Source: Novipirellula herctigrandis
Lineage (GTDB): Bacteria > Planctomycetota > Planctomycetia > Pirellulales > Pirellulaceae
NCBI GenBank assembly: GCA_007859835.1
Contig: SJPJ01000001.1
Location: 1,487,095 to 1,551,094 of the forward strand
Direction of reading: 5' to 3'
DNA: 64,000 nucleotides
Within the stretch, counting starts at the first letter, position 1. Each line of letters starts with the position of its first letter. The notes beneath the pieces were generated by a model. That model was given only the letters and a program-made list of their open reading frames with translations. It searched no databases and was not told the DNA's origin. The position numbers and the translations under genes are program-made. Shown in pieces: positions 1 to 64,000 of this stretch.

Positions 1-2832
1 GTCACCGAGCAGGGTAGCGATAAGAAGCCCAGCCAAAAGAAAAAGGAAGCGAAGGCGAAGACGCCAGCTCCGAAAAAGCAAAAGAAAGTATCCCCTCGTC
101 AACGTCGGCGACGTTGGTTGATGAGCGTCTTGAAGCCGCTCGAAGGAAAACGAATCGCAGCCAATAAGCTCAGTTCTTTCCAAACCGTGATGCTGGCCCG
201 CGCCCTCCGCAGCCAAGTCGCACAGTGCTCGTTCGAATACGATGCGAACAAATTGGTCGCCGAACTGCAAAACGCCGCAGGCCGGATCAATGCAAAGCTT
301 GCCGACACGCTGCAACATGTCGTCGTCGAGAACGAATCGGATATTCGCGGTGCAGCCGAAGCCGCATGGTGGGACGAATTGCAAGAACGTGCATCGGGCC
401 GCCTGCTAGGTATCGCAGCGGATCACTTGCGTTCGCAAGTCAATCGCGGTGGCGTCGAAGCGAAAGTCATTCTGTCGATCGACGCAGTCGGCCCACGAAC
501 CGCTGCCGCTTCAATCGTCTCCAGCGACGGACGCATCTTACATTGCGAAGATTTGCCTTGCCAACTGTCCGCCGGAATGCGATCCCAAGCGGTTTTACGG
601 ATGGGTGAATTGATCCACACTCATCACGTCGACCTGATCGTCATCAGCAACGGTCCGGCGCGACGAGGTTGCTTGGTCGCCGTGGGCGAATTGATCAAAC
701 AGTCGCCCGATAATTCAATTCGATGGACCTTGGCCGACCGCAGCGGTGCTGACACATACGCGGGCAGCTCGATCGCCGATCGCGAGATGAAGTCGACACC
801 GCGCCGGTTCCGCGCTGCCGCGTGGATTGCATTTTCGGTGATCCAACCTGCACAAGCGATTGCAAAAGTCGATCCGTTAAAACTCCGTCTTGGTTCGTTC
901 CAAAGGGAATTGTCCGATTCGGCACTGCTCGAAGTGCTCGATGACGTAATCGTCAGTGGCGCTTCCCGAGGCGGCGTGGATGTGAATTCAGCGCCCGCTT
1001 CGTGGCTGAGCCGTTTACCCGGCATTTCCGAATCGGTTGCAAACACAATTGACACACGGCGTCGCGAAGCATTGTTCAATTCGCGCGAACAGATTGCCAA
1101 TCTCGAAGGTTGGCAGGATGCAGCATCGATTCGCCAAGCGTTACCGTTCTTGCGAGTTTTTGGTAGCGACGAAACGCTTGACGCCACACTGATCCATCCC
1201 GACGATTATCCCCTGGCAAAGAAACTGGCAAACGCCCTTGAACTTCAGATGCCACCGGCGACGCCCGCTGGATATGAGCCTCCTGATTTCACGGAAGACG
1301 AACGCAAAAAGGTCAAGTCACTCGACGGATCCGATTCTGCGGAAACAACACCATCGGCAGTAGTGACCGAGATCCCGGCAGCGCCGGGTGCAGAGGGCGA
1401 AAGCGAAAAGCCGTTTGGGCTAACTTCGGAAGAAGCGTCCTCCGAAACCGATGCGGAAAAACCCGCTGAAGCCTCAAGCGAAGAACCGTCGGCCGAAGAA
1501 CCGTCGGCCGAAGTACCGACGCCCGAAGTACCGACGACCGAAGTACCGACGACCGAAGTACCGACGACCGAAGTACCGTCGGCCGAAGAAGCGTCGGCCG
1601 AACCGGCCGCTGAAAGCCCGCAAGAAGAAACCCCACAAGCGGAGCAAGCCGAAGCCGAAGTCGATTCCACAGAAAACACCAGCGAACCGGCAGCGGAGCC
1701 CGTTGTCGATACGAGCCGACAAACCAAACCACCAAAGGAAAAGGTGGACAAGTGCGTCAAAGAATGGCAAATCGGTTACCGTCGCGCGTACCAATTGGTC
1801 CGATGGATGTGCGATCCGTTCGGCGATTCCGAATCAAATGACGGGGAAGCGCACGGCGTCTTGACGAGCGTCCCTTCGATCAAAGAGCTGAAGCCCGGCG
1901 ACAAGGTTATCGGGGTTGCAGTAGGCGTCATGCCGTTTGGTGTCTTCGTTGAATTAGCCCCCGATTGCAGCGGACTGATTCACGTTAGCAAGGTGTCGGA
2001 CAAGTTTGTCGAAGATTTGCATGAAGCCGTCCAAGTTGGCGATGTCGTCACAACCTGGGTCACCGGCATCGATGAAAAACGTCGCCGGGTCGCGCTGAGT
2101 GCGATTTCTCCTGAGCGAGAAGCAGAACTTCAAGCAATCCGAAACGAAGCTGGCCCACGATTTGGACGCGGATCTCAAGGTGGACGTGGCCCCCAAGGTG
2201 GACGCGGCCAAGGTCAACGTGGCGGGAAAGACAACACACAACGCGGCAACCAACCCGCCCGCAGCGGAGCTCCCGCAGCCGGTGGACGCTCAGGTGGCGG
2301 CAAACCATCGGGTGGACGCGACCGAGGACCCAAACGCGGCGGTGATGGGCGCGGTCGCGATAATCGCGGTGGCGGAAGAGGTCGTGGTCGTGACAAACAA
2401 CCCGAATCCTATCGCATTGTCAGTAGCAAGCCAGTCGAACCAATTTCCGATGCGATGAAGAAAGGCGCCGAGCCGCTTCGATCCTTCGGTGATTTGATGC
2501 AGTTCATGAGCAAGCCTGAACCAAAAAAGGAACCGGCACCAGAAGCCAAGCCAGCACCGGAAGCCAAGCCAGCACCGGAAGCCAAGCCAGCACCGGAAGC
2601 CAAGCCAGCACCGGAAGCCAAGCCGGAACCGGCACAACAAGCCCCCGCGTCTGAAGCTGCAATGGAAGCCGCACCTCAACCCAAACAGGCCGAAGCTCCA
2701 TCGCCCGAGACACCGACCACACCGGAAATCACGACCGCCAGCGTTGACACGCCCAATGAAACCAACGGGGCAAACGCAAGCGACTCGCCTGAAAACGACC
2801 AAACTACGACATCCTCCGACACGCCAGCCTAG
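1..2832 (+). CDS. tex: Tex-like S1 RNA-binding transcription accessory protein, 5'-truncated
   Basis: The frame is open from base 1, so the N-terminal part lies outside the window; 943 residues are visible. From the left they show a basic Lys/Arg-rich stretch, an all-helical segment and a YqgF/RNase H-like fold (about residues 150-280). A helix-hairpin-helix segment starting DVNSAPASWLSRLPGISES follows, then the typical Tex 'IHPDDYPLA' segment and an S1 domain (about 630-705, GVFVELAPDCSGLIHVSKVS). In known Tex proteins this set binds nucleic acid and influences transcription. Two low-complexity regions are unusual: an acidic Glu/Pro/Ala linker (about 430-575) between HhH and S1, and a tail of Arg/Gly-rich (RGG-like) sequence followed by PAPEAK repeats. 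E. coli Tex is about 770 residues, so this protein is much longer. A hypothetical gene starts 5 bases downstream. The family call is firm; the role of the tails is unknown. Confidence 0.9.
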   Translation, partial: VTEQGSDKKPSQKKKEAKAKTPAPKKQKKVSPRQRRRRWLMSVLKPLEGKRIAANKLSSFQTVMLARALRSQVAQCSFEYDANKLVAELQNAAGRINAKLADTLQHVVVENESDIRGAAEAAWWDELQERASGRLLGIAADHLRSQVNRGGVEAKVILSIDAVGPRTAAASIVSSDGRILHCEDLPCQLSAGMRSQAVLRMGELIHTHHVDLIVISNGPARRGCLVAVGELIKQSPDNSIRWTLADRSGADTYAGSSIADREMKSTPRRFRAAAWIAFSVIQPAQAIAKVDPLKLRLGSFQRELSDSALLEVLDDVIVSGASRGGVDVNSAPASWLSRLPGISESVANTIDTRRREALFNSREQIANLEGWQDAASIRQALPFLRVFGSDETLDATLIHPDDYPLAKKLANALELQMPPATPAGYEPPDFTEDERKKVKSLDGSDSAETTPSAVVTEIPAAPGAEGESEKPFGLTSEEASSETDAEKPAEASSEEPSAEEPSAEVPTPEVPTTEVPTTEVPTTEVPSAEEASAEPAAESPQEETPQAEQAEAEVDSTENTSEPAAEPVVDTSRQTKPPKEKVDKCVKEWQIGYRRAYQLVRWMCDPFGDSESNDGEAHGVLTSVPSIKELKPGDKVIGVAVGVMPFGVFVELAPDCSGLIHVSKVSDKFVEDLHEAVQVGDVVTTWVTGIDEKRRRVALSAISPEREAELQAIRNEAGPRFGRGSQGGRGPQGGRGQGQRGGKDNTQRGNQPARSGAPAAGGRSGGGKPSGGRDRGPKRGGDGRGRDNRGGGRGRGRDKQPESYRIVSSKPVEPISDAMKKGAEPLRSFGDLMQFMSKPEPKKEPAPEAKPAPEAKPAPEAKPAPEAKPAPEAKPEPAQQAPASEAAMEAAPQPKQAEAPSPETPTTPEITTASVDTPNETNGANASDSPENDQTTTSSDTPA
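1480..1599 (+). repeat. 15-bp in-frame tandem repeat, 8 units
   Basis: Eight 15-bp units encode EEPSA, EEPSA, EVPTP, EVPTT (three times), EVPSA and EEASA in the linker of the Tex-like protein. The central units are nearly identical, which suggests recent slippage expansion. Confidence 0.9.
2533..2622 (+). repeat. 18-bp in-frame tandem repeat, 5 units (PAPEAK)
   Basis: Five units of 18 bp encode PAPEAK in the C-terminal tail of the Tex-like protein. Units 2-5 are identical at the DNA level. Confidence 0.9.
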
Positions 2833-2837
2833 ACATC

Positions 2838-3326
2838 ATGGACGATTTTGAAGCAAGGTTGAACTCAGCGATCGAGCGAGGAAAACATCGCGCGACCCAG
2901 AAAGCATCGGCCGAACGCCAGGAAGAACTGACGACCGAGGAGCTCAAGCGAATGCACAGCGCTCTGAGGTTGTCTCTCTCGGAACGGATCGAAAAATCGG
3001 TACACCAAGTTGCGGATCACTTCCCCGGTTTTCGTACCGAATCGGTGATCGGCGAAGGTGGCTGGGGAGCGGCATGCTATCGCGATGACTTGCGTCTCAA
3101 AGCGGGCCGACGAACGAACCAATACAGCCGGCTGGAAATCGCAATTCCTTCCTACAGCGATTTACAAGTGCTCGAACTGCGAGGGAAGGCGACGGTGATG
3201 AACCGCGAACTTTTTAATCGCAATCACTTTGTTCCGATCGCGGAAGCAAGCGAAGATGCGTTCGATCGAATGATCGATGCATGGGCCATCGAGTATGCCG
3301 AAGTCTACGCGGCAAAAAGCGCGTAG
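2838..3326 (+). CDS. Hypothetical protein, 162 aa
   Basis: The ATG lies 5 bases after the stop of the Tex-like gene, so the two are probably co-transcribed. The protein is soluble, with no signal peptide or membrane segment. It begins with a charged helical region (about residues 1-60, rich in Glu, Arg and Lys). A compact part follows with a Gly/Trp-rich turn (GEGGWGAACYRDD, about 73-85) and a predicted beta-strand section ending in a helical tail. I do not recognise a family. Codon use and start position look like an ordinary gene, and linkage suggests only co-expression with the Tex-like protein. Confidence 0.75.
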   Translation: MDDFEARLNSAIERGKHRATQKASAERQEELTTEELKRMHSALRLSLSERIEKSVHQVADHFPGFRTESVIGEGGWGAACYRDDLRLKAGRRTNQYSRLEIAIPSYSDLQVLELRGKATVMNRELFNRNHFVPIAEASEDAFDRMIDAWAIEYAEVYAAKSA

Positions 3327-3393
3327 GTTAACATTTACGCATTTCCATTGTGGACATGGCATCAAAATAGCCCAGGCCAAGTTCGATATCGAA

Positions 3394-3507
3394 CTTGGCG
3401 AGGTTCTACCGGCTTGGCGAGGTTCTAACGGCTTGGCGAGGTTCTAACGGCTTGGCGAGGTTCTACCGGCTTGGCGAGGTTCTACCGGCTTGGCGAGGTT
3501 CTAACGA
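3394..3507. repeat. 19-bp intergenic tandem repeat, 6 units
   Basis: Six head-to-tail copies of cttggcgaggttctaMcgg (M = a or c; last unit diverges at its end) fill the gap between two convergent genes. The unit is not a multiple of three and no reading frame uses it. Confidence 0.95.
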
Positions 3508-3527
3508 AATCCCTTGGATGCCCACAA

Positions 3528-3555
3528 CCTAGGCCGAGTCAAACACTCGGCTAGG
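3528..3555 (-). terminator. Stem-loop downstream of the PEP-CTERM gene
   Basis: A near-perfect inverted repeat (3528-3539 against 3545-3555, one bulged G, loop of 5) lies 23 bases beyond the stop of the minus-strand PEP-CTERM gene. There is no T-tract, so it may act as a 3'-end stabiliser or a factor-assisted terminator rather than a classical intrinsic one. Confidence 0.45.
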
Positions 3556-3578
3556 TGAAACTTGGACACGATTGCGTC

Positions 3579-4436
3579 CTATTTTTTCCGCCGGCGACGA
3601 CTGACAAGACCACAACCGGTTGCACCTAGGAGCAATGCGACAAAACTTGGCTCCGGAACGGCGATGGGTGTCCCGACAAGCTCGAAATTGTCAATCTCCA
3701 TCTCACTGTTGCCTGCACCGCTTGCAAAGTCAGCGATGATGAGTTCAATCATCGCTTGGTTGTCCAAACTCGATGAAAGTTCAATCTCGCCGCTTTGGCC
3801 AAATTGATTGTCAAGATCTACCGGATCGTAATCCTGAAACACTAACGGAATGTTGTTTTGGCTCAGCTCTCGAAACCACGTTCCACTTCCACCGGTTCGG
3901 TAGAACACGTCAAAGCTTGGCGGCAAACTTGTTGGGGTCGCTTCGATGTCAAAGCGAAATTCCAGATCTTCAAAACCAGTGCCGTCGACAGTAATGTACA
4001 TCAACGCATCGTTGCCAAAATCATCACCGACTGTAACCGGATTTCCATCTTTCCGATCGACATCAAATAAACTGATTCCACCGATATCAAAGTCACTACC
4101 ACCACCCTTTAGATCGTCCCATTTCAGCGTGCGCGTCGGGCTGTAAACGACGCCGCTAGTGGGAGACGTGTAGCCAATCTTACCGCCTCCACCATTCAAA
4201 TCAAAATTCGCTCCATCGCCAATAAACGCTTGCATATTCGCGTTTCCACTGGCGGTGTTATCGAAATCAGCAGCGAAATCCATTTTCGTTGGAGCTAGTG
4301 CCGGTGGAGTGGGATCGAAATCGTAATCATTCGCAAATCCCCAAAACGCGACCACTTCAGCCGCTTGGGTAACACTCCCAGCCATCGCAAACGTTGCCAC
4401 CGCCGCAACAAGTGACAAGCACAGTCGCCTTTTCAT
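3579..4436 (-). CDS. PEP-CTERM sorting domain secreted protein
   Basis: This 285-residue protein starts with a clear signal peptide (MKRRLCLSLVAAVATFAMAG, cut near TQA-AE). It ends with the PEP-CTERM tripartite signal: VPEPS, a hydrophobic stretch (FVALLLGATGCGLV) and a basic tail RRRRKK. The middle is Gly/Asp/Asn-rich and beta-strand-like, with phrases such as GISLFDVDRKDGNPVTVGDDFGN, so it is probably an extracellular beta-sandwich. In known systems PEP-CTERM proteins are processed by an exosortase and delivered to the cell surface or matrix; no exosortase is present in this window. The gene stands alone, with long gaps on both sides. The sorting class is firm; the function of the mature domain is unknown. 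Confidence 0.9.
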   Translation of the reverse strand: MKRRLCLSLVAAVATFAMAGSVTQAAEVVAFWGFANDYDFDPTPPALAPTKMDFAADFDNTASGNANMQAFIGDGANFDLNGGGGKIGYTSPTSGVVYSPTRTLKWDDLKGGGSDFDIGGISLFDVDRKDGNPVTVGDDFGNDALMYITVDGTGFEDLEFRFDIEATPTSLPPSFDVFYRTGGSGTWFRELSQNNIPLVFQDYDPVDLDNQFGQSGEIELSSSLDNQAMIELIIADFASGAGNSEMEIDNFELVGTPIAVPEPSFVALLLGATGCGLVSRRRRKK

Positions 4437-5095
4437 TGGTTTCTCTTTTCATAAATCCAGGAAGCAATAACAGCATGCAAGAGAATAAACTCGCAAGGAG
4501 CCCCCCTATAATTCCGGACCAACCCATCCCCTATCGGATGCGTCTATTCGGAAACCATGGTGACATCTCTCCGGCGGTTCCAGCTTACTTCAAACTTACT
4601 CGAAAATCACTGAGTGGCCGTTCTTCTTGGCAAAACCAAGCAAGAATAATCGATCCATTTGCGTTCGAACAACAAGAACAGCCCCTTTGTGCCCGACGGG
4701 AACACGCCCCCACCCCACGTCAGAAGTAGATCCCAACATCGTTGATGCAGTTTACCGCACAGCCACCCTTGCCTTCACTGCAAATGGGGACTTCTATTTT
4801 TGCCTCGCTTGTGACGCGATCTACGCCCCAGAAACAAAGGCCCCAGAACTCAAGACTTAGACTGGCATGCAAACCGACCGATCCCATCAGGAACGGGCGT
4901 CAGGAACTTGAAGAGGGTTCGCCGAAGAATCGTAGAATCGAATGCGAAGAACCTAAATGACATCTTCGCAGTACGATGCGGGTGCATTTCAATAATTGAC
5001 TTGGGACCATCGCCGTCCAACTTAGAAATGCTCTAAGTCCGACCATCGCGGCAATTCGATGCTGCGACTTATGTCCCGACTTTTAGTCCAATCGC
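4437..5095. other. Gene-free gap, 659 bp
   Basis: This gap lies upstream of the PEP-CTERM gene and downstream of the DUF11 gene (both minus strand). The short open frames here have no signal peptide, recognisable motif or convincing ribosome binding site. I saw no tRNA-like or terminator-like structure. The promoter of the PEP-CTERM gene should lie in the first 150 bases. Confidence 0.5.
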
Positions 5096-7600
5096 CTAAC
5101 GGTCTGAGTAAACCATCGTGCTCTCTTCTTTGGTCACAGGAACGGTCGACTGGTCGCTCATCACGATCGCCTTGACCACATGCGTTCCTGGGGCCGTGCC
5201 ACGAACACGGACTCGGTAAACCAAATCGCTGTTGGCTGCCAATTCAGGTTTCGGTGGAAAGAAAATTCCGCCACGTCCATCCTCTTGAGCATCTCCGTCG
5301 GCACTAATCCGCTCGATCCCAGGCGGCAATTGCAATTGCAGTCGCACGTTGGAGTCATTCCGCGAACCACTATTGGCCAGTTTGATTTCGTAAACCGTTT
5401 CGCCACCGACCTCGATCGGATCGGATGAATCGGTAATTTGGAATGTGAGTTCTGCTAACGACTCAACCGTAACAAGGCTTTCACTCTTGGCGACCGTTCC
5501 GAGGTCGGCTGTTGCTTCAATCATAATTTTTCGATTTCCTTCTTCAACTGGCAATAATGTCAGCGGCACTTGGCCGTTCTTGCCTTTGGGTAAATTTTTC
5601 AGCGACCAGTAAACGGCGTGTCTTGTTGGATCGTATTGGCCTTCATAATCAGTACTTACAAACGTAAAGCCGCGATCAAGCTGGGCCACGATCTCAACAT
5701 TCGTCGCGTCCGCTGTTCCCGCATTGCCAACGTCAAGTTGGTAGGTCGCTTGTCGTTCAAGGAACCGCCTTGACGGTCCCGACAATCCGACCTGTAACTC
5801 AGGTGCAACCACCTCAACATTCACCGCGTGCTCCGCCGTGACTCCGTCGTCGGACGCTAAGCGAATGACGTTTTGGATCATACCGGGTTCAACCGCACGC
5901 AGGCGTAGCACTTGATGACGCACTTCCCCTGGGGCCAAATCACCCAACATGTTGTCAAGCTGTTTGCCTTTGGGATGCTCTAAGCCATCGGGGACGTCTT
6001 CTTGAACGACGACCCCCGTAGCCGAACCGGTTCCCGGATTAGAGACTTCCACTTCGATTTCCAATTGTTGACCGATCAAAACTTGCTCAGGAGCACGTTG
6101 GACAACCTTCAATTCCGGCCGTGTACTTACGGTGCGAACCGAGGCCGCCGCTTCGAATGTTACCCGAGCAACGCTACCAAGTTCGCCCTCTTGTTCAGGA
6201 ATTAACTGAAGCGTCACCGTTCGTTCATCTCCGGCCGGCATCGCTCCGAGTGCCCAAACCAACAAGTCACCTTGCTGGACGGGACTTGGCGACACATCAA
6301 CCAACCGCATTCCTAGTGGAATGCGATCATGAACTTGAACGTCCAATGCTTCAACCGAGCCAACGTTTTGAACATGAATGACAAACGACGCAGGTTTGCC
6401 AACTTTTACTTCCGCTGGTGCACGCTTTTGAATCACAATACTGGGCGATTGAATTCCCTCCAACCGTCGATCACCGGGCGATGCAAGCGTTTCGCTTGCA
6501 TCGACTGCAACAGGCACTGCTGCGGTAGGTATCGTCGCGGCAGGCACCATGTTCGGTTGGATTGTTCGCGACGCAACACGCTCGTCGGCAATCGACGAAT
6601 TAGGCTGTGGTATCGCTTGTGGCTGTGGTATCGCTGGCGGCTGAGCGGCCAATGCTTGGTAGCTTTGCGGCGCGGGCTGGGGGGCGGGCTCAAACGGAGG
6701 CACCGAATACTGGTTCATGTCGAGTGCAGGCATGGGCTCGACCGCAACATCGGGACTAGGCAATGCCTCAAGTCCGGGCAACGGCTCTTCGCCACGAAGC
6801 ATGTTGCTTGGCTGTTCGGAATGAGCATAGCCTACGGGCGGAGCCTCGCGAGCGATTTTGTTGTTGGGTAGGTCGTTGTTAGGCAGTTCGTTGTTAGGCA
6901 ATTCGTTGTTGGGTAGGTCGTTGTTAGGCAGTCCCCATCCTGGGACTTCTGCCACAGGAAGTGTTTCCATCGGATTTGATTCGACTGCCAACGAGGGGGG
7001 CACGGTCGTCGCGGATGGCATCGCACCGGGCATCGCGGATGGCATTGCGCCGGGCATCGCGGATGGCATTGCACCGGGCATCGCGGATGGCATTGCGCCG
7101 GGCATCGCGGATGGCATTGCGGAAGATGGCAAGTTCGGTTCTGACTCGGGCAAACCAGGTGTTGGCATACCCGCAAACGGCATTGCCATCGATGGTGCCT
7201 CGGCTGCAGAAGCCGAATCGTTCGTGAGAGCATTCGCGTTGACTTGGGCATCATCCTGGAAGCCGCCAGGGAGACGCAGCGAGGGCGTGCCACTGCTACC
7301 TTCCATCGGCGCTGGCGTGGGTGCCTCCACAGGCTCAATGTACTGGACCTGTTCGACCGCCCCCATGTCCGGCGCAACAATTGGAGCGGGAAAGGCTGGC
7401 GGGACATTGGCAAACGACTGACGCATCTCAGTATCGATCCCGGAAATCGGAGTCGGTGGTTGGCTGAGATTGGTCGACGCGTTCAAGGTCCAGCTTGATT
7501 CGTTGTCGTCACTACGGTCTTTTTGAGCTTGAGCAGCTGCCAGGGCACCAAGCAAAATGGTAACAGCACCTGCAGCAAGTCGAACACCAAACGGTTTCAT
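5096..7600 (-). CDS. Large secreted DUF11 (conserved repeat) domain protein
   Basis: I choose the second ATG (7600): the AAGGA at 7610-7614 is 9 bases upstream of it but abuts the first ATG at 7609. The 834-residue protein starts with a signal peptide (MKPFGVRLAAGAVTILLGALAAAQA). A region of about 370 residues follows, very rich in Pro, Met, Ala and Asn and containing two tandem repeats (PSAMPGAM and NNELP types). The C-terminal half carries about four Ig-like DUF11/CARDB repeats, recognisable by phrases such as 'VQNVGSVEALDVQVHDRIP', 'VSNPGTGSATGVVVQEDVP' and 'VGNAGTADATNVEIVAQLD'. DUF11 repeats are typical of extracellular stalk or adhesin-like proteins in planctomycetes and other bacteria. 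No catalytic motif is visible. It is likely on the outer surface or in the periplasm. Confidence 0.88.
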   Translation of the reverse strand: MKPFGVRLAAGAVTILLGALAAAQAQKDRSDDNESSWTLNASTNLSQPPTPISGIDTEMRQSFANVPPAFPAPIVAPDMGAVEQVQYIEPVEAPTPAPMEGSSGTPSLRLPGGFQDDAQVNANALTNDSASAAEAPSMAMPFAGMPTPGLPESEPNLPSSAMPSAMPGAMPSAMPGAMPSAMPGAMPSAMPGAMPSATTVPPSLAVESNPMETLPVAEVPGWGLPNNDLPNNELPNNELPNNDLPNNKIAREAPPVGYAHSEQPSNMLRGEEPLPGLEALPSPDVAVEPMPALDMNQYSVPPFEPAPQPAPQSYQALAAQPPAIPQPQAIPQPNSSIADERVASRTIQPNMVPAATIPTAAVPVAVDASETLASPGDRRLEGIQSPSIVIQKRAPAEVKVGKPASFVIHVQNVGSVEALDVQVHDRIPLGMRLVDVSPSPVQQGDLLVWALGAMPAGDERTVTLQLIPEQEGELGSVARVTFEAAASVRTVSTRPELKVVQRAPEQVLIGQQLEIEVEVSNPGTGSATGVVVQEDVPDGLEHPKGKQLDNMLGDLAPGEVRHQVLRLRAVEPGMIQNVIRLASDDGVTAEHAVNVEVVAPELQVGLSGPSRRFLERQATYQLDVGNAGTADATNVEIVAQLDRGFTFVSTDYEGQYDPTRHAVYWSLKNLPKGKNGQVPLTLLPVEEGNRKIMIEATADLGTVAKSESLVTVESLAELTFQITDSSDPIEVGGETVYEIKLANSGSRNDSNVRLQLQLPPGIERISADGDAQEDGRGGIFFPPKPELAANSDLVYRVRVRGTAPGTHVVKAIVMSDQSTVPVTKEESTMVYSDR
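6860..6931 (-). repeat. 15-bp in-frame tandem repeat in DUF11 gene
   Basis: Four full units and one partial unit of 15 bp encode alternating LPNNE/LPNND on the minus strand, within the low-complexity region of the DUF11 protein. Confidence 0.85.
7014..7121 (-). repeat. 24-bp in-frame tandem repeat in DUF11 gene
   Basis: Four full and one partial 24-bp units encode PSAMPGAM on the minus strand. Units differ only at silent positions (t/c and g/a changes), showing recent expansion with selection on the peptide or simply recency. Confidence 0.9.
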
Positions 7601-7800
7601 CGGTCGCATTCCTTCGCGAGAAAACTAGCCTAATCCAGCGGCTAGATGATGTCGTTACCAAAAAAAGCTTGGTTGCGTGAAGAGCAGTTAAAGATTTTCC
7701 AGCGCGACGGAGCCCTAAGCGGATAAACCTAGCCGTGCTTCAAGAGATGCTACCAAAGAAACAGAAGACGCAATCAAAGAAAAGCGAGGGCAATATAGAA

Positions 7801-7827
7801 AGAGCTGATCCCATAGGGACCAGCTCT
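7801..7827 (-). terminator. Intrinsic terminator-like hairpin after NRDE gene
   Basis: agagctg (7801-7807) pairs with cagctct (7821-7827), an inner tccc/ggga stem adds four pairs, and the loop is ata. On the minus strand the hairpin is followed by TTCTATATT and lies 22 bases past the stop of the NRDE-family gene, fitting a weak intrinsic terminator. Confidence 0.6.
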
Positions 7828-7849
7828 GAATCGTAAACGCCTTACAGTC

Positions 7850-8638
7850 TTAGGCTTCAGAATTAGTCGTTTTTGCTTTGGTGCGAGCCTCGCGAAGGCC
7901 GCGACTGAGGATATCACGTAGCATGGGCGAATAATCTTCGTATTTCGCTTCGTCTGGCGCCCCGTTGCTGAATTGGTAGATCGCGTCGCGTGGTTTGACA
8001 CCCAATGCAATCAATGTGCTACAGAGCGTTCCATAGTCGTTGTTGCGAATCACCATGCTCGGACGCCCCGGTCCGACGGGGGCTCGCGCGAATACCTTGC
8101 TTGCAACCGCCAAGAATTTCACTGGTGAGTCGAGCGTTTGCAAAGTCAACAAGCGGCGAGCCATTCGCACACGTTGATCTTCGGGGTCGTTTAAGTTGCG
8201 CGCACCAATGATGTTCAAACCGTCGTGCAATTCGACGACCTCTTGACGCTCGTCCGCATGAATTGCATAACCACTCTTCGCGTCAGCAACAATGATGTTG
8301 CAGCCTTCGTAGCGAGTTTTTGCGAATTCGGCGTGTGCTTTGTCGAGTGCCTTGTCGGCGCTGGTGCAACGGAGCAGGTCAAGAGCGAGCAGCCCTCGCG
8401 ATCGTTGCCCAAAAAGTGGCATCGTTGTCGCACGGTTACAAAGGCCGACAAAAACGCCGTTCTGGTTCACTCCGAGCCATGTGCCGCCCGCCTTCTGGTC
8501 AATCCCGCACAAAACGCGAGGCTTGCCAGATTGGATCGACGGTGACAAACTCGAGCGGCTGTAGTATTCTTCGCGATTGGCAGCGACCAAAATGGGACTT
8601 TCGGGTACCAAGCGATACTGAACGGCCAATAAGCACAT
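7850..8638 (-). CDS. NRDE/TANGO2 family protein
   Basis: The 262-residue soluble protein starts MCLLAVQYRLVPESPILVAANREEYY. This matches the N-terminus of the NRDE (TANGO2) family, which begins with Cys at position 2 and carries the Asn-Arg-Asp-Glu motif; here the motif reads NREE. Other family hallmarks follow: GGTWLGVNQNGVFVGLCNR (about 52-70), 'YEGCNIIVAD' and 'GLNIIGARNLNDP'. The Cys-2 start resembles an Ntn-hydrolase nucleophile after Met removal. TANGO2 relatives have been linked to haem/lipid handling, but the bacterial role is not settled. It is monocistronic, with a terminator-like hairpin downstream, and divergent from the SPOA-domain gene. Family confident, reaction unknown. Confidence 0.88.
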   Translation of the reverse strand: MCLLAVQYRLVPESPILVAANREEYYSRSSLSPSIQSGKPRVLCGIDQKAGGTWLGVNQNGVFVGLCNRATTMPLFGQRSRGLLALDLLRCTSADKALDKAHAEFAKTRYEGCNIIVADAKSGYAIHADERQEVVELHDGLNIIGARNLNDPEDQRVRMARRLLTLQTLDSPVKFLAVASKVFARAPVGPGRPSMVIRNNDYGTLCSTLIALGVKPRDAIYQFSNGAPDEAKYEDYSPMLRDILSRGLREARTKAKTTNSEA

Positions 8639-8924
8639 TTCGCAGCTTTCTTTTCAAAGATCGGTTGAGTGAAAATTCTCCGGCTAAAGCAAACATCCAA
8701 GACTTTGTCAAAGGGTCGTTTTGCTCCAACAGGCAATAATGTATCTACGCTTGGACTCGACCTACACCCCCCGGCGGGTGGTTCGCATAAAAAAACGCCT
8801 AATTAAGGTGCTTTCAAGTCGCCTAGCCGAACTCTGGGCAATCTTTGGCGATCGTTTCGGACGATAGAAGGGGAAATCAGCATGCTTTTCGACCCCAAAC
8901 ACCGAACAAACGAACACTCTTTCC

Positions 8925-9185
8925 ATGGAAATCCCAAACTCCAACAGCTATTCGCAAGCGGTTCTCGGCATCCAAACGACGGTCAGCGTTACGCTAGCAA
9001 GACAACAAGTCCCACTGAGCCGGATCATCGATTTGGTCCCTGGTTCAATGCTGACATTTGATTCGCATTGTGACGAACCGTTGACGCTAGAAGTCGGGGA
9101 ATGTCCGATAGCAAAAGGGGAGACAGTTAAAATCGGCGACAAGTTCGGGTTGCGAATCCGCGAAATTCTGCGCGAGGAAGAGTAA
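8925..9185 (+). CDS. Short SPOA-domain (FliN-like) protein
   Basis: This 86-residue protein is almost entirely one SPOA (FliM/FliN C-terminal) domain. It has VSVTLARQQVPLSRIIDLVPGS, a loop DEPLTLEVGECPIAKGE, and the closing VKIGDKFGLRIREIL. FliN and type III secretion relatives use this domain to form the switch or C-ring. The protein lacks the N-terminal extension of longer FliN proteins, and no flagellar or injectisome gene is within the window. Divergent from the NRDE gene; nadA follows 126 bases later behind its own promoter-like sequence. It may be the scattered flagellar switch subunit of this planctomycete or a domain reused elsewhere. Confidence 0.82.
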   Translation: MEIPNSNSYSQAVLGIQTTVSVTLARQQVPLSRIIDLVPGSMLTFDSHCDEPLTLEVGECPIAKGETVKIGDKFGLRIREILREEE

Positions 9186-9249
9186 CATCCTCCTTGATTT
9201 TTCACGTCCCGATTTGCTCGCAGCGCAGCGACCGGGAAACGAGGATCGG

Positions 9250-9278
9250 TTGGTGGCTTGACCGTGGCGCTCTATAAT
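9250..9278 (+). promoter_or_regulatory. Sigma-70-like promoter of nadA
   Basis: TTGGTG (9250-9255), a 17-base spacer and a perfect TATAAT (9273-9278) lie 33 bases upstream of the nadA ATG. Confidence 0.5.
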
Positions 9279-9311
9279 TCATGATCGCTGCTTGATTGCC
9301 TCCAACAGGAA

Positions 9312-10502
9312 ATGACTTTGAAACCCGTTTCGAACGAAAAGAACGCTCTTAATATTCCCGTGATTGCCGCTCCTGCGGATTCCGGTGCACTCCATTCGCT
9401 AAAACCTTATAAATCGCTCGAAGCCGACGAACTACAGTCGCGTATCGAAGCGGTGCGGAAACACTTTGGCGATCGGCTGTTGATTCTTGGCCATCATTAC
9501 CAACAAGACGAGGTGATCGAGCATTCGGATCTTCGTGGCGATAGCTATCAACTCAGCGAACGAGCGGCGAGTAGCACAGCGTGCGAGACGATTGTTTTTT
9601 GTGGTGTCCATTTCATGGCCGAAACGGCCGACATATTGGCCAACCGACCCCAAAAATTGGCTGAACGAGAGGGCCGTCGGATCACCGTGACATTGCCCGA
9701 CATGGCCGCAGGCTGCTCCATGGCAGACATGGCTGGCATCCGCCAAGTGGAAGCGGCTTGGGCCGACATGTCCGAAGTGATCGATACCGAGCGAGTCATT
9801 CCAGTGACCTATATCAATAGCGCCGCAAGCTTGAAAGCTTTCTGTGGTCGACACGGAGGAATTGTTTGTACGAGTAGCAACGCCCAGGCGGTTTTGGAGT
9901 GGGCGTTTGAACGAGGTGATCGAGTGTTCTTTTTCCCCGATCAACATCTCGGCCGCAACACGGCTTTAAAAATGGGGATCGAGGAATCGGAAATGCCCGT
10001 TTGGGATCCCTACCAATTAGAGTTAGGCGGAAACTCGGATGAGGCGATCGAACACAGCCGAGTGATTTTGTGGAAAGGGCACTGCAGCGTCCATCAAATG
10101 TTTCGCGCAGAGCATGTCGCAGGATTCCGCAAACAGTATCCCGGAATCAAAATCCTCGTTCACCCCGAATGCCCGCGAGAAGTGAATGATCTCGCAGATG
10201 TTTCGGGAAGCACTGGCAAGATTATCCAAACGGTTCGCAACAGCCCCGCCGGGACAAAATGGGCGATTGGAACGGAGTTGCATTTGGTGAACCGGTTAAA
10301 GGCCGAGCATCCGGAGCAGGAGATTCATTTCCTCAGTCCGGTGGTATGCATGTGTGCGACGATGTACCGGATTGATTTGCCACACCTGTGTTGGACGCTT
10401 GAAAACCTTCGCGATGGCGTTGTGGTTAACAAAATCGAAGTCGAGGAAGAGACTTCGAAGTGGAGTCTGATTGCATTGGAGCGGATGCTAGCGGTGAAAT
10501 AG
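9312..10502 (+). CDS. nadA: Quinolinate synthase NadA
   Basis: NadA condenses iminoaspartate with dihydroxyacetone phosphate to form quinolinate, the NAD precursor, using a [4Fe-4S] cluster. The 396-residue protein shows the family motifs ILGHHYQQDEV (about 58-68), GDSYQLS, CGVHFMAET (Cys97), TLPDMAAGCSMADMA, CTSSNA, GHCSVH (Cys258), HPECPREV and CMCATMYRIDLPHL (Cys346/348). Cys97, Cys258 and one of Cys346/348 are the likely cluster ligands. About 35 extra N-terminal residues make it longer than many family members. nadB and nadC are not in the window, so the pathway genes are dispersed, as often in planctomycetes. It is convergent with fabH (33-base gap). Confidence 0.96.
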   Translation: MTLKPVSNEKNALNIPVIAAPADSGALHSLKPYKSLEADELQSRIEAVRKHFGDRLLILGHHYQQDEVIEHSDLRGDSYQLSERAASSTACETIVFCGVHFMAETADILANRPQKLAEREGRRITVTLPDMAAGCSMADMAGIRQVEAAWADMSEVIDTERVIPVTYINSAASLKAFCGRHGGIVCTSSNAQAVLEWAFERGDRVFFFPDQHLGRNTALKMGIEESEMPVWDPYQLELGGNSDEAIEHSRVILWKGHCSVHQMFRAEHVAGFRKQYPGIKILVHPECPREVNDLADVSGSTGKIIQTVRNSPAGTKWAIGTELHLVNRLKAEHPEQEIHFLSPVVCMCATMYRIDLPHLCWTLENLRDGVVVNKIEVEEETSKWSLIALERMLAVK

Positions 10503-10535
10503 TAGCTCGTAGTAGCGCTCAGCGTCACGCGAATC

Positions 10536-11624
10536 CTACCATCGCATCAGTGCCGTTCCCCACGATAAACCAGCCCCGAAGCCGCAGAGCAAAACCAAAT
10601 CACCTCGTTCGAGACGCCCTTGAGCAATCGCGTCATCCAGCACGAGTGGGATGCTGGCTGCTGATGTATTGCCGTAGCGATCCAAATTCATCAGCACCTT
10701 CTCGGGTGCAAGCTTTAGGCCCGCGACTGCGGAATCGATGATTCGTTCATTCGCTTGATGCATCACGACCAACTTCAATTCGTCAGCCGTCACATTAGCA
10801 TCCGCAAGCACTTGTTCGATGCTCTCATCGATGACTCTTACCGCCCATTTGAAGACGCCACGACCGTCCATCGCCAAAAAATGCTCTCCATTGCCAAATG
10901 CTTCCGGGGTCAATTGGCGACGCGTTCCTCCGGCAGGGATGCGAAGCAAATCGGCTCCCCAACCTTCGCTGCATAATTGGTATGACAAGATTCCCGAGGA
11001 TTCCGTTTTCTCGGTTGGGGTTAGGATCGCTGCGCCGGCGCCGTCACCGAACAGGGGGAATGTCTTCACGTCTTTGGGGTCGACCGACCGGCTCATCAAA
11101 TCGGAACCGACCACCAAGGCACACTTACTGTTCCCGGTGGCAACAAATTGTCCCGCCGTCAACATTGCGTACATGAATCCGGCACAGGCAGCACTGACGT
11201 CCATCGCCGGAGCGACCGAGCCAAGGCGGCCTTGCAAGTAGCACGCAGTTGAGGGTGATGGATGGTCGGGGGTCATCGTGGCGACAATAATCAAGTCGAC
11301 TTCGTCAGCGGTGCGGCCAGCGGATTTGAGCGTTTTGAGAGCCGCTTCGTAAGCCAAGTCACTCGTGACTTGATCGGGGGCCGCGTGTCGTCGCTCTTTA
11401 ATACCCGTTCGGCGGATAATCCATTCGCTATCACAACCGAGAGCCGCCAGGTCTTCGTTGGTGACGATCTTCTCAGGCACGTAGGTGCCGATCCCCGCGA
11501 TCTGGACGCCAGCGATTTTACCCATCCGGCCTCTTGTGGCGATTGGGCTGGTGTGGCCTTCTTTCAAATCCGTTGTCGAGGCGTCCCGTGTTGTGTTTCC
11601 GGGAACCAGATTAGTGTCTGTCAT
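10536..11624 (-). CDS. fabH: 3-oxoacyl-ACP synthase III (FabH)
   Basis: FabH starts fatty acid synthesis by condensing acetyl-CoA with malonyl-ACP. The catalytic triad is visible: Cys147 in DVSAACAGF, His289 in MHQANERI and Asn319 in DRYGNTSAASIP (numbering from the ATG at 11624). Family phrases GTYVPEK, SEWIIRRTGIKERR and GDGAGAAIL confirm it. The frame is open further upstream to 11852, but that part has no family similarity. An internal ATG at 11525, preceded by AAGAGG, would give 330 residues, the usual family length, and is a real alternative start. No other fab genes are adjacent. Confidence 0.93.
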   Translation of the reverse strand: MTDTNLVPGNTTRDASTTDLKEGHTSPIATRGRMGKIAGVQIAGIGTYVPEKIVTNEDLAALGCDSEWIIRRTGIKERRHAAPDQVTSDLAYEAALKTLKSAGRTADEVDLIIVATMTPDHPSPSTACYLQGRLGSVAPAMDVSAACAGFMYAMLTAGQFVATGNSKCALVVGSDLMSRSVDPKDVKTFPLFGDGAGAAILTPTEKTESSGILSYQLCSEGWGADLLRIPAGGTRRQLTPEAFGNGEHFLAMDGRGVFKWAVRVIDESIEQVLADANVTADELKLVVMHQANERIIDSAVAGLKLAPEKVLMNLDRYGNTSAASIPLVLDDAIAQGRLERGDLVLLCGFGAGLSWGTALMRW

Positions 11625-11822
11625 ACGAGCTTTTAGTGGGAAAAAACTGCAATTTTCGGATTGCATTCGGTCGGGCGGGAATTTGAATTTCGGACAATTC
11701 CTCAGCAAAGGGTCGAGAGTATAGCTATTTGAGCACAGTTGCGTTAGACACCCCCAAAAGCGTCCTGGGCCACCCCATAAATTAAGGTGCTGACGCGGTA
11801 GAGTGTTTTTTTCTACACTACA

Positions 11823-11854
11823 CAGGCGTAACCACGCTTCAGGCGTAACCACGC
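11823..11854. repeat. 17-bp tandem duplication upstream of the eboE-like gene
   Basis: caggcgtaaccacgctt occurs twice head to tail (second copy lacks its last base) in the region between divergent fabH and the eboE-like gene. It is not coding. Confidence 0.8.
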
Positions 11855-11897
11855 TCCTTTTCCATTTTCATTTTTCTCCGCGTCAGGGAATGATCGG

Positions 11898-13127
11898 ATG
11901 ATTTCTACGATTGGCTATTGCACGAACGTCCATGCGGGAACTGACCTCGATACCATTCGCGACAATTTGCAGCGATACGCAGTGGATGTCCATCGCAACT
12001 TGACAGGCGACGCCCCCCTCGGAGTCGGCTTGTGGCTTCCCCAAAAAGCGGCTTCGCAGCTGGCCGCCAGCGACGAGGAGATGCGAGAATTCCGGGCATT
12101 TCTAGATCAACGGCACTTGGAAGCGTTCACCATCAACGGATTTCCTTACGACAATTTTCACCAAGATATCGTGAAACATCAGGTTTACGAACCAGCATGG
12201 TGGGACCCGCGGCGGTTGGTTTATACGAAACAGCTCGCGCACGTGATGACATCTCTACTGCCGGAATCCCAGAAGGTCGGATCGATCAGTACGTTGCCGA
12301 TTGGATGGCCAACCGATTCGATTCATTTGGGATTGGCCAAATCCAAGGAACTTGACTTGGCTGGTACCCAGTTGCGTGATTTGGCCGACTTCCTCGCGGC
12401 TTTGGAAGCGCGATCGGGCCGGCGAATCGTGGTGGCGATCGAACCGGAGCCAGGATGCATTCTGGATTCGGCCACGGACTTGATCCAGTGGTTTGAAAAA
12501 CAACTTCCCAATTCGGTCCATCGACGCTACATCCAAGTTTGCCATGACATTTGCCATAGCGCAGTGATGATGGAACCGCAGCAGGAGGTGCTCAGCCGTT
12601 ACGCAGCTGCAGGAATCGGAATTGGCAAGGTTCAAGTCAGCAGTGCGGTCGTCGCTGATTGGGATTCCATGGCGATTCATCGCCGCCAAGAGGCAATCGA
12701 GCAATTGGCCCAATTCGCGGAAGACCGATATTTGCATCAAACCGGTCGAATGGCCGCTGACGGATCGTTTACCTTGGTTGAGGATTTACCACAGCTGCTC
12801 TCGCAGACCCCTACCTCGGGTGACCCCGCACAAGCCTCGGGTGACCCAGCACAAGGGGACATGCGTTGGGTGGTCCATTTTCATGTTCCCATTTTCTTGG
12901 AACGATTCGGGCGGCTTTCGACCAGTCAATCCGAGATCCTAAAGTGCCTGAAAGCTCTTCATGATGACGCCGCATTGGCAACGCCGACGATTGATTTCAC
13001 CGGCCATTTCGAAATCGAAACGTATGCCTGGACCGTGTTGCCCGAGGCAATGCGCAAACGAGGCTTAGCCGATGATGTCGCTACTGAAATCCGCTGGCTC
13101 AACAAAGAGTGGATCGACAGCATGTAG
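11898..13127 (+). CDS. EboE-like TIM-barrel protein
   Basis: The 409-residue protein opens with ISTIGYCTNVHAGTDLDTIRDN and has TINGFPYDNFH (about 79-89), VGSISTLPIGWP, AIEPEPGC and a long C-terminal barrel section ending 'HFEIETYAWTVLPEAMR'. This is the pattern of EboE, a xylose-isomerase-like TIM barrel of the ebo clusters implicated in precursor or metabolite transport to the periplasm. The other ebo genes (eboA-D, eboF) are not in this window, so this copy stands alone. Acidic and His residues on several strands suggest metal binding, but no reaction is known. A 21-bp duplication (12814-12855) adds 7 residues in a surface loop. ATG start without a strong ribosome binding site. Confidence 0.8.
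   Translation: MISTIGYCTNVHAGTDLDTIRDNLQRYAVDVHRNLTGDAPLGVGLWLPQKAASQLAASDEEMREFRAFLDQRHLEAFTINGFPYDNFHQDIVKHQVYEPAWWDPRRLVYTKQLAHVMTSLLPESQKVGSISTLPIGWPTDSIHLGLAKSKELDLAGTQLRDLADFLAALEARSGRRIVVAIEPEPGCILDSATDLIQWFEKQLPNSVHRRYIQVCHDICHSAVMMEPQQEVLSRYAAAGIGIGKVQVSSAVVADWDSMAIHRRQEAIEQLAQFAEDRYLHQTGRMAADGSFTLVEDLPQLLSQTPTSGDPAQASGDPAQGDMRWVVHFHVPIFLERFGRLSTSQSEILKCLKALHDDAALATPTIDFTGHFEIETYAWTVLPEAMRKRGLADDVATEIRWLNKEWIDSM
12814..12855 (+). repeat. 21-bp in-frame duplication in eboE-like gene
   Basis: Two 21-bp copies differing by one base encode the duplicated peptide (A/T)SGDPAQ within a loop of the EboE-like protein. Confidence 0.85.
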
Positions 13128-13169
13128 TGGGGCTTTCGCGGCAATTCCAGGCGGGGTACCATCAAGGCT

Positions 13170-13535
13170 ATGAGCGAAGACACACTCAACAAACGACGAC
13201 GACTGTTGCGCAACCTTGTCGTGATGGCGCTAGCGGATGGATCGCTGGGCGAACGCGAAGTGAACTTGGTTGCGGATCGTTGTATTGCGTTGGGGCTAGA
13301 CGAGACGGAATTGGAAAAAGCAGTCGAGTTTGGGCTAGGTGATGATGCTGCACTCGAATTGCCTGTGGCCCCTAGCGAACGCGAAGCCTTGCTGAGCGAG
13401 TTGATACGAGTGATGGCCGCAGACGCTCATTTGGAAGAATCCGAAAAACGGCTGTTTGCATTGGCGGCCGTGATGATGGACTTGTCACGCGAAGATGTTG
13501 ATCGCATCATCGACAAGACGCTTAACTCCAAATAA
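13170..13535 (+). CDS. TerB-like domain protein
   Basis: The 121-residue all-helical protein has the two-half TerB pattern: LVVMALADGSLGEREVNLVADRCIALGL in the first half and ELIRVMAADAHLEESEKRLFALAAVMM in the second. Each half has an acidic residue near the start of the second helix, where TerB proteins bind a metal. Small stand-alone TerB-like proteins are common and are usually not linked to tellurite resistance when, as here, no terC, terD or terZ is nearby. It follows the eboE-like gene by 42 bases and precedes coaB by 38 bases, so the three may share a transcript. Cytoplasmic; function unassigned. Confidence 0.82.
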   Translation: MSEDTLNKRRRLLRNLVVMALADGSLGEREVNLVADRCIALGLDETELEKAVEFGLGDDAALELPVAPSEREALLSELIRVMAADAHLEESEKRLFALAAVMMDLSREDVDRIIDKTLNSK

Positions 13536-13573
13536 CACGCACGTCTCTTAACTCTTTTGGTAGCGCATCCGTC

Positions 13574-14200
13574 GTGGCCCGAATTCTGATTACGTCCGGT
13601 CCGACCCGGCAATACCTTGATCCAGTTCGTTACCTGACCAATGCCTCAAGCGGACGGATGGGTGCGGCTTTGGCCAGCGCTGCGATTAATGAGGGGCACG
13701 AGGTGGTGATCGTGTCCGGGCCTGTTTCGGTCGAGTATCCGTTGCGAGCCAAATTGATCAACGTCGTGACGACCGACGAGATGCTTGAGGCCGCGACCGA
13801 GACGTTTGCGAAATGCGACGGAGCAATCGGAGCTGCCGCGCCGTGCGACTACATGCCGCGATTCATTCAAAAGCAGAAAATCGCAAAGACAGGCGAACCG
13901 CTGCAATTGGAATTGGTCGAAACACCTGATATTGTCGCGACACTTGGACAACAAAAACGACGCGGCCAATGGGTGGTTGGATTTGCCCTGGAAACCCAAG
14001 ACCGTCGTTTCCGAGCGACCGTGAAATTGGAAAAAAAGCTTTGCGACCTAATCGTCAGCAATGGCCCGCAAGCGATCGATTCAGACCAAAACGACGTTGA
14101 GCTACTCGATGGCGCTGGAAACGTCATCGCTGCGATCCACGGAAACAAAGAAATCGTCGCCCGAAAACTACTCAAGAAAATCACGAAGTTCATTCAATAA
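13574..14200 (+). CDS. coaB: Phosphopantothenate-cysteine ligase (CoaB), stand-alone
   Basis: CoaB joins cysteine to 4'-phosphopantothenate in coenzyme A synthesis. The 208-residue protein starts at a GTG and shows the CoaB nucleotide-binding start ILITSGPTRQYLDPVRYLTNASSGRMG. It also has the AAPCDYMP segment (usually AAVADYRP) followed by a KQKIAK lysine motif and ETPDIVATLG, then VGFALET and ANxPQAI-like VSNGPQAID. In most bacteria CoaB is the C-terminal half of the fused CoaBC/Dfp protein; here no CoaC flavoprotein domain precedes it. CoaC must be encoded elsewhere if the pathway is complete. pyrD follows after 137 bases. Confidence 0.9.
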   Translation: MARILITSGPTRQYLDPVRYLTNASSGRMGAALASAAINEGHEVVIVSGPVSVEYPLRAKLINVVTTDEMLEAATETFAKCDGAIGAAAPCDYMPRFIQKQKIAKTGEPLQLELVETPDIVATLGQQKRRGQWVVGFALETQDRRFRATVKLEKKLCDLIVSNGPQAIDSDQNDVELLDGAGNVIAAIHGNKEIVARKLLKKITKFIQ

Positions 14201-14223
14201 CATTGCCTTTTTTGTGGCCGGAC

Positions 14224-14267
14224 GTTCTCTCTCTCGAAATACGCGTTCTCTCTCTCTCGAAATACGC
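14224..14267. repeat. Tandem duplication upstream of pyrD
   Basis: gttctctctctcgaaatacgc is repeated head to tail, the second copy having one more CT dinucleotide, followed by a third partial start (gttctcgaa). It lies between coaB and pyrD and could include part of the pyrD promoter. Confidence 0.8.
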
Positions 14268-14337
14268 GTTCTCGAATTCACGCCCTTTCACGCAAACCAA
14301 AGGCGTCCCAAGACATTTCAAAGCCGAAACGCCAATC

Positions 14338-15252
14338 ATGCCCAATACCACGTCACTCTCCACCACGCTCGGGCGTCTGACCCTAAAAAACCCCATTATG
14401 GTCGCCTCGGGCACCTTCGGGTATGCACGCGAAATGCAAGAGGTAGTCGATGTTCCACGACTTGGCGCGGTCCTACCCAAAACGATCACCGCGGAGCCGC
14501 GGGTCGGCAATGCTCCGTGGCGAACCGTTGAAACCTCGGCGGGGTTACTCAACGCAATTGGATTGGACAATGACGGCGTCGATGCCTTCCTCGAAAACCA
14601 CTTACCCTATCTACGATCCCTTGGAACTTCGATTGTCGTCAGCGTCGCAGGACGGACAACCGACGAATTCGTGTCGTTAGCGGAACGAGTAGGAAACGAA
14701 GAAGGTGTTTCGGCGATCGAATTGAATTTGTCATGCCCCAACGTAAGTGGCGGCATCGACTTTGGTACCAACGCAAACTCGTGTCGCGAAGTCGTCCAAT
14801 CCACTCGCGACCGATGCAAAGTTCCTGTACTTGCGAAACTCACTCCGAACGTCACGCGGATCGCCGAGATCGCACAAGGTGCAGCCGATGGAGGTGCCGA
14901 TGCCGTCTGTTTAATCAACACTGTCTTAGGGATGGCGATTGATTGGCGACGTAAAAAAACAATGCTCGGTAACGGCATGGGGGGACTCAGTGGCCCAGCG
15001 ATCAAGCCAATCGCGTTGCGCTGTGTCCATCAAGTAGCGTCGGCCGTTGATATCGCAATCATTGGAATCGGCGGAATTGCCACGATCGATGATGTGATGG
15101 AATTCTTCGTCGCCGGTGCGAGTGCCGTTCAAATTGGCACAGCGAATTACTACGACCCCACCGTTTCAACACGTTTGATCGACGAATTACCTGCAGCACT
15201 TCAAGAGATCGAAGCCACGAGCGTCGCAGAAGTTGTCCGATCATTGGGCTAG
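14338..15252 (+). CDS. pyrD: Dihydroorotate dehydrogenase, class 1B-type
   Basis: PyrD oxidises dihydroorotate to orotate in pyrimidine synthesis with FMN. I place the start at the ATG at 14338 (304 residues), because the family similarity begins right after it (LGRLTLKNPIMVASGTFGY); the frame is open upstream to 14203 but carries repeats there. The catalytic base is Cys133 in ELNLSCPNV, which marks the class 1 soluble enzymes. KLTPNVT, 'INTVLGMAIDW', GGLSGPAIKPIALR and GIGGI are the usual FMN-site motifs. The NAD-linked 1B enzymes need the PyrK subunit, which is not encoded here. The leader between coaB and pyrD contains the CT-rich duplication. Confidence 0.95.
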   Translation: MPNTTSLSTTLGRLTLKNPIMVASGTFGYAREMQEVVDVPRLGAVLPKTITAEPRVGNAPWRTVETSAGLLNAIGLDNDGVDAFLENHLPYLRSLGTSIVVSVAGRTTDEFVSLAERVGNEEGVSAIELNLSCPNVSGGIDFGTNANSCREVVQSTRDRCKVPVLAKLTPNVTRIAEIAQGAADGGADAVCLINTVLGMAIDWRRKKTMLGNGMGGLSGPAIKPIALRCVHQVASAVDIAIIGIGGIATIDDVMEFFVAGASAVQIGTANYYDPTVSTRLIDELPAALQEIEATSVAEVVRSLG

Positions 15253-15390
15253 GCACCAATATTCTTTCGATTGGTAATGGCGCGAACCAAGTGAGCCGAC
15301 GGCGCTGGCCAAAGGGTTTGTGCGAGGTTTTCCACTGATACAGCCGCAGCAAACTCCCTGGGTTCCTATCGGGAATCACTTAAGCTCGTA

Positions 15391-15480
15391 CGATTCAGCT
15401 CGGCAAGGCGATTCAGCTCGGCAAGGCGATTCAGCTTGGCAAGGCGATTCAGCTCGGCAAGGCGATTCAGCTTGGCAACA
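15391..15480. repeat. 18-bp intergenic tandem repeat, 5 units
   Basis: Five copies of cgattcagctYggcaagg (Y = c or t); the last unit ends in ca instead of gg. Units differ mainly at the single Y position. Confidence 0.95.
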
Positions 15481-15509
15481 CTCGATAGCGACAACACTCG
15501 ATAGCGACA
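15478..15509. repeat. 16-bp perfect intergenic duplication
   Basis: acactcgatagcgaca occurs twice head to tail, directly abutting the 18-bp array. Confidence 0.9.
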
Positions 15510-15740
15510 AGCACTGTGCTGAGAGGACGTGTTTGCCCCCACAAAACGTCGAGTTGCGATGCGATGGCGTCCCCGCTCTTTGCTTGCCGAACACCGTTGA
15601 ACTCGAATCATCAACGACGGTTGGGGCCTACCAACGCTGAACGCTGGCACAGAGTTTGAGAGGCACCCGCGAACGCCGCATTCGCCCATTTTTGTCTCAT
15701 AACGTAGAAAATACTCACTCGCGACAGCTCCAAATCCGCC

Positions 15741-15746
15741 TATAAT
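15741..15746 (+). promoter_or_regulatory. Possible -10 box of the kinase gene
   Basis: A perfect TATAAT lies 69 bases upstream of the preferred ATG. No good -35 hexamer is visible at the usual distance, so this is tentative. Confidence 0.35.
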
Positions 15747-15815
15747 CGATGCCGTTCTGATTATCTTCTTTCCATTTCCTGATTGGCGTGGGTCTCCGCG
15801 GGGCAAAAAGCAATC

Positions 15816-18800
15816 ATGTTCAATCAAAACGATGATGACGGGTTGTCGTCCTTCAGTCCATCTTCGGATACGAAGGTGCGCGGTCAAAACGATCGCGATA
15901 CCTACCAATCGGATTCATCGTCGGACCGTCCCACTCCACCATGGAGCGAAGGCGATTCGCTGGGGCCGTTTGATCTCGAACGCTTGCTTGGCAGAGGATC
16001 CAGCGGTTACGTCTATCGGGCCCTCAACCGAGACACGCAAAAGCGTTGCGCGTTAAAACTGTTGCTACCGACTAAGACGGAAGACTTGGTCCGCAACAAA
16101 CTTGGTTTCCGTCGCATGATTGCACTTCGGCACCCGGCCCTGATGCACATCGACCGGATTCATCATCTAAAGAACTATACCGCTTTTTCAATGGAAGAGA
16201 TTCACGGTGTAACGTTTGCAGGTTGGTGCAAGAAGAACGCGACCAACCCCGCGACGAAAAACGTCTATGCGGATCTCCTCTCGCTGACTCGCCAATATGC
16301 ATCGGCTCTAGCGATGATGCACGCGCATGGACTCGTTCACCGAGACATCAAGCCCCTTAACTTGATGGTCGACGAAAAGGGGAACGGTCGGGTGATCGAC
16401 TATGGCTTGGTTGGCACGATCGATGTCGATAGCGACCCGCGCGGTCATCGCGACTATCTCGTAGGACCGCGACATTACTTTGCACCCGAGACGCTTTGGG
16501 ACCAGTTCTATTTGCCTGCTAGCGACATCTTCAGTTTGGGGTTGTTGGTGCTCGAAACGCTTCGAATTATCGCACAAAACTCAAAACCGTATGACTCGCC
16601 CATCATCCGATCCCAAGAAGACCGTAGCGATGACCAACACATGATCCACGAGGCATTTTCGGAGTTGAGCTCCGACGTGCCCACCATCTTGCGTGAAGCC
16701 TGTGAAGAGATGCTACAACAAGATCCCGGTGATCGCCCGTCGGCGGCCGAAATCACGCGACTGGGTTCCTCCGAGGCACCGAGTTTCTTGTGGATTGAAA
16801 CGCCAATCGTTGGACGTGAAGAAGAACTAATTGCCGGGCAACAATGGATCGACAAAATTTTCGACGGTAACGTAGGCCGACTTCACGTTGAAGGGCCACC
16901 GGGAATCGGCAAATCGCGACTCCTTGATGAACTCGAAAACTACGTTAAAGGCAAACGATGGGGCCAAGTTTTTCGCGCCAAATGTCGGCGTGGCGAAGAT
17001 CATCCGTTGCAAGCGTTTGATCAAATCTGTGACGCTATCGCGACACGGTACATGAAAAGTGATCGCGAGAAGATGGAAGTCGACCCGGTCAGTGCCGAGA
17101 TTCTTCACCGCGTTTTTCCTGTACTGCACAACGCCGTACGAGCCAGCATGTCGGCGGACCCGGCGCGAAAGGTGTCCGAACGACTTGACGCTCTCGAAGC
17201 GGGGGCCAGACTAAGCGAGGAATTGCGAATCGTGGGACCGTTGGTGTTGATCATCGACGATTCCCAGTGGGCGGACCGCGATAGCCTGAACGTACTCGAT
17301 CGATTGCAGAGTGTTTCGGGCGGTATGCTCGGGATCATTACCGCCAGTCACGTGGCGGGAGACCGACAAATTTCTCCACCAACGGCGACTCTATCCCTAA
17401 ACGCGATTTCGGAGACGGCGGCTCGAGCCTTGTTAGTGAACGCCTCGCGACGTTATCACGCCACGATCAACGAATCGCTCGTTCAAGAGCTCATTCAAGC
17501 GGCATCGGGTAATCCATTTCGGCTAATTGATTTTTCGGAGGAGTTTCGCGTTGGCGGCGTACTCCATCAACGCAGCGACAGCGATGCAGGAAAAATCGAA
17601 CCCAACGAGCCAATCACGATCACAAGCATTGACCAAGTTTGGCGAATGCGAATGAATCGGCTTAGTGAAGAAGCGAAAACAGTGTTGGCGTATATCGCAA
17701 CAGCTGATCGACAAGTCTCGATGTATCAACTTAGCCAATTGACAAAATTAGGAGAGAACGTTGATGTTGCGGTCTCCGAATTGTCTCAACAGCGTTTGAT
17801 CCGCGACGAGGCGACCGGGGCCGAATGCATTTCGATCATTCACGACCGGATGGGTGACGGTCTATTAGAGGCGTTTAGTGAAGAAGAACGGCGACAATGC
17901 CATTCGGATTGGGGGAACTATTTGTCGCGGCAAAACGGCAGCGATCAATTCGCCGCACGAATCGCAGGCCACTTCTTTGCTGCCGAAGAACCAAGCCGAG
18001 CCGTATCCTACGCGATCATGGCTGCGGAAGATGCCGAGCGATACGTAGCGAAAACCGAAGCTGCTCGCTGGCACGCCCGCGTGATCCCTTTCCTTAGTGG
18101 CGAAGAACGGATCGAACGAATTCGGCAAGCGGCGATGACGTTTGCCGAAGCGGACCGGCCGACCGAAGCCGCCGAGTACTATCAAATGTTGGCCTCGGAA
18201 GTGGACGCCGACGAGAGTATTGAACACCAATTGGTTGCAACCGCACTTTTGATTCGAAGCGGTCGTTTCCCAGCCGCGCAAGACCAACTCCGTTCGCTCG
18301 CCCGACTCGTCGGCGCTCCTTTGTCGAAACCGGATTGGCTTGGCAAACTGAATCTACTGAGACTTTGGATTCAACTTTCAGTGTGCAAGACGCTGCGTCG
18401 AAAACAAACCAAAGCAAAAGCGGGCTCGTTGAGGGAGCGTCAACGATTGCAGTTGTGCTTGGCAATTGCGCGGCCGCTTAGCGCATTCGACAACCTCTAT
18501 GCCGCCGAACTGAATAGCCGCGGCGCCATTGACGCGTTGCGATACGGAACCGAGAGCCAACGGATTTTGGCGGAGATCGGCGAAACGGTCTTTGGATGCT
18601 ACGACCGTGGGATGGTTCGCGTCCGAAGCGAAATCGCTTTGCAGGAATTGCTTTCCAGAGCCAACGCACTTGGTTCGTCAAAAACGATCGGTGACGTTTG
18701 GGCCGGTGTGACTTTTTCTCACGTGTTCTCGATGCGTTGGCAACGGGTCGGTGCGGCACTCGAAACGTGCTTGCAACATTACCGCGCCCCAAGCGACCCG

Positions 18801-19577
18801 CTCAGTTTCGAAATCTTGCACACGCGATGGTTCCAACCCTGGGCCTTATGGCACACCGGCCGTTGGCACCAAATGGTCGAAGCGTCGTCGGAAATGCAAG
18901 ACGATGCGAAGCAAAGAAACGATTTGTTGGAATGGTTGATGGTCAGCGGCGCGATGGGAGCATCAGCTTGGTTGGTGCGAGACCAAGCGAGTGAGTGTTC
19001 TCGAATCCGAGACGAAAACGCGAAATCGCTTCAATCGAACCCGAATGTTCAAGCGTTCGATTTCACAGAATGGATCGCCAAAATTCACTTGAAACTTTAC
19101 CAAGGCGATTTTGAATCCGGATGGGATGAATTTAAGATACTAGCTCCGCAACTGAAGAAGCTGCCGTTTTCGCGGTTCCAATTGTGGCGAGTCTTAACCG
19201 CTTCGCTCGGCGCGCTTCTATGTCTGCACTTGCTTAAGACTACCTCCGATGAGAAGTGGAGCAAACTTGCCAAAAAACATATCGAGCAATTGAAACGTGA
19301 ACAAAATGCGTTTGCCGATACGTTATCGCTGCTCTACGGTGGGTTGTTGTTAACGATGACGCAACCGGACCAGGCGTCGCGGAATCAAACGGAGTCCCTA
19401 TTTGTTGAAGCGATTGCCCTTGCCAAGGCCCAACATTTACGGCCCTATCAATTAGCAGCCGAAGATGCGTTGTCGGTCCTGCAAACGGGCCAATCACAGG
19501 GAAGCCTGATCGAACGCATGCACCGCCACGGCGTGAAACGTCCATCGCGTTTCGCAAGATTGTATACGGTGGAATAA
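15816..19577 (+). CDS. Serine/threonine kinase fused to AAA-type ATPase and helical repeat region
   Basis: From the ATG at 15816 the protein has 1253 residues. The kinase domain (about 45-320) has the glycine loop LLGRGSSGYVYRA, Lys81 (CALKLL), catalytic HRDIKPLN (175-182, Asp177) and Asp195-Tyr-Gly in place of Asp-Phe-Gly. An ATPase module follows, with Walker A GPPGIGKS (360-367) and Walker B LVLIIDDSQW (Asp481/482), resembling the signalling ATPases of the AAA/STAND type. The remaining 550 residues are helical, TPR-like, with Glu/Ala-rich helix pairs. No transmembrane segment is seen, so the protein is cytoplasmic. Such kinase-ATPase-TPR giants are frequent regulators in planctomycetes. 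The signal and targets are unknown. Neighbours give no clue; tsaD is convergent. Confidence 0.9.
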   Translation: MFNQNDDDGLSSFSPSSDTKVRGQNDRDTYQSDSSSDRPTPPWSEGDSLGPFDLERLLGRGSSGYVYRALNRDTQKRCALKLLLPTKTEDLVRNKLGFRRMIALRHPALMHIDRIHHLKNYTAFSMEEIHGVTFAGWCKKNATNPATKNVYADLLSLTRQYASALAMMHAHGLVHRDIKPLNLMVDEKGNGRVIDYGLVGTIDVDSDPRGHRDYLVGPRHYFAPETLWDQFYLPASDIFSLGLLVLETLRIIAQNSKPYDSPIIRSQEDRSDDQHMIHEAFSELSSDVPTILREACEEMLQQDPGDRPSAAEITRLGSSEAPSFLWIETPIVGREEELIAGQQWIDKIFDGNVGRLHVEGPPGIGKSRLLDELENYVKGKRWGQVFRAKCRRGEDHPLQAFDQICDAIATRYMKSDREKMEVDPVSAEILHRVFPVLHNAVRASMSADPARKVSERLDALEAGARLSEELRIVGPLVLIIDDSQWADRDSLNVLDRLQSVSGGMLGIITASHVAGDRQISPPTATLSLNAISETAARALLVNASRRYHATINESLVQELIQAASGNPFRLIDFSEEFRVGGVLHQRSDSDAGKIEPNEPITITSIDQVWRMRMNRLSEEAKTVLAYIATADRQVSMYQLSQLTKLGENVDVAVSELSQQRLIRDEATGAECISIIHDRMGDGLLEAFSEEERRQCHSDWGNYLSRQNGSDQFAARIAGHFFAAEEPSRAVSYAIMAAEDAERYVAKTEAARWHARVIPFLSGEERIERIRQAAMTFAEADRPTEAAEYYQMLASEVDADESIEHQLVATALLIRSGRFPAAQDQLRSLARLVGAPLSKPDWLGKLNLLRLWIQLSVCKTLRRKQTKAKAGSLRERQRLQLCLAIARPLSAFDNLYAAELNSRGAIDALRYGTESQRILAEIGETVFGCYDRGMVRVRSEIALQELLSRANALGSSKTIGDVWAGVTFSHVFSMRWQRVGAALETCLQHYRAPSDPLSFEILHTRWFQPWALWHTGRWHQMVEASSEMQDDAKQRNDLLEWLMVSGAMGASAWLVRDQASECSRIRDENAKSLQSNPNVQAFDFTEWIAKIHLKLYQGDFESGWDEFKILAPQLKKLPFSRFQLWRVLTASLGALLCLHLLKTTSDEKWSKLAKKHIEQLKREQNAFADTLSLLYGGLLLTMTQPDQASRNQTESLFVEAIALAKAQHLRPYQLAAEDALSVLQTGQSQGSLIERMHRHGVKRPSRFARLYTVE

Positions 19578-19620
19578 CGCCGTGGATTGCTTTGCAATTC
19601 GCGTTTGCGACTAGCGAGAA

Positions 19621-20643
19621 CTAGAAACCTCGCTGCAACCCTGGGGTGATGTCGAGATCGAGCGCAGCGAAGTCACTGCGGCGAATTTTTTCCCATGCAA
19701 TCGCTCCCATCACAGCGTTATCGGTACACAGATTTATCGGCGCGATGGTGACGCGAAACCCATCTTCCGCAGCGGCCTGAAGCAACTTTTCTCTTAGGTG
19801 TTTGTTTGCTGCCACTCCGCCACCGACGATCAAATAGGGGCAACCGTATTTGGCAATCGCGCGTCGACTTTTGTTGACCAACACATCAATGACGGCAGCT
19901 TCAAAGGAAGCCGAAATGTCGGCTTTGACCGATTCAGCGATTTTCAAAGCAGAAAAATCCTGTTGCCCAGGACCGACAATCGCATACCGGACGGCTGTTT
20001 TGAGCCCGCTGAAACTGAAGTTAAAATGATCCTCGTGAATCATCGATCGCGGGAATCGATAGGCAGATCGGTTTCCTGTCTCGGCCAACTTGGCGACTGC
20101 CGGTCCGCCTGGGAAACCGAGACTTAGCATCGTGGCGACCTTATCAAACGCCTCGCCCGCAGCGTCGTCGATCGTACCACCAAGGTACTCCAAATCGAGA
20201 GGGCTGGTGCAATGATAAAGCGATGTGTGCCCGCCGCTGACAACCAGTCCGATACAAGGATAGACGACTTCGTCGCTGGCCAATTGACAGGCGTATAAAT
20301 GTGCATGCAAATGGTTGATCGCGACGAGCGGTTTTTCCCAAGCAATTGCGAGTGTCTTGGCCGCAATGACGCCGACCAAAAGCGATCCGGCAAGGCCTGG
20401 ACGATCCGCAACCGCAATCGCTTCGATAGCCCCGGGTGAAATGCCCGCTTGCCGAATCGCTGTATCAATGACCGGCAGGATTCTTTCCAAATGGGCCCGA
20501 GCGGCGACTTCTGGCACAACCCCGCCAAATCGCTCGTGAAGGGCTTCTTGAGTGGCAATACACTCGCCCAAAACACGGCATTGGTCATCCATCACGGCGG
20601 CAGCCGTCTCGTCGCAAGTCGATTCAATCGTGAGGATCGGCAC
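19621..20643 (-). CDS. tsaD: tRNA N6-threonylcarbamoyladenosine transferase TsaD
   Basis: TsaD transfers threonylcarbamoyl to A37 of tRNAs reading ANN codons, with TsaB and TsaE. The 340-residue protein starts at a GTG (MPILTIESTCDETAAAV). It has the metal-binding HLHAH (His111, His115), VSGGHT, GTIDDAAGEAFDKVATMLSLGFPGG, FSFSGLKTAVRY, VGGGVAANKHLR and the C-terminal CTDNAVMGA with the third metal ligand Asp. The Asp/Cys at the N-terminus reads STCDET rather than the usual TSCDET. A 22-bp imperfect duplication lies immediately upstream of the start. tsaB and tsaE are not in the window. Confidence 0.96.
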   Translation of the reverse strand: MPILTIESTCDETAAAVMDDQCRVLGECIATQEALHERFGGVVPEVAARAHLERILPVIDTAIRQAGISPGAIEAIAVADRPGLAGSLLVGVIAAKTLAIAWEKPLVAINHLHAHLYACQLASDEVVYPCIGLVVSGGHTSLYHCTSPLDLEYLGGTIDDAAGEAFDKVATMLSLGFPGGPAVAKLAETGNRSAYRFPRSMIHEDHFNFSFSGLKTAVRYAIVGPGQQDFSALKIAESVKADISASFEAAVIDVLVNKSRRAIAKYGCPYLIVGGGVAANKHLREKLLQAAAEDGFRVTIAPINLCTDNAVMGAIAWEKIRRSDFAALDLDITPGLQRGF

Positions 20644-20957
20644 TGTGTCTCAAAAGCCCTAAAACGGTGTCTCAAAAAGCCCAAAAATGGTCAAATCTTG
20701 TCGCTATCTCTACCCCTGAGCCATCATCTTAATGGTAATCCTATTCTTAATCGCTCCCCCAAACGAGCGTTAGCTCGCGGTCACCAGAGGATTGTGGTCG
20801 AACTGAAAACGGCAAATTTGCATAATTGGGTATAACAGATTCGCCCAGGATCGAATGCGTGCCGACTTGAACAAACGGGACCAAGTCGCTACATTTCGTG
20901 GCTTCCAAAACCAACCAATTCAGAAAAATCCAGCAATTTTGATAAAAGGCAGTACAA
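20644..20957. other. Divergent intergenic region between tsaD and rpmA, 314 bp
   Basis: It should hold both promoters. A 22-bp imperfect duplication occupies the tsaD-proximal end. No rplU-like frame is present; the rest shows nothing recognisable. Confidence 0.5.
20645..20689. repeat. 22-bp imperfect duplication upstream of tsaD
   Basis: gtgtctcaaaagccctaaaacg is followed by a near copy, gtgtctcaaaaagcccaaaaatg. On the minus strand it forms the tsaD leader. Confidence 0.7.
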
Positions 20958-21203
20958 ATGGCACATAAGAAAGGGCAAGGTTCGAGCCGAAACGGTCGCG
21001 ATTCGAACGCACAACGCCGTGGCGTAAAGAAATTCGGCGGCGAAGCCGTCACCGCAGGCAATATTTTGGTACGCCAAGTTGGTACTAAGTTTCATCCTGG
21101 AAAAGGTGTCGGACAAGGCAACGACTACACCCTGTTCGCCCTCGTCGACGGCAAAGTCATGTTTGATCGCGAAGGACGCCGAATCAACGTCGTCGCTGGC
21201 TAA
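20958..21203 (+). CDS. rpmA: 50S ribosomal protein bL27
   Basis: The 81-residue protein is a complete bL27: [19 protein letters not shown] at the N-terminus, whose tail reaches towards the peptidyl transferase centre, then [42 protein letters not shown] and [15 protein letters not shown]. There is no cleavable N-terminal extension of the Firmicutes type. In most bacteria rpmA follows rplU (bL21); here the upstream neighbour is divergent tsaD and no bL21 gene is visible within 300 bases. A 15-bp repeat array starts 39 bases past the stop. Confidence 0.97.
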
Positions 21204-21241
21204 GGCTTGGCGAAGAAGAACCGGTAGGCTTGGCGCTCATG

Positions 21242-21286
21242 CCCAGCCTGTTGGTACCCAGCCTGTTGGTACCCAGCCTGTTGCTA
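21242..21286. repeat. 15-bp intergenic tandem repeat, 3 units
   Basis: Three copies of cccagcctgttggta (third copy ends cta) lie between the convergent rpmA and glycosyltransferase genes. Confidence 0.9.
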
Positions 21287-21317
21287 TTCAGCACCATTCT
21301 CCATGAAAGTCCTCCAC

Positions 21318-21337
21318 ATGGTGCGATCGGGCACCAT
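21318..21337. terminator. Perfect 7-bp hairpin between convergent genes
   Basis: atggtgc (21318-21324) and gcaccat (21331-21337) flank a 6-base loop, between the ends of rpmA and the minus-strand glycosyltransferase gene. No T-tract on either strand; a terminator role is a guess. Confidence 0.3.
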
Positions 21338-21398
21338 CCGGACCATCGCGGACGCCATTCGGGCCTAATTGCGAACGTCCATGTTCTGCCTGTTCGCT

Positions 21399-22376
21399 CT
21401 AGCCTCTTCTCTGGTCGCTCCAATCGCCCATCCCCCATCGGGTGACCAATCGCTTCCAATCTTCGACCAATCTGCCGCAGAGGAACATGGCATTGGCAGC
21501 GTAGCGTGGCCCCAATCGCTTGGGATCACTCATCATTCGGTGCATCCATTCCAAGCCTAGCTTTTGCCAAATATCGGGAGCGCGGCTGGATTTCCCAGCG
21601 ACAAAATCGAACGAGGCACCTAGCTGGATGCTCACGGGAATACCGAGCCGTTTGTAGTTGGCGTGAATCCACTTTTCGCCTTTCGGCTGACCGAATGCGA
21701 CAAGCAACACTTGGGCACCGGAATTCATGATCCGAGCATCTTGTTCGCGTTGCTCTCGCTCGGTGAGCACTCGGAATGGTGGCGATTCGACGCCCGCGAT
21801 TCTTAGTCCTTGATAGTCCGCCGCCAACTTATCGGCACACTGCTGAGCAACGCCTGGCTCGCCGCCAAGAAAATAGATCCCCCACCCACGCTCGCCACAA
21901 CGTTCGGCCAAATCATAAATCAGTTCGCTACCGGCGACTCGTTCGGGCAACCGCTTGCCACTGAGTCGACTGCGAACAACGATCGGATGCCCGTCGGCCA
22001 AAATCAAACCACAATCGTTGGTGATTTGATGCAGTTCCGGTTCTTGATGGTGCAACATGCAATAGTTCAAGTTCGCTGTAATCACATAACTTGGCGTACC
22101 AGTGTCCATCCCGTATTGGATCATCTGTTCAATCCGATCGACGGACCCACTAAGCGTCAATGGATCAAACGGAACATCCCAAACCCAGCTCCGCGCTGAC
22201 GATCTAGGAGCCAATACTGTCGGCCGGCTCTTGGTTGCATCCATAGCAGCAGTTTCTTCGGAGGACGCAATTTCTTCAGAAGACATTGCTGGCTCTTCAG
22301 AAGACATAGCTGGCTCTTCAGAAGACATAGCTGGCTCGACCTCGAAAATAGCAACGGGCGACGAAGTTAGATTCAT
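21399..22376 (-). CDS. WecG/TagA/CpsF family glycosyltransferase
   Basis: The family transfers N-acetylmannosaminuronate, N-acetylmannosamine or related sugars onto lipid-linked or polymer precursors in surface polysaccharide synthesis. The 325-residue protein shows the family core VITANLNYCMLHHQEPEL, ADGHPIVVRSRLSG, RVAGSELI, WGIYFLGGEPGVA, VLLVAFGQPKGEKWI, 'IQLGASFDFVAGK', RAPDIWQKLGLEW and the closing RLVEDWKR. The first 45 residues are a low-complexity leader containing three EPAMSSE repeats, and several Met codons inside it could serve as start (for example MDATKSRP). It is probably peripheral to the inner membrane. No other polysaccharide genes adjoin it; the following plus-strand gene is the sulfatase-like protein. 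Confidence 0.92.
   Translation of the reverse strand: MNLTSSPVAIFEVEPAMSSEEPAMSSEEPAMSSEEIASSEETAAMDATKSRPTVLAPRSSARSWVWDVPFDPLTLSGSVDRIEQMIQYGMDTGTPSYVITANLNYCMLHHQEPELHQITNDCGLILADGHPIVVRSRLSGKRLPERVAGSELIYDLAERCGERGWGIYFLGGEPGVAQQCADKLAADYQGLRIAGVESPPFRVLTEREQREQDARIMNSGAQVLLVAFGQPKGEKWIHANYKRLGIPVSIQLGASFDFVAGKSSRAPDIWQKLGLEWMHRMMSDPKRLGPRYAANAMFLCGRLVEDWKRLVTRWGMGDWSDQRRG
22273..22335 (-). repeat. 21-bp in-frame tandem repeat, 3 units
   Basis: Three 21-bp units (tcttcagaagacatWgctgg plus c) encode repeated EPAMSSE at the N-terminus of the glycosyltransferase. Only one base differs between units. Confidence 0.9.
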
Positions 22377-22897
22377 CTTGGATCATCATCAGGATAAAGG
22401 AAAACGAGTGTACCCCTGGCACCTAGAGTCTAGGTTACAAAAGAGTGCAGCGCAGGCCAAGAAAGTGACACACTCAGTGGCATACCTACCTAAAGGTTTC
22501 CGCGTCGCAACGATTGTGCGAATTGTAGCAGGCGTAGCGATCGATATGCCGGCAAAGCGGCTGTCGTCAAAACTCACCAGCGTCGCTCCAACACTTTCCT
22601 GATCAGCCAGACCAACCGAGCAGGCACGTTCCGTGTCGAGACGATTGCGATCGTCCTGGGCGAATAAATTCCACTACGAGCTCATGAGCGCACTCTCGAA
22701 AGCCCCCACGGCCACGGGTTGTTGGCAGCCATCGGGTTGTTGGCAGCCATCGGGTTGTTGGCTGTCGAGTGATGGCCATCGGAACCGATCAAACGATGCC
22801 TCACCGTTTAACACGCACAAAAGCGAGCAATTGAATGAGTCAAGCTCATACGCTGGGAGGTGACGACGAAACGTCCCACGGGTTATAACTTTCGACC
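22377..22897. other. Divergent intergenic region with 18-bp repeat, 521 bp
   Basis: This lies between the divergent glycosyltransferase and sulfatase-like genes. It contains an 18-bp repeat at 22715-22763 (cgggttgttggcagccat twice plus 13 bases of a third). No convincing gene is seen in the rest. Confidence 0.55.
22715..22763. repeat. 18-bp intergenic tandem repeat, 2.7 units
   Basis: Two perfect copies of cgggttgttggcagccat and a third truncated one. Confidence 0.9.
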
Positions 22898-24055
22898 ATG
22901 ACCAACCGCAAACTGATCGTAATCTCGGCCGAAGGACTCGCAACCGCAGCACTCGGCTGCTACGGATCTTCGTGGAACCCAACTCCCGCGATCGATGCGA
23001 TCGCGGCCGAGGGTGTACTGTGGGACCGGTTGATCGCCACCCGCGATGATCCGGTGGAAGTCGTTCGACAAATTTGGGCCAATGATGATGCATCCCCCAC
23101 TTGGCTCGATGCTTGGCGAGCAAACGGCCCGGTTGAACTTATGTCGGACAACCTGCGGCTGAATGACAATCGATTCACTCGTGCGTTCGATACCGCGTTA
23201 TTCGTTCGTCGTGAGCCGCCGACGGCCAGCGATCCGCCGTGTGAAGAGATCGAAGAAACGCTGCTCGCCGAGTTGTTTGCGTCACTTTTGGACCGTATTG
23301 AAGGCGAGTCGCCTTGGAGTGCGATTTGGCTGCACACGCAATCGCTCGCTACTGTTTGGGACGCCCCGCGGTGGCTCATCCCCGACGAAGAACAGGACAT
23401 TGACGAGGAAGAACCATCAGAGGAAACAGCGTATTTGCCTGACCCCTCTGCTGTTGAAGCGTCTGATTCGACTGCACCGCCGCCATGGATTCACAATCAA
23501 GTCACGCCGCCGATGTTGCAGCTAGCTTCGAACGAACATCCCGATGCGATCGTTTCGTGGATGCGAACCTACGGATGCCAAGTGCAATTGTTTGACCAGA
23601 TGATCGGGCTGCTGATGGACGTTGCCGAACCACTTGGCATCACCGTCGTCCTGCTGGGGACCAGCGGAATGAGCTTGGGCCAAAACGGATGGATCGGCCA
23701 TCGTGCTGGACCGCTAAGAAGTTGCCATCATCGATTACCACTGATCATCGGTCGCGGTGCTCCGATCCGAAACGGAAGCCTTACTTGCGCGACCGACATT
23801 GCAAAGATTTTAGCCGACATGGTCGATTCGAATCGCGCGATTATCGATCCGGCACAGTGGCCCAAAAGGGATGACGAATATGTGCCGCGAGTGGAAACGT
23901 CGTCCAGCGATGGTGAGTACGCTGTCACGACATCGCGGTGGTACATGGTCCAGCAAAACGATGGCAAGACACCGCTATTTCTGAAGCCAGACGACGTCGA
24001 AGACCACAACGATGTCAGCCGCGTCAGACCCGATGTAATCGACAAGCTGCAATAG
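22898..24055 (+). CDS. Sulfatase-fold protein without catalytic Cys motif
   Basis: The N-terminus LIVISAEGLATAALGCYGSSWNPTPAIDAIAAEGVLWDRLIA has the layout of a sulfatase (metal-site strand, LGCYG, TPxIDxIAAEGxxWD). The later section with GITVVLLGTSGMSLGQNGWIGHRAGPLRS resembles the sulfatase/phosphatase region that normally reads TSDHG. Key residues are missing: the DD pair is replaced by AEG, the C/S-x-P/A-x-R formylglycine motif is absent after the first strand-helix unit, and DHG is replaced by SGM. No signal peptide is present, so it appears cytoplasmic, unlike active planctomycete sulfatases. An acidic stretch (about 168-180) interrupts the fold. It is 385 residues long, shorter than usual. 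Probably a catalytically dead relative with a binding role. Confidence 0.72.
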   Translation: MTNRKLIVISAEGLATAALGCYGSSWNPTPAIDAIAAEGVLWDRLIATRDDPVEVVRQIWANDDASPTWLDAWRANGPVELMSDNLRLNDNRFTRAFDTALFVRREPPTASDPPCEEIEETLLAELFASLLDRIEGESPWSAIWLHTQSLATVWDAPRWLIPDEEQDIDEEEPSEETAYLPDPSAVEASDSTAPPPWIHNQVTPPMLQLASNEHPDAIVSWMRTYGCQVQLFDQMIGLLMDVAEPLGITVVLLGTSGMSLGQNGWIGHRAGPLRSCHHRLPLIIGRGAPIRNGSLTCATDIAKILADMVDSNRAIIDPAQWPKRDDEYVPRVETSSSDGEYAVTTSRWYMVQQNDGKTPLFLKPDDVEDHNDVSRVRPDVIDKLQ

Positions 24056-24342
24056 CTTCCACGACGCCAAATCTTCCGCATTCATTGTTTCCACTACAAC
24101 CGGCCACAGCCAACTCAACCCAAAACTCCCACTTTACCAAAGTGGCCTGCTTGGCCGGAGATTTTTCCAGATTCCGACAACTTTTCCACCTTGCCTAGTG
24201 ATTTGCTATCAAAATTCACTAACTCTTAACATGGCAATGACTTAGGAAGCTCATCGGTCGATTGTGACATGTTGACCACCATCAAAAGGTTTTTCCTAAA
24301 GTGAGCGAATACAACGACTTAACGAGCCATGAAAAATTTGGT

Positions 24343-24370
24343 TTGACACACGCCTGTGAATCTCTAAGAT
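24343..24370 (+). promoter_or_regulatory. nrdJ promoter
   Basis: A perfect -35 TTGACA (24343-24348), a 16-base spacer and TAAGAT (24365-24370, 4 of 6 matches to TATAAT). Transcription would start near 24377, giving a leader of about 285 bases. Confidence 0.6.
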
Positions 24371-24379
24371 TCCCCTCGT

Positions 24380-24395
24380 TGTCCACATGTAGTGC
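24380..24395. promoter_or_regulatory. NrdR-box-like site 1
   Basis: tgtccacatgtagtgc aligned to the NrdR consensus acaCwATATaTwGtgt keeps the right half TAGTG and a weak left half. It is 32 bp (three helical turns) upstream of site 2 and overlaps the predicted transcription start. Confidence 0.5.
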
Positions 24396-24411
24396 GTTCG
24401 CGAGCGAATCA

Positions 24412-24427
24412 CCACTACCGGTAGTGA
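24412..24427. promoter_or_regulatory. NrdR-box-like site 2
   Basis: The core cactaccggtagtg (24413-24426) is a perfect palindrome with the CACTA-N4-TAGTG half-sites and spacing of an NrdR box. Paired boxes about 31-32 bp apart are characteristic of NrdR-controlled ribonucleotide reductase genes. Confidence 0.6.
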
Positions 24428-24662
24428 TGGCATTGGCGATTAGGGAAACCCTTCGCTCTGAGTCGTGAGAACGGATTCGTCCTACTATTCACCAGGATTC
24501 TCAGAAGCCACGCCGAGCCACACTTGCCACGAATAGTGGACAAATGTTTATAAATTATTGTTATGACTGGTGAGTCTCCGGTGCTTCGCGAGGAACGCGA
24601 AAAAACGCTTTGGCACCCGACACGCGCCCCACGGACGAACCCCCTTCAGGAGTCTTAAAGGT

Positions 24663-27600
24663 ATGGCCACGGTATTGTCAGCAACCACCCCCGATAGCCC
24701 CACATCCGACCCCGCGCTTGAACGAGTGAACGCGCAACACGGTGTCGAGTACGCAAGAACCCAGTTCGGCAATAAGTTAGGCCGCACCGAAAGCGGTTTG
24801 AAGATCGAAACGAAGTTTTGTCCCGATGATGGCAAGACGCCGTTCGCAACGACCAAATGGGATCAGCGAAGCGCCTCGATCAAGGACGAATCAGGCAAGG
24901 CTCTGTTCGAGCAAAACAACTGCGAAGTCCCCGCGTTTTGGACCCAATTAGCGACGAATGTCGTTGTATCAAAGTACTTCTACGGCGACCCTAGTAACAC
25001 GGAGGAGCGTGAGCGAAGTGTTCGTCAATTGATCCACCGGGTTACTCGCACGATCACCGATTGGGGACTCCAAGACGGCTACTTCGAATCACCTGAAGAC
25101 GGCGAAAATTTTTACCGTGACCTGACGTGGCTATGTTTGCACCAACATGGTGCCTTCAACAGTCCCGTTTGGTTCAACGTCGGGCTGCATACTCAATACG
25201 GTGTCACCGGCGACAAGTGCAATTGGCACTGGAACGAAGCCGAGCAAACGACCGCTCAACCCGAAAACCCCTACGAGTATCCGCAAGGGTCAGCATGTTT
25301 CATCCAATCGGTGGACGACAACATGGAAGACATCATGCGGTTAGCTTGCAGCGAAGCGATGTTGTTCAAATTCGGCTCGGGGACGGGTACCGACTTGTCA
25401 ACGATTCGGTCGCAACGCGAATTATTGTCCGGTGGTGGCACACCGTCGGGCCCGCTTTCGTTCATGCGTGTTTACGATTCGATCGCTGGCGTTGTTAAAA
25501 GTGGCGGCAAGACTCGCCGTGCCGCGAAGATGCAGTCGCTGAAAGTGTGGCATCCCGATGTGCTTGAATTTATTGAGTGCAAATGGAATGAAGAAAAGAA
25601 GGCTCACGCTTTGATCCGCGAAGGCTACGAGTCGAACTTCAACGGCGAAGCTTACAGCAGCGTTTGTTTCCAAAACGCCAACTTGTCGGTGCGTGTGACG
25701 GACGATTTCATGGAAACGGTCCGTGACAAAAAGACGTTCCAAACTCGATGGATTGATTCAAAAACCGTCGGCGAAGCGCCACAATACGACGCTCGAGAAC
25801 TGCTCAATAAGATGGCCGAATGTGCATGGCATTGTGGCGACCCGGGCGTTCAGTACGACACGACGATCAACAAGTGGCATACCTGCCCCAACAGCGGTTC
25901 GATCAACGCGAGTAATCCGTGTAGCGAGTACATGTTCCTCGACGACACCGCTTGTAACCTAGCTTCGATCAATTTGATGAAATTCGTCGATAAAAGCGGC
26001 AAATTCAATGTCGAGCGATTCCGCGCTGCATCTCGATTGTTCTTTATCGCGCAAGAAATCTTGGTCGACCACGCCAGCTATCCAACTGAGCCGATCGCTC
26101 GCAATAGCCACAAATTCCGTCCTCTTGGGCTTGGCTATTCGAATCTAGGCAGTTTGATGATGACGGCCGGATTGGCTTACGATTCCGATTCTGCTCGCGG
26201 TATGTGTGGTTCGCTAACTGCACTACTTCATGGCGAAGCGAACCGAACCAGTGCCGAAATCGCCGGTGTTGTCCGTCCATTCGATGGCTACGCGGAAAAC
26301 GAAGTGCCGATGTTGAACGTGATGCAGATGCACCGCGATGCATGCGATTCCATCAACGACGAGGGCCCTGCGGAACTGAAACAGGCCGCTCAAGACCTTT
26401 GGGATGAAGTGCTCAAAATTGGCGAAAAATACGGTTTCCGTAACGCACAAGCGACCGTGCTAGCACCGACCGGCACAATCAGCTTCATGATGGACTGTGA
26501 CACGACTGGCATCGAGCCGGATATCGCATTGGTCAAATACAAGCAGCTCGCCGGCGGCGGGATGCTAAAGATCGTCAACCAAACCGTGAAATTGGGACTA
26601 AAGAAACTCGGTTACGACGAAGCTCAAATCGAAGGTATTTTGGCATTCATCGATGAACATGACACGATCGAAGGGGCACCGGATTTGGACCCCGAGCACT
26701 TGAAGGTGTTCGATTGTGCCTTCAAACCTGCCAACGGCGTTCGTAGTATCGCATGGCAAGCTCACGTATCGATGATGGCGGCGGCACAGCCGTTTTTGTC
26801 CGGTGCGATTAGCAAGACCGTCAACATGCCCAATGATGTCACACCAAAAGACATCGCTGACGCTTATTATTGGGGTTGGGAACTTGGCTTGAAGGCGATT
26901 GCCATTTACCGCGACGGCAGCAAGCAATCACAACCGCTCAATACGAAGCAAGACGACCAAGAAGATGAGAAGGCATCGGCCGGCACAACGACCAAGGTGG
27001 TTGAAAAGGTCGTCTACAAACCTCGCCGCGAACGTTTGCCCGACACGCGTCAAAGCTTGACCCATAAGTTCAGCATTTCAGGGCACGAAGGTTACTTGTG
27101 TGTTGGACTCTATCCTGATGGACGTCCAGGCGAAATGTTCATCACGATGGCCAAAGAAGGGTCGACGATCGGCGGGATCATGGACAGCTTTGGGACGGCA
27201 CTTTCGATCGCCCTTCAATACGGCGTACCACTCGAAGTACTTGTTAACAAATTCAGCCACACTCGATTTGAACCAATGGGGATGACGAGCAACAAGGACA
27301 TCCGCATTGCGAAGAGCGTTGTCGACTACATCGCGCGTTGGTTGGGATTGACGTTCATGAGCGGCAGTGGCGATTACTCGCCTTCGGCTAGTTCACCCGA
27401 AAAGTCCGGCAACGGTCCTGTGGCTCCAACAACCAACCGAGTGATCGAAGGGCTAAAAGAAGACGCCGGTGCTGCGGTTGCGATCGCTGAACGTGCAACT
27501 TTTTTAGCAAGTTTGCCAGAGTCGATCAGCAACGGCAATAACAATGGGCATGCCGCCACCAACGGACATAGCCGAGCGTTAGAGGACAACGATCCATCGG

Positions 27601-27734
27601 TCACCTCGCAAGGCGAACAATTCGCTCGGTTCCAAATGGATGCACCGTCATGTGACAATTGCGGATCCATCACTGTCCGCAATGGCAACTGTTACCTTTG
27701 CCACAACTGTGGCAATAGCATGGGCTGCAGCTAA
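24663..27734 (+). CDS. nrdJ: Vitamin B12-dependent (class II) ribonucleotide reductase
   Basis: The enzyme makes deoxyribonucleotides using adenosylcobalamin, with or without oxygen. I place the start at ATG 24663 (1023 residues); the frame runs open to 24570 but the extra residues are basic and unlike the family. Seen in order: FWxQLATNVVVSKYF (near N-terminus), GAFNSPVWFNVG, 'ACFIQSVDDNM', GTGTDLSTIR, SGGGTPSGPLSFMRVYD, GKTRRAAKM, NPCSEYMFLDDTACNLASIN (active-site Asn-x-Cys-x-Glu), 'LAPTGTISFMMDCDTTGIEPD' region, and MFITMAKEGSTIGGIMDSFG. The C-terminus is a zinc-ribbon-like PSCDNCGSITVRNGNCYLCHNCGNSMGC, including the Cys pair that re-reduces the active site. It is monocistronic between a NrdR-type operator and a strong terminator. 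Confidence 0.96.
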   Translation: MATVLSATTPDSPTSDPALERVNAQHGVEYARTQFGNKLGRTESGLKIETKFCPDDGKTPFATTKWDQRSASIKDESGKALFEQNNCEVPAFWTQLATNVVVSKYFYGDPSNTEERERSVRQLIHRVTRTITDWGLQDGYFESPEDGENFYRDLTWLCLHQHGAFNSPVWFNVGLHTQYGVTGDKCNWHWNEAEQTTAQPENPYEYPQGSACFIQSVDDNMEDIMRLACSEAMLFKFGSGTGTDLSTIRSQRELLSGGGTPSGPLSFMRVYDSIAGVVKSGGKTRRAAKMQSLKVWHPDVLEFIECKWNEEKKAHALIREGYESNFNGEAYSSVCFQNANLSVRVTDDFMETVRDKKTFQTRWIDSKTVGEAPQYDARELLNKMAECAWHCGDPGVQYDTTINKWHTCPNSGSINASNPCSEYMFLDDTACNLASINLMKFVDKSGKFNVERFRAASRLFFIAQEILVDHASYPTEPIARNSHKFRPLGLGYSNLGSLMMTAGLAYDSDSARGMCGSLTALLHGEANRTSAEIAGVVRPFDGYAENEVPMLNVMQMHRDACDSINDEGPAELKQAAQDLWDEVLKIGEKYGFRNAQATVLAPTGTISFMMDCDTTGIEPDIALVKYKQLAGGGMLKIVNQTVKLGLKKLGYDEAQIEGILAFIDEHDTIEGAPDLDPEHLKVFDCAFKPANGVRSIAWQAHVSMMAAAQPFLSGAISKTVNMPNDVTPKDIADAYYWGWELGLKAIAIYRDGSKQSQPLNTKQDDQEDEKASAGTTTKVVEKVVYKPRRERLPDTRQSLTHKFSISGHEGYLCVGLYPDGRPGEMFITMAKEGSTIGGIMDSFGTALSIALQYGVPLEVLVNKFSHTRFEPMGMTSNKDIRIAKSVVDYIARWLGLTFMSGSGDYSPSASSPEKSGNGPVAPTTNRVIEGLKEDAGAAVAIAERATFLASLPESISNGNNNGHAATNGHSRALEDNDPSVTSQGEQFARFQMDAPSCDNCGSITVRNGNCYLCHNCGNSMGCS

Positions 27735-27764
27735 CTCGCAATTGGCTAATGGAAAATCGCATGA

Positions 27765-27796
27765 AAGCCACCGGATCACTCCGGTGGCTTTTTTTG
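27765..27796 (+). terminator. Intrinsic terminator after nrdJ
   Basis: An 11-bp perfect stem (27765-27775 with 27780-27790), loop tcac, and a run of seven T (27789-27795). It lies 30 bases past the nrdJ stop and may also help end the convergent DUF218 gene. Confidence 0.93.
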
Positions 27797-27884
27797 CTGG
27801 AGCCCTCGCAGAGCAACATGCAACAACGAGGTTTACCAGCAACGGTGCTGAATCGGCAAATGGGTTCAACGAGAAAGCCGATCT

Positions 27885-28760
27885 CTATCGACCAACGATT
27901 TTTGCCAACCGTTCTTTTAACGCTCTTGAAAAAACCCCCATCGCGTCTGCTTTAGGGACGAGTGCACGGGGCGTCCACTCGTACGATGCCGGCGAATCGT
28001 AGCCGCACGGCAGCGGGATAAAATCAAGCCCCTGTGCTTCAGCTAACCGCATCGCTCGCCGCATGTGGAACGCACTGGTAACCAAACCAATCTTTCCTTT
28101 GGAAGGAAAGTCTTCGGGCGGCGAATGGAAAAATACAGCCAAGTTTTCCATTTCTTGCGTCGTGTTATGTCCGGGCACTTCAAAGATTGCCGCTGAAGGA
28201 ATTTTCAATGATTCGAGCATCATGCGGCCCGCTTTTGACGGCCCCAATTCGCTGACCGGCGAGGTGCCGGTGCAAATAATGCTTTGCGTTTGATCGGAAA
28301 ACCAATACTCGGCAGTCGAGAACATGCGTTGCCCAGCACGGCCAAGTTCCGGCACATCATCATACGCAATCGAGATCGCTCCACCCAAAACCACCAACGA
28401 TCGAAGCGGTACATCGGTAGCCGACAACGAATTGCGTGGCATTTCGACCGAGCCGATCATCATGGAAGCAACCGATCCGTTTCCTGTCAGCGTGACTAGC
28501 GAAAACAAACCTGCCATTGCGATTGCAGATCGTCGATTTCCGCAACCATAGAAGGTGATCATTGCGATCAGTGAAAACGTCCAGATCAACCCCACGGGCA
28601 TCACCAAGTCGGTCGCACACCCCGCCGCCATTTCAGCACCGTTGTAGCCCCACGTTCCTAAGGCAAAAACGAGATTCAACAGACCCCCGAAGGCAAACCC
28701 CGCGGCACTCGCCCGCAGGGGAGATTGGGAAACGGAAACTTTGGATTTGGGGTCGGTCAT
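27885..28760 (-). CDS. YdcF/ElyC-like DUF218 membrane protein
   Basis: The ATG at 28760 (MTDPKSKVS) gives 291 residues; the longer open frame upstream has no membrane-protein character. The first half has about four membrane helices (for example SAAGFAFGGLLNLVFALGTWGY, GLIWTFSLIAMITFYGC and AIAMAGLFSLVTLTG). The second half is the DUF218 domain: SLVVLGGAISIAYDDVPELGRAGQRM, IICTGTSP, ILE-type 'PSAAIFEVPGHNTTQEMENL', IGLVTSAFHMRRAM and FIPLPCGYDSP. E. coli relatives ElyC and SanA act in envelope polysaccharide handling; the catalytic role is not settled. The DUF218 part is predicted periplasmic. Convergent with nrdJ. Confidence 0.87.
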   Translation of the reverse strand: MTDPKSKVSVSQSPLRASAAGFAFGGLLNLVFALGTWGYNGAEMAAGCATDLVMPVGLIWTFSLIAMITFYGCGNRRSAIAMAGLFSLVTLTGNGSVASMMIGSVEMPRNSLSATDVPLRSLVVLGGAISIAYDDVPELGRAGQRMFSTAEYWFSDQTQSIICTGTSPVSELGPSKAGRMMLESLKIPSAAIFEVPGHNTTQEMENLAVFFHSPPEDFPSKGKIGLVTSAFHMRRAMRLAEAQGLDFIPLPCGYDSPASYEWTPRALVPKADAMGVFSRALKERLAKIVGR

Positions 28761-28970
28761 AAAGCGAAAAGGACAGTGTTTCGTGGGGAACCATAAATCC
28801 AGACTTTGACGGACAACTCGCTCGCCAAAACGATCAAGGTCGTTACAATGCAGCGGATAGACTTGTCGAAAATAGTATACTACGAGCAAAACTTAATTTA
28901 AGATCATGACGCGAGTGTACCCGCGCGCGATACTTTTTTAGAACTTTTCTTTGTAAATTTGGAGTGGCTG

Positions 28971-29825
28971 ATGCGTTGGCGTGGTCGTCGTCAGAGTGAG
29001 AATGTGGAAGATCGCCGTGGAGTAGGCGGGCCGGCCGTGGTCGGTGGCGGAATCGGTCTGATGATTATGGCTTTGTTTGTCGCCTTCCTTGGCGGCGATC
29101 CGAACAAAGTGATGCAACAGGCTCAGCAAGGAGCCCCGGCTGCTCAAGCTGGCGGCCAAGCAGAGTTGTCCGAAAAGGAAATCGAAGCAGGCGAGTTTTC
29201 GAAAACGGTTTTGGCCGATACCGAAGACGTCTGGAACGCTATCTTCAAGGAACAATTTGGCAAGGCTTACCCGCCCCCCACCATGGTACTATTTAGTGGC
29301 AAAGTTAAATCGGCGTGCGGTTTTGCTTCGAGTGCATCAGGACCATTCTATTGCCCGGCGGACCGCAAGCTCTATCTCGACACATCGTTCTTTGATCAAA
29401 TGGCCAAGGAACTTGGTGCCCCCGGCGACTTTGCACAAGCCTACGTGATCGCACACGAAGTTGGTCATCACGTGCAGAACTTAATGGGGCATACCCAATA
29501 TGTCGAAGAGGTTCGCCGAACGCGAAGCAAAACCGAAGCAAATGAAGCGTCCGTTCGATTGGAACTTCAAGCCGACTTTCTCGCAGGTGTGATGTTCCAC
29601 CATGCCCAATTGACCAAACAGATCCTCGAACCGGGGGATATCGAAGAGGGGTTACGTGCGGCTGCGGCGATTGGTGACGACCGCTTGCAACAACGAAGCC
29701 AAGGTTATGTCGTTCCGGAATCCTTCACCCATGGAACCAGCGAACAGCGGCTGACTTGGTTCATGAAGGGACTACAAACGGGCGACATTAACCAAGGCGA
29801 CACGTTTCAAGCCCAGGAATTGTAA
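28971..29825 (+). CDS. ypfJ: YpfJ-type neutral zinc metallopeptidase
   Basis: I choose the ATG at 28971, with GGAG 6 bases upstream, because the family begins MRWRGRRQSENVEDRRG. The 284-residue protein has one membrane anchor (VVGGGIGLMIMALFVAFLGG, about 25-44), then a linker of Gln/Ala and the peptidase domain: KSACGFASSASGPFYCPADRKLYLD, zinc motif HEVGHH and the downstream 'LELQADFLAGV' which supplies the third ligand. The active part faces the periplasm. slyX follows by 6 bases and the dipeptidyl peptidase gene by another 37, so this looks like a three-gene operon. Substrates of YpfJ proteins are not established. Confidence 0.93.
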   Translation: MRWRGRRQSENVEDRRGVGGPAVVGGGIGLMIMALFVAFLGGDPNKVMQQAQQGAPAAQAGGQAELSEKEIEAGEFSKTVLADTEDVWNAIFKEQFGKAYPPPTMVLFSGKVKSACGFASSASGPFYCPADRKLYLDTSFFDQMAKELGAPGDFAQAYVIAHEVGHHVQNLMGHTQYVEEVRRTRSKTEANEASVRLELQADFLAGVMFHHAQLTKQILEPGDIEEGLRAAAAIGDDRLQQRSQGYVVPESFTHGTSEQRLTWFMKGLQTGDINQGDTFQAQEL

Positions 29826-29831
29826 TCTTCA

Positions 29832-30056
29832 ATGCCCCCACAGCCTGATCTTGATGCTCGGTTGATTGAATTAGAGATTCACATTGCGCACTTACAACGC
29901 GTTATCGACCAATTGAACCAAGTCGTCACCGAGCAAGCCCTGCGGCAAGATCGGCTGCAAATTACGGTCACGCAATTGCAAGAAAAGATCAAACACATGA
30001 AAGCGGACAAAGAGCCTGCCAGCGATCCGCTTGACGAAAAGCCACCGCATTATTAG
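29832..30056 (+). CDS. slyX: SlyX family protein
   Basis: A 74-residue coiled-coil protein: LDARLIELEIHIAHLQRVIDQLNQVV followed by LQITVTQLQEKIKHM and the C-terminal family ending DEKPPHY. These are the SlyX hallmarks. Function is unknown in all bacteria. It lies 6 bases after the ypfJ gene, so translation is probably coupled. Confidence 0.9.
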   Translation: MPPQPDLDARLIELEIHIAHLQRVIDQLNQVVTEQALRQDRLQITVTQLQEKIKHMKADKEPASDPLDEKPPHY

Positions 30057-30093
30057 TTGCTCCACTTTGACCTCTGAACTCGACGTCTGCACC

Positions 30094-32385
30094 ATGATTC
30101 GCATTGATTGTTTTTCTTTCTTCGCAGGCTTGTTGGCCTGTTTCCCCGCGATCGCTCAAGAAGCCCCCGACGCGGTACAGACAAAACCGTCGCTTTCCAT
30201 CGAAACGATTTTTGAAGGCAGCGAATTTTCGGCGCAAAGCTACTCCGTTCGTTGGCTAGAAAACGACGGGCGACCGACCGCGTTCACCACGCTGAAACCC
30301 TCCGAAGCCTATCCAAAATTCAACGACATCATTCGCCATGATGCTGCGACGGGTGAAACGCAAGTGATGGTTGCCGCAGCGGAGCTCGTTCCTTCAGGCG
30401 AATCGGACCCTCTTTCGATCGACGACTACGCTTGGACCGCGGATCAAAATTTGTTGTTGATTTTTACGAATTCCAAGCGAGTGTGGCGAGTCAATTCACG
30501 AGGCGACTATTGGTTGCTCGATCGATCCAGCCGCCAACTTCGTAAACTCGGCGGCAGCGAAGGGAGTGAATCTTCGATGATGTTTGCCAAACTTTCACCA
30601 TCCGGGAAACAAGTGACATTTGTTCGCGACCGAAATCTCTATGTCGAAGACTTGCTGGACGACACTATCACGCCATTGACCTTCACAGATTCCGACACCA
30701 TCATCAATGGGACGACCGACTGGGTTTACGAAGAAGAGTTCCGGCTTCGCGATGCGTTTCAGTGGAGTCCTGATGGAAAGCGAATCGCGTTTTGGCAAAT
30801 CAACACCGAAGGCGTCGAAAAGTTTCCGCTCGTCAACAACACGGATTCGCTATACCCCAGAGTCACTTGGTTCGCTTATCCAAAAGCAGGAACACGGAAC
30901 CCTATTTGCCGCGTCGGTGTCGTTTCGCTTGAATCAAAAGCGACCATATGGATGGATCTGCCGGGGGACAATCGCGATCACTATGTCCCGTGGATCGATT
31001 GGATGCCGACGGAATCTGGAAACGACGAGAAAACCGCAAATTCGAGCCAACTGCTGATCCAACAACTCAACCGGCTTCAAAATACGAACAAACTATTCAT
31101 CGCGGACGCAAATTCGGGTTCCACAAAGCTCTTGATGACCGAAACCGACGACGCGTGGGTCGATGTTCACGACGAATTGCTTTGGTTTGATTCGGGAAAA
31201 CAATTCACTTGGGTCGGTGAACGCAGCGGTTGGCGTAAAATTTGTATCGTCGATGCGTCCTCAGGCATTTCAACATGGACGCCGCCGGGCGACTTGGACG
31301 TGATCCAATTGCTGCACGTGGACGAGGAAAACAAACGGCTCTATTTCATCGCCTCGCCAAACAACGCGACCGAGCGTTACTTGTACGGAGTCAAATTCGG
31401 TGGTGATGGCTTAAAACGAATCAGTCCCGCTGATGCCGACGGCACCCATTCCTACGACATTGCCCAAGATGGAAAGTTTGCCGTCCATACTTTCAGCCGC
31501 ACGGGATCACCGCCGGTGGTCGATCTCGTTTCATTGCCAACACACAATTCGATTCGGGTCCTAGAAGAAAATACCAAAGCACGCGAAAACGTGGCGGCGC
31601 TACCATCAATCGATACAGAGTTCTTTCGAGTCACAGTCAATGACGATGTGCAACTAGACGCGTGGTGTATGAAGCCAGCGAGTTTTGACCCATCGAAAAC
31701 GTACCCCTTGCTCGTTTATGTCTATGGTGAACCCGCTGGGTCGACGGTGACAAACCAATGGGGCGGCAGCACTTATTTATGGCACCGCATGTTGGCCGAG
31801 CGAGGATATGTGGTGATGAGTTTCGATAATCGGGGTGCGAAGGTCCCTCGTGGCCGTGAATTCCGCAAAAGTGTCTACGGCAAAATTGGCAGCATCGGAC
31901 CAAAAGACCAAGCCGACGCGGTTCGCCAAGTCCTTGCCGATCGCCCCTATTTAGACCCACAACGCGTTGGCATTTGGGGATGGAGCGGCGGTGGATCATC
32001 GACACTCCATGCGATGTTCAAATATCCCGACGTTTATAAAACCGGCATCGCTGTTGCACCGGTACCAAACCAGCGTTACTACGACACGATCTACCAAGAG
32101 CGATACATGGGATTGCCCCAGTCGAACGTCGATGGCTATCGCGAAGGTTCACCGATCAATTTTGCCGACGGTTTGAAGGGCGATTTGTTAATCATCCATG
32201 GAACCGGCGACGACAATTGTCACTATCAGACCGTCGAAATGTTGATCGACGAATTGGTGGCAAAGAACAAACCGTTCGACATGATGGCGTACCCAAATCG
32301 CTCGCATTCGATCAAAGAGCGGAAGGGGACCAAGCGTCACTTACGCGAACGGATGCTGCGATTCTTGGATGAGCACTTAAAGTAG
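30094..32385 (+). CDS. Secreted dipeptidyl peptidase IV-type serine peptidase (S9)
   Basis: The ATG at 30094 begins a signal peptide (MIRIDCFSFFAGLLACFPAIAQ), giving 763 residues. The N-terminal two-thirds is a beta-propeller of the DPPIV type and carries the DWVYEEEF motif, whose glutamates hold the substrate amino terminus. The C-terminal alpha/beta hydrolase has Ser631 in GWSGGGSS, Asp706 in HGTGDDNCH and His738 in NRSHSI. The GWS-Y-GG elbow of DPPIV is GWS-G-GG here. It should remove X-Pro or X-Ala dipeptides in the periplasm or outside. It ends the ypfJ-slyX operon and is convergent, 8 bases apart, with the sulfatase gene. Confidence 0.93.
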   Translation: MIRIDCFSFFAGLLACFPAIAQEAPDAVQTKPSLSIETIFEGSEFSAQSYSVRWLENDGRPTAFTTLKPSEAYPKFNDIIRHDAATGETQVMVAAAELVPSGESDPLSIDDYAWTADQNLLLIFTNSKRVWRVNSRGDYWLLDRSSRQLRKLGGSEGSESSMMFAKLSPSGKQVTFVRDRNLYVEDLLDDTITPLTFTDSDTIINGTTDWVYEEEFRLRDAFQWSPDGKRIAFWQINTEGVEKFPLVNNTDSLYPRVTWFAYPKAGTRNPICRVGVVSLESKATIWMDLPGDNRDHYVPWIDWMPTESGNDEKTANSSQLLIQQLNRLQNTNKLFIADANSGSTKLLMTETDDAWVDVHDELLWFDSGKQFTWVGERSGWRKICIVDASSGISTWTPPGDLDVIQLLHVDEENKRLYFIASPNNATERYLYGVKFGGDGLKRISPADADGTHSYDIAQDGKFAVHTFSRTGSPPVVDLVSLPTHNSIRVLEENTKARENVAALPSIDTEFFRVTVNDDVQLDAWCMKPASFDPSKTYPLLVYVYGEPAGSTVTNQWGGSTYLWHRMLAERGYVVMSFDNRGAKVPRGREFRKSVYGKIGSIGPKDQADAVRQVLADRPYLDPQRVGIWGWSGGGSSTLHAMFKYPDVYKTGIAVAPVPNQRYYDTIYQERYMGLPQSNVDGYREGSPINFADGLKGDLLIIHGTGDDNCHYQTVEMLIDELVAKNKPFDMMAYPNRSHSIKERKGTKRHLRERMLRFLDEHLK

Positions 32386-32393
32386 AACGACGA

Positions 32394-33932
32394 CTACTCG
32401 TAAGTCCATTTGATGAGCCAGGGGTCCTGCAAATCCTTTTGCATCGCCTTCATTTTATCCTGGTATTTCTTCAGCAAATCCGCGTGCCCCGTACTTTCCG
32501 CTAAATTCGTCATCTCGTTGGGGTCCGCTTGAATATCATACAACTCGAATGCAGGCCGATGGATGTAGGTATCAACCGTTTTGTTCCCATACGGCGCGTC
32601 AGGGCCTTTTTGGAATTGAGCCTGCCAGCTACTGGCAACCCATAAATCGGACGCAAACGGATAGGGCAGTGGATGGGCGATATTCCAAATCAACTTGTAA
32701 TGATCGTCCCGTACGACTCGCATCGGATAATACATTTGGATTTCGTGGAAAGTATGCGATGCAAAGATCGTGTCGTGATGCTTTTCAGTAGGATTCGCTA
32801 AACAGTGAAGCCAAGATTTGCCTTGGTAATTTGTGAATGGCATTCCTCCATTTCGGTTATCGCGAACGGCCTCATCTTCCTCCATCCAAAAGGTTCCTGG
32901 CTTGAGCGGATTCGTAGGACCGTTTGTCTTGTCATTCAACCCTCCTGCGTAGTCAAGCAGCGTCGGCGTGATATCAACGTGACTGATCAAAGCGTTTGAC
33001 TCGACGCCTCGTTCGGTTTGATACGGATCACGGACCACCATCGGCACTCGCAAGCCAGCTTCGTAGACCGTCGTCTTTCCGCCGGAAAATGCCATTCCGT
33101 GGTCGCTGGTAAAGACAATCAACGTCTTATCGTACAGGTCCGCTTCTTTGAGAATTTCAATCAAACGTCCAACACCTTGATCGATCCGGGCACAGGATTG
33201 GTAATACTGAGCAAGCTCCTCGCGAGTTTCGCGTGTATCGGGCAGGAACGCGGGAACAATCACATCATCGGGATCAAAAAAAACTTCGTTTACGCTTTCG
33301 TGAGATTTCCTTTCGGGCTTGTTACCGAACAGGTCCGGCTTCAGCTCGCTAGTCGATCGCTTATCGACACCTCCGCCGCGATGCGGATCCGAAGTTGCGA
33401 AATAGAGAAAGAAGGGTCGCGGATCGTCCTTGTCGGTCAAAAATTCTCGACTAGCCTCAGCCATTGTCACGGCGTTCCTGGTATCGCCTTTGAGGTACGT
33501 GTCATAGTGGTAGACCTTTTCCGGCGCAACATGGTATTTGCCGATTTGAGCCGTTCGGTAGCCCGCTCGAGCCATCACTCGCGGCAACGACAACGTGACG
33601 ACATCATGGAACGACGAAAATTTATGGTAATGATGTTGGTGACCAAATTGCCCATTGCGATGATTATGAACGCCGCTCATCACCACACTTCGGCTCGCAC
33701 TGCATGAGGCGGTCGTGGCAAAGGCGTTGCGAAAAATCAATCCGTCTGCAGCGATTGCATCAATGGAAGGGGACGCAGCAACCGTGTCGCCATAGCACCC
33801 CAATGTTGGGCTTTCATCGTCGGTGATAATAAACAACACATTTCGCTCGGCGGCATCGACGTGCCCCAGCCAGCCTAAACATGTCAAAAAGATCAAAATG
33901 ATTAAAAACCGATTCGTTTTGGATGTTCGCAT
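32394..33932 (-). CDS. Secreted Cys-type sulfatase
   Basis: Family sulfatases hydrolyse sulfate esters or sulfamates of polysaccharides. This 512-residue protein has a signal peptide (RFLIILIFLTCLGWLGHVDA). The metal-site start is NVLFIITDDESPTLGCYG (Asp38, Asp39). The formylglycine motif is CSASR (77-81) followed by GVHNHRNGQ, then GKYHVAPEKVY and TSDHGMAFSGGKTTVYEAGLRVPMVV. Ala instead of Pro after the Cys resembles the heparan N-sulfatase-like (SGSH) subgroup. The Cys is converted by formylglycine-generating enzyme, not found here. Substrate cannot be named from sequence; marine sulfated polysaccharides are likely for this lineage. Convergent with the DPPIV gene. Confidence 0.94.
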   Translation of the reverse strand: MRTSKTNRFLIILIFLTCLGWLGHVDAAERNVLFIITDDESPTLGCYGDTVAASPSIDAIAADGLIFRNAFATTASCSASRSVVMSGVHNHRNGQFGHQHHYHKFSSFHDVVTLSLPRVMARAGYRTAQIGKYHVAPEKVYHYDTYLKGDTRNAVTMAEASREFLTDKDDPRPFFLYFATSDPHRGGGVDKRSTSELKPDLFGNKPERKSHESVNEVFFDPDDVIVPAFLPDTRETREELAQYYQSCARIDQGVGRLIEILKEADLYDKTLIVFTSDHGMAFSGGKTTVYEAGLRVPMVVRDPYQTERGVESNALISHVDITPTLLDYAGGLNDKTNGPTNPLKPGTFWMEEDEAVRDNRNGGMPFTNYQGKSWLHCLANPTEKHHDTIFASHTFHEIQMYYPMRVVRDDHYKLIWNIAHPLPYPFASDLWVASSWQAQFQKGPDAPYGNKTVDTYIHRPAFELYDIQADPNEMTNLAESTGHADLLKKYQDKMKAMQKDLQDPWLIKWTYE

Positions 33933-33974
33933 TGTGGGTCGCTCGTTTTAAGGGTGGGTTGGAGGCGGGATGGC

Positions 33975-33980
33975 TATAAT
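33975..33980 (+). promoter_or_regulatory. Possible -10 box of the metallopeptidase-LRR gene
   Basis: A perfect TATAAT 42 bases upstream of the ATG at 34023. The -35 region is weak. Confidence 0.35.
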
Positions 33981-34022
33981 GAGTGAAAGTCCGTTTTTCA
34001 ATTCTAATGGATCCACCAAAGC

Positions 34023-35762
34023 ATGGCCAACGCGGTATCACGCAACCGAACGATTTTGCAGTTACTGGTTCTCACGCTGGTGTGCTCGTCGGCGTTGGCA
34101 ACGGACCGCACCACGTTTGTGATACCGATAGAAAATCGATCGAGTAACGTCGAAACGGTGACCAACGCCCGATTCGCAGATGAAATCACTGGCGATGGGC
34201 TTTCGGACGGGAAGTTGTCCAAGTCTTGGCAAGCCTACATTCGGTTGTGGAAAGCCCACTACGCCGCCCCATCCAACAAAGCAATTCGGCGGTACTTTGG
34301 TTTACCGCTCGAAGGCAAAGTCCAAATTAAAAGGTCGGCCGGACGATCGGCACCTTCGTTTCTGCGTTGGCGACGGGCCAGCTATGTAGAGTTCGAGACG
34401 CCACACTTTGTGATCTATAGTCGTGCCGCGGACCAAGAAACGCGAAGTGTCGCCGAAGACATGGAACAGTGTTACTGGATTTGGACTCAGATGTTTTTCC
34501 CTCTCTGGGAAGGGAACCAACAAGTCGCGGTAACGATGGCCGATTATGATCCCAATCAATCGATCGCCGAATTTCTCGAACATCGACCGAGTCGCTTGTC
34601 GGCACGGAAAAAGATGCAGGTGGTTCTTTTGCGTGATGCAAAGGAATACATCGCAACGCTAGGCCGCGACATGCCCGGTGTGGAGCGGTCGACAGGTTTT
34701 TATAGCGACGAGAATCGAACGATCTTTCTTTTCGCCGGTCACGAAGAGACAGTGGCGACGCGACGACACGAATTGACTCACCAATTATTCCGCGAAGCAA
34801 CTCGCCCAACCCGGTCTCGATCAACGAGGCAAAAGATGCCAGGCGAGGATTCTGGATTTTGGCTCGTCGAAGGTATCGCAGGTTACTTTGAATCAATGTC
34901 AGTCGGCAGGCCTAGCGGCGTCTGCGACGGAGTTGCCACGTTGGGCGGCTGGGATTCATCACGATTGGCGTACGCACGTTATCGGATCTTGGTCGGAAAC
35001 GATTTTATGCCACTCGACGAATTAGAACGCGATGGTCGGGTCGACGCGCAGCAACGCTCCGACTTAGCTCGTTGGTACGCTCATGCGATTACCCATACTC
35101 ATTTCCTGCTCGATGGCGGCAAGCCTTCGAATCGCAAGTGGGTTTACCATCGATTGGCAGAGATCTACGGAATCGAAAGCTCAATGGACGGTCCGAACGA
35201 ACAGGAAGTGACTGTCGCTCAGCTGCGTGGCTTTCTATCGGTCACCGATCAACACTTGCTTGACAATACAATCACAATGCCAATCACGAGGCTCTGTTTG
35301 GCCGGTTGTGAAGTGACCGAGAAGGGACTCAGATCGATTCCGGCTCAGCAAGAGTTGCAGTGGCTTGATTTGTCGCGGCTAAAGGTCGGTAGCGATGAGG
35401 TCATTCGGCTGGTTCCGATCGTTAACTCGCTCAAACAACTCAGCCTCGAAGCGACCGCAGTGGACGGTCGGATTGTCGATTGGATTTCCGCCGGGGTGGA
35501 CCTTGAGGAAATTGACCTCAGTTTCACGCCCGTTGACGATGAGTTGGCAACGGTAATCGGTAAATTTCAAAAACTCCAAACGCTCTGGCTCACTGGCACA
35601 CACATCTCCGACCGAACGATGGACGCGATCGAGTCGTTGCCAAATTTACAGGCTGTTGACGTGCAAAGGACTAAAGTCAGCGTCGAACAGCTGAAAAAGT
35701 TCACAACGGCGAGACCCGGCGTGAAAGTGAATCCGCTAGAATTACGGACGGAGCGACAGTGA
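34023..35762 (+). CDS. Secreted HExTH metallopeptidase with leucine-rich repeat tail
   Basis: The 579-residue protein begins with a signal peptide (ILQLLVLTLVCSSALA). Residues 120-300 form a gluzincin-like peptidase: 'FETPHFVIYSRA', HELTH (249-253) and GFWLVEGIAGYFES, whose Glu would be the third zinc ligand. This matches the DUF1570 type seen in planctomycetes. From about 385 the sequence changes to leucine-rich repeats of about 23-24 residues (ITRLCLAGCEVTEKGL, LQWLDLSRLKVGSDEV, LKQLSLEATAVDGRI, LEEIDLSFTPVDDEL, LQTLWLTGTHISDRT and LQAVDVQRTKVSVEQL). An extracytoplasmic enzyme whose LRR may hold the substrate. Divergent from the sulfatase gene. Confidence 0.8.
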   Translation: MANAVSRNRTILQLLVLTLVCSSALATDRTTFVIPIENRSSNVETVTNARFADEITGDGLSDGKLSKSWQAYIRLWKAHYAAPSNKAIRRYFGLPLEGKVQIKRSAGRSAPSFLRWRRASYVEFETPHFVIYSRAADQETRSVAEDMEQCYWIWTQMFFPLWEGNQQVAVTMADYDPNQSIAEFLEHRPSRLSARKKMQVVLLRDAKEYIATLGRDMPGVERSTGFYSDENRTIFLFAGHEETVATRRHELTHQLFREATRPTRSRSTRQKMPGEDSGFWLVEGIAGYFESMSVGRPSGVCDGVATLGGWDSSRLAYARYRILVGNDFMPLDELERDGRVDAQQRSDLARWYAHAITHTHFLLDGGKPSNRKWVYHRLAEIYGIESSMDGPNEQEVTVAQLRGFLSVTDQHLLDNTITMPITRLCLAGCEVTEKGLRSIPAQQELQWLDLSRLKVGSDEVIRLVPIVNSLKQLSLEATAVDGRIVDWISAGVDLEEIDLSFTPVDDELATVIGKFQKLQTLWLTGTHISDRTMDAIESLPNLQAVDVQRTKVSVEQLKKFTTARPGVKVNPLELRTERQ

Positions 35763-35900
35763 ATTCACTGTCGTTTAGGGGCAAACACGGCTTCATTCCG
35801 CGTGTGACCATTCCCGTTGCGCCCATTCCTCTTGTGAACGACAAGACCAATTCATTAACCTACGCCACTCTGACACCGATCCCCCAACACTAACACTCCA

Positions 35901-37214
35901 TTGTCGCTTACCACGTCCCGCTCGCATTCCACGCCGAAACGATGGTCTTCATCGATCTCCGAGCGGTACGAATGTGTACTACCGGACGATTTGGTGGATT
36001 GGTTTGACCGCGAGATTTGGAAGCTTGAAGGGACGAGTGAATACGATCGGCCGGTTTCGCCGGAAGACCTTCTTAGCGAATCGCCCGATGCAATTTGGCC
36101 TGGGCTGATGCAGTGCGACATGCTGCCGATTCTTGGCGATTCAGCTGGCAATTGGCTTTGCCTCCGCGTCGGCCAAGATAACGCCGCCAACCAGATTGTG
36201 CAGTGGTACCATGGCGGTGGCGATTGGATGCCATGGGGCAACCGTCTTGCCGATGCGATTGTTTTTGAAACCTTTGTCGACAAATTACCGGGAAAACATC
36301 GACGATTGGCGATCCCTGCCGAAGACGCCAAAGAAGGTTTCCGTCCCCATGAAGACCCACTTGTTCGTTGGGCATTTGAACATCAAGCCGAGCCGGTCCG
36401 CAGATTACTCGACGAGGCCCCTAACGATGAGAGCTTGGCTAAGACATTATTGTCGCATCAGGTGGCCGAGATTGCTGTGCGATGCGAATTGATTCATGCC
36501 GCAATGGATCAACCATGGGCTGAAAAAATCGACAAAAAGATCGCTAGCGAAATGGGGTTTGCGTGGAATCAAATCGTCGAATGGATGTTTGATGGCAAAC
36601 GAATGCCCAAACAGGCACGCGAAAAAATCCAAAAACAGCTAAAGCTTCCCGACATCTTCTTCAAGAAACAAGATTGGGAAACGATCATGGCGCATAGTCA
36701 GATGTGCCGAGAACTTGCACCGGAGCTGACATGGCCTTGGGATTTGGTTGGTTACGGCCATGAACGCCAAGGAAACGAACATGATGCGATCACCTATTAC
36801 CAACAGGGTGCAATGCGTTCGACGTTTACCGATCAATCGGTCCGCATGCATACGCATTGGACGCAAATGAATGCGGCTAAATTTTCAGTTGCTCGGATGG
36901 AAAAACTTGATTCGGACTTCATAAAACGCTCTCCCTATTTGTCGCTGTTAAGATGCGGCGAATCCAATCACTCGCATCAAGGTGTCTTCGATTATTGGGT
37001 CAACCAAGCGAAACAAGCCGAGCGTTCCAATGAGGCTGCAAAGTCGATTGAGTGTCTGATGCAAGCCGGTTGGGATTTGGGCATCGATTCGATCGATCAA
37101 TACGGGCCGCTGATCGATGAGATTGTCGAGGCGACCAAATTTGCCAATCAAACAGCGCGAAGCACTTTAGCTAAAACGCATCGAAATTGTTTGGCTGACC
37201 GCTACGGAATTTGA
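35901..37214 (+). CDS. SUKH (SMI1/KNR4-like) domain protein with helical C-terminus
   Basis: A TTG at 35901 is the only start between the upstream in-frame stop (35871) and the domain. The N-terminal 150 residues have the SUKH layout: LPDDLVDWFDREIWKLEG, then WPGLMQCDMLPILGDSAGNWLCLRVG, 'NQIVQWYHGGGDWMPWGNRLADAI'. SUKH domains occur in polymorphic-toxin immunity proteins and in unrelated regulatory proteins. The remaining 290 residues are helical and Trp/Gln/Glu-rich, TPR-like in places (LVGYGHERQGNEHDAITYYQQGAM), which is unusual for an immunity protein. No toxin gene is adjacent. 437 residues; no signal peptide; cytoplasmic. Confidence 0.75.
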   Translation: MSLTTSRSHSTPKRWSSSISERYECVLPDDLVDWFDREIWKLEGTSEYDRPVSPEDLLSESPDAIWPGLMQCDMLPILGDSAGNWLCLRVGQDNAANQIVQWYHGGGDWMPWGNRLADAIVFETFVDKLPGKHRRLAIPAEDAKEGFRPHEDPLVRWAFEHQAEPVRRLLDEAPNDESLAKTLLSHQVAEIAVRCELIHAAMDQPWAEKIDKKIASEMGFAWNQIVEWMFDGKRMPKQAREKIQKQLKLPDIFFKKQDWETIMAHSQMCRELAPELTWPWDLVGYGHERQGNEHDAITYYQQGAMRSTFTDQSVRMHTHWTQMNAAKFSVARMEKLDSDFIKRSPYLSLLRCGESNHSHQGVFDYWVNQAKQAERSNEAAKSIECLMQAGWDLGIDSIDQYGPLIDEIVEATKFANQTARSTLAKTHRNCLADRYGI

Positions 37215-37688
37215 AAAGAGGATGGCTCGCCGACCGACTTCCCGCCCCCCCAATCTCCGGTCGATGACAGCCACCTGATTTGGTCGGCATCAATCGGCAT
37301 AATCGTTACTGTTTCAACCTCGATGACGCTTTCCTCGTCAAAGAAGCGGAACGATCCGAAGTATCAGCACGATCCGGTCGATTCCTATTACTGCCGGCAT
37401 GGGTCAACCAAGTGGACGACCCGATGCTAGAAGACGAGCGGTACCTCAGGACACGCGGCAGCTTATGTGGGTTTGCTGCCAAAGTGAAAACGAGGAACTT
37501 CTCTCGCGGGTTTATAAACAAAGCGGTCGTGAGACTTCCTCGGAAATCTCGCGGCCGCTTTTTTTTTGCTTTCCGACAAGTTTTTTTGCGATTTCTAGAA
37601 GTCAAAATAAACTAGCTAACGGATTGATGTCATCCGGTGTAAGATCACCGCTGCGATCCCCACCAAATCCCCCAATCTACTTGACCCA
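37215..37688. other. Gap with orphan terminator, 474 bp
   Basis: The gap between the SUKH gene and the RND adaptor gene holds a strong intrinsic terminator about 310 bases after the SUKH stop. Small open frames exist before it (for example a 35-codon frame at 37323-37430) but none has a ribosome binding site or recognisable sequence. Confidence 0.55.
37522..37567 (+). terminator. Strong intrinsic terminator
   Basis: A 13-bp stem (37522-37534 with 37547-37559, two G-U pairs), a 12-base loop, and a run of nine T (37559-37567). It may end a long SUKH transcript or a separate small transcript. Confidence 0.88.
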
Positions 37689-38954
37689 ATGTTCAGCCGA
37701 ATTCTGAATTGCTGTTTGCCAATCATTTGTTTGATAACCTTGTCCTCGACATCCAATGCCCAACCCGGTGGCCCCGCCAGTGTCGTGGCAGCTCCCGTCA
37801 TCGAGCGAGATATTTCTGCGGAGCAGGCTTTCGTGGCGAATGTAAAACCGTGGCGAAGCGTGACAGTCGGCAGTGCCGTCGATGGCCGCGTGCTCGAATT
37901 TTTGGTCAAAGCGGGCCAAGAAATCGAAAAAGGTCAGCCCCTTTCTCAGCTTCGCACAAAAACGATTGAGATCGAAATCGCTGGCGCCCAAGCCGAATTG
38001 ACCCTGCGGCAAGCCGAACTGGAGGAACAACGAAACGGATCGCGACCGGACGAACTTGCCCTTTCCGAAGCATTGACCGAAGTCGCAGCAGCCAATAGCC
38101 AATATGCCAAGGCGAAACTTGAACGCGCCAAAACGCTATTCAACCAATCTACCAGTATGTCACAAGACGAATACGAATCGGCCCGCGCCGAAGCCTTAGT
38201 CGCAGCGGCCAGGGTAGCCGAAGCGAACAGTTCTTTTCGTCTCGTAAAAGAAGGACCTCGAAAAGAGAAAATCGAACAAGCCGTTGCGCGTGTGGAAGTC
38301 CAAAAACAACTTCTCGAAGGGCTAAAGGACCGCTTGGAAAAGTACACGGCACGGGCGCCTTTCAACGGATTCGTATCAGCCGAAATGACGCAAACCGGTG
38401 CATGGGTTCGGCAAGCCGACCCGATCGCGAATGTGGTCGAGATCGATCCGGTGGAAATCGAAGTCTACGTTCCGGAAGCGGCAATTCGGTTTGTCACACT
38501 TGGCGGAAAAGTCAATGTCTCGGTCGAGGCATTTCCCGACCAAACCTTCGAAGGAACCATTGAACGCATCGTACCGCTAGCCGACAATCGCGCAAGATCC
38601 TTTCCGGTACGTGTCCGAGTTGCCAATGCGAAACAAAATGGCCGTCATCGGCTACTGCCCGGAATGCTCGCGCGCGTCACCTTACCAGCAGGAACGCTCG
38701 AGCCAAGACTGTTGGTCCCCAAAGACGCACTGCAATTCGGTGGAGCCAGCACCGTGGTATTTAAGGTTGTTGAGAACAAGGCGATGGCTGTGCCAGTCAA
38801 GGTCGGGCCAGCGCTGAAAAGTTGGATTTCGGTTTCGCCACAACTTAGTAATCAATTAAACAAAGGCGACCTGGTAATCACGCGAGGCAACGAGCGGATA
38901 CGTCCCGGCCAAGATGTCGTGATCAACGAACAACAACCCGCCTTAGCGAACTAG
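37689..38954 (+). CDS. RND efflux periplasmic adaptor (membrane fusion protein)
   Basis: The adaptor links an inner-membrane RND pump to an outer-membrane TolC channel. The 421-residue protein has a signal peptide (MFSRILNCCLPIICLITLSSTSNA), a lipoyl half (GSAVDGRVLEFLVKAGQEIEKGQPLSQL), a long helical hairpin (about 95-225, Glu/Ala/Arg-rich), the second lipoyl half (ARAPFNGFVSAEMTQTGAWV), and a beta-barrel and membrane-proximal region (VEIEVYVPE to PGMLARVTLPAG). There is no lipobox Cys, so it is periplasmic with an N-terminal signal. It lies 65 bases before the RND permease, clearly one operon. Substrates cannot be inferred. Confidence 0.92.
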   Translation: MFSRILNCCLPIICLITLSSTSNAQPGGPASVVAAPVIERDISAEQAFVANVKPWRSVTVGSAVDGRVLEFLVKAGQEIEKGQPLSQLRTKTIEIEIAGAQAELTLRQAELEEQRNGSRPDELALSEALTEVAAANSQYAKAKLERAKTLFNQSTSMSQDEYESARAEALVAAARVAEANSSFRLVKEGPRKEKIEQAVARVEVQKQLLEGLKDRLEKYTARAPFNGFVSAEMTQTGAWVRQADPIANVVEIDPVEIEVYVPEAAIRFVTLGGKVNVSVEAFPDQTFEGTIERIVPLADNRARSFPVRVRVANAKQNGRHRLLPGMLARVTLPAGTLEPRLLVPKDALQFGGASTVVFKVVENKAMAVPVKVGPALKSWISVSPQLSNQLNKGDLVITRGNERIRPGQDVVINEQQPALAN

Positions 38955-39019
38955 CCTCCACTGTCGGCTATCAACCTCTCCAAACGCGACATCCCCTTTC
39001 ACCTTTCAAATATCCCTCC

Positions 39020-42000
39020 ATGCATCCGATCGAAGCTTGCGTTCGCAATCCTGTCAAAGTCGCTGTTGGTGCGCTTCTGCTCATTCTGTTTGGCACCATC
39101 GCACTGGTGCGAATGCCGATGCAGCTAACACCAGAAGTCCAAACGCCAACACTAACTATTTCAACCCGTTGGCCCGGAGCAAGCCCACAGGAAGTCGAAC
39201 GAGAAATCATTCAAGAACAGGAGGAACAACTAAAAAGCGTCGAAGGGGTCACCAAGATGACCAGCGAATCGATGGACTCCAGCGGTTCGATTTCGATGGA
39301 GTTTCTTGTCGGGACCAACATGGAGGAAGCGTTGCTGAAGGTCAACAGCCGACTGCAGCAGGTTCCGGAATACCCCGAAGAGTCGGACGAGCCAGTCATT
39401 TCAACAAGCAATTCATCTGACCGGCCAATCGCATGGTTTATCCTTAGCGCATTACAACCGACGCACGAACAAATCGAAGCGTTCGCCAACGAGCACCCCC
39501 AAACCAAAGAAGCACTCGCCCCCGTTCTCCGGGCTGGCAACCCCGGCGTCCGGTTATTGCGATTACGAGACATCGCGATAGCGCATCCCGAACTCCATCC
39601 GCTACTGCCGCCGGATTTGAACGTCCCACAGATGCGGCGGTTTGCAGAAGATTCCATCGAAGCAAAACTCGAACGCGTCAACGGCGTCTCCAACGCGAAC
39701 GTGCTCGGCGGATTGACCGATGAGATGCAAGTCATTGTCGACCCCCAACGATTGGCCGCACGAAACTTAACGATTGACGATATTCGGCGCGTTTTGCGAA
39801 ACCAAAACCGAGACACGTCTGGCGGCGATTATTGGGAAGGCAAACGCCGCTGGGTCGTTCGAACGCTGAACCAATTCCGTGATCCCGAACAAGTGGAAAA
39901 GCAAGTCATTACGGTTCGCGACGGAGTCCCGGTCTTCATCCGCGACGTAGCCTCAGTGCAGCTTGGGTACAAAAAGCCCGATGGCTTGGTTCGACGTTTC
40001 GGCGAATCCGCGATCGCAGTCAATGCCCTGCGGGAAACCGGCGCGAACGTGCTCGATGTGATGGACGGTCTAAAAACCGCCGTCAGCGAATTGAACAACG
40101 ACATACTCCGGGACAAAAAACTGCAACTTTTGCAGGTCTACGACGAAACGGAATACATTGACGCGTCGGTCGCATTGGTCAACCAAAACATCGTTGTTGG
40201 TGGAACACTCACGATGTTGGTATTGATGCTGTTTTTGCATCTCCAAATCCGCACAATTCTATTCGTCCCCATGATTGTCGGCGCAACAATCGCCGCGCTT
40301 CTAATCAGTCCTTGGTTTGGACTCGTCACGCTTGGCCTCATCCTGCTCGCTGGTTTCTGGTTCGCACGCGGTGCCTTAGTCGTCGGATTGGCGATTCCCA
40401 TTAGTATCATCGGAACGTTCTTGCTATTGAATTTGTGGGGACGCTCACTCAACGTGATCAGTTTGGCGGGAATGGCGTTCGCTGTGGGAATGTTGGTCGA
40501 CAACGCCGTCGTGGTGCTCGAAAATATTTTCCGTCACTACCAACAAGGCGACGAACCATTCGAAGCGGCAATCCGAGGCACGAAAGAAGTTTGGGGAGCC
40601 GTGTTGGCGTCGACCTTGACGACCCTGGCCGTTTTCTTGCCGGTCTTATTTGTCGAAGAAGAAGCGGGCCAATTGTTTCGTGATATTGCACTCGCTATTA
40701 GTGCGGCAGTTGGATTGTCGCTTATCGTCAGTATCACGTTGATCCCAACGGCGACGGCACGATTATTGAAACCTCACGGGTTGAAACCGAGCAGAGATCC
40801 ATCCAATCCCGACCCGTCCAAAATTGAATCTTCAACAAAGCATGTTGGATTGGCCAATGGTATCGTTAAATCGCTGGTCGCGTTTTCGTCGCGGTTCGTG
40901 AGTGCCGTTGTCGCGACCAACCGATTCTTTCAAAAAAGCCTTCTCCGCCGATTGGCGATGGTCGTTGTTTTGCTAGCCGTAACAGCATGCGTTAGCTATG
41001 CGTTATGGCCTAAGGTCGAATACCTGCCGACTGGAAACCGCAACTTGGTCTTTGGAATCGTGTTACCGCCGCCCGGATACAACCTCGACGAATTATCGCG
41101 TCTTGGCGAAGTGGTCGAAGAGCATTTGAAACCCTACTGGGATATCGACCCCCAAAACGCGAATGCCGAAGAATTAAAATATCCTGCGATCTACGACTTC
41201 TTTTACGTAGCCCGTGGTCGCCAAGTTTTCCTTGGCGTTCGATCCGTCGACCCGCAACGAAGCGGCGAACTCGTCCCGCTGATCCAAAGTGTTAGCTCTA
41301 AATTGCCTGGCACATTCGTGATCGCCAAACAGTCGAGTCTGTTCGAGCAAGGCTTAACAGCAGGGCGAACGATTGATGTGGAAATCACCGGACCGGAACT
41401 TGAAAAATTGGTTGCTTTGGGAGGTCAAGTACTTGGCCAAGTCGTTGGCGCGCGTGGTGAACCAGTCGTTCCTGATGCGCAGGCCCGCCCCATACCAAGC
41501 CTTGACCTAAGCAATCCCGAAGTTCACATTGTGCCGCGACTCATGCAAGCCGAAGAAATGGGAGTCAACGCGACAAGCTTGGGATACGCCGTGAACGCTT
41601 TGGTCGACGGTGCATTCGCCGCCGACTACTATATTGGCGGTGACAAGATCGACTTGACGATCGTGGGCAATCCCGAACAAGCGAGTTCATCACAAGACTT
41701 AATGTCGCTTCCAATCGCCACGCCTGGTGGTCAATTGGTTCCACTACTGTCATTGGCCGATATCGACTTATCGAGCGGGCCGGAACAAGTGAATCACCGG
41801 GAACGGCAACGAGCGATCACGATTGAAGTGTCACCGCCGGCCGACATAGCGTTGGAAGATGCCCTGGAGCGAATCGAGACGCAAATCATCGATCCGATGC
41901 GCAAATCAGGTCAACTTGCTGGCGGTTACCAGATTGGCCTATCCGGAACCGCTGATAAACTGCGTGACACGTGGTTGGCTCTCCGGTGGAATGTATTGTT

Positions 42001-42565
42001 AGCACTATTGATCACTTATCTATTGATGGCTGCATTGTTCGAAAGTTGGATCTATCCGCTGGTGATCATCATGAGTGTGCCGCTTGGGGCCGTCGGAGGA
42101 ATTCTTGGATTGCGATTGTTGGGCCTCTATTTGAGTTGGCAAGGGTTAACGCCACAGCCGCTCGACGTCCTAACGATGCTCGGTTTCGTGATTTTGATTG
42201 GGACGGTCGTAAACAACGCAATCTTGATTGTGCATCAGTCGTTAAATCTGATGCGTGAAGAAAACTACACATCGCGAAACGCTATTTTGGAAAGCGTGCG
42301 AACCCGGGTTCGACCAATCCTGATGACCACGGCAACAACGATTTTGGGGCTTTGCCCGTTGGTGCTGTTTCCAGGCAGCGGCAGCGAATTGTACCGAGGT
42401 CTCGGCAGCGTCCTACTAGGCGGCCTTCTGGTATCGACCTTTTTTACCTTGGTGTTCGTCCCCGTTCTTTTCCAGCTTTTCATGGATGCAAAGGAGACGA
42501 AATTGGTAAAATTGCCCAATGCGTTAAGAGATGATGCTATTCGTCCGGCGAAATGCAACGCTTGA
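39020..42565 (+). CDS. RND family efflux permease (AcrB-like)
   Basis: The 1181-residue protein has the RND architecture: first helix at about 13-33, a large porter loop (LTISTRWPGASPQEVEREI), helices 2-6, a second porter loop and helices 7-12. The proton-relay region reads AFAVGMLVDNAVVVLENIF, with Asp494 then Asn where many HAE pumps have Asp-Asp. Ending GTVVNNAILIVHQSLNL and 'RPILMTTATTILGLCPL' is typical. It has about 45-50 extra residues in the first porter domain (LQPTHEQIEAFANEHPQ to HPLLPPDLN) absent from standard pumps. Its own outer-membrane channel is not adjacent; two TolC genes lie further right. Operon with the adaptor upstream; the fxsA gene follows. Confidence 0.94.
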   Translation: MHPIEACVRNPVKVAVGALLLILFGTIALVRMPMQLTPEVQTPTLTISTRWPGASPQEVEREIIQEQEEQLKSVEGVTKMTSESMDSSGSISMEFLVGTNMEEALLKVNSRLQQVPEYPEESDEPVISTSNSSDRPIAWFILSALQPTHEQIEAFANEHPQTKEALAPVLRAGNPGVRLLRLRDIAIAHPELHPLLPPDLNVPQMRRFAEDSIEAKLERVNGVSNANVLGGLTDEMQVIVDPQRLAARNLTIDDIRRVLRNQNRDTSGGDYWEGKRRWVVRTLNQFRDPEQVEKQVITVRDGVPVFIRDVASVQLGYKKPDGLVRRFGESAIAVNALRETGANVLDVMDGLKTAVSELNNDILRDKKLQLLQVYDETEYIDASVALVNQNIVVGGTLTMLVLMLFLHLQIRTILFVPMIVGATIAALLISPWFGLVTLGLILLAGFWFARGALVVGLAIPISIIGTFLLLNLWGRSLNVISLAGMAFAVGMLVDNAVVVLENIFRHYQQGDEPFEAAIRGTKEVWGAVLASTLTTLAVFLPVLFVEEEAGQLFRDIALAISAAVGLSLIVSITLIPTATARLLKPHGLKPSRDPSNPDPSKIESSTKHVGLANGIVKSLVAFSSRFVSAVVATNRFFQKSLLRRLAMVVVLLAVTACVSYALWPKVEYLPTGNRNLVFGIVLPPPGYNLDELSRLGEVVEEHLKPYWDIDPQNANAEELKYPAIYDFFYVARGRQVFLGVRSVDPQRSGELVPLIQSVSSKLPGTFVIAKQSSLFEQGLTAGRTIDVEITGPELEKLVALGGQVLGQVVGARGEPVVPDAQARPIPSLDLSNPEVHIVPRLMQAEEMGVNATSLGYAVNALVDGAFAADYYIGGDKIDLTIVGNPEQASSSQDLMSLPIATPGGQLVPLLSLADIDLSSGPEQVNHRERQRAITIEVSPPADIALEDALERIETQIIDPMRKSGQLAGGYQIGLSGTADKLRDTWLALRWNVLLALLITYLLMAALFESWIYPLVIIMSVPLGAVGGILGLRLLGLYLSWQGLTPQPLDVLTMLGFVILIGTVVNNAILIVHQSLNLMREENYTSRNAILESVRTRVRPILMTTATTILGLCPLVLFPGSGSELYRGLGSVLLGGLLVSTFFTLVFVPVLFQLFMDAKETKLVKLPNALRDDAIRPAKCNA

Positions 42566-42677
42566 TTCTACGCTTGGCACGGAAACTGCAACCATCAACC
42601 ATGACCTAGCTGTTCGATGCCAGATTGGCGGTTTTCCGCATTGGAAGAATCGGTACACGTCTCAATTGGATTTGGTG

Positions 42678-43217
42678 ATGTTTTTTCGTTTGCTTGTCGC
42701 TTTTATCGTCGTCCCGCTCGTCGAATTGGTTCTGTTACTCCGTTTGGCGGATGCCACTAGCGTGATGACAACGCTTGCGATCGTGATCATCACGGGCGTG
42801 ATCGGATCAGCGTTGGCGCGTCGCGAAGGGGTGTTGGCATGGTACCGTTTCCGTAGTGCGCTAGCCGAAGGCCGCATGCCGAGTCAAGAAATCCAAGATG
42901 GCTTGATGGTCGTTTTTGCAGCTGCTCTTCTTCTGACACCTGGGTTGCTAACCGACTCTCTCGGTTTCATCCTGCTAATACCTACAGGGCGAACTTTGAT
43001 CCGAAAGTACGTCTTGAGCCGCTACATCCGTGCAGTCGACGTCCACGTCAATACAACCGCGTCAACATCGGGATTCGAATCGCGAACGCATACGGATTCA
43101 ACCTATCCAGCACCCGATAGCGATCGTTTTGGCCCCACACCAAGGTCACCCCGACCAAATTCCAGCGCAAGCGGAAAGTCAAAAACGATCGACGCCAAAT
43201 CGTTCCGACGAAAATAG
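42678..43217 (+). CDS. fxsA: FxsA family membrane protein
   Basis: The ATG at 42678 gives 179 residues starting MFFRLLVAFIVVPLVELVLLLRL, the FxsA N-terminus. It continues with ITGVIGSALARREGVLAWYRFRSALAEGRMPSQEIQDGLMVVFAAALLLTPGLLTDSLGFILLIPTGR, split here as it spans several helices. FxsA of E. coli relieves phage T7 F-exclusion; its normal role is unknown. The last 60 residues are a polar Ser/Thr/Pro tail. The 3' end overlaps the convergent M50 fusion gene by 39 bases. It probably shares the RND transcript. Confidence 0.9.
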   Translation: MFFRLLVAFIVVPLVELVLLLRLADATSVMTTLAIVIITGVIGSALARREGVLAWYRFRSALAEGRMPSQEIQDGLMVVFAAALLLTPGLLTDSLGFILLIPTGRTLIRKYVLSRYIRAVDVHVNTTASTSGFESRTHTDSTYPAPDSDRFGPTPRSPRPNSSASGKSKTIDAKSFRRK

Positions 43218-45404
43218 TCGTTGCCAGATCGACGCCTTGTCGACTTCGATAGCGATCATCGCTGTCGAGCGAATGACAAGCGGCGCAATAGAAGAATCAC
43301 TTTCGTTACTGGAAAAGCCGCGACGATCAAGTCGAATCCGCACCTGATAATAGGACTCATTCGACCTACGAAAACGCGAACTCAGCGTCCCGTCTTTGGC
43401 AAACTCGTCCGGTAATCGCTCAATCGGTGACGAAGCCACCTCGACGACTGTTCCCTTGACCGCCCCGAGTTGTCGGTCGTGCATACGAACTTTCACATCC
43501 TGGCCCGGGCGCACCCAAGCAATTTGCTTTTCCGAGATGAGCGTGATTCCGTCGTAGTGGTCGGGCGAACCGATCGTACACAAGGTCGTTCCTGTTTCGA
43601 GCCAAGCACCGCGATTCTCTGCGGCCATCGGTGTGGCGTACCACGTTGGCATCATTTGCTCTCGATGATTTCGTGATCCGACCATCCGCACACGCGACTC
43701 GGTGCAATAGATCCTCCCCGCCGTGGGTGCATGTATTGTTAGCCGCTCAGCATCTTGATGTAACAACTCGATGCGTCGTTCTAGACTTTCAATGGACTCA
43801 AGCAGCACCGGCAATTTTTCGGATTGGCGAAACTGGCCACGCAATTGACTTTCAATGGATGCCAATTCCACTCGGCGGCTAGCTAAATCCGATTCCGCTT
43901 TGATCCGCTCCCGTTGCATATCCGCATTGGAAAGCCGGGCAATTGGTTCGCCCGCTTTAACCCGATCCCCGTCTGTTGCCGAAGCATCGATCCGCCCCGC
44001 AACCGTCACAAAGACTTCGCTCGCCTCGCGAGGCACCACCGACATAGGCCCAGTCACGGAACGAGGTAACGGCAAAAACAAACCGACTACGCCAATGATG
44101 GAACCGATTGCCGTGACAAAAAACCGACGCCGACTTCCAAGCGGTTGATAACCGCCGCGTCGTACGCCAGCTGGCTTTTCCAAAATCGGTTTGGCAAATC
44201 GAACCACAGCCGTAATCAAGAGCCCCATAATTACGACACTGACGAAACCATCCACATTTGCAGCCTCGGCTGCTCCAAAAGCAATCATGCCAATCGCGAA
44301 ATACACCATCCCGCGATAGATCGTACTGGAAAGCCAGTAGGTTGCTAAGAAAAGCTTCGACGTTTTGCGTTGGAATTTCGGTCCTTGATCGATCAAGCGG
44401 CTCGCCGCAGCATCACCCCAAACCCAACGCCTTAGTCCCCGACGAATCATCGCCGACGCTTCGCCGCCCAAGTTCGGGACGCCGATCAAGTCCGAAAAGA
44501 TGTAGTAGCCATCGTATCGCAAAAGTGGATTGCCGTTAAATAGGATAGTACTGACACTACAAACCACCATCACTACCACACAAACATCACGCACCGACGA
44601 GTCGTCGATAAATATCCATATCAATGTCGCGACTGCAGCAATCACCAACTCGGCCAACATTCCCGCTGCGGAAACAACGATACGTTTCCATCTTTCGGGA
44701 AGCAACCAAGCATCCGACACATCGCAATAAAGAACCGGCATACCAAACAGCAGCATCACTCCGATTTGTCGGCATTCAGCACCAAACGCACGGCATGCAA
44801 TTGCATGAGCCAATTCGTGGACCAGTTTCGTTGCCGAAATTGCCAAAAAGAGCAAGATTGCCAAATCGCTGACGCGACGGCTTGCAACCACTGAAACATG
44901 CTCGGCGATCTTGTCAAACTGAAACAAACCAATGGCAATCGCGATTACGATCAACAATAACGCTACGATGGCGAATGGCATTTGCAAAAACGGCCGAATC
45001 CGTGGCATCAAACCATCGAGCCATTGGCCCACAGCGACCCCAGGAAGCCGTATCGCCAACGGTTGGCTCCATGGTTTGGGTTTTGCAGGAATCGGCTCTT
45101 CGAGTGAATTTGGCTCTAGACGCTGATCGAGTAACCGAGCACAAAGCAAACCCGATCGATCGGCATCGCCGAGGAATCGCACAATCGATTCGGATGCAAC
45201 ATAGTCCGGTGCGAAACGCTGCGAACAGGCGCTTACAATTTCCTCAACGCTGCGGTCACCATCGGCAAGTTCGAGGATCGCCCGTTCGCGATCGCTCACA
45301 TAGAAGTAGTCACTCGTAAGTGGATCACGGAGAATCCAAACCGTAGCCTTACCCATCGCAATTTGACGCCATGTCAAATCAGGCCGAAGCCGTGGCAAGC
45401 TCAT
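43179..45404 (-). CDS. PqqD-like/site-2 protease/HlyD fusion protein
   Basis: This 741-residue protein joins three modules. Residues 1-95 form a winged-helix PqqD-like domain (TVWILRDPLTSDYFYVSDRERAIL, then LADGDRSVEEIV), the fold that recognises peptide leaders in RiPP systems. Residues about 140-450 are an M50 membrane metalloprotease domain with HELAH (196-200) and the second site-2 protease motif NGNPLLRYDGY (Asn292, Asp298). Residues about 455-740 are a periplasmic lipoyl/HlyD part with a helical hairpin and beta-barrel ('VAGRIDASATDGDRVKAGEPIAR', 'IHAPTAGRI', IAWVRPGQDVKVRM). The stop codon of the FxsA gene overlaps its 3' end. It follows the next adaptor by an ATGA overlap, so the two are translationally coupled. 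Substrate unknown. Confidence 0.85.
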   Translation of the reverse strand: MSLPRLRPDLTWRQIAMGKATVWILRDPLTSDYFYVSDRERAILELADGDRSVEEIVSACSQRFAPDYVASESIVRFLGDADRSGLLCARLLDQRLEPNSLEEPIPAKPKPWSQPLAIRLPGVAVGQWLDGLMPRIRPFLQMPFAIVALLLIVIAIAIGLFQFDKIAEHVSVVASRRVSDLAILLFLAISATKLVHELAHAIACRAFGAECRQIGVMLLFGMPVLYCDVSDAWLLPERWKRIVVSAAGMLAELVIAAVATLIWIFIDDSSVRDVCVVVMVVCSVSTILFNGNPLLRYDGYYIFSDLIGVPNLGGEASAMIRRGLRRWVWGDAAASRLIDQGPKFQRKTSKLFLATYWLSSTIYRGMVYFAIGMIAFGAAEAANVDGFVSVVIMGLLITAVVRFAKPILEKPAGVRRGGYQPLGSRRRFFVTAIGSIIGVVGLFLPLPRSVTGPMSVVPREASEVFVTVAGRIDASATDGDRVKAGEPIARLSNADMQRERIKAESDLASRRVELASIESQLRGQFRQSEKLPVLLESIESLERRIELLHQDAERLTIHAPTAGRIYCTESRVRMVGSRNHREQMMPTWYATPMAAENRGAWLETGTTLCTIGSPDHYDGITLISEKQIAWVRPGQDVKVRMHDRQLGAVKGTVVEVASSPIERLPDEFAKDGTLSSRFRRSNESYYQVRIRLDRRGFSSNESDSSIAPLVIRSTAMIAIEVDKASIWQRLFSSERFGVDRF

Positions 45405-46486
45405 GAGCCACCTGCGATCATCTTCATTCGCATCCCCGGTAGCACCTGTTGCCCAGGATTGTCGAATTCAACCCAAAAGCGGATTTGGTTGTTTACGGGA
45501 TCGATCTCGGGACTCACAAAAAGATCGGTCCCCCGAAAAGAAGCATTCTCTCCTGCTTCACCGCTGAGGGATAATCGCAAAACTTTTTTATTTAGCAAAC
45601 GATTACGAAACATCGCATCAACGTACCCCTCGGCTCGCAGTCGATCGAGTCGGACGACCCGTGCGACCGGATCACCGGCTTTGACCCATTCTCCCTTGCG
45701 CCGCATCACCTCAACCACGACACCGTCAAAAGGAGCCAGAATCTGATGCCGAGAAACGGTCAGCTCGGCAAGCGATTTTCGGTGCGAATGCAGTTCGGCT
45801 TGTAGCCGATCGACCCGTTGCTTGTACTCTGCTTGGTCCACGGCAACGATCGACTCGTCGATGGCGATCTTCTGCACGGCCACGGCTTGTTGTTCCGCCC
45901 GAGCGTTCAATGCGCCAACCTGTTGCTCGAACCGGGCTTGCTGAGTTTCCAGTTTAGACCGCTCATACGCTAACGTTAGCGACTCGATTTCAGAGCCCGA
46001 CACGCTATCGACATACTTATTCCTGGCATCAACAGCCCGCTGTAACTCGTTCTTGGCGACGCTTTCGAATTTGGATGCTGCCAGAACTCGAAGATTGTTT
46101 TTCGCGTTTTGAACCGCGATATCCAGTTCTATCTGTCTCTGTTTGGCCAATTGTTGTTGCCGCGTAGAAGCTTTTTCGGCAAGAGCGACCTCGGTCTTGT
46201 CGCGGCTGTTCTCATCCGCAATTGTCACTTGAGTGGCTGCAATTTGTCGCTCAATCGTCGCCTGACGATCATCCAGCCGCGCGAGCAAGTCACTTACTTT
46301 TACCGAGTCCCCTTCGCGCACGACCACGTCGCAAATCATACCGGTTTCCATCGCTGGCACCTGAGCAGAATCGATCGCGGTGACAATGAGATCGTCGAGT
46401 CCACTAAATGGCTCTTCACCTTGCGCGGCCGCAGCAACCAATCCCGCAAGGATGACAAGCAGATGATAAGTCCAAAAGCGAATCAT
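45401..46486 (-). CDS. HlyD-family periplasmic adaptor
   Basis: The 361-residue protein starts with a signal peptide (TYHLLVILAGLVAAAAQGEE), then has the lipoyl half VPAMETGMICDVVVREGDSVKVSDLLARL and a long helical hairpin (about 75-245, Gln/Glu/Ala-rich with KLETQQARFEQQ). The second lipoyl half is ILAPFDGVVVEVMRRKGEWVKAGDPVARV, followed by a beta-barrel with 'VSPEIDPVNNQIRFWVEFDNPGQQVLPGMRMKM'. Overlap of its stop with the start of the M50 fusion gene (ATGA) and only 4 bases to the upstream gene place it in the middle of a three-gene operon. It should bridge the inner and outer membranes with the TolC encoded divergently. Confidence 0.9.
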   Translation of the reverse strand: MIRFWTYHLLVILAGLVAAAAQGEEPFSGLDDLIVTAIDSAQVPAMETGMICDVVVREGDSVKVSDLLARLDDRQATIERQIAATQVTIADENSRDKTEVALAEKASTRQQQLAKQRQIELDIAVQNAKNNLRVLAASKFESVAKNELQRAVDARNKYVDSVSGSEIESLTLAYERSKLETQQARFEQQVGALNARAEQQAVAVQKIAIDESIVAVDQAEYKQRVDRLQAELHSHRKSLAELTVSRHQILAPFDGVVVEVMRRKGEWVKAGDPVARVVRLDRLRAEGYVDAMFRNRLLNKKVLRLSLSGEAGENASFRGTDLFVSPEIDPVNNQIRFWVEFDNPGQQVLPGMRMKMIAGGS

Positions 46487-46490
46487 GATT

Positions 46491-48395
46491 TTATACCTTT
46501 GCCCGAATCCACTCGATCAAACCACGAAACCATACAAAACCGATGGCCCGTCTACCAGCAAAAACCTCAACTTTCGCGGTCGCTCCAGCTCGTAAACCTT
46601 TGTCGTTTGCCGCAAAATCATTACCCTTGGAAAAGTCCACCGGGCAATTGACCATTCCTTTGACGACCCAATCGCCACGAGCATTTTGATGCGTAACTTC
46701 GTCAACATTGCTTAGAACCGCTTCATACGTTTGATCGGAATGTGAACGCAATGAAAACCGAATTAGACAGGGCTTCGTATGTTGTTGAGACAAAACGTAA
46801 CCACTATCCGAATCATCGATTTCAATTTCCAACTTCCATCCCGATTCAGGGTCAATCACATCCGCAATAAATTGACCTCGCTCGATTGGTCGATTTGACA
46901 ACCTTTGCCGCATATCCCAATGATCGATCTTGCCCGCGATCGGACTGGTCACATTCAATTCGGCTTGCTGATGACGAAGCAGCGAGAGTTGCCCATCGAG
47001 TCCCTTGAGTTGTGACTTGAGCACTTGCTCGGTTGCAGACGCCGAAAAATCAGCCGCCCCGTTCCCAGACGCACGAGACCGTTGTGCGGACGCGAGACTC
47101 GCTTTCACCCTCGCCTTCCCACCTTCAAGTTGCTGAATCCGCGTCTCCAATTCTCGGTTTCGTATCACCACGATTGAATCGCCGGGCTTAACTACGTCGC
47201 CGTTGTCGACCGACAAAGCTAACACAGTGCCATTGGTTGGTGCAAAAATGCTCCGACGAACGGCCGCGACCACTCGACCTTCCGCAGGAACGTAAAAGTC
47301 AATCGGGATGATTGACATGGCAATCACGCCAACCGCGACCAAACCAGCGAACAACCCTACACGTTTCGCCGTGCGCAACTGCAACATTTTATCGACGAAT
47401 ACTCGCATACCGCTGATATCTCGTTCGAGAGCGTTGGCAATCGCTGTATCAACAAGCAAGTGTATTTCGGACAGCCGCTGGAGCATTCCCGGACGCTTGG
47501 GATGCGAGAATCGCTCTAACATGACGATGATGTCTCGATGATCCCCGTCGCACTCCACTCTCGATACAGCGACTTGACGCGAGCCGGATTCGACCAAGTA
47601 GGGGTCGAGAGACTTTTTGATTGCAGCCGGGACATCCTCAGCATTGCCGACGGTGAATTCAAAATCAGAGTCACTTGAATCGATCACACTGGCGAGCTCT
47701 TGCACTCGGCGGCCAAGCCGTGTGCGCGTGTCAACGCTGGTCGACGTACTCGTCGCGATCAGGCAAAAGGTGCTTTCGCTATGTTGCTTCAGCAAACAGA
47801 CGCGATCAGCATCAACATACGTCGAGATTGTCTGTGCAATATGGCGGAATGAATCCGCAAGCCCAGATCCACGATTCATATTGCATACGATTGAATCACG
47901 GTCGACCCGGCGACTCTGTTTGCCGCGAAGCCGTGACACTTCACGCTTTAGATAGACTGTCGCGGCGATTTCCGCGGTGGCTTGCGTCATCTGAGCGAAC
48001 GGTTCATGCCTAGCTAAGGCAACCGCCTCGCCCCATCGAACGTCGACTTGAAATTCGGACTCTTCATCAATCGTAACACAGGCCACCAGATGCCGATCAT
48101 CTCGCCACGTTGGTGTTTTCGGGTCACCAGAATGCCGTTCGCTCGGTTGTGAAATCACCTCGATACCATCACGCGCCAATTCGATATCGCGAGATTCCCC
48201 GGAGAACGTTTCACTGGCTCGCACGACAACCGAGCGAGCCGAAGCAGTTTGCCGCAGTTGTTTCGCGAAAGAGTCAAAGAAGTCGTCCTCATCCACTCCC
48301 AAAACAGGCAGCGGCGACCGCGACATCTGGTCGATTTTGTCAACCAATGCGGTGGCGTCTTTCCAAACGTCGTCGGGTGCGGGGGTTGGGCTCAT
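46491..48395 (-). CDS. GAF-like domain fused to HlyD adaptor
   Basis: The 634-residue protein has a cytoplasmic N-terminal half without signal peptide: a helical start, a mixed region (about 40-145), and a GAF-like domain (about 165-325; SGLADSFRHIAQTISTYVDADRVCLLK, 'QVAVSRVECDGDHRDIIVMLERF'). One membrane helix follows (about 344-364, VGLFAGLVAVGVIAMSII), then a periplasmic HlyD part: GRVVAAVRRSIFAPTNGTVL, DNGDVVKPGDSIVVI, a hairpin of only about 70 residues, 'NVTSPIAGKID' and a beta-barrel. GAF domains normally bind small ligands or sense redox state. The first gene of the operon. Expected topology would let a cytoplasmic signal influence an export complex. Confidence 0.8.
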   Translation of the reverse strand: MSPTPAPDDVWKDATALVDKIDQMSRSPLPVLGVDEDDFFDSFAKQLRQTASARSVVVRASETFSGESRDIELARDGIEVISQPSERHSGDPKTPTWRDDRHLVACVTIDEESEFQVDVRWGEAVALARHEPFAQMTQATAEIAATVYLKREVSRLRGKQSRRVDRDSIVCNMNRGSGLADSFRHIAQTISTYVDADRVCLLKQHSESTFCLIATSTSTSVDTRTRLGRRVQELASVIDSSDSDFEFTVGNAEDVPAAIKKSLDPYLVESGSRQVAVSRVECDGDHRDIIVMLERFSHPKRPGMLQRLSEIHLLVDTAIANALERDISGMRVFVDKMLQLRTAKRVGLFAGLVAVGVIAMSIIPIDFYVPAEGRVVAAVRRSIFAPTNGTVLALSVDNGDVVKPGDSIVVIRNRELETRIQQLEGGKARVKASLASAQRSRASGNGAADFSASATEQVLKSQLKGLDGQLSLLRHQQAELNVTSPIAGKIDHWDMRQRLSNRPIERGQFIADVIDPESGWKLEIEIDDSDSGYVLSQQHTKPCLIRFSLRSHSDQTYEAVLSNVDEVTHQNARGDWVVKGMVNCPVDFSKGNDFAANDKGLRAGATAKVEVFAGRRAIGFVWFRGLIEWIRAKV

Positions 48396-48509
48396 GACTC
48401 AAACTTCAACGAAAACACCCATTTTATACGAAAAAACGGATGTTTCCGCCGAGCATTCCGCTGTTTCACGCTACTTCTTGGCTGGGTTGGATGAATCGCA
48501 GCGATTTGA

Positions 48510-50483
48510 TTGATCCCGCATGTTCCAAATTTACGAATAAGAGAAAGGATACGGATTGTACCGGTCCTGCGGTTGTTCCGCGCACCGACTCCATCAACGA
48601 CAGCTGTTGCCAACGTGCCCTCACGCACCTACCAATCCTACGATTCCTCGACACATCGACGGCACCGAAGACTTCGCGCGTGCGTCCATGCGGTTTTGGC
48701 GTGCGCAATCACCGTAGCGACGGTAACGGGATGCCGAAGTCATCACAATTTCACGGAAACAGTCTGCAACGACACTGCGTGCATCGACACCATCATGCAA
48801 CATGTCGACGCTGGGGCGCCGGCAAAGACGATCCTCGACACAACGATCCCGCCGATCACCATTAGAACGATCGAAGATTTTGATGCTGTGGCTTACTGTG
48901 ACCTGACGCTCGATGAAACGATCCAAACGGCGCTTCAACATTCCGAAGTCATGCGAGACCTCGGTGCGACCGTTCTACGGGCTCCGCAAACGCTAACGAC
49001 ACAACAAACCAAATCGCTCGCGGAACTCGACCCGCAAACCAGTATCGAGTCCGCTTTGTCCGCCTTTGACGCCCAACTCTACGCGATGGGCAAATTCCAA
49101 AACAATGACCGTCGATTCAATAACCGGTTTTTCGGTGGCGGTGCAAACGCCTTCAAACAAGATTCGCACGACTATGTTGCCCAATTATCAAAACGCACCG
49201 CGACCGGTGCTGAACTTGCAGTACGGAGCGTCACCGATTACGACGCGAACAACGCAACCGGCAACATCACCAACAGTGCATGGCAGAGTCAATTGCATGC
49301 CGAGATCCGTCAACCGCTAATGCAAGGTGGCGGTCTGCAATTCAACCGAATCGCAGGCCCCGCGTCTCAACCGGGCATTTACAACGGTGTTTTAGTTGCG
49401 AAAGTCAACAACGACATCACAAATGCCAAATTCCGCCAAGGGACTCGCGACTACGTCAGCAACGTGATCAACGCTTATTGGGATTTGTACTTTGCCTACC
49501 GCGACTTAGACGCAAAACGCGAAGCACTCGAACGAAGCCGCCAAACATGGCAAAGCTACGAAGCGCAAAAATCGAGCAATCGCAAATCAGGGGCAGCCGA
49601 AGCACTCGCTCGCGAGCAATACTTCCGATTCCAAAGCGAACTACAAGATGCCGTCGCAGGGAAATTGATCCAACGGACTCAGGTTAACAATTCCACTTCT
49701 GGCGGGACGTTTGCCGGACTCGGCGGAGTCCTGGCGGCTGAACGTCGTTTGCGTTTACTGGTCGGATTGCCGATAGCAGACGGATCGTTGCTCCGCCCAA
49801 TGGATGAACCACTGATTGCTCCGATGACATTCGATTGGGATTCAATCTCCGTCGAAGCAATCCGTTTGCGAAGCGAGTTGCAGCAACAACGATTGCTTGT
49901 CAAACGACGCGAAATGGAAACGCTCGCTGCAAAAAACTATTTGATGCCATCTCTTGATTTAGTGACAATCTACCGTGTTCGCGGCTTGGATCAGGATTTA
50001 GCGGGTGACGGTTCGGCATTAAAGCAACTTGGAACGTTTGATTTCCAAGAATACGAAGCCAGCTTGGAATTCAAGTTGCCCGTTGGACTTCGCCAAGGAT
50101 ACTTGGCCGTTCGGCATGCCAAGACGCAAATGGTTCGCGATCGAGCGGTGTTGCAAGAGCAAGAGCGCCAAGTGCTGCACGATTTAGCAGCCGTGGTGGG
50201 CGAGAGTGACCGTGCCTTCACGCAGATGGAGACAAACATGAACCGTTACCTGGCCGCCAGCGATGCGCTCGAAGTACTAGAAACGAGTCGCGAAGCAGGG
50301 ATGCCGGTGAACTTGGAACAACTGTTGGACGCACAACGGCGGGTCAGTGAAGCACAAAGCCGCTACTTCTTGTCACTCACGGAATACACAATTGCAGCTA
50401 AGAATGTTCAATTCGAAAAAGGGACGTTACTGCAAGCCGCGAATCTAGTTCTATTTGATGATACCTACCCAATAGGCATATAG
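48510..50483 (+). CDS. TolC-family outer-membrane lipoprotein
   Basis: The protein is a TolC-like outer-membrane factor; the cleavage region is RLRACVHAVLACAITVATVTGC, with a lipobox ending at Cys. The start is uncertain: TTG at 48510 gives 657 residues and GTG at 48615 gives 622. Helical hairpins carry the family phrases LTLDETIQTALQHSEVMRDLGA, INAYWDLYFAYRDLDAKREALERS, 'VGLPIADGSLLRPMDEP', IRLRSELQQQRLLVKRREMETLAAKNYLMPSLDL, and the closing 'LDAQRRVSEAQSRYFLSLTEYTIAAKNVQFEKGTLL'. It is divergent from the PqqD/M50/HlyD operon with a 114-base gap, which fits co-regulation as the exit duct of that system; the RND operon could also use it. Confidence 0.88.
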   Translation: MIPHVPNLRIRERIRIVPVLRLFRAPTPSTTAVANVPSRTYQSYDSSTHRRHRRLRACVHAVLACAITVATVTGCRSHHNFTETVCNDTACIDTIMQHVDAGAPAKTILDTTIPPITIRTIEDFDAVAYCDLTLDETIQTALQHSEVMRDLGATVLRAPQTLTTQQTKSLAELDPQTSIESALSAFDAQLYAMGKFQNNDRRFNNRFFGGGANAFKQDSHDYVAQLSKRTATGAELAVRSVTDYDANNATGNITNSAWQSQLHAEIRQPLMQGGGLQFNRIAGPASQPGIYNGVLVAKVNNDITNAKFRQGTRDYVSNVINAYWDLYFAYRDLDAKREALERSRQTWQSYEAQKSSNRKSGAAEALAREQYFRFQSELQDAVAGKLIQRTQVNNSTSGGTFAGLGGVLAAERRLRLLVGLPIADGSLLRPMDEPLIAPMTFDWDSISVEAIRLRSELQQQRLLVKRREMETLAAKNYLMPSLDLVTIYRVRGLDQDLAGDGSALKQLGTFDFQEYEASLEFKLPVGLRQGYLAVRHAKTQMVRDRAVLQEQERQVLHDLAAVVGESDRAFTQMETNMNRYLAASDALEVLETSREAGMPVNLEQLLDAQRRVSEAQSRYFLSLTEYTIAAKNVQFEKGTLLQAANLVLFDDTYPIGI

Positions 50484-50610
50484 GCTCAACCCCATCGGCT
50501 TGAATGTTGGTGCACCGCCATTCCTAGTCCAAGCATGAGAAGGCCCACGTGAATTAGGCCGAATGTCGGTACGCCAATAGGCTCGTCAACAAACCCTGGA
50601 CCCGAAAGTT

Positions 50611-52425
50611 CTAACCAACGGTCTCTTCTAATTCATCCGGTCCATTGTCTAACTCGTGGTTAAGAATTTCCAAAAGCGTTTGAAGGAAAACAACCACCAT
50701 CGGGCCGACTAAGATCCCGATCGGCCCGAAAACCTTGACGCCACCAAGCACACTCAATAGTGCAAAGAGCGGATGCAATTGAGAACGACCATGCAATACA
50801 TACATCTTGATCACGTTGTCGACCGATGAGATTGCGACCACACCATAAATGGCTAATAGAATCGCGGCGGTCCACCGTTGATCGACCATCCCGAGCCAAA
50901 TCACGCAGGGCACCCAAACCGACGCGGCACCCAGAAACGGCACCAACGCCATTAGCGTCGTTGCCAAAAACAGAAGCACCAGTGATTCAAAACCGAGAAC
51001 CCAGTATCCCAAGATGGCCAAAATCCCTTGCACTACGGCACTGAGAACGCTCGCCAAAACCACAGCGCGACTGGTGCGATCGAATTCAAGCAGCAAACGG
51101 CGTTCATAATTGTCGTCGAGCGGACTCAGACGCATCAGCGTGCGAATCATACCGGCGCCGTCGACCAAGAAAAAATAAACCGCAATCATCAAAACAATCA
51201 GCCCAATCACGGCCTGCAAAAAAAAGCTCCCCGTCGCGCTGGTTAGACTTACAAACCGTGGCTGCAACGATTCGCGTGCATGCGAAAGCAACCCCTTATA
51301 GTCCTCGGCACTGGGGTTGGCGACCAATTTCACTTGACTGAGAAACGTCCCGCCCAAAAGCGTTTTCATCCATGAACGGATCGCCGCCGATGCCACGACA
51401 CTCTTTTCGTGAAACCGTTCCTCTGCGCTTAATTGTGCAACGGTTTCACTCTCGGCTGCGTCTTCGGCTGCGTCTTCGGATGCGTCCTCGGTTGCGTCTT
51501 CGGTTGCGTCTTCGGTTGCGTCTTCGGTTGCGTCTTCGGTTGCGTCTTCGGATGCATCTTCGGTTGCGATCCCCGCCGTACTCTGGGGCGCATCACGTTG
51601 GACCGTTTGGGATTCCGATTGCAATTCGGGGTCTCCCACAACATGCTGCGACTTGACCAACTTCTGCAGACCTTGCAGATGACTTGTCGCTGTTTCGGCA
51701 AAGGCTTCGGCGGTAACAGGACCTTCCACTTTATCTTGCAAGAATGCGATCAAGGCAATCGATTCGTCAATGTTGTTGCTAATTTCAGCTCGATTGTCTG
51801 GATCATTCAGGACTGCGGACAATATCGTAAAGAATTCAGAGAGCGAGGTTTCCTGATCGATTTCGCCAAACTCCTTGGCAGAGAGAGTCGACGTGTTCAG
51901 CGAGTCGGTCAATTCGTCGAGCCGGCGGAATTTTTCAGCCTGTGGAAGTGAAATGCCGACTTGTTTTCGGGCTCGCTCGAGCGCGTCAGTAACATCGAAA
52001 AAATTCATCTGGCTGACCATCGATGTGAATTGGCTGGTCGCGACCGACAACACGACCACCATCGGCATCAAAACTAAGGTCAGAATAATGAATGTCGTCC
52101 CGGCAGCAGCCACGTGCTTCTTCTTGCCGATCCGGTTGTAGAGCCAATCGTAAACGGGGTGAAAAATGACGACCAACAGTGCGGCCAAGAACAGCGGGAC
52201 GAAGAACCCAACCATGACTTTGTAAAACAGAGCGCCGACCGCAACGATGCCAAGCAGCAGCATCAAGACTGACAAAATACGCGAAAGCGAGGGCAGCCGC
52301 GTAAAGAGCGGTTTCTTCGTCGTATCAGCGGAGGCGAAAATGGGTGGCGGGGCGGGAGGGCCAGGCGGCGCCGGAGTCGGCGATGCGGTGGGGGCAGGCT
52401 TGCTTTTTGAGCGTCGTTTGGTCAT
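50611..52425 (-). CDS. AI-2E family transporter with large acidic insert
   Basis: I start at ATG 52425 (604 residues). A Pro/Ala-rich cytoplasmic leader is followed by helices ILSVLMLLLGIVAVGALFYKVMVGFFVPLFLAALLVVIF, split over two spans, and 'HVAAAGTTFIILTLVLMPMVVVLSVATSQF'. The second half has LQAVIGLIVLMIAVYFFLVDGAGM, 'LASVLSAVVQGILAILGYWVLGF', LATTLMALVPFLGAASVWVPCVIWL and the family ending 'GVKVFGPIGILVGPMVVVFLQTLLEIL'. The family (formerly PerM/TqsA) exports small molecules or ions; substrates are mostly unknown. Typical members are about 350 residues; the extra about 250 lie between helices 3 and 4 and include a 12-bp EDAT repeat. Convergent with the TolC gene. Confidence 0.9.
   Translation of the reverse strand: MTKRRSKSKPAPTASPTPAPPGPPAPPPIFASADTTKKPLFTRLPSLSRILSVLMLLLGIVAVGALFYKVMVGFFVPLFLAALLVVIFHPVYDWLYNRIGKKKHVAAAGTTFIILTLVLMPMVVVLSVATSQFTSMVSQMNFFDVTDALERARKQVGISLPQAEKFRRLDELTDSLNTSTLSAKEFGEIDQETSLSEFFTILSAVLNDPDNRAEISNNIDESIALIAFLQDKVEGPVTAEAFAETATSHLQGLQKLVKSQHVVGDPELQSESQTVQRDAPQSTAGIATEDASEDATEDATEDATEDATEDATEDASEDAAEDAAESETVAQLSAEERFHEKSVVASAAIRSWMKTLLGGTFLSQVKLVANPSAEDYKGLLSHARESLQPRFVSLTSATGSFFLQAVIGLIVLMIAVYFFLVDGAGMIRTLMRLSPLDDNYERRLLLEFDRTSRAVVLASVLSAVVQGILAILGYWVLGFESLVLLFLATTLMALVPFLGAASVWVPCVIWLGMVDQRWTAAILLAIYGVVAISSVDNVIKMYVLHGRSQLHPLFALLSVLGGVKVFGPIGILVGPMVVVFLQTLLEILNHELDNGPDELEETVG
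51452..51568 (-). repeat. 12-bp in-frame tandem repeat in AI-2E gene
   Basis: About ten 12-bp units (gcgtcttcggtt type) encode ATED, ASED and AAED on the minus strand. Five central units are identical. Confidence 0.9.
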
Positions 52426-52502
52426 CGGAGAGAGCACTTCGGCATAGAATTCGGGCACCATTCATGAGATTGAATTGTGACCGATCACCAATCGTGTGAC
52501 CA

Positions 52503-52530
52503 GACCGAAGTGATACGACCGAAGTGATAC
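52503..52530. repeat. 14-bp perfect duplication
   Basis: gaccgaagtgatac occurs twice head to tail in the short gap upstream of the AI-2E gene. Confidence 0.85.
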
Positions 52531-52578
52531 GACGGTCGTGCCCTAAGTTTAAATCGTGCCCTCAATTTGAATCATGCT

Positions 52579-54255
52579 CTATATTTCTCGGGCAAACATC
52601 GGGTTCCATCGAATTCGATGGCCCGCTTCGGTGACACTCGATGTCGACTTGTGTGATCCCCAACTCGCCTCGGTTGCACTGTTGAGCGTCGGTTTTGGGA
52701 GAGGCTCTTCGTCTTCGGGATCGATTGCTGGCGTGTCGGCATCATCGTCTGATGGTGCATTCGCTGGCGGATCAATCTCGACGCCCTTCAATTTTGTTTG
52801 AGGCTCACCGTCGTAAACCGCCGGTGGCATCAACACCGAATGACCCGATTCGGCACTTTGCGAAACGATTGGCGAACTGATGATCGGGGAACTAACAATC
52901 GGGGAACTGGCAATTGGCGAACTGGCAATTGGCGAGGAAGTCGTTGGGTTTGAGAACGAGGAATAGCCACTGACAATCGCCGGACTGAACGGATCATAGT
53001 AAGACAAAGGGACTCGCTGGACCACTTGCTTGGGTACCATTTTCGTTTCCGTGTAGGGAACGTACTTTTGACGAGTCACCGGGCGCATTACTTTCCGTGT
53101 GATTGCTTCCTGCTCGTAATATTGGACCTGTACAGGTTCTTTTTTGGTTTCGTAAACCATTCGCGTCGATTGTACGGGAACCTTGCGAACTTGCTCTTCC
53201 GTCACCCATCGTTGTTGTTGAACAGGCACCTTTCGGGTCAATGTCTCGGTCACAGGACGCTGGACGACATAGGGTACCTTGCGGACTTCGGTGGTCGGGA
53301 TCATGCGTGTGGTTTGAACCGGCACCTTCTGGGTCATGGTTTCGGTCACCATCCGTTGGACTTGAACTGGTACCGTTTGCGTCCTCAACTCGGTTTGCAT
53401 CTTTTGAACTTGAACCGGAACCTGAACTTGTTTCACTTCCGGCATGTAGCTCGTCTGAGCAACTTGTTGTTGAATGTAGTTCGGGCGATAAGCCATTTGG
53501 GTTTGGACCGTTGGCGGCGTCAATTGTGGCGTAACCGCATACGCACCGCGAACTCGTGCAAAGATTCCCAAAGGCCCTGGTGTTGCATACGCGTTGCGAA
53601 CGTATTGTGCCCGATATTGCATTTGCCCAGGCGTGACGACTTGTTGCGGAACATAACCGCCCGCGTCAACGGTTTGCGATTTGTAAGTCGTTACCGGTTT
53701 GAGCGTGGTGTACTGTTGAGTTTGGTATTGTGTTTCCACAACGGGACGTTGCACCGCATATTGTTGCTGTTGGTACTGCGTTTCGACCACTGGCCGTGCG
53801 ACGGCGTATTGTTGTTCGTAGTACTGAGTCTCGACCACTGGCTTGAATGTCGTGTATTGCTCTTCTCGCATCGCAGTCTCGGTAACATAGCGAGTCTGCG
53901 TTACCGTTTCATCGCGATAGGCAGTTTCAACCACCGGTTTCCAAACGGTATAGCGTTCTTCGCGGAACGAGGTTTCAACCACAGGTCGAGCGACTTTATA
54001 TTCTTTTTCTTCCGTACGCGTCTTGAGGACCGGCCGATAACTCGTCACTTCCTCTTCTACGTATTCGGTTTCGTACGTCAAACGCATCCGTTGGACAGTT
54101 TCAGGCTGTAGCACCGTCTCGCACTGGAGGCGATAAGTGGGTTCGAAACAACACGCGTCCTGCGAAAAGGAAGTTCCGCTGAGGACAGTTGCAAAAACTA
54201 GAACAACAATGCCAGCTAGCAGAGAGTGTTTGGGGCGATTCATCGTGTTTGTCAT
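52579..54255 (-). CDS. YTV-type cell-surface repeat protein
   Basis: From the ATG at 54255 (558 residues; 54243 is an alternative) it has a signal peptide (LLAGIVVLVFATVLSGTSFS) and a short Cys-containing segment (DACCFEPTYRLQCE). Two repeat regions follow. The first has PVVET units about 20 residues apart with YTV, YAV or YTT between them. The second has VPVQxxRMVTET and RKVPVQ units. This is the composition of the YTV proteins of Rhodopirellula, reported as abundant cell-wall or surface proteins in planctomycetes. The C-terminal part holds SSPIA/SSPIV tandem repeats and an acidic tail. No catalytic motif. Probably structural. Confidence 0.85.
   Translation of the reverse strand: MTNTMNRPKHSLLAGIVVLVFATVLSGTSFSQDACCFEPTYRLQCETVLQPETVQRMRLTYETEYVEEEVTSYRPVLKTRTEEKEYKVARPVVETSFREERYTVWKPVVETAYRDETVTQTRYVTETAMREEQYTTFKPVVETQYYEQQYAVARPVVETQYQQQQYAVQRPVVETQYQTQQYTTLKPVTTYKSQTVDAGGYVPQQVVTPGQMQYRAQYVRNAYATPGPLGIFARVRGAYAVTPQLTPPTVQTQMAYRPNYIQQQVAQTSYMPEVKQVQVPVQVQKMQTELRTQTVPVQVQRMVTETMTQKVPVQTTRMIPTTEVRKVPYVVQRPVTETLTRKVPVQQQRWVTEEQVRKVPVQSTRMVYETKKEPVQVQYYEQEAITRKVMRPVTRQKYVPYTETKMVPKQVVQRVPLSYYDPFSPAIVSGYSSFSNPTTSSPIASSPIASSPIVSSPIISSPIVSQSAESGHSVLMPPAVYDGEPQTKLKGVEIDPPANAPSDDDADTPAIDPEDEEPLPKPTLNSATEASWGSHKSTSSVTEAGHRIRWNPMFAREI
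52862..52938 (-). repeat. 15-bp (5-residue-spaced) tandem repeat in YTV gene
   Basis: Five units encode SSPIA, SSPIA, SSPIV, SSPII and SSPIV, coding on the minus strand. Confidence 0.8.
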
Positions 54256-54710
54256 CCGAGGGACTGCTGAACAAAAGCAGGTCGGTTCCATCACCGACCA
54301 CGGCAGCAATTGAGGATTTCGCTGCATCTTTAAGATTAGGCAGCCCTTGAAGAAAAAGTAGGGGAAACCTCGAAAAAAAGCCACTTTTCATTCAAGTTCA
54401 CCCTCGTAGGTTAACCAATCTTCCAAGCCTGTTTATTTGACGCTACAGATGTTGCATTTTGACATCATGCCAATTTGCGGTACGACATTTAGGCATCCAT
54501 GGGACACTTTTGCGGGCCAAGCAATCGTCTTTGGTAAGAGCATTACCCTCATCGAGGTGCGGTTGTCACAGGCCAAAACCGGGCCCGACACCGCTATGAC
54601 AATACAGGTCCTGGCCTCCATTCAAGCCGAAATGCCTCCATTCAACCTAGAAACGTACAAGATGTTTCTTTCAGAAGCGAACCGCGTCCCTTTCGCAGAG
54701 ATTCGGTGTC

Positions 54711-54740
54711 AAATGCATACCGAACAAATGCATACCGAGC
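54711..54740. repeat. 15-bp duplication
   Basis: aaatgcataccgaRc (R = a or g) occurs twice head to tail. Confidence 0.85.
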
Positions 54741-55050
54741 AGTCCGATACCAGCACGTGCCACGACCGAGCTCGGTCAAAGAAACGAGGGAAACATGTTC
54801 ACGCAAGTATGAAGTTTTAGATTTAGATGCTGCGGATTGCCACTCCCACAACCACAAACGATCGCCTCGCCACCAACTCTACCGGCAACGCATCCTCATC
54901 GATGTGAACAGCACATTGCCTGCATGTCGGCTGGTCCCTTCGACAGTCGTCACCTTCGTGAAGCACTTTTCCTGGAAACACTTGGGCGTATCCGCGTCCG
55001 GTATTGATTGCGACAGCAGCAACCAACATTTCTTTGGAGCGTTGTATGGG

Positions 55051-55081
55051 GCGACAAACGAAAAGAACCCCAACCGTTGTT
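55051..55081 (-). terminator. Intrinsic terminator of the acidic repeat gene
   Basis: On the minus strand, an 8-bp stem (55069-55076 with 55057-55064, one G-U pair) with a 4-base loop, preceded by AAAGG and followed by TCTTTTC. It lies about 41 bases past the stop at 55122. Confidence 0.7.
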
Positions 55082-55121
55082 GGAGTCCTTTGACGTGGAA
55101 AATTGCAACCGATCTCTTTGT

Positions 55122-56819
55122 CTATTTGATTTCGGTTTCCGAAGGTACTTCGGCGATCTGTTCGACAGCGGCTTCTTCCGCGTTCGACTCAAATTCTCCG
55201 TCAGAAACATCCGCCACTGGTTCTGGACTAGCGATTTGTTTCGAAATCACAACGACCGCCTGGTCGGTGCTGTTGAGGCTTTGGCTAAGAAATCTACCGA
55301 GTTCCATTCCTACGGTTTGGCCTGTGAGCTGATTGGCAACGTCATTTACGATCGGCGATAGTTTTGTTGAGATCGCCTGCAATTTGCAAACCATTTCGTT
55401 TAAGTCGCTTTCCTGGGACGGCTTTTCGGCGATCGTTTCTACTGCCTCAGCGACAACCACTGATTCCACTTCCGCAACGATCAGAGACTCATCCAAATCC
55501 GGTGCTTCTTTCCACATTTCGACTTGGTTGTTGCGATCGACAATGCAATACGGTCTTGAATCGGTTGCAAAGAAATTCCAGATCTGAATATCACTGGCGG
55601 CTAAATCGTATGGCCAGTAGGCGTCTTCGATCGTCGCGATAACAGCCGAGCTTCCGACCAATGCGTCACTGCTGGGGCGCTCCGGTCCGGTAACTGTATC
55701 AATGGGTTCAATCACCAAGACGCTTTGCCCATGAGGTGAGTGGTCGATCACATTCTCTGGTTTTTCGGCAGTAGCGAGCGAGTCAAGTTCTTCACGAATA
55801 CTCTCAACTGGAACCGAATCGCCTTGTGGCATCTCGGATTCAACGACGGTGACAACGGCGTCTGAACCGGCATCATCATCAGCAGCAGCCAATTGACCTT
55901 GTAGTTCCGCGATCTCTTCAAGTGTACTTTTTGCGTAGGGTGTCACCATCGCAAAAGGCTCTGTCACTTGCTGGACCGAAACACCAACTCGCCGGCAAAT
56001 TGTTTCAGCAATCGCGAACAGAGCCGAGCTAACCGGTTCCCCCTCACCCGTCACTTCCTGTGCAACTTCTACCGACGCTACTTCTGCTTCGCTGGAATCC
56101 ACCATTTCAGTCTCATGGATCTCGGCCGTCTCTTCCGACACTGCTTCGGCATACCACGTGTCATAGAAATCACCATAGGGATCGATCCATTCTTCTTCAC
56201 TAGCCTCCTCGGCTAATGCTTCATCGACAACCGAAGCTAACCCCTCCTCCTCACAAACGCCCTCTTCGATCCGATCGACTTCCAAATCGTCACTGGCCAA
56301 ATCGTCACTGGCCAACTCATCACTTACCAACTCTTCACTTACCAACTCTTCACTTACCAACTCTTCACTTACCAACTCTTCACTTACCAACTCTTCACTT
56401 ACCAACTCATCACTGGCCAACTCATCACTGGCCAACTCATCACTGGCCAACTCATCACTGGCCAACTCATCACTGGCCAACTCATCACTTACCAACTCTT
56501 CACTTGCTGACTCATCTTTCAATTCACTATCCGAAACGAACGGTGTCTCGTCGTTTGGTGTCTCGTCCTTCACGCTAACTTCGGATTGGGAAGGCAGCGT
56601 TTGCGTCGGGTTTTCGAGCCTGTGGGCATTGTATGATTCCCACTCGCACCATTGATCGAAACCACTCAATGTTTGGGAATCTAAAATTGCATAGACTCCC
56701 ATATTGGCGTCGCTATCAATATCGGTTGCGAGACCGGTAGCGGGAATGTAACTCGCCGTGCCGGCGATCAGACATGAAAGGACGAAACGACGAATTCGTT
56801 TGGATAGCTGAATCTTCAT
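55122..56819 (-). CDS. Secreted acidic repeat protein (SDELA/SEELV repeats)
   Basis: The start is fixed by a perfect AGGAGG (56827-56832) 7 bases before the ATG. The 565-residue protein has a signal peptide (RFVLSCLIAGTASYIPATGLA). It then has a short segment with two Trp (FDQWCEWESYNAH) and a block of 15 pentapeptide repeats (residues 106-180). A very acidic Glu/Val/Ala-rich body follows, with an embedded 'DAYWPYDLAASDIQIWNFFATDSRPY' segment, and a helical C-terminus (about 455-520, LQAISTKLSPIVNDVANQLTGQTVGMELGRFLSQ). No known domain recognised. The net charge is strongly negative, suggesting cation or surface binding. Monocistronic, with its own terminator. Confidence 0.8.
   Translation of the reverse strand: MKIQLSKRIRRFVLSCLIAGTASYIPATGLATDIDSDANMGVYAILDSQTLSGFDQWCEWESYNAHRLENPTQTLPSQSEVSVKDETPNDETPFVSDSELKDESASEELVSDELASDELASDELASDELASDELASDELVSEELVSEELVSEELVSEELVSEELVSDELASDDLASDDLEVDRIEEGVCEEEGLASVVDEALAEEASEEEWIDPYGDFYDTWYAEAVSEETAEIHETEMVDSSEAEVASVEVAQEVTGEGEPVSSALFAIAETICRRVGVSVQQVTEPFAMVTPYAKSTLEEIAELQGQLAAADDDAGSDAVVTVVESEMPQGDSVPVESIREELDSLATAEKPENVIDHSPHGQSVLVIEPIDTVTGPERPSSDALVGSSAVIATIEDAYWPYDLAASDIQIWNFFATDSRPYCIVDRNNQVEMWKEAPDLDESLIVAEVESVVVAEAVETIAEKPSQESDLNEMVCKLQAISTKLSPIVNDVANQLTGQTVGMELGRFLSQSLNSTDQAVVVISKQIASPEPVADVSDGEFESNAEEAAVEQIAEVPSETEIK
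56280..56504 (-). repeat. 15-bp in-frame tandem repeat, 15 units
   Basis: Units read in coding order: SEELV, five SDELA, SDELV, five SEELV, SDELA, SDDLA, SDDLE. Identical units sit in blocks, which shows homogenisation by slippage or unequal exchange. Confidence 0.93.
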
Positions 56820-57384
56820 GATTAATCCTCCTGATTAAATGCGACGATTCACCGAGCGTGTACGCTACGATGGGGCAGCCCGTGAGTCGTCCGCTATAAG
56901 TCGCAAGCGGGGGCGACTAAGGTCATCATCATTTTGCATCCGGCAAAACAGCGATTCCCTTGGTGGTATAAATGGGTGAGAAATGCAACTCGGAACCAAT
57001 AAACGCAGAACGACCGATTCAGATAAAGGTCGCGGTCTTCATTGCAACACACGACTTATCGGCGACTTATCTGACTAAGGCTAGTTTGCGTTAAGGCAAA
57101 AGTGTAACGATTCAAGGGGACCGTTCCGATTACAACGAAAATCCGGAATTGAGACGCGAAAAGACGCCAGAACGAATCGGACGAACCTTCCTAGGGCCTA
57201 CTTTGTCCCTATAGCAAACACGTGGGCGCAGTGGATTTCACGTGGCCACGGTGGATTTTCAGTAAGGAGTCACTTTGCCAACCGAGTTTTCTACACGGCA
57301 CTTGGATCTGACTGGCCTTTCGTTGCGCCGTAGGGGTAGATCGAAATCCAATAAAGAATATTGAAACCAAAAAGGCGGATTGAG
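56820..57384. other. Divergent region between acidic repeat and zinc-ribbon genes, 565 bp
   Basis: Apart from the AGGAGG of the minus-strand gene I see no gene, structured RNA or repeat here. Promoters of both flanking genes are expected. Confidence 0.45.
56827..56832 (-). promoter_or_regulatory. Strong ribosome binding site
   Basis: A perfect AGGAGG on the minus strand, 7 bases from the ATG of the acidic repeat gene; most genes in this window have no such site, which suggests high expression. Confidence 0.75.
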
Positions 57385-57600
57385 ATGGGAGTTTCCGGCG
57401 AGTATTTTTCCACCGATTATTTTGACCAACCGTGCCCGACGTGTGGCCGACCGATGCGCATTCGCGCCGAGTGGGACGAAACTAAAGTATGCTGTGCCCA
57501 TTGCAGTGCGATCTCTGTCGCAGATGCGTCTAAACGTTTTCGACGCGACATCCAACAAGAAATCCCATCGGATTGCTCGACCTATGTGAGGACGAACTGA
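57385..57600 (+). CDS. Small zinc-ribbon protein
   Basis: From the ATG at 57385 (with GGCGGA upstream) it encodes 71 residues. Four cysteines form a zinc-ribbon pattern: CPTCGRPMRIR and 18 residues later CCAHCSAIS. A basic helix (KRFRRDIQQEI) follows. Such tiny proteins, often near other envelope genes, are common in planctomycetes; partners are unknown. It lies in an isolated position. The cysteine pattern supports a real gene despite the short length. Confidence 0.55.
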   Translation: MGVSGEYFSTDYFDQPCPTCGRPMRIRAEWDETKVCCAHCSAISVADASKRFRRDIQQEIPSDCSTYVRTN

Positions 57601-57694
57601 GCGGGCTGTGATTGCAAAGCACCAAGCAACCTATTGACGGCGCGGGTTCAATGCAAAAAGGGGTGACCTCACCTCCAAACAAGGTGTCTCATCC

Positions 57695-57717
57695 CCCAAA
57701 GTGTCTGCCACTTTGGG
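57695..57717. terminator. Perfect 9-bp hairpin between convergent genes
   Basis: cccaaagtg (57695-57703) and cactttggg (57709-57717) flank a 5-base loop between the zinc-ribbon gene and the minus-strand coiled-coil gene. No T-tract; it could serve both genes. Confidence 0.4.
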
Positions 57718-57749
57718 TGGCGAAAGCCTGAACACCAACACGAGCCCAG

Positions 57750-59228
57750 TTAGGGGTTCAACGACAGCGAGTCGATGCGGTTTTGTATAGCTAACTCAAT
57801 ATGCGTCAATTCTTGCTCGAGCTTCTGGTTGCTGTTGTACAACCGAACAAGCCGCTCGCGTGTTTCTTTGACCTCTTTTTCAACAGTGTCGTGATATTCG
57901 CGGATCGCAACCTTTTCGACTTGACGTTGTTTCAGGTCTTGCTCAAGCTTCAACTTGATAGCCTGGTTGCTCGTCAACATCGAATCCGTCGCCGCAATCG
58001 CGTCCTGCAACACCCTGCTTTGATCTTCAACTTCCTTCTTGCGAGTCGCCAATTGGTCAAGCTGAAGACGAACGCTTCGAAGACCGAACCGATAATCGTT
58101 GAGAGGTCGGACGTAGAATTGGTTCTTTAATTTTGCGACGCCTTCATCCATCAACATGTCGGCGGCTTCTTCTTTTACCGTAATAACATCGCCAACATTG
58201 AATGGCACTTCGTTGTCTTCGGCGCGTTGCAATCGACTGTCCACTGCCCGTCCGTTACCGTCAAAGAATCCGCCATCGAGTGCCCCTCGTTGTTCGGGAC
58301 TATCCACTTCAATCTTGTACTTCTTTGTGAATTCGACTTGCGTCCACCGACTCGCTGGTGGATCGTCGGGAAGCGATCGGCCACCATCGCGAATGTAACG
58401 TTGCAGCGATTCAGGTTTAACACGGTTACTGAACAATTGGTTCAGCAATTGTTCGTCCATCAGTCCAAATTGACTTTCGTCATTCTGTTCACTGCCTTCG
58501 CGCACAAACATTTTGTGACCATCAAGCGGCAACAGTTCATACAACGACCAACTTCGCGCCTGCCCGCTCGAGATCGCATCTTGTTGGGCCGGTTCTAGCG
58601 GCATCGTCGGAACGACCGTGACTTGCGTCGGCGTGCTTGCAGTGACTTGAAATTCGCCGAGATAAAAAACGGGCAGGAACATTGTCGAGTTTGGCATCGC
58701 TTGCTCACCAAACCCATAAACAACGAGTCCTACGGGCAGAAGTGGTTGTGGAGCAACCGGGCCGGCCACTGCTTCACCGTCACCACCTGCTTCAGCCACT
58801 CCGCCGGCTAATTCCGGAGGCACATCCGAGGCAGCTTGGTTTTGTGCCAAGACGACACCCTGTAAATCATTACTCTGCATCGCAAGCGACCGCCAAACGC
58901 GACCAGCTTCTACGGCGATCTCGGCCAACTCATCCGCCACGGCCACATACCCTTTGCCCGCTGCGGGGTTCGTCGGGTCGCCTAGCTTCAACTGTTCCTG
59001 TTCCAATTCGGCCTTCGCTGCCCGGACTTCGAGCTCTTCTTTGACCTTGTGCCATGCTTGGCGGCTTTTCAGCACACCCGCAGTTGGGAACAGGAAGACG
59101 ATCGCAAGGATCATGTTCAAAATCACCGCGACAATATGGAACCATCGCCAATTGTGTCGGGCCTTCCAAACAACTACGAAAAAGCCAATCAGGACCAGGA
59201 TCAAAATTGCAAGAATGACAAATTTCAT
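57750..59228 (-). CDS. Membrane-anchored coiled-coil protein, unknown
   Basis: The 492-residue protein has two N-terminal membrane helices (FVILAILILVLIGFFVVVW, 3-21, and FHIVAVILNMILAIVFLF, 31-48). A helical stretch follows, then a middle domain with beta-strand character (about 160-360: FYLGEFQVTASTPTQVTVVP, 'DGHKMFVREGS'), and a long coiled coil at the C-terminus (about 385-480). I do not recognise a family. The middle contains the repeated Asn/Gln/Pro-rich linker EAGGDGEAVAG. It starts 129 bases from the ATG-side frame of the second TolC gene, on the opposite strand, so the pair may share a regulatory region. Envelope location is inferred from the helices. Confidence 0.75.
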   Translation of the reverse strand: MKFVILAILILVLIGFFVVVWKARHNWRWFHIVAVILNMILAIVFLFPTAGVLKSRQAWHKVKEELEVRAAKAELEQEQLKLGDPTNPAAGKGYVAVADELAEIAVEAGRVWRSLAMQSNDLQGVVLAQNQAASDVPPELAGGVAEAGGDGEAVAGPVAPQPLLPVGLVVYGFGEQAMPNSTMFLPVFYLGEFQVTASTPTQVTVVPTMPLEPAQQDAISSGQARSWSLYELLPLDGHKMFVREGSEQNDESQFGLMDEQLLNQLFSNRVKPESLQRYIRDGGRSLPDDPPASRWTQVEFTKKYKIEVDSPEQRGALDGGFFDGNGRAVDSRLQRAEDNEVPFNVGDVITVKEEAADMLMDEGVAKLKNQFYVRPLNDYRFGLRSVRLQLDQLATRKKEVEDQSRVLQDAIAATDSMLTSNQAIKLKLEQDLKQRQVEKVAIREYHDTVEKEVKETRERLVRLYNSNQKLEQELTHIELAIQNRIDSLSLNP

Positions 59229-59557
59229 GATCGCTCAGGACACGTGACAGGCAAAGGGAGATAGAAGGCTGCGAATCTGCATAATTTTGCTTCGTTCGAT
59301 CATAAGTTGGGCAAGATGGACCGTCAAGCTTTTCTCGCTTTCTACGAGCAAAACGGTTGATCTTGGTTAACTCCCCCCCCGGCCTATCCCATTCCACCAA
59401 GCAACCACAACCGAGCCTTTGCTGCGATCTTCTACCCCGCAAAGTCGCCCCAAAGCGAACCAGCGGCACGACCATGCCACGCGAACCCTGCATAACCGGT
59501 CAATGCGGTAAAGGAGGACCCCATCGGTATCCGAAACGGATCAAAGCGTTACCGGCT
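59229..59557. other. Divergent region upstream of second TolC gene, 329 bp
   Basis: Its right half is open in the TolC frame (from TTG 59357, or ATG 59474), so the TolC gene could start earlier. An AAGGAGG at 59512 has no start codon at a useful distance. Confidence 0.5.
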
Positions 59558-62404
59558 ATGCCAGCTGCGCCGATTTTTCTTACCAATCCCATTCTCCGAC
59601 GTTTAGCGACTGCCGTGAGCAACCCTGCACAAAAAAAACTGCAATTCGTAATCGCTTTGACTGCCGTGACGCTTGTTGCGGCCACCGGATGTCACCGGCA
59701 ATACTATCGCAAGCAAGCCGATTGCGAAGCAAACATGTTATTGGACGAAAAATCGAGTCACATTTCGCGACCTCCCGATCAAGCCCTGCGAATCGACGTT
59801 GACCGACGCAGCCGAATGTTCAACCCATTCGACCTCGATTTCCAACCAATGCCGCTCGACGACCCTTCGTCCTATGAATACATGCAGTGCGTCGACGGGC
59901 GACGAGGCTACCCGATGTGGGAAGCCGCCGGCGTAACCAACACGGCCGAAAGTCCCGATTGGTGGCAATTTTTACCCCTGGACGACGATGGCGTGCTCGT
60001 GCTCAATGCCGAAAACGCGGTCCGCATCGCCCTGCTGCATTCACCAGAATACCAATCCGAACTCGAAGAGCTCTACCTAGCGGCACTTGACGTCAGTAAC
60101 GAACGATTTGCGTTCGACACACAATTCTTTGGCGGAGCTCAAACCTTTTTGACCGCCGCAGGACGTAGCAAACGAGCCGACGGCCAAAGCAGCACTCGGT
60201 ATGAAGTGGGCACGTTCAGCAAAGGCGAACACGGGGGGCTTTCGCTCGAGCGACAATTTGCCACCGGGGCCGAGCTAGTCGTGGGAGTTGCCAATAATAT
60301 TGTCTGGGAACTCAGCGGCCCCGATACGCAAAGTGTCACCACGCTTCTCGACTTTTCACTGGTCCAACCTCTGCTCCGCGAAGCCGGTCGCGACAAGATC
60401 CTCGAAGGGCTTACCTTTTCGGAACGAAACCTGCTAGCCAATGTGCGAGCATTCGAACGCTATCGCCGCAGTTTCTTCTTGAACATCACCACCGGTCGCG
60501 GATTCGAAAGCCAAGTAAACGCCAACGGGGGCCCCTCGATCGCGATAAACGGACAAGGGTTCGGGACCAACGGCGGCGCACAAGGTTACCTCGGTCTGCT
60601 GCAATCCCAGCTGCAAATCCGCAACTTGCAAGAAAACATCGCCCGGCAAACCGAGAACTTGCTGATCCTCGAAGATACGCTGATCGAAACCTTAACCAAG
60701 CTGCCTGAATCCCAAGGAAGTGGCGCGGGGCAAATCCTCACCGACCGATTGCAGGTCGCTCAAACACGATCGAGCTTGCTGCGAAGTCAAACCAGCCTTA
60801 TCACTCGACAAGCCACGTATGAAAGGTCCGTCGACGCGTTCCTTCGCACACTCGGACTACCACCTTACATTTGCGTCAAACTCGAAGACCCTGTCCTACA
60901 ACGGTTTGAATTGATCGATCGCGAACTGCTAAGCCGCCGCGAACAATTGGCCGACGTACGCACCAAAGTTGGCGAATTCAATGTTGCCATGCTCGACGGA
61001 GCAAGGTACATCGTCGACGAGGTAACGGGTCTACCTGAATCGGAAATGGAATGGAACGACAGCGTCGCTGAAACGCTGCAAGGAATGCGGGAAGCACTAA
61101 AACCACTCGAAGAATTCAACAAGACCCTAATCGATGACGATTTGCCTCGCGTCATGAAAGACATTGATCGGTTTACCGAACTACTAGAAGAACGCGAATC
61201 CCAAAACGAAAACCTAAAGAAAACGTACGAGACAGAAAAGGATCAAATCTGTTCTCTTCTCAATACGTCCGATGTTGACGAAACGCTGTTTGATCTAACT
61301 GAATTAACCACGCTGAGTGACGAACTTAAAGACGAATACAACAAGCTCGACGGACGATTAAACGGTTACGATAAAGCGATCGTTAAACTCGAAGAGACGA
61401 TTGACCGCTTTGTAAAAGACGGCCCGAAAGACAAAGATCCGAAAAACGTCTCTCGCGAACTTCGCAAAGAAGTGATCGAAGCGTCTCAGGATTTACTGGG
61501 CAAACTCGCCGACGACGTATTGTCAGTACAGCTGATTCAAGCCCGCGCCAGAAGCGAAAGCGTGTTGCTACCCGCCGTCGATATCGACCCCGCGACGGCA
61601 TTGCAAATCGCACGCGTCAACCGTCGCGATTGGGCCAACGCTCGCGCCCAATTAGTGGACCAGTGGCGTTTAATCGAAGTGACCGCCGATGACCTAGAAA
61701 GCACACTCGACATCAGTTTCAATGGCGATGTCGCGAATGTCGGCGACAACCCACTGGACCTCCGCTCGTCCAACGGAACCCTATCCGTCGGGATCCAATG
61801 GGATACCCCTATCACACGATTGCTTGAACGCAACAATTACCGAGCCACGCTAATCTCTTTTGAGCAATCCAAACGCGACTACTATTCGTTTGAAGACAGT
61901 ATTTGGCAACAGTTACGCGCCGAAATTCGTCAACTGCAAGCAAACCGCCTGACCTTTGAACTCGGTCGCCAAGCGGTCCAAATTGCCGCCTCTCAGATCC
62001 AATTGAACGCCGACATCCGGATTGATAAAGAAGCTCGCGGTCAAAGCAACGGCCCCACAGCCGCTCGTGACGCGATCAGCGCGTTAAACGATTTGCTGGA
62101 TGCACAAAACTCGCTTCTGGATATCTTCGTCAACTACGAAGTCGTCCGCCGGACACTGGACTTTGACCTCGGCACAATGGAATTGACCCCCGAAGGATTG
62201 TGGATCGATCCCGGTAAGATTGATCCCGAATACTTGCTGACCCTTTCGGGCACAAGCGACTCCGGCATGATCGGCGGATGCAACAATTGTTGCTTGCCCC
62301 GACGCCGCCAACCTCGCGAACCCTATTTTGGCCTGACCCCCACGGCAACCGTCGATAGCGGAACCCCCGTTGAAGGAATGATCTTCGAAGAGGTGATTCA
62401 GTAG
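59558..62404 (+). CDS. TolC-family outer-membrane lipoprotein with coiled-coil insert
   Basis: I prefer ATG 59558 (948 residues): it is followed by a basic stretch and the lipoprotein signal 'QFVIALTAVTLVAATGC'. ATG 59474 is possible. TolC features are present: LNAENAVRIALLHSPEYQSELEELYLAALDV, 'FSLVQPLLREAGRDKILEGLTFSERNLLANVRAFERYRRSF' and 'LRAEIRQLQANRLTFELGRQAVQIAASQIQLNADI'. The two halves are separated by a charged coiled-coil insert of about 200 residues (around residues 468-668), absent in ordinary TolC proteins. A C-terminal NNCCLPRRRQP segment has vicinal cysteines. No pump gene adjoins it. The SHD1 protein follows after 127 bases. Confidence 0.87.
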   Translation: MPAAPIFLTNPILRRLATAVSNPAQKKLQFVIALTAVTLVAATGCHRQYYRKQADCEANMLLDEKSSHISRPPDQALRIDVDRRSRMFNPFDLDFQPMPLDDPSSYEYMQCVDGRRGYPMWEAAGVTNTAESPDWWQFLPLDDDGVLVLNAENAVRIALLHSPEYQSELEELYLAALDVSNERFAFDTQFFGGAQTFLTAAGRSKRADGQSSTRYEVGTFSKGEHGGLSLERQFATGAELVVGVANNIVWELSGPDTQSVTTLLDFSLVQPLLREAGRDKILEGLTFSERNLLANVRAFERYRRSFFLNITTGRGFESQVNANGGPSIAINGQGFGTNGGAQGYLGLLQSQLQIRNLQENIARQTENLLILEDTLIETLTKLPESQGSGAGQILTDRLQVAQTRSSLLRSQTSLITRQATYERSVDAFLRTLGLPPYICVKLEDPVLQRFELIDRELLSRREQLADVRTKVGEFNVAMLDGARYIVDEVTGLPESEMEWNDSVAETLQGMREALKPLEEFNKTLIDDDLPRVMKDIDRFTELLEERESQNENLKKTYETEKDQICSLLNTSDVDETLFDLTELTTLSDELKDEYNKLDGRLNGYDKAIVKLEETIDRFVKDGPKDKDPKNVSRELRKEVIEASQDLLGKLADDVLSVQLIQARARSESVLLPAVDIDPATALQIARVNRRDWANARAQLVDQWRLIEVTADDLESTLDISFNGDVANVGDNPLDLRSSNGTLSVGIQWDTPITRLLERNNYRATLISFEQSKRDYYSFEDSIWQQLRAEIRQLQANRLTFELGRQAVQIAASQIQLNADIRIDKEARGQSNGPTAARDAISALNDLLDAQNSLLDIFVNYEVVRRTLDFDLGTMELTPEGLWIDPGKIDPEYLLTLSGTSDSGMIGGCNNCCLPRRRQPREPYFGLTPTATVDSGTPVEGMIFEEVIQ

Positions 62405-62531
62405 AAGCGGAGAAATGATTGAACACGAGAATTGAACACGAGAAGCGAGTGGTCAAGCGCTGGCAGGCGTATATGATGGTAAAGTGCCCTCTTCCATTTG
62501 TTCGCACTTTCTCCGTGGAGCCTCAAATCCG

Positions 62532-63467
62532 ATGCGTCGCCTTTGTACATCCCTCCTGTTCGCGCTGGTCATTTATCCCCTCGCCGCTTCTCCCCTAGCC
62601 ACTGCTCGTCAGTGGTCGAGTCGCGACGGCAACTACAAGCTCGAAGCGGACTTGGTTGCCTTCAATGACACTACGATCGTCTTGAAACGTGAAAATGGGG
62701 ACCTTGTTGGGGTCGAACGCAACGAACTGTCCGATGCCGATCAAGCCTTCGTTGGGTCCGACGATACAAGCTCGGCAATCAAAAAATCCGCCGAACAAAT
62801 GCAAACCTGGACCTCCGCCGACGGAATGCAGGTTCGGGGGCGAGTGCTTGCATACGGCCGCAGCACGATGAAGGTTAACCGAAAGCTCGGAAAAGTGTAC
62901 ATCAATGATGTCGCATTTGATCAGTTCGCTCCGCTGCATCAGCGACTTGTCTTGCGAATTCTCAGCGAACTAGAAAACCAAACGCTCGAAAACCGGAAAC
63001 AGCTTCAGGCGTGGGCAATGGGGCTTGGGGCAAACGTCAAAGAACACCCCCTACAGGGGGTACTGATGGAACTCGAAAGTGGCGACAAACTCGCCCTTCC
63101 GTTTTTCCTGTTCGCCCAAGAGGACCTAAAGGTGCTCAAGCCAGGTTGGGAGTCGTGGCTTGAGAACGAACAAGACTCAGTGGCGAGCCAACGTGAAAGT
63201 TTGTATATGCAAGCCGAAGCCATGCAATACCAACAACAGGAAGAACATCGCGAAGAGCTGCGACGGATCGAAATGTTGAAACTGACGATGATGGCAAACG
63301 CCACCGGCTTGATCAAAATTTGGGAAGTCGGACTCCAACCGATGGGGGGGAACAATTGGCGACGAACCTCCGTGATTATTCCGGCCCAAAATAGTGCCCA
63401 AGCATCACAAATCGCGATGCAGAATTACCCTGGTTTCAAGATCTATGGGATCCGCAAAGTCCGCTAG
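62532..63467 (+). CDS. Secreted SLA1-homology (SHD1) domain protein
   Basis: From the ATG at 62532 the protein has 311 residues and a signal peptide (LCTSLLFALVIYPLAASPLATA). Residues about 26-75 form an SHD1 domain: RQWSSRDGNYKLEADLVAFNDTTIVLKRENGDLVGVERNELS, ending DADQAFV. The domain repeats partly at 'MQTWTSADGMQVRGRVLAYGRSTMKV'. A central region follows and a Gln/Glu-rich coiled-coil (about 225-260, YQQQEEHREELRRIEML). SHD1 domains are very common in planctomycetes, where they occur in secreted proteins of unknown use. The C-terminus is a small mixed domain (WEVGLQPMGGNNWRR). Function unassigned. Confidence 0.88.
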   Translation: MRRLCTSLLFALVIYPLAASPLATARQWSSRDGNYKLEADLVAFNDTTIVLKRENGDLVGVERNELSDADQAFVGSDDTSSAIKKSAEQMQTWTSADGMQVRGRVLAYGRSTMKVNRKLGKVYINDVAFDQFAPLHQRLVLRILSELENQTLENRKQLQAWAMGLGANVKEHPLQGVLMELESGDKLALPFFLFAQEDLKVLKPGWESWLENEQDSVASQRESLYMQAEAMQYQQQEEHREELRRIEMLKLTMMANATGLIKIWEVGLQPMGGNNWRRTSVIIPAQNSAQASQIAMQNYPGFKIYGIRKVR

Positions 63468-63699
63468 CAAACACATCGGCTCTACCCCAGGGTCAGCCAC
63501 GTACTTGAGTTCAACGGTACGTGTTAGCGGAAACTTGCAGTTCAACCTTTCGGTCGCCAATTAGTTGCACGGGCACGGTCCGCCGCAAGGGAATTGGGAT
63601 CCAAATTCGAGCGACAATCGCCTTGTCGCTCGCTTATGAATCAACGGCTAGCAGTCGTATCATCGCGACCGCCGAAGAACAAACCCGCAAAACGCAATG

Positions 63700-63990
63700 T
63701 TAAGATTGCGACCCTTCGAGGGTGGCCCGTTGCGCGTCTTGAACCTTCTTGCGTGGCCCTTGAGGACCTGGGCGGCGACCTCGCCGACGACCTTGTTGAA
63801 GCGGCACAAACCGGCCCGCAATCGGCTGGATCAACTTGCTGATACAGAGCTTGTTGATGCTCAAATTCATCTCTTCGCTCTCCTTCTTTAGCACATCATG
63901 AAGGCTCATCGGCAAACGAATTGTAATCATTCGCTCAGGCTCTGCGGCGTCCCCCTTGGACGGATCCTGGCCACGCATTGCAGCGACCAT
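63700..63990 (-). CDS. Ribbon-helix-helix protein, near window edge
   Basis: A 96-residue protein with a ribbon-helix-helix core: ERMITIRLPMSLHDVLKKES then LSINKLCISKLIQ. The beta-strand IxIRLP and helix-helix pattern match Arc/CopG/HicB-type DNA-binding or antitoxin proteins. A basic Gly/Arg-rich C-terminal tail (RRRGRRPGPQGPRKK) follows, unusual for antitoxins. The frame is open beyond the start codon to the window edge (Leu-Gln-Glu before Met), so the gene may begin outside. No toxin partner is visible inside the window. Confidence 0.7.
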   Translation of the reverse strand: MVAAMRGQDPSKGDAAEPERMITIRLPMSLHDVLKKESEEMNLSINKLCISKLIQPIAGRFVPLQQGRRRGRRPGPQGPRKKVQDAQRATLEGSQS

Positions 63991-64000
63991 TTCTTGCAGC

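Follow-up and report, generated by a model that had tools for sequence, protein, structure and literature searches.

Four genes in the window (the 64-kb stretch of DNA analysed here) probably encode an inner-to-outer-membrane exporter of the SecA_DEAD/M50-HlyD family, the cargo class of which, as read from gene linkage, would be large LEPR-XLL surface proteins. The gene set is conserved, its protease motif is intact, and many family members in the Planctomycetota and Proteobacteria adjoin giant genes with LEPR-type starts. Since relatives so often stand beside LEPR-like giant genes, the cargo is probably giant proteins, not small peptides.

Three of the genes form a unit on the minus strand. 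Gene 1 (43179-45404, 741 aa), identified as an ORF and by Pfam, encodes a fusion of a PqqD-like domain, an M50 site-2 protease and an HlyD part; gene 2 (45401-46486, 361 aa) encodes an HlyD/RND-type periplasmic adaptor with a signal-peptide-like N-terminus; and gene 3 (46491-48395, 634 aa) encodes a long adaptor with a lipoyl/HlyD part. Gene 4 (48510-50483, plus strand, 657 aa) is divergent and encodes a TolC/OEP outer membrane factor, a probable lipoprotein. Genes 3 and 2 are separated by 4 bases (46487-46490), genes 2 and 1 share an ATGA overlap (45401-45404), and 114 bases (48396-48509) lie between the three-gene unit and the TolC gene, coordinates which agree with those given by a sequence-only reading of the same DNA; the spacings in the cluster are 4, -4, 114 and 127 bases. 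The nearest RND operon (37689-42565, plus strand) is convergent to the cluster, as that reading had stated, and carries its own adaptor, with the end of its permease gene ~600 bases from the cluster. Between the two lies an FxsA gene which overlaps gene 1 by 39 bases. No ABC transporter or ATPase was found among nine window proteins scanned with Pfam, no SecA_DEAD gene lies near the cluster, and no LExR giant occurs in the whole 64-kb window.

Profile searches recovered the M50, HlyD and OEP components that the sequence-only reading had named, while its PqqD domain is borderline: the match in the fusion (1.1e-4, 22.9 bits) falls just under the Pfam cut-off of 23.4. PqqD was found at E<=0.01 in 4 of 14 aligned fusion proteins, and PqqD family is the RefSeq name of some plasmid relatives. 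The fusion comprises a PqqD-like region (~1-90), the M50 part (~140-450; 1.6e-8) and a periplasmic HlyD part (~450-741; HlyD_3, 7.4e-8), with six hydrophobic segments by crude hydropathy and, from ~residue 447 on, profile matches to solved HlyD-type adaptors. HExxH (196-200) and D298 of NPLLRYDG are invariant in all 14 aligned proteins (the window's and 13 relatives); the site-2 protease motif is intact in sequence, and proteolysis is predicted. The 361-aa adaptor matches HlyD_3 (2.4e-16) and TIGR01730 (106 bits, above the cut-off of 94.9) and has a hydrophobic segment at its N-terminal residues 1-19. The 634-aa adaptor (HlyD_3, 3.7e-9) has a single hydrophobic segment (347-365) after a long N-terminus, overlooked earlier, which would lie on the cytosolic side. 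A GAF domain occurs there in 7 of 17 aligned proteins of this type (E<=0.1), and was undetected in the window's own adaptor in the same comparison. The TolC ORF matches OEP (2.7e-13). Its description as a lipoprotein gains from a lipobox-like TVTGC ending at ~residue 75, although the start codon is uncertain, the first codon being TTG and an early ATG being absent.

An M50-HlyD match, with M50 and HlyD in one polypeptide, is present in 117 of 119 family genomes. The host genome (9.5 Mb, 23 contigs) encodes six further M50-HlyD proteins; a seventh match falls on the HlyD region of the adaptor in the window itself and is not counted as a paralogue. Named planctomycete relatives include Rubripirellula, Rhodopirellula, Lacipirellula, Schlesneria and others (among the best 80 of 588). 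The sequence-only reading had suggested looking for the four-gene linkage in other genomes, and the order divergent TolC, long HlyD, HlyD, M50-HlyD is indeed kept in 12 of the 20 loci retrieved from among the 24 nearest in other genomes (L022, L024, L026-L029, L031, L034, L036, L038-L040, where L038 retains just a fragment of TolC at the edge of its contig). At the remaining eight, an adjoining TolC or HlyD gene was not called or contig ends cut the locus. The relatives' loci are not consistently accompanied by an ABC or RND pump, in keeping with the earlier statement that the cluster has no pump of its own, and the export duct of HlyD and TolC parts proposed there is likewise supported. Two candidate components were rejected. 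A 759-aa protein with an ABC-type-permease-like start (by eye), upstream of one paralogue (L019), is absent from the listed stretch of the relatives L049 and L050 and does not represent a conserved energiser; the genes downstream of the cluster vary, by eye, among closest relatives (L022/L025, L026/L027). In-frame stops were seen in two M50-HlyD copies (G001:C26:33331-34305 and G103:C1:5296319-5298139), which are possibly decaying paralogues.

The sequence-only reading knew of no described system with this set; a related one has been published. The portion of Kamneva 2015 (PMC4452313) considered here describes a secondary SecA_DEAD encoded with M50-, HlyD- and GAF-HlyD-type proteins and sometimes OEP, suggests SecA as the ATPase, notes that some associated proteins are encoded elsewhere in the genome and calls the broader biological role completely unknown. 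The window set, with its M50 protein bearing an HlyD part and its further HlyD protein, is a SecA-less relative of the locus set out in that portion. Both comprise M50-HlyD and HlyD proteins; the published locus also has a GAF-HlyD protein, whose long-adaptor counterpart in the window shows no detected GAF, and sometimes OEP. Both lack an ABC transporter, and the published locus, too, occurs in Planctomycetes and Proteobacteria. They differ in that SecA_DEAD is present there and missing from the window locus, where TolC is divergent. The cargo class is the new element relative to that portion of Kamneva 2015 (PMC4452313), in which role and cargo are left open.

A SecA_DEAD gene accompanies 21 of the 75 M50 loci from 13 genomes, two of these being the host's own paralogous clusters at C1:413 kb and C2:564 kb (TolC-SecA-HlyD-HlyD-M50); the four other paralogues are without it. 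With linkage in only this part of the loci, supply in trans seems plausible. The host genome has five SecA_DEAD matches, of which the strongest (C1:7205527, 1247-aa frame) was taken as canonical SecA, and two (C1:4336254 and 6810359) have no M50 gene on their 20-kb stretch. The SecA at C1:4336254 shares 61-64% identity with the SecA proteins encoded within the M50 loci of L054, L078 and L083. Among the 117 family genomes in which M50 was matched, 116 have at least two SecA_DEAD matches, the exception (G112) having a single match; the sole M50 match of one genome (G110) is weak, at 3.3e-4. The two family genomes without M50 (G024, G102) have one SecA_DEAD match each, a co-absence which is weak evidence because SecA and M50 genes are often linked and both MAGs are 91% complete. 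An ORF with an LExR motif (QLEARVVLAAN) lies ~6.6 kb from the host's unlinked secondary SecA (L020:17798-19999, 8993-11155). A 580-aa divergent SecA_DEAD at L021:8633-10375 has no M50 gene and, by eye, sigma factor- and Ser/Thr kinase-like neighbours.

The association with LEPR-XLL proteins was measured in 13 genomes of 10 genera, 12 of them single-contig and the other the window's own (23 contigs). We used 76 long M50-HlyD matches reaching the M50 part, leaving aside one short fragment and those short matches confined to HlyD, and took 91 matches to NF012209 (LEPR-XLL) at E<=0.5. Of the 91, 15 lie no more than 10 kb from an M50 locus, compared with 1.72 expected, a count reached in 0 of 2000 rotations (some genome sizes in this test being rounded). 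Within 20 kb the count is 18 of 91 (3.16 expected); within 5 kb the excess is weak, at 4 of 91 against 0.94, with 40 of 2000 rotations reaching it. For NF012209 matches of at least 17 bits, 9 of 49 lie within 10 kb (0.94 expected) and 1 of 49 within 5 kb, which 796 of 2000 rotations reach. PF07595 (Planc_extracel), another N-terminal planctomycete motif, yielded 2 of 150 against 2.67 expected (best 150 of 385), and the linkage to M50-HlyD is therefore specific to LEPR-XLL. As a general cargo mark, PF07595 was rejected: it is not enriched and persists in both genomes without M50 matches.

A pattern search (LExR-x-[LVMF][LF], in ORFs of at least 700 aa within ~9.5 kb) covered 75 of the 76 loci, L090 being dropped as its M50 ORF was not called, and 39 control stretches placed at set genome fractions, not at random (a fortieth, L256, overlaps the unlinked SecA region and was dropped). 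An LExR ORF lies near 28 of the 75 M50 loci, comprising 24 of 39 with TolC and 4 of 36 without; controls gave 5 of 39, and as the pattern also matches chance sequences, three of these five look like such matches. Among loci of the window architecture (long adaptor plus divergent TolC), 8 of 11 have an LExR ORF (L031, L036, L057, L060, L089, L091, L105, L119; Fisher p 3e-4, uncorrected for relatedness, 5 genera), the three without it being the window, L028 and L040; in L089 and L091 a short HlyD gene was not called in the interval from adaptor to M50. In the named set, an LExR gene occurs at 7 of the 15 loci built in this way (L146, L161, L162, L164, L193, L194, L212), some stretches ending early. 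Lacipirellula limnantheis combines the window's gene order with a 1594-aa RRLEPRRMLDAA protein. In the host itself, which has 10 LEPR-XLL matches above the cut-off (three only with neighbours in frame), a LEPR-XLL ORF (3972-aa frame) starts ~275 bases from TolC in the C2 cluster, divergently. Four LExR giants were scanned with Pfam: one contains cadherin-like, DUF4347 and Ig-like domains, one cadherin, SdrD_B and dockerin domains, and two gave none. Our searches of the open-licence PMC literature turned up no export route described for LEPR-XLL giants; each of the two papers containing the term uses it a single time, one of them for a ~8000-aa Vibrio protein, in a passage which does not give an export route.

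Further instances come from a second phylum. Searches of plasmids with M50-HlyD (tblastn) returned 79 and 80 records, including Azospirillum (13), Rhizobium (3), Escherichia (18), Citrobacter (8) and Streptomyces (8). The 23 plasmid loci read are all from Alpha- or Betaproteobacteria, with the Escherichia, Citrobacter and Streptomyces records left out, and include near-duplicates or shared plasmids (L258/L266, L269/L279, L278/L280, L260/L263). By profile, the M50 protein is present in 23 of 23 and SecA in 13 of 23. A giant ORF (at least 1,300 aa on the stretch) stands beside the cluster in 19 of 23, sometimes with DUF3467 or another gene intervening, and a LEPR-type start occurs in 9 of 23, the starts of part of the giants having been read. 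RefSeq uses the name LEPR-XLL in Pontibrevibacter, Thalassospira and one Pseudosulfitobacter locus; LEPR or a near-variant start was seen in Methylosinus, Mesorhizobium, Niveispirillum, a second Pseudosulfitobacter locus (FEPR) and Variovorax (LEARYMFDAA). The full operon of Methylosinus sp. C49 (plasmid pMSC49a) comprises LEPR giant, DUF3467, HlyD, M50, SecA, HlyD and TolC. No LEPR start was found in Alisedimentitalea (at the annotated start) or in Azospirillum brasilense (where the gene is split and the reading did not include the beginning of its first half). No giant adjoins the cluster in Magnetospirillum (a 492-aa ELWxxDGT protein is there instead), Azospirillum B510, Rhizobium johnstonii (where the start of the record cuts the locus) or Tistrella, the last having a LEPR-type ORF on the same stretch. 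In Thalassospira, Niveispirillum and Variovorax (L262, L264, L272), a stretch without SecA holds an annotated TolC and a LEPR-type giant. SecA-less clusters thus also pair with LEPR giants, as the window set would require. The giant of Azospirillum brasilense (NZ_CP032347, 505434-517978) is annotated as two overlapping genes, a DUF4347 part and an Ig-like part. A DUF3467 protein of ~100-150 aa, assigned by likeness, adjoins M50 in planctomycete loci that lack TolC (L014:7477-7869, L043, L054, L055, L056, L079, L081, L085); in Proteobacteria, following RefSeq naming, DUF3467 lies between the giant and an HlyD gene (L259-L262, L268, L274). It is perhaps a further component of the exporter, and was not seen in the window cluster.

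In the exporter we propose, the N-terminal region of the cargo would be recognised by the PqqD-like domain of the fusion, with the GAF-type adaptor perhaps acting as a gate. The unfolded chain would be driven through the inner membrane by a SecA-type DEAD ATPase, encoded elsewhere in the case of the window; its leader would perhaps be trimmed by the M50 site at or near the membrane, and the three HlyD parts and TolC would lead it outside in one step. Recognition, cleavage, ATPase coupling and transport are all postulated from the gene content, and the window copy, with no linked giant gene, would keep the LEPR-XLL cargo class of the wider family. Whether these systems amount to a separate one-step secretion type for proteins of ~1,000-16,000 aa in Planctomycetota and Proteobacteria is an evenly balanced question. 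Such a type would pair an N-terminal LEPR-XLL export signal with an HlyD-TolC duct; a SecA-type ATPase would stand in for the ABC transporter, and a PqqD-M50-HlyD protein would read the signal, gate the passage and remove the leader. The window would then represent a trans-energised, GAF-gated subtype uncoupled from its cargo gene. The tie between machinery and cargo offers a testable answer to how giant adhesin-like proteins come to the surface in planctomycetes and many alphaproteobacteria, and would place SecA-type motors within a secretion system reaching the outer membrane.

Other explanations were weighed against this exporter. The sequence-only reading had suggested a peptide or lipopeptide cargo, and a RiPP-like route, with the leader bound by PqqD, cut by M50 and the product leaving via HlyD-TolC, would account for the likeness of the fusion to RiPP proteases. 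The daptide protease model (NF041824) matches residues 19-337, spanning the PqqD-like region as well as the shared M50 core, at 8e-45; its 153.5 bits fall under the cut-off of 300, as do the 49 bits (5e-13) of the epipeptide protease LiaK/YydH model (NF058609) under its cut-off of 225. Gene 2 is matched weakly by an NHLP bacteriocin HlyD model (NHLM_micro_HlyD; 45 bits, cut-off 156). The window protein differs from these proteases, however, in its fused HlyD and in having no precursor in the cluster. Because the gaps inside the cluster are too small for a precursor gene and LEPR giants adjoin many relatives' loci, we set peptide cargo aside as very unlikely. It is also quite unlikely that the adaptors and TolC serve other pumps in trans, as in drug or metal efflux, while the M50 protein plays a regulatory role. 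The adaptors do belong to the RND/HlyD superfamily and an RND permease gene ends close by, but that operon is convergent and supplied with its own adaptor, an RND-like permease was seen by eye only in L050, of a different subtype (among stretches with large ORFs listed), and M50 and HlyD are parts of one polypeptide almost throughout the family.

It appears unlikely that the window clade, having lost the linked giant gene and SecA, took on a different cargo or turned to regulated intramembrane proteolysis, a reading which draws on the phylogeny. In a FastTree of 104 M50 proteins, read for topology only, the window groups with L022-L028 and L127, and the LExR-linked L031, L036 and L105 stand beside this group, with further LExR-linked groups near. 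The window and its nearest relatives form one group in which LExR gene and SecA are both absent nearby (no LExR giant near L022-L028 or L138-L140). Against such a switch, all four genes persist with an intact protease motif, and the host genome has LEPR-XLL matches and two SecA_DEAD genes elsewhere.

The proposed exporter shares features with several known systems. Canonical type I secretion also employs an HlyD adaptor and TolC, with an ABC transporter and its ATPase, of which none was found among the nine window proteins scanned. Giant adhesins of the LapA/RTX type are exported by type I secretion and resemble the present case in their HlyD-TolC duct and very large repeat proteins; here, the ABC ATPase is missing, the shared cargo motif (LEPR-XLL) is N-terminal and a protease is fused to an adaptor. 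PCAT/NHLM peptidase exporters combine a protease, the reading of a leader and HlyD within a single export pathway, with a C39 peptidase where the window set has M50; the latter lacks the ABC part, and giant cargo is proposed for it. Elsewhere in the window, a minus-strand gene at 52579-54384 encodes a protein of 601 aa in which the YTV motif of Pfam (PF07639) occurs in three stretches.
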